IMG/VR virus record: IMGVR_UViG_3300045995_000561
Location: 1 to 39,052 of that record
DNA: 39,052 bases
Strand: one strand, 5' to 3'
From: a virus
The notes under the pieces were generated by a model that was not told the origin of the DNA, ran no database searches, and worked only from the letters and a program-made list of their open reading frames with translations. A program made the translations under genes and the position numbers. Below are positions 1-39,052 of the stretch, in pieces. The number at the start of each line of letters is the position of its first letter. The first letter of the stretch is position 1.

Positions 1-397
1 GATAGACGCCGCTGCTGTTGTGCGCGAACGTTGAAGTGCGTTGCCGATACGTGTAGTTGATGCCGCCCGACGGAACGACCGGGACCACCGCCGCCAAAGT
101 CCCTAACAACCAGGTAACCCCGCCAACAACGACACCGTACGCAACATCGGCGGCTGTAGGCACGTAGCTTTCCAGATATCGGATGCTGCCCACGTTCGTT
201 GTTCCGTCGAACGTGACAGTGCACGTTGGTGGAGTCCCACCATCCGCGGAAACAACCGTGCACTGCCGCAGGCTAGGGACGATCCCCGCGGTTTCCGATG
301 TGCTCTGCGTCGATGCTGCGATCTGCGCTGCAGCCGCCTGAACGGTGGCCGACGCCGGCACGGTAAACTGGCCAACCGTCGGCGGGGGCGTTGTCAT
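1..397 (-). CDS. Minor tail protein, partial (runs off left edge)
   Basis: A minus-strand reading frame starts with ATG at 397 and stays open to base 1, so only the first 132 codons are present. Its ATG overlaps the stop of the preceding DUF5047 gene in an ATGA arrangement, the usual coupling in this operon. The visible part begins MTTPPPTVGQ, has an Ala/Gln/Thr-rich stretch (residues about 18-40), and then a segment reading like a small beta-rich domain (TVTFDGTTNVGSIRYL). There is no catalytic motif. Position after the DUF5047 gene fits a tail-tip or fibre-base protein; that role is inferred from order only. Confidence 0.7.
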   Translation of the reverse strand, partial: MTTPPPTVGQFTVPASATVQAAAAQIAASTQSTSETAGIVPSLRQCTVVSADGGTPPTCTVTFDGTTNVGSIRYLESYVPTAADVAYGVVVGGVTWLLGTLAAVVPVVPSGGINYTYRQRTSTFAHNSSGVY

Positions 398-1524
398 GCT
401 GGTGGGATCCTTGTCCGGCCGGAAACTGTTGCTGCGCTTGTCGCGTCCAACGGTATCGTAATCTGATCGATCACGAAATCGGTGTCGAGGCCGTCGACTA
501 GACGGGTCGCATGCACTATGTCGCCTGCGTCCTGCGCCGGATGCGGGATGACCGACAGGCTGATCGACTCGGCCAAACCGAGAATCTTGTTGAGCCGTCC
601 TTTAGCGGCCACATCCGCCTGACTTTGACTTGTAACGAGCGGGTCGGCATAGAAGTCCGTGAACTGCCCGTAGGGCCCGTAATAGTAACTGGGCGAGGAA
701 GGATTACTATCGTACTGCAGCGACCGGACCGGACTCGCATTAGACGCTGAACTTGTTAAGAGAACACCATTAGGATTGCGGGCTAACTTCCTGTCGACCC
801 CCAGCAGAATGGACAGTTCATTGTCAAGGTAGGTGAATATGGGGCTACCCGCTGTCGGGTCCGGCACGTCTCGAATTCGAAGTTGGCCGGTAGGTCCGAA
901 GAACCCTTCAAGTCCGACCGCCGCGCAAAGCTTCTGGAATGCGGCCCATGGGTCATCCGATTCGTGGAACACGGTCATGCCGCTGGTCGTGGTCGGCGTC
1001 ACAGCCTCGACGTCTTTAGTGACGGCCACATCGTAGGGTAGCGTATAGTCGACGAGGACCTGCGCGGCCGTAAGAAAACTAGTCCCCGACGCGATCGTGT
1101 ATGTGGTGACGAACTTGTTTTCGCTGACCAGCCGCGAACGGTCGGTGAGGGTTAGCGTAACGGACCTTCCCGACGACGTTTCGGTAAGGTCCGTCTCGTT
1201 AATCGGGAAAACACCGAGCGGCACCATTTCTTGCGTTCCATCCGAATATCCGATGCCGCGATAGAGTACGACCTCGTTCCCGTACGGCTCCAACCCGGAC
1301 TGCCCGGATTTACCGATCGACGAGAACAACCTCGCATCATCAACGATCTGAAGAGTAGCGGTACGCCGGATGTTAGCGGTTCTGTCAATGGTGACACTGC
1401 CACCGACAACGTTAAGGCCGGGATCTAGTAGGCTTGTCTGCCCAGCCGACCATAGCTCCGCAAGGATAACAACCCGATGCGTGTTATGAATCGCCTTATT
1501 GAATTTGTCGCTGACCGGCCACAT
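394..1524 (-). CDS. DUF5047-type minor tail protein
   Basis: The 376-residue product opens MWPVSDKFNKAIHNTHRVV, which I recognise as the start of the DUF5047 family of actinophage tail proteins encoded downstream of the tape measure gene. It is acidic to neutral, beta-rich, and without signal peptide or membrane segment. Its start shares one base with the TAA stop of the upstream minor tail gene (TAATG), and its stop overlaps the next ATG. Family context suggests a baseplate or tail-hub component near the Tal/Dit proteins. The family assignment is from memory of the N-terminal pattern; the hub role is inferred. Confidence 0.8.
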   Translation of the reverse strand: MWPVSDKFNKAIHNTHRVVILAELWSAGQTSLLDPGLNVVGGSVTIDRTANIRRTATLQIVDDARLFSSIGKSGQSGLEPYGNEVVLYRGIGYSDGTQEMVPLGVFPINETDLTETSSGRSVTLTLTDRSRLVSENKFVTTYTIASGTSFLTAAQVLVDYTLPYDVAVTKDVEAVTPTTTSGMTVFHESDDPWAAFQKLCAAVGLEGFFGPTGQLRIRDVPDPTAGSPIFTYLDNELSILLGVDRKLARNPNGVLLTSSASNASPVRSLQYDSNPSSPSYYYGPYGQFTDFYADPLVTSQSQADVAAKGRLNKILGLAESISLSVIPHPAQDAGDIVHATRLVDGLDTDFVIDQITIPLDATSAATVSGRTRIPPA

Positions 1525-4500
1525 TAGTCAGGCCTCGCAACCTCGATTAGTTCCACGGTCACGTCGAACCGGCCGGTCACATCCGGGGAAATCAGCCACT
1601 TGGTTGCCATGTTGGGCCCAAGCTTCACATACCAGGACCGCGGATACGGCGTTTGCATAAACAGAACATGGCCCGAATCGCGTAGCGCACCGACCGCGTC
1701 GAACTCGGCACCATTCAACATGCCAAGTTTCATCGTGAAATGTTTACTCTTTGGTCGGTCGTAAGTAACCATCTCCGTGGAACGCCCTAGCGGCGCATAA
1801 ACAGTTTGCGGTTCCGCCTCGACAAAGTCGACCTCGCCTTCCTGTTCCATGAAGAAACGGGATGGAACGTACGAATCTACCAGGTAGAAGTCCGTGACTG
1901 GTAGGGTGAGCGAAGCCGTGCCGGACGGCGCACTGACCGTGTAGAAGCCCAATGGGTCAATGCCATAGTCTAGGCCGGCGGTGCTAACACGATAGAGTCG
2001 AGTCGCGTTGCTTGGCGCCTCGTAATCGTTGACGACAGCCTGCCATGTTGTTGGGTCGAAGTTGACAGCGTCGCAGCCACGGACCTGCACCCACGTAACA
2101 CCGCCATCGTCGGAACTTTCGACGAGCGGGAACGTGTTGGGTGTCGGGCCCGGCTGCCAGGCCGACGGCGCGCTGCTGCCCAATCCAATGCCAAGTCGCG
2201 TCCAATAGACAGCGTTGCCTGTTCCGGTAGCAGCCAACGATGCGTTAACCTGCAGTCGAGCAGCTGTCGCATCGAGCGGCATTGTGCCGGTGACCGTCAA
2301 TAACTGCCAGGCTGCAGTGCCCAGGGTGACTTGACTACCGAGGGCCGATCCTTTCGACTGACCTTGTGCGTTTTCAAAGTTAAGACTCAGCCAGCCGTTT
2401 GGCGTGCCAGCCGCCGTAATGGCCAATGCGTACGCGGTATATGTGGTGCCAGGTTCAGCGGCTAGAATTTGTCCCGTCTGGGCTGCGGCGGTTTTCGGCT
2501 GCGATGACACGTAGGTCCGCAGCACCTGCCCCGACTTGACATTAACGTAGGCGAATCGGTCTGTTGTTGTGTAGGCGGCGGCCGACAGAAGAACTGTCCA
2601 TCCACCGATGCTGTTCTGCAGGCTGCCCTGGTCGCAGGTCAGCAGATTCCTAGTTTGCATACCACCGCGGAACCATCGCGCGCTAGCCCCGAGGGTGAGC
2701 CCCATCCGATCCCAATGGTAAACGTTGGTGGCCGCTGGCGCGTCGACCGTTTGCGGCACTAGCACCGCACATACTGCGCTGGCTGGCGCGGTCACAGTCT
2801 CCGACTGTGCTGCGAGAAGGTTACCGGCGACCGTAGCGAAGTTAGAACCAGCCGTGGTCGATATGATCGTGCCGGTCACGTCGTACCATTCGCAATCTAC
2901 CCGCACATTACGCACAGTGTTGGCAGGACTAGAAATCCAGCAGGACGCGAACTTCGTATAGACAGCGCCGGCGACGACGGGGATCCCGGCCAGTGAAGTG
3001 GCTGGCACTCCTGGTGGCGTCGTCGCCGGAAGCACCTCAACATAGGCGTAGTTAGCGGTGACGCCGCCGGTTGGGTTTGTGGTGGTTAAATTTACTGTCT
3101 GCCCGGACAGCGACGTGGGAGACGTGCGACGCATCACCATCGACGTGTTCGGAGACCCCGATGTGACTCCGGCCAGCCGGATCGAGTTAGCATCGGGGGA
3201 TGGGATGGCCAACGCGCTCCAGTCGGCGTATACGAGGAACCCCCAGGAGCCGGCCGCGGTAGATGCGTAAGAGGCATTAACTGTGCCGACGGTTCCGCCG
3301 CCACCGGACGCGCCGACCGGACTGGCGGCTGCACCGGTAATCTCAGCGACGCCGATCGACGGAACCCAGTTCGAACTATTCGTCTGCACTGTATAGGTCG
3401 TCGCTGATGTCGCCGACGACTTATATATGGTGACCGCATCATACTGACCTGAATCCGCAGATCCCTGCCGTTTTACCAACGTCCATGTCAACGACGGCGC
3501 CGACGAGACGGTTACCGAACCCTCTGCGGACGTGTCGTCAGTCGTGAACGCGAACAATGTCGACCCTGACGCGGCGGCGATCGTCACCGACGCATTCGTG
3601 TTGTCGCTATTACGTGCCGCAAACTGCCATGTGCGTATCTGCAGGTTCTGCGAGCCACCTAGACCGGCGGTCGCCCACGTTCCACCCGACCGTATTTTTG
3701 CAGTCGATGCTGACGTGCAGGTCATCGCCAGCACTTTGGAGCCTTCGACGTTGGTCGCCGCAGTGGCAGCGGTGGCCAACGCCGAAACGTTCGAATCGAT
3801 ATACCAACCGGTGCCATCAGACAGTTCGAAAGAGCCCTGGTTGTACGACATCAGGTTGTCATTCTGCGCTGCGGTAATCACATTGTAGCCGCTCGACGCA
3901 TTGGTAACTGCTGACACAAGGGTCGGCGAAGCGGGCGGGGTGCCTGCTACCGCATACGATGACGACGCCCACAACGAATAACGGCCGTTCGAACCAGCGT
4001 CGGACGCCTTCACGTAGAAGACGTAGCCGCCGGGTGGCAACGACGTAGTTAAAGTGTAGGTAGGGGCTGAGGAGTAGACAACGCCGGAATCATGCACGGC
4101 ACGCGTGTTAGTTTCCGGGTTAAATCCGGCGGCGGCGGCCACATAATCAGCGAAGACGCGCACGATTAGTCGCTCTTGAGCGTCCGGAATCCCGCTATTG
4201 CCACCCGGATCGGTGAACGTATAGGATACAACAGGTCGAGCGGATGTCCCGCTAACCGTTACAGCCGATATTGCAGGCATTTCATTATACAGGACCTCGA
4301 TGCGGGACTGGATCACCCGTACCCCGGTATTGGCCCCCAAAATCATCGAGAGCGTATTAACGCTGCTAGCATTCCACGCTTGCCCGGCGGGGTCTAACGG
4401 CATCGTCCAGGAATAATTCGTCGCGCTGCCTGGAGATTTCGTGCCTGCAGTCAGCATCTTCGGACTGATCATGCCGTAACGGATGACGCCGACTGAGAAA

Positions 4501-4736
4501 TAGCCGCCGCTACTCAACGCTCGGAAAACAAGCGTCACCGAACGAATCTGCGCCCCAGTAGGGATCGAGACGTCAGTGTAGTCGACGGTGCTAGTCCCGT
4601 TGCTCGCAGTGGCAACCGCATACGTTGAGTCAGTGCCGCCGGCTAGCACACCGGCCACGGTCGAACCACCGGTGAACGTCCAGTTAGCATTGTCCAACGA
4701 AGTATTCGGGTCTTGGAGAAGGTTGGTGTTACCCAT
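1524..4736 (-). CDS. Large modular minor tail protein (Dit-like C-terminus, carbohydrate-binding-like modules)
   Basis: This 1070-residue protein directly follows the tape measure gene (TGATG junction), where actinophages encode their first minor tail protein. Modules by eye: an N-terminal beta domain (1-150); an Ig/Fn3-like domain (about 153-265, containing GGYVFYVKASD); a jelly-roll carbohydrate-binding-like module starting near 292 that is interrupted at about 350 and resumes near 583 (GIPVVAGAVYTKFASCW); a second such module near 715-880; and a C-terminal region (about 960-1070) with the charged pattern of distal tail proteins. The interrupting segment (about 352-575) resembles the domain at the start of the fibre protein at 14971-17706. 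Role: tail tip assembly and glycan contact, inferred. Confidence 0.75.
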   Translation of the reverse strand: MGNTNLLQDPNTSLDNANWTFTGGSTVAGVLAGGTDSTYAVATASNGTSTVDYTDVSIPTGAQIRSVTLVFRALSSGGYFSVGVIRYGMISPKMLTAGTKSPGSATNYSWTMPLDPAGQAWNASSVNTLSMILGANTGVRVIQSRIEVLYNEMPAISAVTVSGTSARPVVSYTFTDPGGNSGIPDAQERLIVRVFADYVAAAAGFNPETNTRAVHDSGVVYSSAPTYTLTTSLPPGGYVFYVKASDAGSNGRYSLWASSSYAVAGTPPASPTLVSAVTNASSGYNVITAAQNDNLMSYNQGSFELSDGTGWYIDSNVSALATAATAATNVEGSKVLAMTCTSASTAKIRSGGTWATAGLGGSQNLQIRTWQFAARNSDNTNASVTIAAASGSTLFAFTTDDTSAEGSVTVSSAPSLTWTLVKRQGSADSGQYDAVTIYKSSATSATTYTVQTNSSNWVPSIGVAEITGAAASPVGASGGGGTVGTVNASYASTAAGSWGFLVYADWSALAIPSPDANSIRLAGVTSGSPNTSMVMRRTSPTSLSGQTVNLTTTNPTGGVTANYAYVEVLPATTPPGVPATSLAGIPVVAGAVYTKFASCWISSPANTVRNVRVDCEWYDVTGTIISTTAGSNFATVAGNLLAAQSETVTAPASAVCAVLVPQTVDAPAATNVYHWDRMGLTLGASARWFRGGMQTRNLLTCDQGSLQNSIGGWTVLLSAAAYTTTDRFAYVNVKSGQVLRTYVSSQPKTAAAQTGQILAAEPGTTYTAYALAITAAGTPNGWLSLNFENAQGQSKGSALGSQVTLGTAAWQLLTVTGTMPLDATAARLQVNASLAATGTGNAVYWTRLGIGLGSSAPSAWQPGPTPNTFPLVESSDDGGVTWVQVRGCDAVNFDPTTWQAVVNDYEAPSNATRLYRVSTAGLDYGIDPLGFYTVSAPSGTASLTLPVTDFYLVDSYVPSRFFMEQEGEVDFVEAEPQTVYAPLGRSTEMVTYDRPKSKHFTMKLGMLNGAEFDAVGALRDSGHVLFMQTPYPRSWYVKLGPNMATKWLISPDVTGRFDVTVELIEVARPD

Positions 4737-7700
4737 CAGTTCCTCCCCGCCCCCGACGACAGCCGCCGCGACAAGGCCGTGAGCGCGTCGTCGACGACCT
4801 GCTGAGCAGCCGCACGCATCGTCACAGGATCGCCGTTAGCCACGTTTAAGGTGAGCGTCACAGTGTTGTTCTGGACTGTGCCCGCACCTCCACCTACCTG
4901 CTCAGGACGGCCTGTGCCATTCCACGCAAGACTGAGACCTGGTGGCATCATCCCACCACGATCGAATGATCTGACCGGGACATTGGCAGTCATCCCAGGC
5001 TTATTCGTCCCGCCGACGCTTCTATTAAGCATTTCCAACAACGGACGGTACTTCCCGGCCGCGGACGGACCCATCACATATTCGCCGGGCGTTAGCATCG
5101 CAGGAAGCATCCCGAAACCGTCGACTGCCCCACCTCCGGCAATAACGAAGGATCCGGGCCTAGCTACAGAAGCCTGAGGATGATTTAGACGCCACTGTGC
5201 TGCAAGCCTGGCCTTCAAGTAAGCCCAGAGCGCGTTCCACCACCAGCGCTGATGCCACTGACCTAGGAAATATATCCACTGGTGCAGATAGAACCAGCTC
5301 CCAATCGCGGAGCCTGCACCGCCGCCGCCGCTAAACGTGGGGATTTGGTCCATTCCCAATCCTGCGCCCGAGGGTATACCTATGCCGGGAAGAGGACTCG
5401 ATCCCATGCGTGTCGTTCTAGGATGACTGCTACCCCCCGACTCGGCATTCAGTGATTGCAACAGCGGGAGGAACTTCGCGGTCGCAGCTTTAGTCATCAC
5501 GAACTCTTTAGGCTGCAACATGGCCGGCACCGTGTCGCCCGTTCCAGTGCCTGGGACTACGCCGCCGGCCGCCATGCCCAGGATGCCGCCCTCGGCCATG
5601 TTGCGACGATAATTACCGTTAGTGTACGCCTCCCACGGGGTAAACCCGCTCTTCTTGTACAAGTTGTAAGCAACGCCGGCGGCATAAACGATGTCGGTAT
5701 TGAGCCGATTTATATCAATACCCATTGGGATCGTCCACGCCTCTTGCAGCGCGAACACGCTATCGTAAGTCCCGGTCGAGTTTGAGACGCGGGTAGAGGC
5801 AGGGTTCTCATTCATAGCAATTGCGCTGAAGATGTGGGCGACACTCGCCGACGCACCGACAATCCGCATCGCGGCTTCTATCTGCCCCTGAGTGAAATGA
5901 CCTCCTACCGCTGCGCCGAGAGCGCCTCCTGCGCTGGCGGCGGCGCCCGCCGACCACCCAGGGTTTAGATTTTGTAGCACGCGACCATAGCGAACATAGG
6001 CACCTGGACCCTGGTTCGTACCAGATATAGAGCCCATACAAACACCTGCAGCAGGGTTGGCTGCAGCGATCTGCTGATTAGGACCAGTCACCATCGCAAT
6101 ATGGTGGAACTCTAGCCCTAACGGGTTCCCACCAGAAGGTCCGTTCTGGTGAAAACCGACAACGTCCCCCGGCGCAGATTGCCCTTCCGATATCCGCTGC
6201 ACAGCATTCATCTGGTTAGTTGCCCCTGTGGGCATACCGATCCCAAAATGCTTGAATACGTACCAAATGAACCCATCGCACGAGAACCCCGAAGGGTCAT
6301 AGTACGGCGGACCATACCGATCGCCGAGGAACGATTTCGCGTAGGCCACGACCTCTGCAGCGTTCGCGACACCCTGGCCGCTTCCACCGCCTGCCCCAGC
6401 CTGCAGCGCGATGACCATCGCGGTCAAGGCGTCAGTGATCTTCTGCGTAACTGCGGTGCCTATCTTCGCGCCCAGCTTATTGTCGATGTTCTGACCGAGC
6501 TTGGTTGTTATACCCTCAGCGTCACTTTGGAACGCTGGGAACGACCGCAGCCACTCGGCGGAATTGATATCCGGTAGGTTAATGTTCAGCAGGCCGCCGC
6601 CAGCGAACTGCCCGAGAATCTTTCCTGTCGTCTGCCAAATCTCGACCGACCGCTTCCGCTTCTGCGGGGCCAGCGGAATGAACGCCTCACCGCCCGTTTC
6701 CGGCTCAGCCCACTGGACGAGCCCGCGACCCGCAACCGGCTGCGCGATGGTTGCCTGCGATGGGAGGAAACCACCTTCAGCGGCTGCGAACGCAATCCCC
6801 AGCTGCTTCGTCATATCAATGACGTGCTGCGATATCGTAACATCCGCGCCCGCGGTGACCTTAATATCCTTACCATGCAAGCTATCGACGGATCCCTGCA
6901 TTTTGATAAACGCACCAATGGCACGGCCAGTTGTGGCCTCCGTGTTGCTCGCCATGTTAAGCGCGGACGCGACGATCTGCCCCATGCGTGTGGCCACGTT
7001 CGCCTGCAGAGTGTCCATCTGTGCGATATGCCGTTGCGCTGCCGACTGCACCCGAGTGGTCGCACCCTCGGTGCCGGTAGCCATCAACGACTCGCTACCG
7101 ATGATCTGACCCATGTGTGTAGCGGCAGCCGCAGCGAGCGTCGCCATCAGTCCAATATGCCGTGTCTGCTGCGTATTGACCCGGTTCGTAGCACCCTCAG
7201 TGCCGGCCGCCATTGACGACTCGCTGCCAATGATCTGACCCATATGGGTTGCAGCCGCAGCTGCGAGTGCTGCCATCAATGCGATATGTCGTATTTGCTG
7301 CGTATTGACCCGGTTGGTGGCGCCTTCCGTACCGGTCGCCATCAACGATTCCGAACCGACAATCTGACCCATGTGGGTGGCAGCCGCAGCAGCGAGAGCA
7401 GCCATCAGCGCAGTGTGTCTAGTCGTCTGCGTATTGACCCGGTTGGTGGCGCCTTCCGTACCGGTCGCCATCAGACCCTCAGAGGCAACGACCGCACCCA
7501 AACGCGACGCCGCCATCGCTGCTAGCCCAGCAAGCCCAGCCTCATGCAACGTCATCTGCTGCGTAGCCTTGCCAGTGGCCGCGCCCACGCCTGCAGCCAT
7601 TACGTTCTCGGATGCAACAACTGCACCAAGTTTCGATGCCGCACCAGCGGCTAAACCAGCAAGACCAGCCTGATGCATCGTCATCTGCTGCGTAGCCTTA

Positions 7701-10700
7701 CCAGTAGCAGCACCGACGCCAGCAGCCATCGAATTCTCCGATGCGACGACTGCACCCAGTTTCGATGCTGCACCAGCAGCTAAACCAGCAAGGCCAGCCT
7801 GATGCATCGTCATCTGCTGCGTAGCCTTACCAGTAGCGTTACCCACACTGGTCGCCATCAGACCCTCATTGCCGATGATCTGACCCAGTTTCGTCGCGGC
7901 CGTAGCTGCCATGCCGGTGAGACTTCCCGCGACAAGACCCATACTGACGGCCGCGCTCTTCTGAGCGTTCCCCATCGAACCGACCATGAGCCCCAGCGAA
8001 GTACCGACCGAGGTCGCTGCTACTGCCATCCCGGATCTGACGCCACCGATCGCGCCCGTGACAGACCCCATGAACTTAGCTATAGCAGCGTCAGAGTTCT
8101 TATTGGTAAACGGAGATAACAATGTGTCGACGATGCCCTTAGCGGCAGACCCTACAGCACCTGCCGCCCCCTTAATACCGTCGACCAGACCACCGACAAT
8201 AGATTTACCCGCATTGAGCAGACCGCTACCAGCGCCCTTGAGCAGATCCAGTATCTTACCAGGGATACCCTTAATAAAGTCCCACAATAAGCCAGCGGCG
8301 GCTAACATCCCATTAAGGAAGCCTCGGATCAGGTCCTTGCCTATCTCCACCATTAGGGTCGACGGTGACGATATGCCCAGACCGTGCTTAAAGCCGTCTA
8401 TGACGGGTTGTATTATGTTGTCCTTAATCCAGCGACCGACGTCCTTAATGCCTTCCCAAATACCCTTGAGAAAGCCCTTAAGAACATCCTTTCCGGTTTC
8501 TACTAACCAAACATCTGCCTTAATGATCCACTTCTTGATATTTCCGGGGAGATCTTTAAACCAGTTCGCAACCGCTACAACTGCCGCGATAAGACCATCC
8601 CGCAAACCCCGCAAGATGGCCTTGCCAGTTTCCACTAACCAAGTATCAGCCTTTATGATCCACTTCTTAATGTTTCCAGGCAGGTCCTTAAACCAGTTCC
8701 AAACCGCCGCCGCAGCCGTGGTAATGCCATTCCATATGCCATGCAGAATAGCCTTACCTGTCTCTACTAGCCAAACATCCGCCTTTACGATCCACTTCTT
8801 AATGTTTCCAGGCAGGTCTTTAAACCAGTTCCAAACCGCTGACGCACCCGAAACTATACCGTTAGCCAACCCCTTCAGAATATCGATCCCGACACGGACC
8901 AACAGTCCTAACGCAAAGCCAACGAAACCCATAATGCGACCGGGAAGCTTCGTGAAGAAGTCCCACACCATCGACGCAGCCGTAGTGATGCCGTTCCACA
9001 AACCCTTGACAATGTCAGCGCCGATGCGAACTAGCAGTCCTAACGCAAAGCCAACAAAACCCATAATGCGGCCGGGGAGTTTCGTGAAGAAGTCCCACAC
9101 CATTGATGCAGCCGCGGTGATGCCATCCACCAAGCCTGTTATGATCGCTCTACCGGCGCCGAGCAACAGTCCAGGCAACGCTTTCAACGCATCAAGTATC
9201 CGCCCAGGAAGCTTTACAAAGAAGTCGACTACACGGCCGGGAAGTTGAACGAAGAAATCAACGAACCCTTGCACCGCAGCTTTCAAACCATTCCATATCG
9301 TTCCCCAATTCTCCTTGAGGAACCTAAGCGCGGCGACAATAGCAAATATGGGTAGGACTATCGGTCCGCCCAATATGGCGATAACAGCCGCTAGAGCTTT
9401 ATGGTTGGCGATCCAATTCCATACCTGATCCCAGTGCGTCCACAACAAAATCACAGCTGCGACCAACGCCGCAATCGCCACAATGATAACGCCGATCGGT
9501 CCGGTCGCGAAGGTGATAGCGGTACCAAGCGCTCGAGATGACGCAGTCGCAGCAGCGGACGCTGTACGGTAGGCCGCTAGCGTCGCGTTGTATGCTTTTT
9601 GCGCCGTATTCACTATCAGAACCGTAGCCGCAAGAATCCCCAACACTGTAACCAGCACGCCAACAACGTCTTTATTGTTCTGCATAAGTTTTGCAAAAGC
9701 AGCAGCCGGCCCAACGACCCGCTTAAGCGCTTCACTTATCCCGTTAAATACCGCTATAGCTAACGGTTCAACCGTCACCTTAAGTATGTTCTTAAGCCTG
9801 GCCCAAGTCTGTTGGAAAGAGACCACTTTGTTCGCCGTACCAAGAATTGTCTCCCCAGACCGGTTAATGTCTGCTTCGAGACCCTTAATGTCAAAACGGC
9901 CCTCGCGGATGGCCGCGGCCATGTCCGGCCCGGCGCGCTTGCCGAAGACCGTGAACGCCATGTGGTTGGCTTCAGCGGCCGACCCAGCGTGCTTAATAGC
10001 ATCCTCGATCTGCACCAGGGCGACCTTCGGATCCTTGCTTATCTTAATGCCCAGGTCCTTCTCGATGGCAGCGCGCTTCGTCTCGCTCGTCAAGTTGCCG
10101 AGACCCATGCGCATACCGGCGAGGACCGTCGTGATGTTGACGCCCTCTTTCTCCCACTTAGCCAGCATAGTAGCTGCATCTTGGAAACTAAACCCGAACT
10201 GCCGCAACGGCGCTCCGAAGAACACCACCTTTTCTTCTAGGTCTGATATGCCGACCCCGGTCTTCTGCGCGGCTTTGAACAAGAAGTCAAGCGTTCCGCT
10301 CTGGTCTTTAGTGGAGATACTCCAGTCACCGAACAGCCGCGTTGTTTGCCGAATATTGTCGCGAAGGTCCCCACCCATACGCGACGACAGCGCCAGCATC
10401 TGCCTCGTAAGAGTTTCCAGTCCCGGCCCTGTCTGCCCGGTCCGCGCGTTCAAATCGGCCATCGCAGTGCCGATGTCACCAATACTAGACGAAGATTGCA
10501 CCGCAACATTCTTAAGGCTAGTCTTCAAACCCTCAAAGACTGCGCCGGTAGCACCCGTCCGCACCCTTATATTGTCGTACGCTTTGTCGAACTCGCTACC
10601 CACCTTGAAAAGCACGTCCGCGATGCCAATAGCTGCGACCGCTTTCATGAGCCCACCCAACGAGCCCCGCATGCCGCCCACATACCGACGCCCGGCCAGC

Positions 10701-10843
10701 GCACCAGCCCCCTCGGCTTCGGCCGCCGCTTTAACGCCCGCGAGCTTCGTCCCGGCCGCCATCTCTGCTGACAGTTTCGCAGCGAAGCCGGGGACGATCA
10801 TAGGTACAACTTCGATAAAGCCGGTCCCGATGAGTGTCGGCAT
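4736..10843 (-). CDS. Tape measure protein with peptidoglycan hydrolase domains
   Basis: At 2035 residues this is the longest gene, in the tape measure position. Residues about 60-400 look like the TP901-type tape measure core. A hydrophobic stretch follows (about 385-510), then 44-residue tandem repeats (about 515-870; DNA period 132 bp) and 43-residue tandem repeats (about 955-1298; DNA period 129 bp). Residues about 1490-1620 form an NlpC/P60-like domain: Cys1522 in FSCDGF and His1581 in FHHIAMVTG are the likely catalytic pair. Residues about 1650-1760 resemble a lysozyme-like transglycosylase, with Glu1679 in AIAMNEN and a late AYNLYKKSG motif. Two copies of a motif of the type DTVPAMLQPKEFVM occur near 1770 and 1915. 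It sets tail length and probably helps breach the wall during DNA entry. Confidence 0.93.
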   Translation of the reverse strand: MPTLIGTGFIEVVPMIVPGFAAKLSAEMAAGTKLAGVKAAAEAEGAGALAGRRYVGGMRGSLGGLMKAVAAIGIADVLFKVGSEFDKAYDNIRVRTGATGAVFEGLKTSLKNVAVQSSSSIGDIGTAMADLNARTGQTGPGLETLTRQMLALSSRMGGDLRDNIRQTTRLFGDWSISTKDQSGTLDFLFKAAQKTGVGISDLEEKVVFFGAPLRQFGFSFQDAATMLAKWEKEGVNITTVLAGMRMGLGNLTSETKRAAIEKDLGIKISKDPKVALVQIEDAIKHAGSAAEANHMAFTVFGKRAGPDMAAAIREGRFDIKGLEADINRSGETILGTANKVVSFQQTWARLKNILKVTVEPLAIAVFNGISEALKRVVGPAAAFAKLMQNNKDVVGVLVTVLGILAATVLIVNTAQKAYNATLAAYRTASAAATASSRALGTAITFATGPIGVIIVAIAALVAAVILLWTHWDQVWNWIANHKALAAVIAILGGPIVLPIFAIVAALRFLKENWGTIWNGLKAAVQGFVDFFVQLPGRVVDFFVKLPGRILDALKALPGLLLGAGRAIITGLVDGITAAASMVWDFFTKLPGRIMGFVGFALGLLVRIGADIVKGLWNGITTAASMVWDFFTKLPGRIMGFVGFALGLLVRVGIDILKGLANGIVSGASAVWNWFKDLPGNIKKWIVKADVWLVETGKAILHGIWNGITTAAAAVWNWFKDLPGNIKKWIIKADTWLVETGKAILRGLRDGLIAAVVAVANWFKDLPGNIKKWIIKADVWLVETGKDVLKGFLKGIWEGIKDVGRWIKDNIIQPVIDGFKHGLGISSPSTLMVEIGKDLIRGFLNGMLAAAGLLWDFIKGIPGKILDLLKGAGSGLLNAGKSIVGGLVDGIKGAAGAVGSAAKGIVDTLLSPFTNKNSDAAIAKFMGSVTGAIGGVRSGMAVAATSVGTSLGLMVGSMGNAQKSAAVSMGLVAGSLTGMAATAATKLGQIIGNEGLMATSVGNATGKATQQMTMHQAGLAGLAAGAASKLGAVVASENSMAAGVGAATGKATQQMTMHQAGLAGLAAGAASKLGAVVASENVMAAGVGAATGKATQQMTLHEAGLAGLAAMAASRLGAVVASEGLMATGTEGATNRVNTQTTRHTALMAALAAAAATHMGQIVGSESLMATGTEGATNRVNTQQIRHIALMAALAAAAATHMGQIIGSESSMAAGTEGATNRVNTQQTRHIGLMATLAAAAATHMGQIIGSESLMATGTEGATTRVQSAAQRHIAQMDTLQANVATRMGQIVASALNMASNTEATTGRAIGAFIKMQGSVDSLHGKDIKVTAGADVTISQHVIDMTKQLGIAFAAAEGGFLPSQATIAQPVAGRGLVQWAEPETGGEAFIPLAPQKRKRSVEIWQTTGKILGQFAGGGLLNINLPDINSAEWLRSFPAFQSDAEGITTKLGQNIDNKLGAKIGTAVTQKITDALTAMVIALQAGAGGGSGQGVANAAEVVAYAKSFLGDRYGPPYYDPSGFSCDGFIWYVFKHFGIGMPTGATNQMNAVQRISEGQSAPGDVVGFHQNGPSGGNPLGLEFHHIAMVTGPNQQIAAANPAAGVCMGSISGTNQGPGAYVRYGRVLQNLNPGWSAGAAASAGGALGAAVGGHFTQGQIEAAMRIVGASASVAHIFSAIAMNENPASTRVSNSTGTYDSVFALQEAWTIPMGIDINRLNTDIVYAAGVAYNLYKKSGFTPWEAYTNGNYRRNMAEGGILGMAAGGVVPGTGTGDTVPAMLQPKEFVMTKAATAKFLPLLQSLNAESGGSSHPRTTRMGSSPLPGIGIPSGAGLGMDQIPTFSGGGGAGSAIGSWFYLHQWIYFLGQWHQRWWWNALWAYLKARLAAQWRLNHPQASVARPGSFVIAGGGAVDGFGMLPAMLTPGEYVMGPSAAGKYRPLLEMLNRSVGGTNKPGMTANVPVRSFDRGGMMPPGLSLAWNGTGRPEQVGGGAGTVQNNTVTLTLNVANGDPVTMRAAAQQVVDDALTALSRRLSSGAGRN
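6951..7983 (-). repeat. 129-bp in-frame tandem repeats in tape measure gene
   Basis: A recurring gccat anchor (codons for Met-Ala) occurs at 6951, 7080, 7209, 7338, 7467, 7596, 7725 and 7854, and as a degenerate copy near 7983, an exact 129-bp period. Each unit encodes 43 residues with a conserved frame of the type MATGTEGATNRV then HMGQIIGSE. Units 7596-7854 differ as a block (GKATQQMTMHQ), suggesting local amplification of a sub-type. Tape measure length scales with tail length, so gain or loss of units could alter it; that is inference. Confidence 0.9.
8502..9290 (-). repeat. 132-bp in-frame tandem repeats in tape measure gene
   Basis: Homologous points recur every 132 bp (8502, 8634, 8766, 8898, 9030, 9162), encoding 44-residue units. 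Two sub-types are visible: one with WNWFKDLPGNIKKWI and WLVETGKAI, the other with WDFFTKLPGRIMGFVGFA. The amphipathic, Trp-rich helical pattern is common in tape measure proteins. The outer limit is approximate because the last unit decays into the hydrophobic core. Confidence 0.85.
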
Positions 10844-11157
10844 CAGGTCTCCGACCCCAGATGGTCGAGCGTACGAAGCAATACCAGATAGCGCTTGGGA
10901 CGTTGGAACTCAACTTCTAGGCCATGATCGGAACTCGTACCTACTCGCGTCGCAGGGGCCCCTTGAACAGCGTTAGGGACAGACACAGAGCCAATCTCTG
11001 CATACAAGCTAGCTCTGTAGGCCCCCGTCTTCACAGGAGCGATCGACCGTGCATGCGCGAGCCCTTTGGTCGCCAGATGCTCACAGTGCGCCCGCCACTC
11101 CGATGAATGTCGGACGCACTCGTTGACCGCCATCATGTCAACCTTGACGACAATCAT
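10843..11157 (-). CDS. HK97 gp10-like tail component
   Basis: The 104-residue product has the hallmark of the HK97 gp10 family: a helix followed by ARSIAPVKTGAYRASL, then a beta hairpin with VEFQRPKRYLVLL near the C-terminus. Proteins of this family act in the neck or tail completion. The ATG at 11157 is preceded by a GAGGTGA ribosome binding site about six bases upstream, and its stop shares a base with the tape measure start (TGATG). It lies between chaperone and tape measure genes rather than in the usual place before the tail tube gene. Confidence 0.7.
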   Translation of the reverse strand: MIVVKVDMMAVNECVRHSSEWRAHCEHLATKGLAHARSIAPVKTGAYRASLYAEIGSVSVPNAVQGAPATRVGTSSDHGLEVEFQRPKRYLVLLRTLDHLGSET

Positions 11158-11163
11158 CGACGG

Positions 11164-11415
11164 TCACCTCTTCTCAGCCTGTTCTTTCTCAGCGAGCTGC
11201 CGACCCTCATCGATAGCGCCCGTCGCCTGTTTCAGCAGGTGCGCACGCCGCGCATTGACGCTATCCACAGTATTCGGGTCCCAGCCGAAACGGTCGGCCC
11301 ACCAAAAGTCATCGAGCGCATCCAACCATTCCTGCGTTAACCGTTTAGCTAGTCGTTCGTTGAGTCCGTGTCGTCCGATGGCGACGATAGTTCCTCGGAT
11401 GTAGGGTCCGGCGTC
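11164..11415 (-). CDS. Tail assembly chaperone, frameshift extension
   Basis: In the -1 frame relative to the upstream chaperone, an open stretch begins after an in-frame TGA (11416-11418), overlaps the last 22 or so codons of the chaperone and continues past its stop to a TGA at 11164. After the overlap it encodes a charged helical peptide beginning LNERLAKRLTQEWLDAL and ending EKEQAEKR. It has no ATG or convincing start of its own; a TTG near 11316 with a weak AGGA is the only alternative. Two-frame chaperones joined by -1 slippage (G/GT) are the rule in long-tailed phages, so this is probably the T part of a fusion. No classical slippery heptamer was found in the overlap. Confidence 0.7.
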   Translation of the reverse strand, partial: DAGPYIRGTIVAIGRHGLNERLAKRLTQEWLDALDDFWWADRFGWDPNTVDSVNARRAHLLKQATGAIDEGRQLAEKEQAEKR

Positions 11416-11741
11416 TCACTACTGCCGCTAATGACCTCGCCGAGAACTGGGGCGACCGCCGTCGCTAGCGGGTTATAATCCTTCAATTTAAGACCTTTAA
11501 TCGTCTTCATCGTGACGGCGAGCGGCTTACCTTCCTTGTCCGTCAAAGTCCACGATTCAACGAACCTTACAAGGATCGCATCCTGCAACGCGCCAACCGT
11601 GTCCATACCCAGCTGACCGGTGCCCGTATTAACCCCGTCGAGGTCCGCGAGTTTGAACGCTCCCCGCACATCACCGCGGGTCATGTCCTCCAATTCGCGG
11701 ACCACAGCAGTATTACCGTCGGACAGCTTGACTTCCGGCAT
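11349..11741 (-). CDS. Tail assembly chaperone (G-like)
   Basis: This 130-residue acidic protein follows the tail tube gene and precedes the tape measure, the standard slot of the tail assembly chaperone that binds the tape measure during tail assembly. It begins MPEVKLSDGNTAVVRELEDM, has a compact helical middle, and ends in a Ser/Asp/Thr/Pro-rich tail that looks unstructured and probably carries the frameshift site. The -1 extension downstream supports the call. No known catalytic function. Confidence 0.8.
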   Translation of the reverse strand: MPEVKLSDGNTAVVRELEDMTRGDVRGAFKLADLDGVNTGTGQLGMDTVGALQDAILVRFVESWTLTDKEGKPLAVTMKTIKGLKLKDYNPLATAVAPVLGEVISGSSETPDPTSEELSSPSDDTDSTND

Positions 11742-11767
11742 TCGATCTCCCCATGTTTCCGTTGAAG

Positions 11768-12901
11768 TTACAGCGCCTGATCGGTGCTTACGAGCTTAAC
11801 CTGAATCGGCGGGTTCGCCCCATCATCATACGCCTGGAAGCTAATCTTTTCAGTGAGGAGGTCCGGCCCGTTCAGCGAAACCTGTCCGGTCTTGAACTTC
11901 ACCATAGGCAGCACAAACGACAGCCGGTACGGGGTCGTACCAGTCCCACCAGTGGCACCAGCCGCATCCACACCGCCGATATAATTGGTGAAGTCGATCT
12001 GCAGGCTACGGAACGCGTTAGTCGTGAACAAGTCATAGAACTCGGTCTTGTTGGTAAATTCTGCATCTAGCGTTCCGCTGAGGATCGGGAAACCGTTCTG
12101 CAACTGCTCCCGCTTGAAACCACTCGACCCGAGGCCGTACCGCGCAGACGCAACCGGAGTGTCACCGGAGAGAGTCATGCCCTTGACGACGTGGGCAACT
12201 GCTGCAGTGCCGTTAAGGGTTGTCTGCCCGGTCGCTGCCGTGCCGGTGCCACCGGTCGTTGTGGTCGCGCCCGTGCCAATTAGGAACGTTGATGCATCCG
12301 CGAATGAGAAGATGCTGGGCTGGGCGGTAGCGGCCGCATAGACCGGGCTGACGATCGTGCCGGTTGTGGACTCACGAATACCGTCGAAGGTCATTTTGAG
12401 GTTGGCGAGCTGACCTTCCGAGCAGGAGAAGTCCCACTTCTGAACCTTGCAGCCGCTATAGGCGAAACGCTGCGCAGCCGTTGATGTGGTTGATGGACGG
12501 CCGCACTCAACGGACAGGCCCATCCCATCCTTCGTCCCTGGGGTGAGGACGTGCCGGTACGCGGTGCCGGACTCGACTACACCAGTTGTCCACGTGCTGC
12601 CGAGTGCGTACTTCCACCAGAACTGCATTCCGTACGAACCGGTTGTGGTCGTGCCGCGGCTGATGCATTCCATCGTCAGATCGCCGTTAACGTCGTACTC
12701 GCTGATGCTGGTACGCACGCCTCGCTGGAACGCCTGGCCAGGCTTCAACGATGTGGAGTCCAAATATTTCGGGACAAGCTGGAACGACTCGTCCAAGATT
12801 TCATACCAGCCGGTGGGCGGGACCCACGTCCCAATGCCCGTGCCGGACGCTTCGACGCCGACGCCGAAGCTAGCACCGAGTCCAGAGTTGTAGATCGGCA
12901 T
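11768..12901 (-). CDS. Major tail tube protein
   Basis: The 377-residue product is beta-rich, Gly/Thr/Ser-rich and lacks signal or membrane segments. Position (after terminator-type neck gene, before chaperone and tape measure) and composition match siphovirus tail tube subunits. Its C-terminal half includes an insertion-like Gly/Thr run (about residues 210-240, GATTTTGGTGTAATGQTT), a common surface-domain or linker pattern. The ATG at 12901 follows a GGAGAG about eight bases upstream. It polymerises around the tape measure to make the tail tube. Confidence 0.88.
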   Translation of the reverse strand: MPIYNSGLGASFGVGVEASGTGIGTWVPPTGWYEILDESFQLVPKYLDSTSLKPGQAFQRGVRTSISEYDVNGDLTMECISRGTTTTGSYGMQFWWKYALGSTWTTGVVESGTAYRHVLTPGTKDGMGLSVECGRPSTTSTAAQRFAYSGCKVQKWDFSCSEGQLANLKMTFDGIRESTTGTIVSPVYAAATAQPSIFSFADASTFLIGTGATTTTGGTGTAATGQTTLNGTAAVAHVVKGMTLSGDTPVASARYGLGSSGFKREQLQNGFPILSGTLDAEFTNKTEFYDLFTTNAFRSLQIDFTNYIGGVDAAGATGGTGTTPYRLSFVLPMVKFKTGQVSLNGPDLLTEKISFQAYDDGANPPIQVKLVSTDQAL

Positions 12902-12906
12902 CTGCG

Positions 12907-13119
12907 TTACTCTCCTTCAACTGGGGCGACTGTAAACGTGTCAAGGACAGGGTCCGGCACTTCGACCAACGACTCAGGAGCCGGCGCGCCTTCCAAGCGA
13001 AAATAGTTGGATGGCAGCACCACGTCATCAGGAACTTCGACGACTTCGTCCGCATCGACGTCCCTGCCTGCAGCGGGGACTGACACGGTGCTACCTGAAT
13101 GATTTTCCCAGCGGGCCAC
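12907..13119 (-). CDS. Small neck/tail-region protein, copy 2 of a duplicated pair
   Basis: A 70-residue acidic protein starting with GTG at 13119, six bases after an AGAGG site. Its first 45 or so residues resemble the gene just upstream: both start MA, then N-x-SGST[IV]SVP, and both contain VPDDVV followed by a YF pair. This copy has an extra acidic Pro-rich tail of about 25 residues. It ends five bases before the tail tube gene. No known family recognised; a small virion or assembly role is only inferred from location. Confidence 0.72.
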   Translation of the reverse strand: MARWENHSGSTVSVPAAGRDVDADEVVEVPDDVVLPSNYFRLEGAPAPESLVEVPDPVLDTFTVAPVEGE

Positions 13120-13131
13120 TCTGATCCTCTC

Positions 13132-13284
13132 CTACGGATAAACGACGAAATACTCGGCGGACATGACAACATCGTCGGGAACTGTGACGACCTGCTGATT
13201 AGCGACATCCTGAAGTTGGCCGTTTATGTCCGCAACGATTGGCACTGATATGGTGCTGCCCGACACGTTCTTATACTGGGCCAC
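13132..13284 (-). CDS. Small neck/tail-region protein, copy 1 of a duplicated pair
   Basis: A 50-residue protein. Two starts compete: ATG at 13290 and GTG at 13284. I chose GTG because AGGAGG lies six bases upstream of it, while it directly abuts the ATG, and because the GTG-GCC start matches the start of the sister gene (MAQYKNVSGST versus MARWENHSGST). It ends with YFVVYP. Upstream coupling is tight: the ribosome binding site overlaps the stop of the tail terminator-like gene. Function unknown. Confidence 0.75.
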   Translation of the reverse strand: MAQYKNVSGSTISVPIVADINGQLQDVANQQVVTVPDDVVMSAEYFVVYP

Positions 13285-13286
13285 CG

Positions 13287-13760
13287 TCATCCTCCTATCC
13301 GGGCTTTCGCCTTAATCGAAAAGGCGATGCGGGCCAATTGTCCGTTCGCCGTGTTGTTCTGCCGGAGTTGCCGCTGCGGCATCGTCGGATCCGTGAATAG
13401 AACCAGACCGCCCAATGTCGGATCGGCCTGCAGGATCACCTCAACGGCTGCGACGATCCCGTAGGCGGCCGTGCGAATCGCACGCACATCTGTAGTGCCG
13501 GCCCACGCTTCAGCGACACAATGCACCGTCACGTACTCGTTGCGCTGTCGTGCACCGAGCCCCACCCACTCCTCCTGCGATTCGGCAGCGATCGGCGCGG
13601 ACACACTGTCCGGATCGTTGAGCCCGACCCATAGAACAAGCTGGGACGGTTCACCTGTTGTGACCGGACCGTCGTACACGGTCACACCCGCTAGTTCAGG
13701 AGCAGCGGCGAACGTGGCTACTAGCCAATCAATAAGGGCCGGTACGACGGTTGTTATCAC
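13287..13760 (-). CDS. Probable tail terminator / neck protein
   Basis: Chosen start is GTG at 13760, which overlaps the stop of the connector gene (GTGA), giving 157 residues beginning MITTVVPALIDWLVATF; the frame is open further upstream but only as a shadow of the connector gene. The order connector, this gene, tail tube, and the size fit a tail terminator or head-tail joining protein. Its middle (ALRTAAYGIVAAVEV-like helix) and a beta-rich end ending FSIKAKARIGG suit that fold class. No firm family match. Confidence 0.7.
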   Translation of the reverse strand: MITTVVPALIDWLVATFAAAPELAGVTVYDGPVTTGEPSQLVLWVGLNDPDSVSAPIAAESQEEWVGLGARQRNEYVTVHCVAEAWAGTTDVRAIRTAAYGIVAAVEVILQADPTLGGLVLFTDPTMPQRQLRQNNTANGQLARIAFSIKAKARIGG

Positions 13761-14629
13761 AATGACACCTGGCTCGCGTACGGCGCCATGATCTCCACCA
13801 CACGGTTCGGGATGGCGAAGCCGAGCCCCACGTTGTGATACGACTGCGTGGCTGCGTCGAACCCGCCGGCGCCCATCACCGGCCGCTGCCCCGGCCCTTG
13901 CTGCGTCTCCCACAAGTGCGCCAGCAGGATCCGCGCCGCCAGGTTAAACGCGGCCGGCAAGGACGCCCCCCAGCCGGCCGTGTACACGACCGTGTAGTAC
14001 GGACCGCGCGACCAGAATGGCAATTCTAGCTTGCGTCGGATAATACCCGCGTTCGTGTCCACGTCCAGGTCTGTGCTCAGAAGTGCCGTACCAGACGCAA
14101 TATCGGTGATAGACGTTACCGCGACGACTGGACGTTGCCGCAGTACCAGCGACCGATAACCATGTCCGACCTTCACCCGCTCGCTAATCGACGTCGTCAC
14201 CAGTGGACCGCCGGTGATACGTTCCAATGTCGACTCAATCGACGCGACCATAACTGCAATCTCAATATCGTACGCCGTGTTCGACTGCGCAATATTGAGA
14301 GCGTCCTTCGCGTCCTGCAGCGGAAGAACTGACGTTTCAAGCGGATCAAAGACATCAAAATCGCCGCTTGGCGAAACACCTGCCGCCACACCGGAAACGC
14401 TTGTGGTTACCCACGCATACGAATAGTGCCCGAGCTGCGACAGGTCGACGGACACAAGATCCTGGTAAAACTTTCCGACTGCAGTATGCGACGGGCTCGC
14501 ATACGTCCCAACAGTCGCATCAGGCCTATGCAAATATAGCGTTACCGTGTCATCCGGGTCTGCCAACACCCCGGAAAGATCGCGGATCTCCGTGGTAACC
14601 CGCATGGACTGACCTAGCGGCACACGCAT
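13757..14629 (-). CDS. Head-tail connector with N-terminal beta domain
   Basis: The 290-residue product appears two-part. Residues about 1-95 look like a small Ig/BppU-like beta domain (RVTTEIRDLSGVLADPDD and HYSYAWVTT). Residues about 100-290 start with VLPLQDAKDALNI and run through helices and a beta sheet in the pattern of HK97 gp6-like connector proteins that sit under the portal. A fused beta domain on a connector is less common than the free form. The ATG at 14629 is the only good start. Role: first ring of the head-tail joint. Confidence 0.75.
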   Translation of the reverse strand: MRVPLGQSMRVTTEIRDLSGVLADPDDTVTLYLHRPDATVGTYASPSHTAVGKFYQDLVSVDLSQLGHYSYAWVTTSVSGVAAGVSPSGDFDVFDPLETSVLPLQDAKDALNIAQSNTAYDIEIAVMVASIESTLERITGGPLVTTSISERVKVGHGYRSLVLRQRPVVAVTSITDIASGTALLSTDLDVDTNAGIIRRKLELPFWSRGPYYTVVYTAGWGASLPAAFNLAARILLAHLWETQQGPGQRPVMGAGGFDAATQSYHNVGLGFAIPNRVVEIMAPYASQVSL

Positions 14630-14641
14630 GGCATCCCCCGA

Positions 14642-14974
14642 TCAAGCATCGTCAAGGTCGGCCGTGATCAGAACCGTGTTGAAACCAGGATCGGGGAACG
14701 TCTGCTTTCCCCCACCTGAAAAGGTGACCTGCCATTCCGCGGTGTAACTGCCGGCCGTGGCCGTGTCAGCCGCAATTGGAGTGTAAGACACGATCCCGCT
14801 AGAACCGTTAACGATCGTCGCAGAAGCGTTAACCACGACCCCCACGCCACCGTCCAATTTCATGATGAACTTAACAACGGAGCCTGACACGTTGACCGGC
14901 ACACCAACCGCGTCCAACAGTTGGACTTGAATGGCGGGGAATGTGTCGTGTCTCTTCCACCAGAAGTCTGTCAC
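14642..14974 (-). CDS. BppU N-terminal-like small virion protein
   Basis: A 110-residue beta-rich protein beginning MTDFWWKRHDTFPAIQVQL. The layout (two strands, a Val-rich strand with KFIMKLDGG, then GIVSYTPIAADTATAGSY and EWQVTFSGG) is the pattern of BppU N-terminal / Ig-like baseplate domains that bind fibres to virions. It overlaps the stop region of the repeat fibre gene upstream by four bases. It may be an adaptor anchoring those fibres, which is inference from adjacency. Confidence 0.65.
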   Translation of the reverse strand: MTDFWWKRHDTFPAIQVQLLDAVGVPVNVSGSVVKFIMKLDGGVGVVVNASATIVNGSSGIVSYTPIAADTATAGSYTAEWQVTFSGGGKQTFPDPGFNTVLITADLDDA

Positions 14975-17706
14975 TGCACCACCGCCGAACTGTTCCCGCG
15001 GTTCCCTTGTGGCGCCGCACCCGATTGACCGTTGCCAGCTTGCACGACAGTTGACGTCATGCCGCTAGCAACCGTTCTTATGTTGCCCAGCCCGGAGCCG
15101 AGCATGACCGTGACCCCGATACCCTGTGGGAGCATTCGTATAACACCTGCGACCTGCATCGTGTCCGAAGACGACGCGGTCGCGGACAACAGCACCACGA
15201 CAGTGACCGTGAACGTGTCCGCACTTGTCGCGCTGTCGCTGAGCGAGTTCGGGGCCAATGCATTAAGCACATCGGACACTAGTGCGCTCTCACTGAACGA
15301 CCTTGTGGCCGCCACATTAAGTACGTCGGATACTGAGGCATTATCGTTTAACAAGTTCGAAGCTATAACGTTAATCGCATCGGCCACCAATGCAACGTCA
15401 CCCAGCAAGTTTGAAGCTACGATATTGAACGTATCGGACACTGATACGGTTTCGCTCAGCTGAGTCGAAGCATTAGCATTGAACGCATTAGATGCTAATG
15501 CACTATCGCTCAGCAACCTAGAATCAATGCTAAACGTATCGGATGCGACGCCTACTTCTACTAGGATCGGCGTCCCCATGACCGCGACACTAAGACTATC
15601 CGCGCCCAAACTAGTGTCACTCACCAGTACCGCAACGCCGGCCGCAAAACTATCTATAGCGATACTCGCGTCGGTCAACGAAGTCGCAGCGCTGACCGCG
15701 ACAGTCGTCGCAACCGCACCCGCGTCGCCCACCGAACTCGAAGCAGCGACGACGAATCCATCAGTCGCCGCAGCGACGTCAACAAGCAGATTCAAAGCCG
15801 CTATACCGAGCGTGTCGAATGCTAACGCGGTCTCATTCAGCAGGTTCAAGACCGCGACATTCAACGTGTCAGACACTGACGCGATATCGCTCAACGAGAC
15901 CGCAACATTAACAGCGCAGGTCGTCGCGCCAATTCCAGCGTCGCTAAGTCCGAGCGTTACCGTTAGCGTATCTGCGACAATTCCCGCGTCACTCAGAGGA
16001 GTAACAGTCGCAACGAGAAGTGACTCCCCGCACTGTCCGTTATCGGACTGGGGAATAGCAACGACCGACCCGGTAAACTGGTGCAAATAGCCTAGTGCCA
16101 TGACGGCTGCGGTAGTGGCGGCCGTCCCCGTACTAACATACGAATGACTACCTACGGTTACGGTCCCCGCTGAATCGCAAAGCTCAACAGAAGCACAGTT
16201 AACGCCGCCGGCCGTGTCCGCCCGTTCGATCAGCGGAGCCGTCGGAATCCACGACGACGAGTTACGGTCCGCGAACAGCGCGAGCGCCCAACCTGTCGAT
16301 GCGGGCGCGACAACAGCCGGGGTCGTGTGTGGCGAAGCTGATGCGACCTCAGCCAGCAACGTCAGCGAATCTATCGGAGTAGCAATTTCGACGCCCGCAT
16401 ATCCTTGCGCTACCAGGCCGATGGCGTAGCCCGTGCTCCCTGCTGGCCCAGTAAATGCGAACGTGTGCGTCGGGGTTGTTCCATTTGACACCCAAGTCCA
16501 AACAAACAGCTCGGCGGGAGGAGTCGCATCTCGCTGTAAGTGTCCGCGTTCAATTACAGTCCCGGGCGGTGTGCAAATAGCGGCGCCCGAAGTGGCCCCG
16601 TTGACCCGGAGACTGCCCCCAATAATGACAACAGACCCGGACACGCAGACCGGCATAACGATGCCCAACTGCGTGGCAGTTTGACTCGCGCCCGTATTAG
16701 CGGTGGTCGCTGCGCCATCTAGCGCGATGACCCCGGCCTGCACGTACCCTGTGAGGTACCCGCCTACGTACCCGCCGCCGCCTAACGTCGTCGTCGTCGA
16801 AACGCTAAGCGTGTCAGACGCACTGCCCGTCTGAGCCAGTGACGCGTACGTGTTGCCTACATAACCTGTGCGGTATCCGCCTACGTACCCGCCACCTATT
16901 GTCGTCATTACTGAGACAGTAAGCGTGTCGGACACGCTACCCGTCTCTGCTAGGAACCCACTCCGTGCCACGACGAGCGTGTCGGACGCGCTACCCGTCT
17001 CTGCTAGGGGCCCGCTCCATGCCACGCTGAACGTGTCTGAAGCACTACCCGTCTGGGCCAGGGAAACAGGCGTGCCTCCCGCGGTCGGCATGACCTCGAC
17101 GGCCACCAAACTGTTCGTAGCCGCCGCCGTATTGGAATAACCAACGGTCACCGCTCCTGGCGTACCATTCGCCGTCAGGCGGAACGCGCCGGTTGTATCG
17201 CCGGCGAAACCATTAAATGAGCCTAAGGAGGTTGTGACCCCATTGACGGTCAATGCCTGAGCGTCAGTTGCTCGTGCCAGTGTGCCGACGATTAATGAGC
17301 CGGCTGTCGTGACCGTTATAGCAACGCTGTATGCAGTGCTGTTGACCAGGGCCGTCGCACCAGGCTGACTCGCTGAAGCCAGCGCTCCTGTCAGTACCAG
17401 CACCTTTAGTAAAACGTCATTTTGTCCGGACGTGTACGTTACTTGCATTGCTGAGCCGGTGCCGTCACGACAGAATACTTCGGCTGTGGGAGCAGTCGGA
17501 TTTTCCCGCTTTAGCAGTTTCCATGAACCGCTTAGGGTATCCGTTACTGCGCCGTTATTTAAGGTCCCCGCCCCGGAGCCATTGCCTAACGCACACAAGG
17601 CGACAACTAACGAGCCAGCGGGTGGGGTGAACGACGCCGATTGCACCGATAAGGCGCTCGCACTAACTACGGCCGGGGTCGACCCGTCGATAGTGACTGC
17701 CATCAT
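14971..17706 (-). CDS. Large repetitive fibre protein with 18-residue repeats
   Basis: This 911-residue protein shares its repeat with the next gene upstream. Residues 1-208 form a beta domain (SFTPPAGSLVVALCALG at its start); about 215-325 hold four repeats (LAETGSASDTL type) interleaved with two Tyr/Gly motifs, GGGYVGGYRTGYVGNTY and GGGGYVGGYLTGYVQ; about 330-560 are a second beta domain; about 565-855 carry about 16 more repeats (LSDAGIVADTLTV type); the C-terminus is Gly/Gln/Asn-rich. It starts with ATG at 17706 (ATGA overlap) or at 17703. No enzyme motif. Probably an elongated virion fibre. Confidence 0.75.
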   Translation of the reverse strand: MMAVTIDGSTPAVVSASALSVQSASFTPPAGSLVVALCALGNGSGAGTLNNGAVTDTLSGSWKLLKRENPTAPTAEVFCRDGTGSAMQVTYTSGQNDVLLKVLVLTGALASASQPGATALVNSTAYSVAITVTTAGSLIVGTLARATDAQALTVNGVTTSLGSFNGFAGDTTGAFRLTANGTPGAVTVGYSNTAAATNSLVAVEVMPTAGGTPVSLAQTGSASDTFSVAWSGPLAETGSASDTLVVARSGFLAETGSVSDTLTVSVMTTIGGGYVGGYRTGYVGNTYASLAQTGSASDTLSVSTTTTLGGGGYVGGYLTGYVQAGVIALDGAATTANTGASQTATQLGIVMPVCVSGSVVIIGGSLRVNGATSGAAICTPPGTVIERGHLQRDATPPAELFVWTWVSNGTTPTHTFAFTGPAGSTGYAIGLVAQGYAGVEIATPIDSLTLLAEVASASPHTTPAVVAPASTGWALALFADRNSSSWIPTAPLIERADTAGGVNCASVELCDSAGTVTVGSHSYVSTGTAATTAAVMALGYLHQFTGSVVAIPQSDNGQCGESLLVATVTPLSDAGIVADTLTVTLGLSDAGIGATTCAVNVAVSLSDIASVSDTLNVAVLNLLNETALAFDTLGIAALNLLVDVAAATDGFVVAASSSVGDAGAVATTVAVSAATSLTDASIAIDSFAAGVAVLVSDTSLGADSLSVAVMGTPILVEVGVASDTFSIDSRLLSDSALASNAFNANASTQLSETVSVSDTFNIVASNLLGDVALVADAINVIASNLLNDNASVSDVLNVAATRSFSESALVSDVLNALAPNSLSDSATSADTFTVTVVVLLSATASSSDTMQVAGVIRMLPQGIGVTVMLGSGLGNIRTVASGMTSTVVQAGNGQSGAAPQGNRGNSSAVVQ
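15150..15995 (-). repeat. 54-bp (18-residue) repeat array in fibre gene
   Basis: About 16 degenerate units with consensus L-[S/N]-[D/E]-x-[A/G]-x-x-[S/A]-D-[T/S]-[L/F]-x-[V/I] and a five-residue spacer. Units have diverged at DNA level and keep only the protein pattern. A separate cluster of four similar units lies at about 16790-17065. Limits are approximate. Confidence 0.85.
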
Positions 17707-20700
17707 GCGCCCGCGAACGCTTGCGCCGTTACCACAGAAGCAGGTATCAGTTGATTAGTGACGGCGCTTAGCACTGCAGTGGCCATCGTCGCAGTACTCG
17801 TAACGATGACGGTGGTCCGGACAATAAGCGGTGATGGCGCACCCGGCCCAGACGCAGAGAACTGTTCGGCGGCGATACCTGCATCGTCGAGTTCGATGGT
17901 GGCGCTGACTGCTAGACCATCTGTGCCGACTCCGGCATCGAACATGTTAAGAGCCGCCGCGGCGCCGCCCGAGTCCGCGCCCGCGCCCGCATCGCTAAGG
18001 ACAACGACGCGCGCACCGATGAAGCTATCCGCGGCCGTGCCCACGTCCGGCAGGGTCGTCGCGACAGTTTCGGCTATCGTGTCAGCGGCTACGCCACCAT
18101 CCGAAAGTGGCGAAATGGCGGTGACGATGAAGGCATCAACCGCAGCGCCCGTATCTACGAGCAAAGGTCCGCCCGCGACCTGAACATTGTCTGTCCCTGA
18201 CCCGACGTCGGTCAGCTGGACCGTCTTAGCAACACCTAGCGTGTCGGCGGCGACTCCTGCGTCCCCAACGCTACCGATAGAGACAACGTTGAGACTGTCA
18301 GCGCCTTGTCCGACATCAGAGAGAATGGGTGTGCTAGATCCTGCAACCGTTAGCGCATCCGCGCCAATGCCCGTGTCGCCGACCGTGCCTGCGGCCGTAA
18401 CAGCGACGGCGTCGGCCGCCGTGCCCGCGTCCGATACAGGGATCGCGGACATGACCGTCAAAACGTCAGCGACCACCCCAGCATCGCTAAACGCTGCAGG
18501 GACAACCCCCACGACCAGACTTTCAACGCCCTGACCAGCCTCGACGAAGGGAGCCGCTGCGGAAACAGCGGCCGTGTCGGCGCTGACGCCCGAATCGACG
18601 GCAATGGCGACTACTACGACGGCGGACGCATCTGCGCCAGTTCCGGTATCCGCCAGCGTTTTAAGCGTGACCCCCTGATCGACAGTTAGACCGTCCGTGA
18701 CCACGCCGCCATCGCTCAAAGAGTTAACGGCGACGACTGCGAGACCATCCGCGCATTGACCAACCTCAGAGAGGATGGGTGTGCTGGAGCCTCCAACCGT
18801 AAGCGCGTCCGCACCAGTAGCCGCGTCATTCAAACCGACTATGGCCGTGATGGCAACGCTGTCAGCGCCCGCGCCAGTATCTGGCGCAGCCACCGCTGCT
18901 ACCACTCCGAAGCTGTCAGCGGCTGTCCCCGCCTCGGCGAAGGCCACTGGAGCGCCAACCGACAGCGTGTCCGTGCCAGCGCCCGTGTCCGCGAGCTGGG
19001 TTCCAGCCGTGACAGTTGTGTTGTCGGCGGCGGCGCCCGTATCGCTCACATTAGCGGCCACGCCCACCGACGTGGAGTCCACGCCAGACCCGACGTCGCT
19101 GAGAGTCTTGGGTATCCCCTGTTCGACCGTAACCGAATCGACGCCACTCCCGACATCGCCGAGGGTCGCGGCGGCTACAACCGTCGTCGTTTCCGCACCT
19201 GCACCGGCATCGCTGGCGCTTAGCGCGACCGCGACTGCCGCGGAATCCGCCGCCGCTCCCGTATCGCCCAACGGAACAGGCCGAGCGACAGCGAGGCCAT
19301 CAGCGGCCGTCCCCGTGTCGCCCGCCGACGACGCGACAACAACCACGAAACTGTCCGCGGACGCGCCCGCGTCCGCAAGAATTGGCGCGGTAGAACCTGC
19401 AACGGTGATGCCGTCCGCAACTACCCCAGACTCAGTAAGAGACGTTGCGACAATGACCGTAACAGTGTCAGCGCTGACGCTGGCATCACCCACCGCGACC
19501 GTCACTGCGACCGTTGCGGCATCCGCACTCGTGGCCGAATCTGCGAAGGCCGCCGGAACGGCAACAAAGAGACTATCTGCGGCTGTCCCAGACTCAGCGA
19601 GAAGTCCCGTGACAGTGGCAGTGCATGTGTCGACGCCCGACCCGACATCCCCAGCGGCAATCGCAACTGCGACAGCCACAGTATCTGCGCCCGCGCCGGC
19701 ATCTGCGAGAGCCACCGGAACAGCGACGGCGAAACTATCTGCAGCCGAACCCGTATCGCTCGTCACTGCTGCAACTACCACAGCCGTCACAGAGTCAGAA
19801 CCAGCTCCAGCCTCCGCGAGCATCGGAGCACTAGAGACCGCTACAGTAACGTTATCTACAGTTGTCCCGGTCTCAGTAAGAAGCCCCGAAGCAGCGACGG
19901 CGAGACTGTCAGCGCTGGTCCCGACATCCCCGGCAACAGCCGCCGCTGCCACTATCGCGGTATCTGCAGCCGACGCTGCGTCCGCAAGTGCAATCGGAAC
20001 AGCGACAGTCAAACTGTCCGCAGCCGCGCCGCTCTCGGAAAGGGGAACGAGAGCGGCCGCTGCCAGACTGTCCACGCCAGCGCCAGACTCGCTGCCGGGG
20101 ACGGCCGCTCCAACCGCCAGGAAGTCCGCGGCCGCGCCCTGATCGCCTATCGGCGTAGCAACGCCCAAAGTGAGCGTGTCAACGACAGCACCAGCATCAC
20201 CGACTAGGACAGCCGATCCGATAATTGATGCATCTGCGACGATGCCTACGTCCGTAAACGACACGGCGGCATTCGCTGCCGAACTGTCCACTACCTGACT
20301 GGTGTCCGACAATGCTACGGGCCGCGCCGACGACGAACTGTCTGCGGCCGTACCTGCGTCGGACATTACGGTCAGCGCAACCGCGGACACTGTGTCCGTA
20401 GTTGCGCCTGTCTCGGACAAAACGGCCAGCGCAGCAAGTACGAAGTTATCCGCTCCGACACCGCTATCATTTAGCGCAGCAGCAACAGTCACGCTAAATG
20501 AGTTGGCCGCTGCCCCCGTCTCGCCCAACGTCGCTACAGCAGTAACAACCAGCGAGTCCGCACCTACGCCCGTATCGCCCAACGCCGCTACAGCAGCAAC
20601 AGTTACAACATCAGCAGTAGCCGCGCCTGCATCGCTCAAAGTTACAGCAGTAGCCCCAGCCGGAGCCGCAATCGGATGGGTGTGCCGAACCAGCGGCATC

Positions 20701-20726
20701 GGGAACAAGCGGCCAGCGCGGGCCAT
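17703..20726 (-). CDS. Giant 18-residue-repeat fibre protein
   Basis: The 1007-residue product is almost wholly repeat. After a 30-residue start (MARAGRLFPMPLVRHTH), about 51 units of 18 residues follow, with consensus L-[SGA]-[DE]-[TAS]-G-x-[GA]-[AV]-D-[ST]-[LFV]-x-V and a short Ala/Val spacer; a few units are 20-21 residues, with inserts such as SSTPI. It is very rich in Ala, Val, Asp, Gly, Ser and Thr and has almost no Lys, Trp or Tyr. The ATG at 20726 follows an AGGGGG about five bases upstream. The pattern predicts a regular beta-solenoid or stacked beta-turn rod. It probably forms a long virion fibre; no known family was recognised. Confidence 0.8.
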   Translation of the reverse strand: MARAGRLFPMPLVRHTHPIAAPAGATAVTLSDAGAATADVVTVAAVAALGDTGVGADSLVVTAVATLGETGAAANSFSVTVAAALNDSGVGADNFVLAALAVLSETGATTDTVSAVALTVMSDAGTAADSSSSARPVALSDTSQVVDSSAANAAVSFTDVGIVADASIIGSAVLVGDAGAVVDTLTLGVATPIGDQGAAADFLAVGAAVPGSESGAGVDSLAAAALVPLSESGAAADSLTVAVPIALADAASAADTAIVAAAAVAGDVGTSADSLAVAASGLLTETGTTVDNVTVAVSSAPMLAEAGAGSDSVTAVVVAAVTSDTGSAADSFAVAVPVALADAGAGADTVAVAVAIAAGDVGSGVDTCTATVTGLLAESGTAADSLFVAVPAAFADSATSADAATVAVTVAVGDASVSADTVTVIVATSLTESGVVADGITVAGSTAPILADAGASADSFVVVVASSAGDTGTAADGLAVARPVPLGDTGAAADSAAVAVALSASDAGAGAETTTVVAAATLGDVGSGVDSVTVEQGIPKTLSDVGSGVDSTSVGVAANVSDTGAAADNTTVTAGTQLADTGAGTDTLSVGAPVAFAEAGTAADSFGVVAAVAAPDTGAGADSVAITAIVGLNDAATGADALTVGGSSTPILSEVGQCADGLAVVAVNSLSDGGVVTDGLTVDQGVTLKTLADTGTGADASAVVVVAIAVDSGVSADTAAVSAAAPFVEAGQGVESLVVGVVPAAFSDAGVVADVLTVMSAIPVSDAGTAADAVAVTAAGTVGDTGIGADALTVAGSSTPILSDVGQGADSLNVVSIGSVGDAGVAADTLGVAKTVQLTDVGSGTDNVQVAGGPLLVDTGAAVDAFIVTAISPLSDGGVAADTIAETVATTLPDVGTAADSFIGARVVVLSDAGAGADSGGAAAALNMFDAGVGTDGLAVSATIELDDAGIAAEQFSASGPGAPSPLIVRTTVIVTSTATMATAVLSAVTNQLIPASVVTAQAFAGA
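17850..20645 (-). repeat. About 51 tandem 54-bp repeats in giant fibre gene
   Basis: The coding strand repeats every 54 bp, for example the paired cgtctcgcccaac and cgtatcgcccaac near 20516 and 20570. Units are strongly diverged in DNA but keep Gly, Asp and hydrophobic positions in the protein, arguing for long selection on the protein pattern rather than recent expansion. There is no constant spacer or conserved repeat at DNA level, so it is not a CRISPR. Confidence 0.9.
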
Positions 20727-20752
20727 AACGTCCCCCTAAAATCGAGCCGATA

Positions 20753-21016
20753 TTAGGCGGACACTCCCACAGCGAGAACCCACACGCCATCCGCGGCCGG
20801 ACCAGCCGGGACAGTAATAACAGTCCCCGCAATCGGGCAGGACGCAATAGTAACTCCAGTCGCAGAGATAAGGCCAGCGCGCTTTATAACAGCGAAATGT
20901 CCACTAAGGTCGGCCGTGTCACCTGCAGTAACATTCTTGAGCGTGTACAGAGCGGTCTTGTCGCATTGACCGTCTGAGAACACTGCGTTATATTGGCCGC
21001 TAGTTAACGCTGCCAT
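20753..21016 (-). CDS. Small virion-type protein of unknown function
   Basis: Starting at the ATG at 21016 the product has 87 residues (MAALTSGQYNAVFSDGQ), a beta-rich protein with two Cys; a GTG at 21028 would add four residues. It resembles small adhesion or decoration proteins by composition (Gly/Ala/Thr/Val-rich, no charge clusters), but I recognise no family. It precedes the giant repeat gene by about 26 bases and lies in the fibre block. Confidence 0.65.
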   Translation of the reverse strand: MAALTSGQYNAVFSDGQCDKTALYTLKNVTAGDTADLSGHFAVIKRAGLISATGVTIASCPIAGTVITVPAGPAADGVWVLAVGVSA

Positions 21017-21040
21017 AAGTAACCCCACTCTCGGTCGTCA

Positions 21041-21511
21041 TCACTCGGCCCACGCCACGCCAAACGTCACGTTAACGATGGCTGCTGCCGTACAACGGAT
21101 CCGCCAAAACTTTGAGACCGGAACAATCGGTTCCCGACCATCCGGGTACATCACATAAATACCACTGGTTGGTGACACGCGATGAATCTCCACCGCCTGC
21201 GTGCCATGCACCGGGATGCCCGCCCCCTCGGTCGACGTGGTATGCGTGACGATTGAAGACGGATCCGGGCCAGCCCCATCGCGGCGCCCCTCCACACTCG
21301 CGGTCAGTGCAGTACCTGTCGTGACGGCAATATCAAAACGACCGACCTCTACCTTCACCGGAATTGCAGTAGCAGTAACCCCGTCAAACTCGACCCACCA
21401 CTCCTTGATTAAAGTTCTGCTAGTTGATGCAGTAGCCAACTGACACACCGTCTTAGCGGTAGCAGCCGCAAGCGCGATCGCATCAACAGACACGCTATAA
21501 ATTTCGGCCAT
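21041..21511 (-). CDS. Virion-associated protein of unknown function
   Basis: The 156-residue product starts MAEIYSVSVDAIALAAATAK and alternates strands and turns, with EVGRFDIAVTTGTAL in the middle and VSKFWRIRCTAAA near the end. The pattern is a compact beta sandwich like proteins found beside fibre genes of actinophages. No catalytic residues stand out. It lies in the block of probable fibre genes and is likely a structural or adaptor protein by position. Confidence 0.65.
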   Translation of the reverse strand: MAEIYSVSVDAIALAAATAKTVCQLATASTSRTLIKEWWVEFDGVTATAIPVKVEVGRFDIAVTTGTALTASVEGRRDGAGPDPSSIVTHTTSTEGAGIPVHGTQAVEIHRVSPTSGIYVMYPDGREPIVPVSKFWRIRCTAAAIVNVTFGVAWAE

Positions 21512-21563
21512 TACCGCAGTACACCCCTAAATCGCTTCTCGTGAATACCAAGTCCGTCGCCAC

Positions 21564-22304
21564 TTACCATGTCGCCGCCCTCGCCACAGCGAGCACGGGG
21601 ACCTGGCCTCTTATCCGCTTAGAATCATCTGGCACGGAAACGGGGCCAATGAATCCGGTCGAAACGTTCGTAAAAGCCAAGTCATCATAATCGAGTGCGA
21701 GCGTTCCACCGTATACACCAAAGTTACAATAAGTCAGGTTGGCTGTCCCTGTATTAGCTGTACTGAGCGCCTCATACATCTCAACCGGAGTAATCGAATT
21801 CCCCAGGTAATACGCTGCGCGTATAGTCCCATTCGATATTGTGGTCCCCGCCTGTATCGCCAACTCGAACCGATATATGGTACTCGCGACCAGTTTCGCG
21901 GATGACTGCCATACCTCTGTCTGTGGGCTTCCTCTAACGGAGAAGTACCCCGCCGTATTTACCCCTGCGCCTCCCGCGACCGCGTCGCCCGCACCACTGA
22001 AAATGACTGGGCAAGTGCTAACTGGCGCCAGCGACCCCAACCGAAAATAACCACGAAGCGTCATGATCGCGCTACCGGTAACCACCCAACGCAGCCATGA
22101 GAAAGGCGCATCGCCCGTTACCGTCGAGTAGAACCCAAGCGTCCCGACGCCAGAAATTGCCGAACCTGTTGCGTAGATCGCAGCCGCGGCCCCCCCTCCT
22201 GTATAAACAGTGGTGAATGCATCTCCAGACGCTCCACCACTGTTCCCAGTGGTGACGGTTGTACTGTTGGAGCCGCCTTCACCGCTATTAACTAGAAGCG
22301 TCAC
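21564..22304 (-). CDS. Concanavalin A-like jelly-roll virion protein
   Basis: A 246-residue protein starting with GTG at 22304. It has a Gly/Ser/Thr-rich start and then a jelly-roll pattern (LRGYFRLGSLAPVSTCPVIF, STIYRFELAIQAGTTISNGT, and a final LDYDDLAFTNVS). The DYDDLAF ending is characteristic of concanavalin A-like/LamG domains in phage adhesins, which bind sugars. It sits just downstream of the beta-helix protein and may bind host surface glycans; inferred from fold and position. Confidence 0.65.
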   Translation of the reverse strand: MTLLVNSGEGGSNSTTVTTGNSGGASGDAFTTVYTGGGAAAAIYATGSAISGVGTLGFYSTVTGDAPFSWLRWVVTGSAIMTLRGYFRLGSLAPVSTCPVIFSGAGDAVAGGAGVNTAGYFSVRGSPQTEVWQSSAKLVASTIYRFELAIQAGTTISNGTIRAAYYLGNSITPVEMYEALSTANTGTANLTYCNFGVYGGTLALDYDDLAFTNVSTGFIGPVSVPDDSKRIRGQVPVLAVARAATW

Positions 22305-22341
22305 CGTCTATCACCATCCCCCTGGAGCACCGGAGCACTTC

Positions 22342-24297
22342 TTAAACAGATGGAGAAAGCGGCGGTGTCGTTGATGCGTAAGCGCCTTTACCTACCGCAG
22401 GGCTACCTGTATTTAGCCGATAATTTCGGGCCGCCGCGTTAACATACAACGGATCACCTGTCGTCGTCGCCGACTCTGTCGTGTTGGTGGCTGTGACGTT
22501 GCCATTCGCGTTATTGTACCAATGGCAGTTATCCACCGTGCATGCTGGAGTCACTGTGTTCCCAGCGTTAACAGCCGAATGACCGTTTGACCCACCCGAC
22601 TGCGACGGATTAACCAAATTCGACACTATAGTATGATGAATGTTATGTCCACCATCCGTCGAAGTCGACGTGCCGGGTTCGTCACCGTAAACAATTCCAG
22701 AAGTGCAATGATCTATCGTATTGTACTGGACAACGGCAAAACTCGACGACGGGTATAACTGCATACCGTAGTCGCCGCCCCACATCCCCGCAAACCCGAT
22801 GTCATAGAAAATGCAGCCATAAACTTGCAACCCAGTCCCCGTACACCAATAGATGCCGTGTCCCGGTCCTGGGGTAGGGTCACCCCCCAAAACATTGTGT
22901 ATGATGCACCCGGCAAAGACACAGTTATTAGCTTGCACGTTCGTGCCGCCGACCATAATACCCTGAACGCTCTGATCGGCGCCATCGATTATGCACGAGT
23001 AGAACTGCGCGCCTGTGACGGCGACACCCGCCCTGGCTATGCCGATCGGAACCAAATTAGACCCGCTGTTGCTCAAGCTAATATCGACGTTCTCTAACGA
23101 CGTATAACTAGTGTTAAGTTCCACGCCTCCCACAAGCTGAGGTCGTGAATCGCCAGGATACCCAATGAGTCTAAGCAGATTCCCGGAAGTTCCTCCGACA
23201 GTGGTCTGAAGGAGCATTCCCCCCGCACTTGTCGTGTATGTTCCGCCTCGGATAGCCCCATTCTGCCCCGCACTAAGATTATCCGCGAGTTTCTGAATGG
23301 TAAGGTAAGGCGCCCCGATGGTTCCCGGATTTGAGTTGCTGCCGCCAGGCGCACAGTACTTCGCGAAAGGAATAGATGAGACCGGAGTAACAGAGTTCGA
23401 CGCAACACTTACTCGGGAACCTACCGTATTAACAGCAGTCACTGTAAAAGTTTGGGCTACAGACGTCAGTCCCGTTGCGTTAAACGTAGTAGCAGCAGCA
23501 CTAATCCCCGTGAACGTAGGTCCCGCACTGGACGTCACCGTATAACTAGTCAACGGCGACGAACCGTTCCCGGCCTGCGTCCACGCCACAGTGACCGTGG
23601 TCGAATCGACTACCGTAGCTGTTGGCGCTATTGGAGGGGCTGGCAGTCGCGGCACTAACGTCGTCGCAGTCGTTGCCGTCAAATCGTCCCAGCGAGACCC
23701 GCTATCCTCGTCCGTTGTCGGATTCCACCACGACCGTAAACCAACTCTAGTCCCTGGCAAATCCGTATTGTCTTGTGCCAGGAACGTGTAGTTACCGGAG
23801 GCGACGCCGTCCACATACGCGGTGACCGTCGTGGATGTTAATAACACAGCTAACGTGTATCCACGCCCCGCAACGAAGTTCATCGGCGTGGTAGTCACCC
23901 AATAAGTCGAAACTCCAGATACACGTTTAGAGATTCTTAACTGATCTGCTCCGGTGGCATGCCACATCTGAACGGCCATATACGAATTTATGTCGGTCCC
24001 GCGAAGGACTAGACCGGCATGCGCGTTAGTCGCTGACAACATGACATCGACTACTACGAGACTGGCCGCCGCTCCGGCCGGGAGCATCGCAATCGCCTGC
24101 GTATCCACCGTGCCTGCCGTGAGACGCGCAGCGTTACCACTAATGGCCCAAGTATTCGATAACACCGACCATGCACCACCAACATCGGCGGTACCTAATA
24201 CGCCGTCGGCCCGACCGAACGTGTCAGAAGCAACCGTCGTGACAGCGACTGCTCCACGACCAGCGACCGTCCCACGGCGCAGAGCGTTGACAGTCAC
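22342..24297 (-). CDS. Spike-like protein: LamG-like, Fn3 and beta-helix domains
   Basis: A 651-residue protein with three visible parts. Residues about 20-210 are a LamG/concanavalin-like domain (DTFGRADGVLGTADVGGAW, then RVGLRSWW and WDDLTA). Residues about 218-315 are an Fn3 domain (PTATVVDSTTVTVAWTQ). Residues about 320-640 are a right-handed beta-helix (GTIGAPYLTIQKLADNLSAG opening, then N-x-x-I-x-H-type rungs such as VQYNTIDHCTSGI and NIHHTIVSNLV). The opening resembles pectate-lyase-like tailspikes. It may bind or cleave a surface polysaccharide; active-site residues were not identified. Confidence 0.75.
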   Translation of the reverse strand: MTVNALRRGTVAGRGAVAVTTVASDTFGRADGVLGTADVGGAWSVLSNTWAISGNAARLTAGTVDTQAIAMLPAGAAASLVVVDVMLSATNAHAGLVLRGTDINSYMAVQMWHATGADQLRISKRVSGVSTYWVTTTPMNFVAGRGYTLAVLLTSTTVTAYVDGVASGNYTFLAQDNTDLPGTRVGLRSWWNPTTDEDSGSRWDDLTATTATTLVPRLPAPPIAPTATVVDSTTVTVAWTQAGNGSSPLTSYTVTSSAGPTFTGISAAATTFNATGLTSVAQTFTVTAVNTVGSRVSVASNSVTPVSSIPFAKYCAPGGSNSNPGTIGAPYLTIQKLADNLSAGQNGAIRGGTYTTSAGGMLLQTTVGGTSGNLLRLIGYPGDSRPQLVGGVELNTSYTSLENVDISLSNSGSNLVPIGIARAGVAVTGAQFYSCIIDGADQSVQGIMVGGTNVQANNCVFAGCIIHNVLGGDPTPGPGHGIYWCTGTGLQVYGCIFYDIGFAGMWGGDYGMQLYPSSSFAVVQYNTIDHCTSGIVYGDEPGTSTSTDGGHNIHHTIVSNLVNPSQSGGSNGHSAVNAGNTVTPACTVDNCHWYNNANGNVTATNTTESATTTGDPLYVNAAARNYRLNTGSPAVGKGAYASTTPPLSPSV

Positions 24298-24758
24298 GAA
24301 ATATCACCTTCAAGACACCACTCATCGGTCGCACGTTTCCGCAGAGTGGCCGACCCGTATTGGGCTGCGATATGCGACTTGCCAGCAGGCGCACGGATTG
24401 TCACTCCTGCGCCGCCAACCGTTACTTGCCCTAAACCTTGCTGCCACAGTTCAATGACCGTACCAACGGGAAACCCCGGAAGTGCCGCGTTGGTAGGTAT
24501 AGTCAAGGTCACCACCCCTGCGTTGTTGAGTTCCACAACCTTGCCCGCATCAGCCAGCACCAGCGTGTACGTAGTGCCGGTCTGGTTGTTAGCGATGACA
24601 CCGGCGAGCATTACCGGCGTCGGCGGCAACGTATCCTTATCTATCGCGTTAAGGGTTGTATGCCCCGTGTCATGATGCTGCTGGTGTATCGGGACGCTAG
24701 CATCGCCCGCATCGGCATATGTCGCATCAATGTTGACGGGCAGTCCCGGTCCGGCCAT
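24294..24758 (-). CDS. Virion protein with fibre C-terminal-type beta domain
   Basis: Start set at ATG 24758, preceded by a GGGGG run about six bases upstream; 154 residues. The N-terminal 45 residues are extended and polar (DASVPIHQQHHDTGH). The rest reads as a beta domain with ADAGKVVELNNAG, FPVGTVIELWQQG and a final WCLEGDIS, a pattern common at C-termini of phage fibre proteins. It overlaps the next ATG by four bases, coupling it to the beta-helix gene. Adaptor or decoration role inferred. Confidence 0.68.
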   Translation of the reverse strand: MAGPGLPVNIDATYADAGDASVPIHQQHHDTGHTTLNAIDKDTLPPTPVMLAGVIANNQTGTTYTLVLADAGKVVELNNAGVVTLTIPTNAALPGFPVGTVIELWQQGLGQVTVGGAGVTIRAPAGKSHIAAQYGSATLRKRATDEWCLEGDIS

Positions 24759-24761
24759 CAA

Positions 24762-24920
24762 CTACCCCCTATATCCTTTAAGGTACCCGCCGCGGTACCC
24801 GCCGGCGAGAGCCACAGGTTTCGGCTTCGGTCTAACTGGCGACGGCTGCGCTTGCGCGTTATCCATCGCCAGAACGACACCTCCCGCGCCGAGAAAATCA
24901 CGCCGAGACAGCGATCGCAT
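24762..24920 (-). CDS. Mini-gene with Tat-like N-terminus and Gly-Tyr tail
   Basis: From ATG 24920 the frame encodes 52 residues and stops at TAG (24762). The N-terminus contains SRRDFLG, close to the twin-arginine export consensus, followed by a short hydrophobic run (GAGGVVLAM) and an AQA site; then a Pro/Lys stretch and a Gly-Tyr tail (AGGYRGGYLKGYRG). A second ATG at 24866 would give 34 residues without the Tat-like part; its ribosome binding site (GGGAGG) is about 13 bases away, and the upstream ATG has none. The Tat-like motif could therefore be untranslated. The tail matches a motif in the fibre gene at 14971-17706. Confidence 0.55.
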   Translation of the reverse strand: MRSLSRRDFLGAGGVVLAMDNAQAQPSPVRPKPKPVALAGGYRGGYLKGYRG

Positions 24921-24935
24921 CTGTTACAAGATCGT

Positions 24936-25610
24936 TTACGTGAAGTCGAGCGCTGCTGTAGCCGTCCACGTTTGTCCTGAGACTTTCGTGCCCTGCGCCG
25001 ACACCGCACGGTTCAACAGCGGCGTAGTGGCAGCGGCCGTGCCCGAACCTGCGACACCCTGGTCGATACCCCATTCGGCCCACACAAAGTTGGCGTCACC
25101 CGTCGCGAAGGTCGCAGTAAACGAAAGCCGCTGCGTGGCGGTGCCGGCCGCAATGATGCCCGAGCCGGTGACCATGTTGAAGAACCGCCCGGTCGGGCCG
25201 GTCGCCGCACTTAGGTCAACTTGCGACGCAGACGCCGCCGCGGATGCTGTGCCGACACCGATCCGGCAGCTCGCACTTCCCCACGACGAGTTGCCGCCGC
25301 CAGTACCCGTGGCGATAGCCAAACTCAAAACCCGGTTCCAGCCACCGGTCGTGAACAGGTTGTGCTCATGAGGAAGCGACACAGTCACCGAATACGGCTT
25401 AATGCCGAGCTGGCGGAACATCACATCGTTGGGCGGGACGAACCCCCGACGGCCGGCCTGCTCGCCGCCCATCTTCCGCGACGCCCAGGACGTCGCGTCC
25501 TCATCCCACCGCGCGACAGTGATCCCACCGGTCTCACGTCCGGCTTCCTGCCACGGGGCCATTCCAACATGCAGACCCATACCGTCAGTGCCGAACCCGA
25601 TCTCACTCAT
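24936..25610 (-). CDS. Probable actinophage virion protein of unknown function
   Basis: A 224-residue protein beginning MSEIGFGTDGMGLHVGM. Residues about 70-220 show a recurrent actinophage pattern: HNLFTTGGWNRVLSLAI, then CRIGVGTAS, FFNMVTGSGI, FVWAEWGIDQ and a late LLNRAVSAQGTKVSGQTW. I recognise this layout from phage structural regions but cannot name the family. No membrane segments. Its start is embedded in the end of the upstream Pro-rich gene (eight-base overlap). Likely a minor capsid, decoration or fibre-base protein. Confidence 0.65.
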   Translation of the reverse strand: MSEIGFGTDGMGLHVGMAPWQEAGRETGGITVARWDEDATSWASRKMGGEQAGRRGFVPPNDVMFRQLGIKPYSVTVSLPHEHNLFTTGGWNRVLSLAIATGTGGGNSSWGSASCRIGVGTASAAASASQVDLSAATGPTGRFFNMVTGSGIIAAGTATQRLSFTATFATGDANFVWAEWGIDQGVAGSGTAAATTPLLNRAVSAQGTKVSGQTWTATAALDFT

Positions 25611-25839
25611 GTGACTTCACTCCTGTCTTTGCGGCGGGGGCCGCCGTGGTTGTTTTCGTCGCAACGGGTGTCTGGACTTGAGGGGGCGGAGGCGGGGAGT
25701 CATCAACTTCGACGATGACCGGAACCCAACCAACCGCATCCGGATGGTCGACGGGAAGCCTGTCGCCAGACCTGTAGAGCACCTCGCTATGCTCCCCTAC
25801 TACCGTCTGCGGGCATTCCAACTCGACTGCGTATCCCAC
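25603..25839 (-). CDS. Small Pro-rich protein of unknown function
   Basis: A 78-residue protein: an N-terminal 45 residues that could fold (MGYAVELECPQTVVGEHSEV and VGWVPVIVEVDD), then a run of six prolines and an Ala/Thr/Lys tail (TKTTTAAPAAKTG). The ATG at 25839 lies six bases past the glycosyltransferase stop. The shape, a short head with a flexible Pro/Thr/Ala tail, suits a linker or virion peptide. Thr/Pro tails are frequent O-glycosylation targets and the upstream genes are sugar-transfer enzymes; the link is speculative. Confidence 0.65.
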   Translation of the reverse strand: MGYAVELECPQTVVGEHSEVLYRSGDRLPVDHPDAVGWVPVIVEVDDSPPPPPQVQTPVATKTTTAAPAAKTGVKSHE

Positions 25840-25845
25840 TGGGTG

Positions 25846-26865
25846 TCAGCCTCCTACCGACTCGTAGGCGGACTCCCAGAGCCGCCAGCCTGTGTCCTGC
25901 ATAGTCCAGCCACGAGCGACCTCGCGACCCTTCGCGCCCATCTCCGCACGCATATCCGCATCGTGGATCAGCGCGTCAATCTGCGCGTACCACTCGTCCT
26001 CAGTCTTCACCAAGAACCCCGTCACCCCGTCGATGACGAAATCTCGATATGGCAGCGAATCAGAAGCGACAATCGGAATACCCATCGCCGCCGCCTCAAG
26101 CGCCTTAAGATGCGACTTCGAGCGGTTGAACGGATGGTCGGCCAACGGCGCAATCGCAATATCAAAATGGGACGTACCCTTATAGTGATCCCACACGTCC
26201 TGCTGCCACGTAGACCACCGACATGTACGCTTCACCAGCGGGCTATAGTCGAAACCGGCGAAATGCATCTGCACAGCCGGATTATCTTCAAGGACACGAC
26301 GCAGCGGATCAGCCACCGTCACCATGTCCATCAGATGCGACGTACCACCCTGCCAGCCGACAGTAAGCGGACGATCCTCCGGCAGTTCCTTCTGCCAACG
26401 TTCCGACTCGGAAATCAACTCGCCGTTAACGTGATTTTGCAACACCACAACGTTATCGTTAAGTTCTTCGACCTGCTCCGCCAGATACGGCGTCGACACC
26501 GTCACCATGTCCGCCAGGCGGATACAGCGGCGGATCGTCCCCCGCATCTTCTCGTCATACAAGTGCGGCAGCCCCGACGGATCGACCTGCAACATGTCGT
26601 CGTCAGTCTCGTAGACGAGCGCTGCCTTACCCTGCAACTGCTCCATCTGACGCACACCCGGCTTACCAGCCGGCCTCTGCATCGCCAGCACATCAATCTG
26701 CGACAGCTCTGCATCGCTCGGTGACCACTGCTGCCCGATCGGCGGCATTCCACACATATGCTCCGACTTATCCGCCAACCACCGGAACGGCAGATAGAAA
26801 CGGTAGTATCCCGACCCGTCGGGCGCATGCGCCATGCCCGCGATCGTCAACATTCTCTGCGTCAC
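25846..26865 (-). CDS. GT4-family (GT-B fold) glycosyltransferase
   Basis: The 339-residue product has a GT-B layout. The N-terminal half has GSGYYRFYLPFRWLAD and DMVTVSTPYLAEQVEE; the C-terminal nucleotide-sugar half begins with LTVGWQGGTSHLMD (about 167-180) and contains the GT4 signature region SKSHLKALEAAAMGIPIVAS (Lys250, Glu257) before YRDFVIDGVTGFLV. Start is GTG at 26865 overlapping the stop of the previous gene (GTGA). It probably transfers a sugar to a virion protein, to phage DNA or to a host surface glycan. Adjacent methyltransferase and sugar-transfer-like genes support a modification pathway. Confidence 0.82.
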   Translation of the reverse strand: MTQRMLTIAGMAHAPDGSGYYRFYLPFRWLADKSEHMCGMPPIGQQWSPSDAELSQIDVLAMQRPAGKPGVRQMEQLQGKAALVYETDDDMLQVDPSGLPHLYDEKMRGTIRRCIRLADMVTVSTPYLAEQVEELNDNVVVLQNHVNGELISESERWQKELPEDRPLTVGWQGGTSHLMDMVTVADPLRRVLEDNPAVQMHFAGFDYSPLVKRTCRWSTWQQDVWDHYKGTSHFDIAIAPLADHPFNRSKSHLKALEAAAMGIPIVASDSLPYRDFVIDGVTGFLVKTEDEWYAQIDALIHDADMRAEMGAKGREVARGWTMQDTGWRLWESAYESVGG

Positions 26866-27131
26866 AGTGCCGTCCCCATCGTTCCCCAGTTCCCACCGGT
26901 AGTGTGATCAAGATAGTTCGCTATGACAGCCCTACGTGCAGGGCCTGGCGTAGCTGCCGACAGTGCCGCCGCGCACGCATCGCGGGCCGCAACCGTAGTG
27001 AAATGAATCGGCAGGTAGTCTTTCCCGCCGTCCTCCCACGTTGTAGACCCCGGTAGCGACGAGTTGAAGAAGAACACCCCGACAGCGTCTACGCCGACGT
27101 TGCTTTCTGGGTCGAAGTTCCCGCTCGCCAT
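26862..27131 (-). CDS. Small protein of unknown function in modification island
   Basis: The 89-residue protein begins MASGNFDPESNVGVDAVGVFF and contains DYLPIHFTTVAARDACAAAL and TPGPARRAVIANYLDH. It is mostly helical with one Cys and resembles no family I know. ATG at 27131 follows the methyltransferase stop by one base; its own stop overlaps the glycosyltransferase start. Given the tight coupling it may assist or be a substrate of the flanking enzymes. Confidence 0.6.
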   Translation of the reverse strand: MASGNFDPESNVGVDAVGVFFFNSSLPGSTTWEDGGKDYLPIHFTTVAARDACAAALSAATPGPARRAVIANYLDHTTGGNWGTMGTAL

Positions 27132-27132
27132 G

Positions 27133-27810
27133 TCAACGCCTCACAATCGTCACAGGCTCATCAGGCCACTGCCGAACAAACCCGATCCCACCCCACGTAT
27201 CCGGCGCATTCAAAATCTCGTCCTTATCACCGTTCACCTGCTGCCAGAACTTCTGCACACCCACCCCAGGATGATTCGGATGCGGCGACACATCGTGAAA
27301 CACGATCATGCCCTCGTTCGCGACCATCGGCGCGTACATCAGAAAATCCTGCTTCACGCCCTCATACGTGTGATCACCGTCGATGAACAGCACATCGATC
27401 GGCTCGCCACCTAAAAGGTCGGACAGCGCCGTACGCGTCTCGTCCGCGTGCGAATCACCGCGAATAACCTCACAGCCGTGGTCCACCAGCAGATTCTCCG
27501 TACCCCACGGATTATCCTCACCGTGCGTCTGTGGCCCCTCAATCCCGATCACACGCGGGACACCGATCTGCCGCCACGCCCACAACGTCCCACCCGCATC
27601 ACAGCCGATCTCCACCATGATGCGCGGCTTCGGACTCATATCCACCAGCACCGCCAGAAACCCGGCCAACTCACTCGGCTTCTGCAACGCGCCATGCCGC
27701 TGCACCGCCGTCTGCGCGATCGTCCGCAGACTGTTCTTCTTCGCCGACGGAGGCGCGGGGGCCGTCTGCGTGAAAGCTGGTAACTGTGCCAACACATCTC
27801 CCATGTTCAC
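27133..27810 (-). CDS. Class I SAM-dependent methyltransferase
   Basis: About 225 residues. Motif I is VEIGCDAGGT (about 66-75) and motif IV-like is VLFIDGDHTYEGV (about 140-152, Asp145), followed by NEGMIVFHDV. This arrangement matches the methyltransferase/CmcI-like group that often modifies sugars or small molecules rather than DNA; no DPPY motif is present. Start is GTG at 27810 (GTGA overlap with the upstream gene) or ATG at 27804. Flanked by two sugar-transfer-type genes, it may O-methylate a sugar laid down by them. Confidence 0.78.
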   Translation of the reverse strand: MNMGDVLAQLPAFTQTAPAPPSAKKNSLRTIAQTAVQRHGALQKPSELAGFLAVLVDMSPKPRIMVEIGCDAGGTLWAWRQIGVPRVIGIEGPQTHGEDNPWGTENLLVDHGCEVIRGDSHADETRTALSDLLGGEPIDVLFIDGDHTYEGVKQDFLMYAPMVANEGMIVFHDVSPHPNHPGVGVQKFWQQVNGDKDEILNAPDTWGGIGFVRQWPDEPVTIVRR

Positions 27811-28433
27811 AAGCCGACACTGCGTTGCTCCGGCGGCTCACCGTCATAGAACTCCAACGGCCAGCCTGCCGCCATATCGTAAACATCCGGGAACGCCGTA
27901 TTCATCCACGACTCAGCTAGCAGCCGATAGCTATTGCCCGGCGGCGCCATCCGTCGCAGAAGACTCGCTCTCGCCCACCAGAAGTTACCCGCAAAGAACG
28001 ACCCCACCGTCCGCGGCAACCAATAACATCCGACCGCCTCGTGTTCGCTAAGCTGCCGAACACATTCGCGCCAGCCTGCGACCACACCCCGCGTAATATT
28101 CTCGCGCCACACGTCACAGCGGCCGTTCGAAACACCTTTAGTGTGCGCATAGAGCACGCCGTCCGCAGGGTCGAACGTGGCCGCGGCGGCGTGCAAAACA
28201 CCCAGCGTAACCTGCTCCCAACCCTTGTCAGCCTCAGCGACAACCTCAGTCGGGACGCGACCCGCGCAGGTCTCTGCCGCCTGACGCCTCAACTCGGCTG
28301 GCCCGACAAGTCCCAGTTGCAGCGGGCGGTCTAGTCGCTCAGATAGCCCGCTGTCCACCAGGACATCGAGGTGCCGGACCAGAACGGGGCGCCATTCCCC
28401 CACCAGGTACGCATGGTAATAATGCACGATCAT
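27807..28433 (-). CDS. Probable glycosyltransferase-like protein (rhamnan synthesis F-like)
   Basis: From ATG 28433 the product has 208 residues; an ATG at 28451 would add six. It starts MIVHYYHAYLVGEWRPVLV, then has VLYAHTKGVSNGRCDVWRE (about 95-115) and VGSFFAGNFWWARASLLRRM (about 145-165). The HTKG and FWWARASL pair recalls the RgpF/rhamnan synthesis glycosyltransferase-like families, but the match is from memory and partial. No membrane segment. It starts the modification island directly after a strong hairpin that almost covers its ribosome binding site. Confidence 0.55.
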   Translation of the reverse strand: MIVHYYHAYLVGEWRPVLVRHLDVLVDSGLSERLDRPLQLGLVGPAELRRQAAETCAGRVPTEVVAEADKGWEQVTLGVLHAAAATFDPADGVLYAHTKGVSNGRCDVWRENITRGVVAGWRECVRQLSEHEAVGCYWLPRTVGSFFAGNFWWARASLLRRMAPPGNSYRLLAESWMNTAFPDVYDMAAGWPLEFYDGEPPEQRSVGL

Positions 28434-28456
28434 ACGTACAGGATGCCACATGGAAA

Positions 28457-28495
28457 CCGGAGCCCGCCGGAAACATGGGAAGCGGCGGGCTCCGG
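28457..28495 (-). terminator. GC-rich hairpin downstream of HNH gene
   Basis: Perfect 13-bp inverted repeat: CCGGAGCCCGCCG (28457-28469) and its complement (28483-28495), with a 13-base loop. On the minus strand the stem is followed by only a short T run (TTT), so as an intrinsic terminator it is weak in U content but very stable. It sits between the HNH stop and the next gene, and may end or attenuate HNH transcription. Confidence 0.7.
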
Positions 28496-28508
28496 CGAAC
28501 GTGGGAAG

Positions 28509-29087
28509 TTAGGCGTCCTTCACGAGCGATAGACGCGGTCGCTGTAGATACTGGAGAACCTTCTCTATGACCTTCGGGTTGTCCTGAAGCAGCCCCATGC
28601 CCCGGTTGCAAGGCGAGCAGAGCAACCCCCGCACTTCCCCCGTGTCGTGGTCGTGGTCGACGTTCCACACGTTATTGCGGGCCGACTGCGGGTCATCCGT
28701 TCCGCAGATCGCACACTTGCCGTCCTGACTCGCCAGCATGCGGTCGTACTCATCAGATGTCATGCCGTAGGTCGTCAGCAGCAGGTATCTCCGCCGGTAT
28801 GCCGGCGTATCCCACACGGACTGCCCGGCGACCGACCGTTCCCGCTCAGTTTCGCCCACGTCACCGTGACGACTCTGCCGCTTCTGATGCATCTGGCAGT
28901 AGGTGCCGTGGCAGTCCCTAGTCTTGCCGCATCCTTCGATCTTGCAGATACGATCACCGCGCTCGTACTCACGAACCGGCGTCATCATGTCTAAGCCCGC
29001 CTTGCGCCGATGGTTGTGCGTGTTGCACAGCCCGTGCGCGTTATGGGACCTACCGCATCCTTCGATACTGCACTGTCGTGGACTCAT
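28509..29087 (-). CDS. Endonuclease VII-type HNH endonuclease, probable homing enzyme
   Basis: The 192-residue product has two Cys/His segments at the N-terminus (C6-x4-C11-x9-C21-x2-H24, and C48-x4-C53 with CHGTYCQMH), typical zinc-binding or DNA-contact repeats, then a recombination endonuclease VII-like domain: YGMTSDEYDRMLASQDG, C125-AI-C128, VDHDHD (143-148), LCSPCNRG (156-163) and a helical end. These are the metal ligands and catalytic His of the ββα-metal fold. It is located right after the capsid gene and is flanked by hairpins, as free-standing homing endonucleases often are. The ATG at 29087 has no good ribosome binding site. Confidence 0.85.
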   Translation of the reverse strand: MSPRQCSIEGCGRSHNAHGLCNTHNHRRKAGLDMMTPVREYERGDRICKIEGCGKTRDCHGTYCQMHQKRQSRHGDVGETERERSVAGQSVWDTPAYRRRYLLLTTYGMTSDEYDRMLASQDGKCAICGTDDPQSARNNVWNVDHDHDTGEVRGLLCSPCNRGMGLLQDNPKVIEKVLQYLQRPRLSLVKDA

Positions 29088-29135
29088 GCTAGCTATTCTA
29101 GCAGATTCGCCTGGCTGGTATATGTTCTAAGGGTA

Positions 29136-29171
29136 ACGCCCTCTGAATGGGTTGAACCACTTAGAGGGCGT
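29136..29171 (-). terminator. Hairpin downstream of major capsid gene
   Basis: A 9-bp perfect stem, ACGCCCTCT (29136-29144) pairing with AGAGGGCGT (29163-29171), with an internal GGTT/AACC pairing and an extra GGG/CCC after a short mismatch. It lies between the capsid stop and the HNH start, where late phage operons often carry a terminator or attenuator. The following T content on the minus strand is low. Confidence 0.6.
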
Positions 29172-29196
29172 CCCCGTGAACCTCTGACCTGCAACT

Positions 29197-30729
29197 TTAG
29201 TGCGAAGCCGATCCGTTGACCAAGTATCTGAAAGCCGCCGTAGTCCCTGTGGTCGAGGAAGTACGCCAGAACATATACCATCCTGCATTGCCGCTGGGCA
29301 AGAACGTGCCCGATCCCTTGACCATTGGGTCGTACAGCATGCTTACGCCCACACGGTCGCAGATGATGAACTGGTTCCAGTCGGCGTATGCGACTGCAAC
29401 GCCACCGGAGCCGGTTACGCCGGTCATGGTGGTGCTCATGTCAGACGCTTCGTAGATGGGCTTGCCGAGGAGCTGCTCCGGCGTGTCGCTGCCGAAGTTG
29501 GCCCAGAACGAGCTACCGCCGTAGACGTCGATCTGACGGAGTTTGTTGATGTAGTTGAGTGATGCGACCCACGCCGCGCTCGGCGAGTTGCGGAACCGCG
29601 GGGGCAGCGACGCCTGCAGGTTGTACAGGTCCGACGGCGCAAACGTTGCCGTACCGGTGACTGCGGTGCCGGTGGCGGCGAGTGCGGACCCGCCGGGCGC
29701 CCATGCGTTGGTGCCGGCTGCGTTGAACCCGCCGGGGATGAACCCGAGCGGCTGGTTTGTGCCGGATCCGGTCGAGAATGCGGCCGATTCGAGGCGGTCT
29801 TTCGCGTCGCTGAGAAGCCGCGGCAGCTGAGTGCCGAAGTCCTCATCGTCGAGTGCTTCGTACGAGCCGTACACCCAGGCTGCAGCCTTCTGGGGCTTGA
29901 CCTGAATCTGGCCGAGGTCGCCGGTCCACGAGTCGGCTGCGGTCGCACCTTCTGTGGTCCATGCCGCGGTCACACCGGCGCTGTTGACGCCCTGCCATGC
30001 GTTGCTCGTGGTCTGAACGACCCGGGCCAAGCGCCGGAACGGGTTGGCCGACGCAGCGTTGGTGAGGATGATCGTCGGGTCGAGGATGTATGGGAGCAGA
30101 TACCCACCGGACGCGTTGGTCAGGTTGATGGAACGGAGGCTGGGCTCATACTCTTCGGGCTTCTCCAGGTAGTCGGCGAACGCTTTCGCGTATTCGTCGC
30201 TGCCGGTGAGGAGAATGTGCCGGGCGATGCCGGGCAGGTCGGCGCGGACACTGGCCGCTTCGGCGTGCTCATCGGGGAAGTGCCGGTGCTGATCACGGTG
30301 GTCGCGCTCAATAAGGTCGAGCGCCCGCGTGCGCAGTTCACGACTGGACACGAGGTTGCCGCGGACGCGTTCCATGTCGCTGAGCGGGTCACGCTTGTCG
30401 CGGCCGATCAGCAGGTCGGGCGAGCCAACGCGCGCACGGTAGGACTCTGCCGGCGTGTCGTCGGTTGCGGGCTCACGATTGTCGGCGACGACGTGGGCGG
30501 CGGCGATGCGCTTGAGGTCGGCTGCACGCTTGCGGAGCGGGCCGGCAAGCACTTCGTTGCTGTCATATTCGGTGATGAGCGTCTCCTGCCACGCGACGTC
30601 CATGTCGGTGGGCTCTTGGATTTCGCCGATGCGAGTGAGTTCTTGGGTGATGGCCCGCTGACGGTCTTCGATCTGCTGAAGGCCGCGCCGCAGGTTGTTG
30701 GTCGGCCTTTCCTCATCCGGTGCTGGCAT
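29197..30729 (-). CDS. HK97-fold major capsid protein with N-terminal scaffold domain
   Basis: The 510-residue product has a charged helical N-terminal part (about 8-135, starting LRRGLQQIEDRQRAITQEL) of the delta/scaffold type, a linker region with HRDQHRHFPDEHAEA, and the HK97 core from about 195 (SLRSINLTNASGGYLLP) to the end. Core hallmarks visible include NPFRRLARVVQTTSNAW, the ALDDEDFGTQLPRLLSDAKDR spine-helix region and the late VSMLYDPMVKGSG segment. The ATG at 30729 has GGAAG six bases upstream and overlaps the protease gene by 17 bases. It builds the icosahedral head; cleavage by the adjacent protease is expected. Confidence 0.93.
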   Translation of the reverse strand: MPAPDEERPTNNLRRGLQQIEDRQRAITQELTRIGEIQEPTDMDVAWQETLITEYDSNEVLAGPLRKRAADLKRIAAAHVVADNREPATDDTPAESYRARVGSPDLLIGRDKRDPLSDMERVRGNLVSSRELRTRALDLIERDHRDQHRHFPDEHAEAASVRADLPGIARHILLTGSDEYAKAFADYLEKPEEYEPSLRSINLTNASGGYLLPYILDPTIILTNAASANPFRRLARVVQTTSNAWQGVNSAGVTAAWTTEGATAADSWTGDLGQIQVKPQKAAAWVYGSYEALDDEDFGTQLPRLLSDAKDRLESAAFSTGSGTNQPLGFIPGGFNAAGTNAWAPGGSALAATGTAVTGTATFAPSDLYNLQASLPPRFRNSPSAAWVASLNYINKLRQIDVYGGSSFWANFGSDTPEQLLGKPIYEASDMSTTMTGVTGSGGVAVAYADWNQFIICDRVGVSMLYDPMVKGSGTFLPSGNAGWYMFWRTSSTTGTTAAFRYLVNGSASH

Positions 30730-31558
30730 GATGGTCTTCCATCCTTTGTCTGATGATCCACGTCGCTCTACGCGCGCAGATTGCTTCGCGTGGTGTTAGC
30801 TGCCGCCGTTCGGAGTGCTCCGGCTCTTCGGCCGGTGGCTGGTCCACGGCAGAGGCGGGCTCCATACGGGAGCGGACCTCATCAGGCTGGTCATCTAGTG
30901 CCTCGGTGGCTGGTAGATGAGTGCCACTGCGTGCCATTTCTAGCAGTCGTGCAAATTCGTCGGGTGGGAGCCGGTTGAGGAGCATGGCGGCCTGCTCAGC
31001 GCGAACACCCACGACTTCAGCGCCTGCGTAGACGGGGAACGGCGTGGGCCCGTATTCGCGTAGGGATGAGGCGAGGCGACGCACTCGTTGGAGGCGGCCC
31101 GCGATGTCAGCGCGAAATCCGCCGCGGGGGACTGCCGGTTCACTCTTTTTGAAGTCGCCGGCGAAGCTGTAGGCCCTGATCGAGCCCTCGCGGATCGCTT
31201 CGAGTACCTCGTCGGCGGCCGGGGTCTTGTGGAATCGGGTCCGTGTGTACAGGCCTTTAGGTTCGGCGCGAATGTCCTCTGGTACGCCGATGGGGACGCT
31301 GTGACGGTCGCTGGCAGTCCCGTAGATGGTCTGCCCGTGGTTGTACATGACCGGGATGTTCCAGCCGCCTGCCGACCGTCTGGACAGTCCTAGCGCCCGG
31401 TTGAACACGTCCGGCGCTAGAACTTCCTCATACATTCCATCTTGGTCGATGACTTGTGCTGGCGCGTCGAACACTGCCGCGTAGGCTTCGACGGTCCGGC
31501 CATCGCCACCCGACTTGATCGCAATGTCATCCAGTGCGAACGCCCTGGTGTACGTCAT
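30713..31558 (-). CDS. HK97-type prohead maturation protease
   Basis: A 281-residue protein with the prohead serine protease pattern: a beta start (VEAYAAVFDAPAQVID), His74 in VMYNHGQT, a charged loop EPKGLYTRTRF, and Ser131 in REGSIRAYSFAGDF. The last 80 or so residues are polar and rich in Glu/Arg/Pro, a likely disposable tail. ATGA overlap with the portal gene and a 17-base overlap with the capsid gene fix the gene order portal, protease, capsid. It cleaves the scaffold domain of the capsid protein inside the prohead. Confidence 0.9.
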   Translation of the reverse strand: MTYTRAFALDDIAIKSGGDGRTVEAYAAVFDAPAQVIDQDGMYEEVLAPDVFNRALGLSRRSAGGWNIPVMYNHGQTIYGTASDRHSVPIGVPEDIRAEPKGLYTRTRFHKTPAADEVLEAIREGSIRAYSFAGDFKKSEPAVPRGGFRADIAGRLQRVRRLASSLREYGPTPFPVYAGAEVVGVRAEQAAMLLNRLPPDEFARLLEMARSGTHLPATEALDDQPDEVRSRMEPASAVDQPPAEEPEHSERRQLTPREAICARRATWIIRQRMEDHHASTG

Positions 31559-33036
31559 GACCGACCTCCGTTGTTACTCGATGGCTTGCCTGATGGCCTG
31601 CCAGCCATCGCGGGTGGCATTGGTATCTTGGTTGCGGCTGTTTGAGGTTTCGCACTAGAAGGAATCTTCTGATCCGGCGGAGCCGTTCCAGGAACAACAT
31701 CGCCCGGTATCGGCGGGAGAACGGCTTCGCCCGTTGTTGTGCCCGTCTCACGAGCGGCGACGGCCACGTGAACGCCTGCCGGTGGCACGCCTGCCTCTGG
31801 CCTCAGCAACGTCAGGTCATTCGCGACGATCGCAGCGATCGACGACTCGCGAGTGAAACCAGAGTTGCACAGCGTCAGCAGCGTAGCGCCATGAACTTGC
31901 ATTACCTGCGCGATCTCGATCTCAGACTGCCGCAGTGCTGCGATGTCCTTCGTGTCATACCAAAGAGACACCCCTGCGGGCTTGGCGCCGGGAACAAACT
32001 TTTCGAGGGCCGCACATACGGACCGCCACAATGGTCGCATCGTCAGGTCGGAGAATCGACGCATCGCCGTCTGGTAGTTGCTGTAGGTGGCGCTGGCCAA
32101 ACCCTCGGACAGACCGACGACAATGGGTGGGACTCCGCCTGCGGCAGCTATACGCGTCTCGCCGGCGCCCTGCACAGTCTTAAAGTCCAACTGACCGAGC
32201 GTGTTACCGACGACTGTCGCGTCGCTACCCTGGTCGAGGACGATGGGTCGCCAGGCATTCTCAACCCCGCCGAACCGCTCTTGGAATCGCTCGACAACGC
32301 GGTCGACCGTGTCCGGACGCAGCTTCTGGGCATACTTCACGATCATGTTCGGAGTTGCCGCATGGTCTAGGTAGGCGCTCTTGTATTGGGTCATGCCACT
32401 GTCGGCCATGACCTCGCGAATGATCGGCGTCAGCCAGCTCATCCCGCGGAAGTTCGCCTGCGGGTCGGGGTACGGCGACCAGTGCGCGATCTCGTCGACC
32501 GTGAACAAATGCCCCGTGTTCGGATTGGGCAGGCCGGGCGTAGGGTTACGTGGATCCCAGTCGTAGCCAACGATCTCCCGGTATTCGCCGCCCATCGGCG
32601 CCGGAACCTTACGCGACACGATCGTGATCTCATCTGGCGGCAACCGGACGAGCAGGTCATCCTCGGCCTTCCAAATGAACGAGTTACCGGACAACGAAAC
32701 GTCCTGCTCCATCCGCGCCAGCAGCTCACCAGTCGTCTGGTTCGGCGCTGGATGCTCCAGAATGGTCAGGCTCGTGTTACCGTATAGCCGTTTGTCAGCT
32801 TTACTGCGGAATTGGAAGGTGGCCTCGCTGAACAACATCATCCTGGCCAAGATGACGGCGAAGACGATCCCGTTCGTTTGATACGCTTCGCGGCATTGCT
32901 GGGCGATCTGCTGGGCGCTCGTCTCACGGTTGGAGTCCATACCGTAGGTCATCATTACGGCGCCGCCGGAGGCCATGCCCTCGTAATAGCCCTGGCTGCG
33001 GTAGCGAGTCTCCAGGCGGTCAAGAAGCCTCGTCAT
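31555..33036 (-). CDS. Portal protein (HK97 type)
   Basis: The 493-residue product follows the HK97 portal pattern: YQTNGIVFAVILARMMLFSEA near 52-72, an EHPAPNQTTGELLARMEQD helix, SGNSFIWKAEDDLL, and the long portal core with WLTPIIREVMADSG and YLDHAATPNMIV; a wing-to-stem region follows at about 290-370 (GVPPIVVGLSEGLASATYSNYQ). The C-terminal 60 residues are Pro/Gly/Thr-rich and flexible. The ATG at 33036 follows a GGGAGG site. It forms the dodecameric ring at the head vertex that docks terminase. Confidence 0.92.
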   Translation of the reverse strand: MTRLLDRLETRYRSQGYYEGMASGGAVMMTYGMDSNRETSAQQIAQQCREAYQTNGIVFAVILARMMLFSEATFQFRSKADKRLYGNTSLTILEHPAPNQTTGELLARMEQDVSLSGNSFIWKAEDDLLVRLPPDEITIVSRKVPAPMGGEYREIVGYDWDPRNPTPGLPNPNTGHLFTVDEIAHWSPYPDPQANFRGMSWLTPIIREVMADSGMTQYKSAYLDHAATPNMIVKYAQKLRPDTVDRVVERFQERFGGVENAWRPIVLDQGSDATVVGNTLGQLDFKTVQGAGETRIAAAGGVPPIVVGLSEGLASATYSNYQTAMRRFSDLTMRPLWRSVCAALEKFVPGAKPAGVSLWYDTKDIAALRQSEIEIAQVMQVHGATLLTLCNSGFTRESSIAAIVANDLTLLRPEAGVPPAGVHVAVAARETGTTTGEAVLPPIPGDVVPGTAPPDQKIPSSAKPQTAATKIPMPPAMAGRPSGKPSSNNGGRS

Positions 33037-33371
33037 TTAGCCTCCCGCCACCTGTCCAAAATCTCCTCGTGCCGCGTCTTCATCTCATCGGCCTTGTTCG
33101 CCGGCCGTCCATCCCGCAGTACTGCGTCCACCCCGAGCAGCCCGGCGAACAGAATGAGGACCAGCCCGACCGCCCACAGTGCGATCAGCCACGCGCCACC
33201 GACAGCCAGCGCAGCCGCGTAGACGAGTTGCGCGATCGGGCTAGTAGCCGCCTTTACCCATGCGCGGAGGCGTCGACTTGCCGCCGCTCTTGCCCGCCGC
33301 ACCCTTCGCGGCGGCTTTTCCGCTGGCAGACTTTCCACCGGTGGGCTTTTTCGACCCTTGATTAGATGCAA
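33033..33371 (-). CDS. Small membrane protein of unknown function (start uncertain)
   Basis: The clearly coding part (from about 33236 to the TGA at 33033) encodes one or two membrane helices, roughly PIAQLVYAAALAVGGAWLI then ALWAVGLVLILFAGLL, and ends with a charged helix (MKTRHEEILDRWREAK). No good ATG or ribosome binding site precedes it: the longest frame uses TTG at 33371, and GTG codons at 33338 and 33305 are alternatives. The upstream part overlaps the Lys/Gly-rich gene in another frame. The ATGA stop overlap couples it to the portal gene. Function unknown. Confidence 0.55.
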   Translation of the reverse strand: MHLIKGRKSPPVESLPAEKPPRRVRRARAAASRRLRAWVKAATSPIAQLVYAAALAVGGAWLIALWAVGLVLILFAGLLGVDAVLRDGRPANKADEMKTRHEEILDRWREAK

Positions 33372-33414
33372 GTCTGCCGTCCCTAGCGGTTCCTTTGCTT
33401 GGCGGTGCGCCCAT
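33241..33414 (-). CDS. Small basic Lys/Gly/Ala-rich protein
   Basis: 57 residues from ATG 33414 (a TTG at 33423 adds three). Very rich in Lys, Gly, Ala, Ser and Pro, with short near-repeats (GGKSASGKAAAKGAAGKSGGKS pattern), so it is probably unstructured and nucleic-acid binding by composition, like small basic DNA-condensing or scaffold peptides. No family recognised. It ends where the membrane protein gene's hydrophobic part begins. Confidence 0.6.
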   Translation of the reverse strand: MGAPPSKGTARDGRLASNQGSKKPTGGKSASGKAAAKGAAGKSGGKSTPPRMGKGGY

Positions 33415-33428
33415 CGGACTCAACCCAT

Positions 33429-33605
33429 CTACGCGGTAGGAGTCGGCGGCGCAGCCGTCACAACGTTAATCTGATCGACGTTGGTCTCAATCGCGTCTGC
33501 TGCAGTCTGCGCGACCACAACCTGTGCCTGCGCATCAGCCTGCAACTGTGCGATCGTTGCCGCATCCGCACTATCCGTAGCCTGTGCTGCAACAAGAGCC
33601 CGTGT
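33429..33605 (-). pseudogene. Frame-shifted tail of the coiled-coil gene
   Basis: Read one base out of frame from the upstream gene, this stretch encodes about 58 residues that look real: a helical run (ALVAAQATDSADAATIAQL, QADAQAQVVVAQTAADAI) ending NVVTAAPPTPTA. It lacks a start codon after the in-frame TGA at 33606-33608. The sequence continues the coiled-coil style of the upstream gene, so a single-base indel, a real disruption or a programmed shift has separated the halves. Confidence 0.6.
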
Positions 33606-33774
33606 TCACAGCAGTAAGCGCATCCCGAAGCGACGCTACTTGAGTTCCGATTACGCTAGTCAGTTTGGTCACAGCGGCGCCAAGATCGGCAACAGCGGTA
33701 GCAAGATCAGCCATTTTAGCCTCTATCTTTGTTAGTCGAGCGATAACTTCGTTCTTGAACGAGACCCATCCCAT
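33571..33774 (-). CDS. Coiled-coil protein, N-terminal part (likely frameshifted)
   Basis: 67 residues as read from ATG 33774 (AGGA five bases upstream). Residues about 12-55 form a clear heptad pattern (LTKIEAKMADLATAVADLGA, then VTKLTSVIGTQVASLRDAL). The last 13 residues (about VNTGSCCSTGYG) do not fit and end at TAG 33571, where the +1 frame continues with matching helical sequence to 33429. An undisturbed product would be about 113 residues. A role as an internal virion or assembly peptide is inferred from its place upstream of portal. Confidence 0.65.
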   Translation of the reverse strand: MGWVSFKNEVIARLTKIEAKMADLATAVADLGAAVTKLTSVIGTQVASLRDALTAVNTGSCCSTGYG

Positions 33775-33775
33775 G

Positions 33776-33982
33776 CTAATCCTGCACTGACGGCATATCC
33801 GGATACTTCTTCTTCACCGCAGCTTTCACCTGGGCCTGTTCGGCCGGCGTGCCGACCTGGGCGACACGCGCCAGCGCATTCGCGGCGTGACGTCGATCCG
33901 GAATCGGATATTTCCGTTCGGCCGGAATGGCGAACGTCTGATCGGCGAGGGCTTTCCGCTTCTTCGCAGTCAGATCGGCCAT
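33776..33982 (-). CDS. DUF6582-like small protein
   Basis: 68 residues from ATG 33982, whose A is shared with the upstream stop (TGATG). The product starts MADLTAKKRKALADQTFAIP and contains ERKYPIPDRRHAANALARV then VKAAVKKKYPDM, a pattern I recognise as the DUF6582 type found in actinophage structural regions. It is short, basic and helical. Function unknown; the motif FAIPAERKYPIPDRRHAANAL is highly characteristic. Confidence 0.75.
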   Translation of the reverse strand: MADLTAKKRKALADQTFAIPAERKYPIPDRRHAANALARVAQVGTPAEQAQVKAAVKKKYPDMPSVQD

Positions 33983-34125
33983 CACATGCCCGGCATCCCG
34001 GGGATCGACGGGCTAGCCATATCCTGCGTCCCGCAACACGTCGTGTCGGACGTGCCCGCATCACCCATCGCAACCGCACACTCACCCGTGCAGTCCGTGT
34101 TCGTCTGCGTGATGTCCTGACTCAT
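33982..34125 (-). CDS. Small Cys/Asp-rich peptide of unknown function
   Basis: 47 residues from ATG 34125 (ATGA overlap with the upstream gene's stop) to TGA 33982. Begins MSQDITQTNTDCTGECAVAM and contains a CC pair (SDTTCCGTQDM) and a Met/Pro/Gly end (IPGMPGM). Four Cys suggest metal binding or disulfides. Supported by overlap at both ends with flanking genes, not by homology. Confidence 0.6.
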   Translation of the reverse strand: MSQDITQTNTDCTGECAVAMGDAGTSDTTCCGTQDMASPSIPGMPGM

Positions 34126-34289
34126 GATTTCACCGTCCCCCAATGACCGTCCGCACGATCCAGGAACGTGGCACCCGCAGCCTCCCTGTCGTCCGGATTC
34201 GTTGCCGCAACAACCGCATCCTGATACGTACTCTTGTCAGCCGCCGACATGAAAATCCCCAAGTCGTCAACCGGCACATAGACGGTCAT
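34122..34289 (-). CDS. Small protein of unknown function
   Basis: 55 residues from ATG 34289 (shares its A with the preceding TGA) to TGA 34122. It reads MTVYVPVDDLGIFMSAADKS then YQDAVVAATNPDDREAAGAT and a Trp-containing end, a small soluble acidic helical product. Overlap coupling on both sides supports that it is translated. No family recognised. Confidence 0.6.
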   Translation of the reverse strand: MTVYVPVDDLGIFMSAADKSTYQDAVVAATNPDDREAAGATFLDRADGHWGTVKS

Positions 34290-34534
34290 CAGGCTTCTCC
34301 CGCACCTTCAGTCACGGCGACGTTGTCATCCCAATCGACGACGGAGTAACCCCCACTGCCGGCGGTGTCGCCAGTGAAAGGCTGCCGACCCGTCGCCGCG
34401 AGCGCACCACCGTACGTTTCGGCTGCACCCTTCACCGCCGACACATCCGACGACGGACCCGGCTGCGACACATGCCCGCCCGCCGGGACCTCGCCGGGAA
34501 GACCGTTCCGTACCTGCTTCTCGGTCAACGCCAT
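34289..34534 (-). CDS. Small acidic Gly-rich protein of unknown function
   Basis: Start chosen as ATG 34534, preceded by GAGGAG with six-base spacing; product 81 residues, beginning MALTEKQVRNGLPGEVPAGG and rich in Gly, Ala, Ser, Thr and acidic residues near the end (VVDWDDNVAVTEGAGEA). A GTG at 34660 in the same frame would add 42 residues including a Cys pattern (RCSERWTACGVCGEKPGPDAG). If real, the gene fills the otherwise empty 34535-34667 stretch; its codon pattern is not decisive. Confidence 0.55.
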   Translation of the reverse strand: MALTEKQVRNGLPGEVPAGGHVSQPGPSSDVSAVKGAAETYGGALAATGRQPFTGDTAGSGGYSVVDWDDNVAVTEGAGEA

Positions 34535-34667
34535 CTGTTTCTCCTCAATCGCGCTCGTACCTGCATCGGGCCCGGGCTTCTCGCCACATACACCACACGC
34601 CGTCCAACGCTCCGAACATCTCGGAACATTACCGGCCCACGGCGCGCCCTGAGCACGCACCGTTTAC

Positions 34668-34973
34668 TCACCAACGTCTCGACCTGATCTCTGAAGTACC
34701 CGTAATAGCCCACTGATGCCGCAACGCGCGCCGTATCCGCGGCCCCTCAGCCCTATTGCAGGATGCATGCGTCACACGGCCGCCCTCGACCTCTGTCGAA
34801 CCGCCGAACGCCCGCGGCACAACATGATCGAGATCGAGCTGCTGTTCCGGCCACATCGTCTGCCCACACAGCGGGCACGGCTGAAAATGTGCTAGGGGCA
34901 GTAGCCGGCGCCGTTCCTTCTGATGTTCATTGCCGAGACCGCGCTCGGTCGTTGTTCCCCGCGTCTTCGCCAT
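34668..34973 (-). CDS. HNH endonuclease of the packaging region
   Basis: 101 residues with the HNH core: Cys33-x2-Cys36, DLDHVVPRAFGG (Asp49-His50), RVTHASCNRAEG (His69 and Cys72-Asn73). The Cys pairs would bind zinc. HNH proteins encoded next to terminase are a widespread part of long-tailed phage packaging and support terminase cutting (established for HK97-type phages), so this is likely part of the packaging machine rather than a homing enzyme. The ATG at 34973 shares its A with the stop of the 26-residue gene. Confidence 0.88.
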   Translation of the reverse strand: MAKTRGTTTERGLGNEHQKERRRLLPLAHFQPCPLCGQTMWPEQQLDLDHVVPRAFGGSTEVEGGRVTHASCNRAEGPRIRRALRHQWAITGTSEIRSRRW

Positions 34974-35053
34974 CAGCGACGCTCCACATCATCCGGACAT
35001 CCCGGCGCATGATCCGGCAGAGTGTCACCGCACGTCCGACACCGACGAACCAT
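34973..35053 (-). CDS. 26-residue Cys-rich (zinc knuckle-like) peptide
   Basis: ATG 35053 begins directly after the thermonuclease-fold gene's stop and the frame ends at 34973, sharing a base with the HNH start. The peptide starts MVRRCRTCGDTLPDHAPGCP and has three Cys and one His (C5-x2-C8 then H15, C19), a minimal zinc knuckle pattern. Zero-gap coupling on both sides supports that it is translated despite its size. Confidence 0.6.
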   Translation of the reverse strand: MVRRCRTCGDTLPDHAPGCPDDVERR

Positions 35054-35419
35054 CTACGTTGCCGGCCTTGGCCACGGCGGGAGCGCCTTAGCCCCCTTAT
35101 CAGCCCACCTAGCCGCCCAATTCGCCGCGACCAACTCCGTGACGAGATCAGCACCTGCTAATTCGACGTCCGCGTCGACCCGGCCGCCGTATTTATCCCA
35201 GTTCACACTCGTCAACACAACCGGCTGGCCGACGGGCAGCAACGCACGAAGGTTGTCCCGCGCCTCGGCGCCGCCCGGCGCGGCCAACTCGCGCGCGTTA
35301 CACCCGTTTAAACGCACCGCCGTGCGGAACGCCAGATCGAAGCCGAGATCGACACTAGCCGTGAACGTGTCACCATCGTGGACGGACACCACCGTCGCCG
35401 CATACCTGTACAACGCCAT
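35054..35419 (-). CDS. Thermonuclease-fold (SNase-like) protein
   Basis: 121 residues from ATG 35419, which shares a base with the methyltransferase stop. It matches the staphylococcal nuclease fold: VVSVHDGDTFT (DGD at 15-17), VRLNGCNARE (Arg36, Glu44) and KYGGRV (Arg80), in the right order and spacing. The residue matching the metal-binding Asp40 of the staphylococcal enzyme is Asn41 here, so activity may be altered. Location among packaging genes suggests a DNA-processing role. Confidence 0.8.
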   Translation of the reverse strand: MALYRYAATVVSVHDGDTFTASVDLGFDLAFRTAVRLNGCNARELAAPGGAEARDNLRALLPVGQPVVLTSVNWDKYGGRVDADVELAGADLVTELVAANWAARWADKGAKALPPWPRPAT

Positions 35420-36756
35420 CACGCATCCACCAGAATCCCACAACGTTCCAGCCGCGCCTCGATCAACGAACGATACTCGGGCATCAGCTCAATGCCGATC
35501 GAATCGAAACCTTCCAACACAGCGGCTTCCAACGTAGTCCCACTGCCAGTGAACGGGTCCAAGACCACGCCGCCGGGCGGGGTGACCAGCCGGACCAGCC
35601 ACCGCATCAGCTCCAACGGCTTTACCGTCGGATGTGGTGAGACGCCCTCAACCTGCGGACGTTCCTTACGGCTTGCCTTCGCCGTGTAACGGAATACGGG
35701 GAAGAAACGCGAGGCGCCACCCGAATCCCCCATACTTCGAGGGCCATGCGGATCCTTATAGCCATCAAGCCCACCGTAGACCTGGCGTTGTGATGTCATA
35801 GCCGGGTAGTTACCCGCTGGACGATTTCCGCTTTGCCCGTCCATTTCCCGTACCGCGCACGCGTCCACGCACGCGTCCGCGCAGTCTGGGTCGTGGGTGA
35901 GGATAAGATTCGACGGCCAACGACCCTGCGTGGTCGTCTTACCGACCCGGCACCCGTCCACGTTGATCGCACCCGTGCCGTACCGCAGCACATTCGCAGC
36001 CACCGTCCCCCACAACGGCTTACGCGCCACCACAATCGGCTCGTGCGCCGGTTTCAACGCCGTACCCCAACCCTGCCAACACTTCGCCGCATCCGTAGCC
36101 GGTGCGGTAATAGTCCCCGGGTCCCCAATACCACTAGCAAGCCAAGACGTCGTCGTCGACCTCTGTCGACCAGCCACTACTTCCCGCTCTGCATTACGGA
36201 GAACGTCGCCCCACAATGGATCGAGCCCCAACAACTCCTGCAACGGCTGCCACCACCTATACTGCGGAAACTGGTGATGCTCCCAATTCCAACACGCGCT
36301 AGCGTTAGCCCTTGCTCCGACGACCCGCTCAGCTACATCCGCCCGCGAAAGTCCCTTTGCGTGCCTTCGCTCCGACAGATGTTCAGCGAACGCCCTCTGA
36401 GAGCCGACCCCCGGACGCCTATCGAGTGCCTTACCCACGTCCTGCGATTTTGGGAATCCCGACCCATACACCCAATGAATCGAGTCTCGAATCTCGAAGC
36501 CTGCATCCTCAACCGCGCACACCATCCGGTGATACGTACGCGTCCCGCCGAACGCTAACAGATATCCGCCCGGTTTCAGTACTCGTAGGCATTGCTGCCA
36601 CACTTTCGAATCGTTCGCGATACCCGACCCGTCCCACTGCTTCCCCATAAACGCCAACTCGTACGGCGGATCGGTCACCACAGCGTCTACCGAATCAACT
36701 GGCGCCCCTGCTAACACGTCGCGACAATCGCCGTCGAGCGCCCACGCCCGCGCCAT
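35419..36756 (-). CDS. DNA methyltransferase (DPPY type, beta class order)
   Basis: Start set at ATG 36756, which shares a base with the terminase stop (TGATG); an upstream ATG at 36873 would overlap terminase by 118 bases. The 445-residue product has motif IV DPPY at 29-32 and motif I-like DPFTGSGTT near 400-408, the circular order of beta-class amino-methyltransferases (N6-adenine or N4-cytosine). Residues about 121-180 between them resemble an inserted helix-turn-helix-like segment (LSERRHAKGLSRADVAERV). Likely protects phage DNA from host restriction; the target base is not visible. Confidence 0.85.
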   Translation of the reverse strand: MARAWALDGDCRDVLAGAPVDSVDAVVTDPPYELAFMGKQWDGSGIANDSKVWQQCLRVLKPGGYLLAFGGTRTYHRMVCAVEDAGFEIRDSIHWVYGSGFPKSQDVGKALDRRPGVGSQRAFAEHLSERRHAKGLSRADVAERVVGARANASACWNWEHHQFPQYRWWQPLQELLGLDPLWGDVLRNAEREVVAGRQRSTTTSWLASGIGDPGTITAPATDAAKCWQGWGTALKPAHEPIVVARKPLWGTVAANVLRYGTGAINVDGCRVGKTTTQGRWPSNLILTHDPDCADACVDACAVREMDGQSGNRPAGNYPAMTSQRQVYGGLDGYKDPHGPRSMGDSGGASRFFPVFRYTAKASRKERPQVEGVSPHPTVKPLELMRWLVRLVTPPGGVVLDPFTGSGTTLEAAVLEGFDSIGIELMPEYRSLIEARLERCGILVDA

Positions 36757-38210
36757 CAATAAATCCCCACATCGTCCGGTGCGAGCATATCCGCTTCTAA
36801 CCCCCACGCGGCCAACGTCACCGCCACCAAAGGGCTGATATCGACGGTTAGCGCCTGACGGTCCCACGCCCACGCGTCCGCCACCCGACGCTGCTGCGCA
36901 CCTGCTATCGCCGCGTCAAGACTGTCCTGACCTAGATGACGAAGCGTCTTCGTGTCCGTCGCCGCATCAAACAGTTGCCCGCACGCCTGCGCCACATCCC
37001 GCGCCGTAGTGCGCGTGACCACAACCCCCGCAGCCTCAACCTCGTCGATCAGCGAGCCGGCCGGCGAACCGGGATCAATCACCACGGCTGTCGGATCATA
37101 CTCGTCAGCCATACGCGCGATCTCTTTCACAACCCACGCCGTGCCACGATCGCGCATCGCAACCTCAACATGCAGCAGTCCGTCACTACGTTTGCTCGCC
37201 ACACCGATCACCGCCGACGAACGGTCCGGCGTCACATCAACCGCGAACGCAACCCCCGGGCCGGCCTGCGAACGCGTATCGCGGCCACGATCCCAATCGT
37301 CTTTACGAATAACCTGCCACGCATTCGCCTTATCGGTTGGATACTGGCCGATCCCCAAACGTTCCCGCGCGAAAATGTGCGGCGCAAGTGCGGCCCGCTC
37401 ACGCGCGATGTACTCCTGCGAAATCCCGTGACCCGGCAGGTTCATCGCCGGATTCGTCTTCGCCCACGTCTCTAGCGCGGCCGGATCATCGTCCGGACTT
37501 GCGCTCCACTCAAAAAACGCTAGCGACGGATCGTCCCCGGCAAGCCCACGCTTCCGCACCGCACCCAACTGTGTCGATGTCGGCATACCCGCCGTCGAGA
37601 AGTACCAGACCTGCGCATTAGGCCGCGTCGACAATGTTGGCAACAATGCGGCCATATTCTCGTCGTCAAGATTGTGCGCCTCATCCAAAATCACACAATC
37701 GCCGGTGAAACCACGGCCGCTGCCGCCCGTACGCGCAAGAAACTTCAGCCGCGCCCCCGATCGCAGCTCGATCGCCTCGGCGCCGTGCTGCGTCCGAACC
37801 TTACTAACCTCGCGATCAAGACTCGGACAGTCCTGGATCAACCGCAAGATTCGGAGGAAGCCCTCGCTTGCGGTTTTAAATTCGTGAGCTGAATGGACGA
37901 TCAACTCTTCGCCCAGCAGGAACAACCCGGCCAGCTCGCGAGCCTCGATCACAGCGCCCTTACCGTTCTGCCTTGACACGATCAACGCAACTTCGAACGC
38001 CGCCCAATGGTTGCAGCGCTCCTCAGCCAGTCCCTGCGCCAGCACGTACTGCTGCCACTCGTCCAGCCGCAAACCAGCCATGCGGGCTAGATCGACCGCG
38101 TCCTGACCCTGCGACGACCTCACATGGCGTGGCACCGACACCAGATTCGGCCGGGTGCTACCCCGAAGCCTCACGCGCTGCGCGGCGGGCGCGAAGGTCG
38201 TCAAGGTCAC
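36756..38210 (-). CDS. terL: Terminase large subunit
   Basis: The 484-residue product has the ATPase of large terminases: Walker A SRQNGKG (79-85), Walker B CVILDEAHN (172-180, Asp176-Glu177) and coupling motif FSTAG (204-208). The C-terminal nuclease shows Asp325 in AFAVDVTPDRSS, Asp379 in VVIDPGSPAG and Asp457 in DISPLVAVTLAAWG. A GTG at 38210 is used here, but it abuts its AGGAG; a TTG at 38204 lies five bases after that site and may be the true start. It cuts and translocates DNA into the prohead. Confidence 0.95.
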   Translation of the reverse strand: MTLTTFAPAAQRVRLRGSTRPNLVSVPRHVRSSQGQDAVDLARMAGLRLDEWQQYVLAQGLAEERCNHWAAFEVALIVSRQNGKGAVIEARELAGLFLLGEELIVHSAHEFKTASEGFLRILRLIQDCPSLDREVSKVRTQHGAEAIELRSGARLKFLARTGGSGRGFTGDCVILDEAHNLDDENMAALLPTLSTRPNAQVWYFSTAGMPTSTQLGAVRKRGLAGDDPSLAFFEWSASPDDDPAALETWAKTNPAMNLPGHGISQEYIARERAALAPHIFARERLGIGQYPTDKANAWQVIRKDDWDRGRDTRSQAGPGVAFAVDVTPDRSSAVIGVASKRSDGLLHVEVAMRDRGTAWVVKEIARMADEYDPTAVVIDPGSPAGSLIDEVEAAGVVVTRTTARDVAQACGQLFDAATDTKTLRHLGQDSLDAAIAGAQQRRVADAWAWDRQALTVDISPLVAVTLAAWGLEADMLAPDDVGIY

Positions 38211-38409
38211 TCCTGCTTTCCGCCGGCACTAGTCGGTCAATCTCCACCAACAACAACCGGAGTTCCCGGGCGACCGTCGCCATAGACGCATCCTCTGACC
38301 GGTCCAACTCGCGCGCCAGCACCAACGCGGCCTGGCCCAACCCCGACGATGCGCGCTCCGCTAAATCCGAAGAAACGGCGCGCTCAACCGGACCGGGCTG
38401 CATCGTCAT
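38158..38409 (-). CDS. Candidate terminase small subunit
   Basis: 83 residues from ATG 38409 (ATGA overlap with the preceding stop) to 38158, overlapping the terminase start by about 50 bases. Residues about 25-60 are a two-helix pattern (AALVLARELDRSEDASMATV, ARELRLLLVEIDRL) with an Arg-rich end (LRARRAARE). Such short helical proteins sit directly before terL in many actinophages and have been annotated as small terminases. DNA-binding is not demonstrated here. Confidence 0.6.
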   Translation of the reverse strand: MTMQPGPVERAVSSDLAERASSGLGQAALVLARELDRSEDASMATVARELRLLLVEIDRLVPAESRSDLDDLRARRAAREASG

Positions 38410-38735
38410 CGCTGCAAGCCATTCTTCTTATCGTGGATGCGTTTCTTCTGTACCGCCCCCGCATGCGCCCACTTAGTCCGACGAGCCGCATCCCCTACCG
38501 CCTCGTCGTCCGTCCGAGCCGGCGGGAACAACTCCATCATATCCGCCGCCTCAAGAATCGTTTGGGCGAGAGCGCGTGCGTCCTTCGGTTTTAGAGAACG
38601 ACCCTCATTGGGACCCATGAATACGTGGACTAGACCCTCAATGCCATGAACGACTAGACCATTACCATCAACGTCTATAATTACATCCCCGCCATAAACT
38701 CCCGGGGGGAGAGCCAAATGTCGGTCGTTGCCCAT
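38406..38735 (-). CDS. First gene of the late operon, unknown function
   Basis: 109 residues from ATG 38735, preceded by GGGGAG with four-base spacing. Part one is beta-rich (VYGGDVIIDVDGNGLVVHGI and HVFMGPNEGRSL); part two is helical with a charged basic end (WAHAGAVQKKRIHDKKN). No family recognised. It is the most upstream minus-strand gene visible and follows the non-coding control region, so any late promoter would act just above it. Confidence 0.65.
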   Translation of the reverse strand: MGNDRHLALPPGVYGGDVIIDVDGNGLVVHGIEGLVHVFMGPNEGRSLKPKDARALAQTILEAADMMELFPPARTDDEAVGDAARRTKWAHAGAVQKKRIHDKKNGLQR

Positions 38736-38934
38736 TGCACTCCCCTTAAGGAATCAACGCAATAGAAACGCCCCATGTTATATAGAAGGAAAATGTTAGG
38801 GAGCTAGATCGCTAAGGACCTACCCCCGGAAAAATCTTGACAAAAACTCTGGACGCGATGGCCGTGACCAGCTAGACTAATAGTTAGAAAAGAGGAAGTG
38901 CAGGGGCCAGTGCCCGCCACCTCTAAAGCCCCAA

Positions 38935-38993
38935 AGTTAGCCGCAAGTTAGCTAATCGGGATTCTTAACAAGAAGTGGCTAACTCGAGTTAGC
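38935..38993. promoter_or_regulatory. GTTAGC repeats and 16-bp palindrome
   Basis: GCTAACTCGAGTTAGC (38978-38993) is a perfect palindrome; its half-site AGTTAGC also occurs at 38935-38941 and 38946-38952, both direct. Four half-sites in about 60 bp, two of them forming an inverted pair, is the form of an operator or partition/origin site for a dimeric DNA-binding protein. Confidence 0.6.
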
Positions 38994-39019
38994 TGCATTG
39001 TTGCAAATGCATTGTTGCA
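38994..39019. repeat. Two 12-bp direct repeats, 14-bp period
   Basis: TGCATTGTTGCA occurs at 38994-39005 and 39008-39019, and a further TTG follows. Each copy also has inverted ends (TGCA...TGCA). The repeats adjoin the palindrome and may be iterated protein-binding sites. Confidence 0.65.
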
Positions 39020-39052
39020 TTGATTCTGCCTGCGGAAGGAAATGCTTTTGGC

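Follow-up and report, generated by a model that had tools for sequence, protein, structure and literature searches.

Several described systems come close to the repeat that we discuss here. The RTX beta-roll (PF00353) resembles it in having 18 residues per turn, a GxGxD-x-hydrophobic motif in one half-unit and an acidic composition, but our repeat lacks GG and the second nonapeptide, has an extra invariant D/E at position 3 and has no secretion context. In region IV of the Marinomonas primoryensis ice-binding protein (3P4G) an XGTGND-XUXU repeat binds Ca2+ along a single side (PMC6891781), giving one calcium-type turn per coil, like the [STA]-G-x-G-x-D-x-L-x-V of our repeat. The region IV repeat differs in having 19 residues and GG in the second turn, and the likeness is one of motif.

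Among phages, FF47 gp25 and Shweta gp21 (phrog_416, from mycobacteriophages), each annotated as a minor tail protein, have about six D-S-G-x-G-x-D units in the N-terminal half, joined to the glycine-rich domain Gly_rich_2 (PF21722). In contrast the protein of our gene A has about 50 units, with no Gly_rich_2 domain and no phrog_416 match. The Rhodococcus cluster CF phages (Shagrat gp4/gp5, REQ1 gp64 and Jflix2 gp6) have repeat proteins, annotated only as hypothetical, in a module that precedes the terminase, near the gene that we call the companion; their repeats are more degenerate than those of gene A and differently spaced. The A511 Gp105 and baseplate wedge 3-type fibre anchors have a fold like that predicted for the companion product (Z 9.3, 115 residues, 3.3 A), but at 8% sequence identity, and A511 is a myophage whereas our virus is siphophage-like.

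The DNA analysed, referred to as the window, is a stretch of 39,052 nucleotides, positions 1 to 39,052 of IMG/VR record IMGVR_UViG_3300045995_000561. The virus looks like a siphophage and probably infects actinobacteria. Features of the locus are given in Table 1.

Table 1. Repeat genes and neighbouring features in the window
Feature	Position	Strand	Remarks
Head-tail adaptor	13757-14629	minus	phrog_442
Small domain protein	14642-14974	minus	phrog_5240 tail fiber / phrog_1084
Gene B	14971-17706	minus	911 aa; two repeat blocks and globular segments
Gene B, second repeat block	15190-15996	minus	residues ~571-839
Gene B, first repeat block	16786-17061	minus	residues ~216-307
Gene A	17703-20726	minus	repeat protein, 1007 aa; ATG start
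Gene A, repeat array	17832-20636	minus	residues ~31-965
Small structural gene	21041-21511	minus	family adjoins the repeat gene in 10 of the 12 loci having it
Beta-sandwich-like protein	21564-22304	minus	
651-aa protein	22342-24297	minus	fibronectin III-like and DUF5123-like regions, both under Pfam cut-off
Protein with C-terminal domain common to minor tail/virion proteins	24294-24761	minus	phrog_8780, phrog_18179
Companion gene	24936-25610	minus	phrog_23653; predicted fibre-to-tail anchor
Sugar gene block	25846-28451	minus	glycosyltransferase 25846-26865, methyltransferase 27133-27810, third gene 27807-28451
Major capsid protein	29197-30729	minus	context

The 18-residue repeat in genes A and B

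The gene A protein has a short N-terminus, then about 50 units of 18 residues and a non-repeat C-terminus of about 45 residues. Identity at lag 18 is 0.293, with 0.129 expected from composition and a mean of 0.152 (maximum 0.173) in 300 shuffles, and there are further autocorrelation peaks at lags 36 and 54. Scoring gave 49 units above threshold, compared with a mean of 0.55 and a maximum of 3 in 200 shuffles; an additional weak unit begins near residue 31 and one more may be missed, so that the count of about 51 in the sequence-only reading was fair. Spacing is 18 residues in 39 intervals, 20 in five and 19 in two. The units have diverged to 34% mean pairwise identity, and Tandem Repeats Finder did not detect the array in the DNA of gene A. 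Identity between units at codon positions 1, 2 and 3 is 0.556, 0.569 and 0.300, with 0.433, 0.303 and 0.274 expected from composition. The units are thus conserved at the first two codon positions and not at the third, and it is selection on the protein that maintains the repeat.

The most constant residue is the acid at position 3, present in 49/49 units (38 D, 11 E). The motif first proposed for gene A holds for G5 and D9 (45/49 each) but not for the second glycine of its G-x-G, since G7 is found in only 19/49; glycine at position 4 occurs in 2/49.

The repeat extends beyond gene A, as gene B, the next gene downstream, has 18 more units. The start codon of gene B overlaps the gene A stop and translation is probably coupled. 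The first repeat block of gene B includes a younger DNA repeat of 54 bp.

The repeat family in other phages

In our scans about 80 phage contigs carried the gene A repeat, with 2-50 units each, as did two actinobacterial genomes (L170 and L199). It is present, so far unnoticed, in the sequenced isolated phages Shagrat, REQ1, Jflix2, FF47 and Shweta, and of these REQ1, Shweta and FF47 are isolates that would allow direct study of fold, calcium dependence and location on the virion. The family consensus is L-x-[DE]-[STA]-G-x-G-x-D-x-L-x-V-x3-L-x, with G5 at 89%, G7 at 74% and D9 at 83% across the family, and at 87%, 55% and 81% in the loci found without use of the pattern, plus the window. Among the pattern matches listed for genome contigs (at least 117), 97 are RTX ORFs and the family is represented only by L170 and L199. 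Unit number varies widely among relatives.

There is no Pfam model and no dedicated PHROG for the repeat, and a literature search from which subscription journals mostly fell outside found no published description. Gene A had no match in Pfam, PHROG or the PDB sequence search; in the PHROG search neither gene A nor gene B had a match, to phrog_416 or otherwise; phrog_416 was matched only by relatives, among them FF47 gp25, Shweta gp21 and Shagrat gp5. Pairwise BLAST of gene B with Jflix2 gp6 was weak. A tblastn search of isolated phages with gene A found nothing, probably due to low-complexity filtering, and a less biased relative had to serve as query. Two sets of matches were set aside as compositional. 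The sole PDB sequence match of the family profile (9e5c_0q) is a LIM-domain protein with an 18-residue Ala/Glu/Val/Thr repeat and a high bias score, and the phrog_1696 matches, for 16/32 family segments, all map to one stretch of that 2079-position profile.

With its strongly biased composition, its lack of a database match and the long ORFs on the opposite strand, gene A could be taken for a spurious or decaying low-complexity ORF. We consider this scarcely credible: the codon-position signature and the occurrence of the same repeat in about 80 contigs refute it, and the overlapping start of gene B and the conserved neighbours also speak against it.

Predicted fold and likeness to RTX beta-rolls

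AlphaFold2 predicts a beta-solenoid in which each unit has two strands (positions 9-13 and 17-3); of the turns between them, the one at 4-8 is conserved and acid-capped and the one at 14-16 is variable. Confidence is moderate (pLDDT 75), and the five models spread widely (75, 68, 66, 56 and 53). The model matches beta-helices and beta-rolls, and hydrophobic residues alternate at positions 11, 13, 17 and 1. Family-wide, the indels that change unit length fall at positions 14-16, which is the model's variable turn; the alignment given to AlphaFold2 (A1) was without indels. AlphaFold2 has a documented bias toward beta-solenoids for repeats (PMC11795689). The earlier proposal that each repeat makes one turn of a regular solenoid is thus moderately supported, by the predicted strands, the fold matches and the indels of relatives, and weakened by the moderate pLDDT, the spread among models and that bias.

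The same bias, together with the 20% Ser+Thr of gene A and the genes for a glycosyltransferase and a methyltransferase that lie a short way upstream in the window, would suit a mucin-like extended linker with no solenoid, in which glycosyltransferases encoded nearby decorate a low-complexity Ala/Ser/Thr/Asp chain. L170, the Spongiactinospora locus, has a similar sugar block that includes an epimerase, as does L001. However sugar genes are present in only 6 of about 99 scanned loci, for which reason glycosylation was dropped as a common theme, and a disordered linker would need neither the family-wide periodic hydrophobic/acidic pattern nor the restriction of indels to one turn. We think such a linker quite improbable.

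The link to RTX, put forward as an analogy, stays an analogy. G5-x-(G7)-x-D9-x-L aligns with the RTX calcium turn, but the repeat lacks G4 and a second nonapeptide: the XUXGGXGXD nonapeptide does not recur every 9 residues, and one half of each unit alone resembles it. PF00353 had no match in gene A, gene B or 32 family segments. In hhalign the repeat profile scored 15.6 with RTX, 30.4 with reversed RTX and up to 26 with permuted columns; RTX homology thus finds no support by this method, the controls having outscored real RTX. The register of the repeat-RTX alignment was the expected one despite the failed controls.

A calcium-dependent, one-sided RTX-like beta-roll, in which Asp9 and the G5-x-G7 backbone bind one Ca2+ per turn, is nevertheless a possibility, if a doubtful one. 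The chain would be disordered in the low-calcium cytoplasm and stiff only after lysis. Positions G5, x6, G7, D9, L11 and V13 match the RTX calcium turn (ligands Gly5, Gly7 and Asp9) and the region IV motif of Marinomonas. Repeat regions have 11.9 acidic and 1.3 basic residues per 100 (104 and 6 in gene A), and strand alternation would turn D3 and D9 inward with no counter-charge. The VIA match of the repeat model to RTX751 has Z 10.2 and rmsd 2.7 over 130 residues, although unrelated beta-helices also reach Z 8-12. Against such a roll are the scarcity of G7 in gene A, the absence of G5 from many gene B units, an invariant residue that is acidic at 3 and not glycine at 4, and the profile results above. 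A metal-binding roll is compatible with the fibre stalk proposed below, to which it adds the metal. Many actinophages require calcium for adsorption, and a calcium-stiffened roll, if true, would give one molecular reason. That phage fibre stalks of this type make up a large class not yet described, with the rod forming after lysis and Ca2+ arming the fibre, seems to us unlikely.

The companion gene and the proposed place of the repeat protein on the virion

The companion gene is present at 27 of 29 testable repeat loci (those having 3 kb or more of upstream sequence), on the same strand in every case and within 2.6 kb. The AlphaFold model of its product has pLDDT 84 and pTM 0.78, with five concordant models. 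The best matches are the HFTV1 tail (Z 10.1), A511 gp105 as above and the phi812 baseplate (Z 8.7), followed by the GP4 fibre/fibre-tail adaptor (Z 6.9) and T4 gp8 (Z 6.2), and there are also matches to tail-fibre proteins in BFVD; Z-scores of 9-10 indicate a common fold and are not proof of function. In Listeria phage LIS04 the companion is directly after baseplate genes, and in Shagrat and Jflix2 it is annotated as a minor tail protein. We infer that the companion anchors a fibre to the tail.

On this evidence we favour, as reasonably probable, a reading of genes A and B as coding for the stalk of a siphophage host-attachment (adsorption) fibre. The word fibre in the sequence-only reading is borne out by the conserved linkage to a companion of fibre-anchor-like predicted fold and by isolated phages whose minor tail proteins contain the repeat. 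Each unit would be one turn of a two-strand beta-solenoid, and as the rise per turn of a beta-solenoid is about 4.8 A, some 50 stacked units would give a rod of about 25 nm, so that "giant" or unusually long, as first suggested, is a relative term. Unit number may also set fibre length. The repeat protein would be assembled into the virion and attached to the tail by way of the companion, as an anchor of A511-gp105 type, and would carry or present the beta-sandwich domains encoded nearby (those of 21564, 22342 and the N-terminal part of gene B). That fibres are usually trimers is a point against this reading.

Gene order suggests a different location. Genes A and B are in a virion structural module, on the same strand as and between the capsid and head-tail adaptor genes; the adaptor family is directly downstream of the repeat gene in 15 of the 18 loci holding it, and in two loci (L048 and L083) scaffold-like and capsid genes directly follow the repeat gene. 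Genes A and B are not behind a tape measure gene, and in several relatives they lie beside scaffold/capsid or terminase genes, which counts against a tail fibre. The solenoid rod could instead be a head fibre or whisker, on the head shell or connector. We initially favoured such a head decoration on gene order, but now think it unlikely given the companion fold, the companion position in LIS04 and the repeat in the FF47 and Shweta minor tail proteins, the Shweta gene lying downstream of its tape measure gene. In Rhodococcus cluster CF, annotators have noted a tail protein at the left end of the genome (PMC13313380), and gene position is thus a weak guide to location on the virion. The fibre-stalk reading suggests that fibre modules may lie ahead of terminase or in the interval from capsid to connector genes, and the repeat offers a handle for recognising fibre modules now annotated as hypothetical.

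With regard to the other neighbours, in four relatives the repeat array carries, as an N-terminal fusion, a domain similar to the 21564-22304 product (iterated profile, E<1e-4), although pairwise BLAST between the two was weak (E 0.52). The 22342-24297 product is a possible fibre head or spike. In many relatives small ORFs similar in size to 14642-14974 come after the repeat gene.

The repeat arrays of genes A and B

The sequence-only reading had described a giant gene built of 18-residue units, and gene A is indeed such a gene. Its self-identity at lag 18 is 0.293 against a composition expectation of 0.129, the maximum at any lag in 300 shuffles being 0.173. A position-specific matrix finds 49 units (mean 0.55 and maximum 3 in shuffled sequence), spaced at 18 residues in 39 intervals, 20 in five and 19 in two. 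Mean identity among these units is only 34% and no tandem array was seen in the DNA of the gene. Between-unit identity at codon positions 1 and 2 is 0.556 and 0.569 (expected 0.433 and 0.303), and 0.300 at position 3, close to the expected 0.274. The repeat of gene A is thus old and kept by selection at the protein level.

The repeat is not confined to gene A, as the adjacent gene B also holds it. A 54-bp DNA repeat within gene B, with no DNA-level counterpart in gene A, shows recent duplication of one repeat unit.

Positions of repeat genes and associated features in the window and in one related contig
Feature	Position	Strand	Description
Gene A ORF	17703-20726	minus	ATG start; 1007 residues
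Gene B	14971-17706	minus	18 more units in two blocks; start codon overlaps gene A stop
54-bp repeat in gene B	16922-17054	minus	86% matches
Companion gene	24936-25610	minus	Predicted fibre-to-tail anchor
Sugar block	25846-29087	minus	Glycosyltransferase, methyltransferase and endonuclease VII genes directly after capsid gene
Tape measure gene	4736-10843	minus	2035 aa; tandem repeats of its own with periods of 129 and 132 bp; NlpC/P60 domain
Repeat genes of L170 (Spongiactinospora rosea contig)	68-7759		Three tandem repeat genes; prophage-like structural module

A widespread repeat family

The window is a complete IMG/VR record of 39,052 bases, classed as linear and perhaps a fragment. A tblastn-based scan gave seven related contigs and a DNA pattern spanning two successive units gave 90 stretches; checking with a two-unit profile gave 93 confirmed repeat ORFs, 87 of them distinct, on about 80 contigs. 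The family is widespread and was absent from the libraries searched. Its consensus over 1452 units is L1-x-[DE]3-[STA]4-G5-x-G7-x-D9-x-[LVI]11-x-V13-x-x-x-[LV]17-x. As the DNA pattern itself requires G5, G7 or C7-like codons and D9, the consensus was recomputed on loci found without it, giving G5 in 87%, G7 in 55%, D9 in 81% and D or E at position 3 in 99%. Unit lengths include 108 of 16 and 99 of 20 residues, and only 14 of 17.

Seven loci (L020, L045, L066, L074, L086, L013 and L084) form a subfamily with mostly 19-residue units, in which, unlike the rest, the hydrophobic peaks are at 11, 14, 18 and 20, a spacing that looks helix-like in the second half of the unit; from its sequence this subfamily may have a different fold, possibly a beta-alpha variant. 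Short C-terminal tails behind the repeats (for example in L002, L003, L006 and L055) are basic-rich, at 10.8 basic residues per 100 where the repeat regions have 1.3, and often have short repeats of their own, such as GRWSAGAPH and QNRTYVVPA.

Predicted fold and the likeness to RTX

AlphaFold2, given eight units and 32 gap-free alignment rows, and so no indels, predicts two strands per unit, at 9-13 and 17-21. Confidence is moderate (mean pLDDT 75.1, pTM 0.64; five models at 75, 68, 66, 56 and 53), and AlphaFold2 overpredicts beta-solenoids for repeats, chiefly near-perfect ones; acidic residues stacked inside such a model call for caution, except where calcium is bound (PMC11795689). A Foldseek search with the model gave no significant match. 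Realigned to beta-helices, beta-rolls and RTX proteins it scores Z 8-12.6, values common among repeat proteins. An independent check comes from unit length: 16-, 18- and 20-residue units all retain hydrophobic peaks at 11, at 13 and at the residue two ahead of the following L1, which places the length change in positions 14-16, the variable turn of the model. The scarcity of 17-residue units is what an in-out alternation along the strands would lead one to expect. The regular solenoid first proposed has moderate support, more from strands and turn than from model confidence; we consider it reasonably probable that the repeat folds in this way. In the PDB the family profile matches a LIM-domain protein, 9e5c chain 0q, which has a near-perfect Ala/Glu/Val/Thr repeat of 18 residues; the bias score is high and the match probably reflects convergent composition.

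RTX had been suggested as an analogy. The RTX ligands are the Gly5 and Gly7 carbonyls and Asp9 of XUXGGXGXD; the other half of the sphere comes 18 residues later. A one-sided form of this turn, XGTGND-XUXU, occurs in Marinomonas region IV (PMC6891781), and our consensus matches it position by position. The repeat regions have 11.9 acidic residues per 100 against the 1.3 basic. However, a Pfam search gave no RTX match, and unlike RTX the repeat lacks G4. The first glycine of the G-x-G originally read stands, although poor in gene B, but the second is weak in gene A (19 of 49 units). Profile comparison gave the expected register, yet scored below a reversed RTX control. We therefore do not file the repeat as RTX; by analogy it might work like a one-sided roll, which we think rather doubtful.

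The companion gene and a probable fibre role

When all neighbours of the window gene were searched for through related loci by iterated profiles, one family was conspicuous, that of the companion (phrog_23653, function not annotated), which was found in 58 loci, as a single copy in each. In all 54 of the loci with a called repeat ORF the companion shares its strand and is at most 2.6 kb away. Of the 29 repeat loci that extend 3 kb or more upstream, 27 have the companion. Among isolated phages it is rare (2 and 7 of 50,697 records at the sensitivity used); in Listeria phage LIS04 it is directly behind baseplate genes. Four loci fetched by the repeat pattern (L063, L067, L023 and L085) have the companion and no ORF that passes the profile threshold for the repeat; they may have degenerate repeats or be companion-only modules.

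The companion model is confident (pLDDT 84.1, pTM 0.78, five models 80-84) and its top-scoring structural neighbours belong to phage tails: HFTV1 tail (Z 10.1), A511 gp105 (9.3), phi812 baseplate (8.7), GP4 fibre/fibre-tail adaptor (6.9) and T4 gp8 (6.2), the first non-phage match being at Z 4.2. Tail fibre proteins are among the significant matches in BFVD. The HFTV1 tail terminates in a hub anchoring its tail fibres (PMC12494034), our match lying in one domain or another of that tail. The repeat family has, then, a conserved partner, anchor-like by predicted fold. The repeat is also present in FF47 gp25 and Shweta gp21, both annotated minor tail protein and both phrog_416. Together with the companion these support the fibre role first proposed, and the product of the repeat genes is most likely a phage fibre stalk, a known kind of structure made of a newly recognised repeat family.

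Gene order varies. The window has the repeat module between capsid and head-tail adaptor, Shweta has its repeat gene behind the tape measure gene, and Rhodococcus cluster CF phages Shagrat, REQ1 and Jflix2 have the repeat ahead of terminase, with the companion nearby. In relatives the gene after the repeat gene is an adaptor, terminase, a scaffold-like gene with capsid behind it, or a small ORF that by eye is Ig- or BppU-like. A domain resembling window gene 21564 is fused to repeats in four relatives by iterated profile, and is weak in pairwise BLAST. The Spongiactinospora rosea (Actinomycetota) genome shares the order of the window, running from sugar genes and companion through three repeat genes, which have a small domain protein between them, to the adaptor. 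As the capsid protein is closest to those of Gordonia, Mycobacterium and Rhodococcus phages, at about 31% identity, our guess is that the host may be actinobacterial. A sugar block like that of the window stands ahead of the companion in two related loci, L001 and L170.
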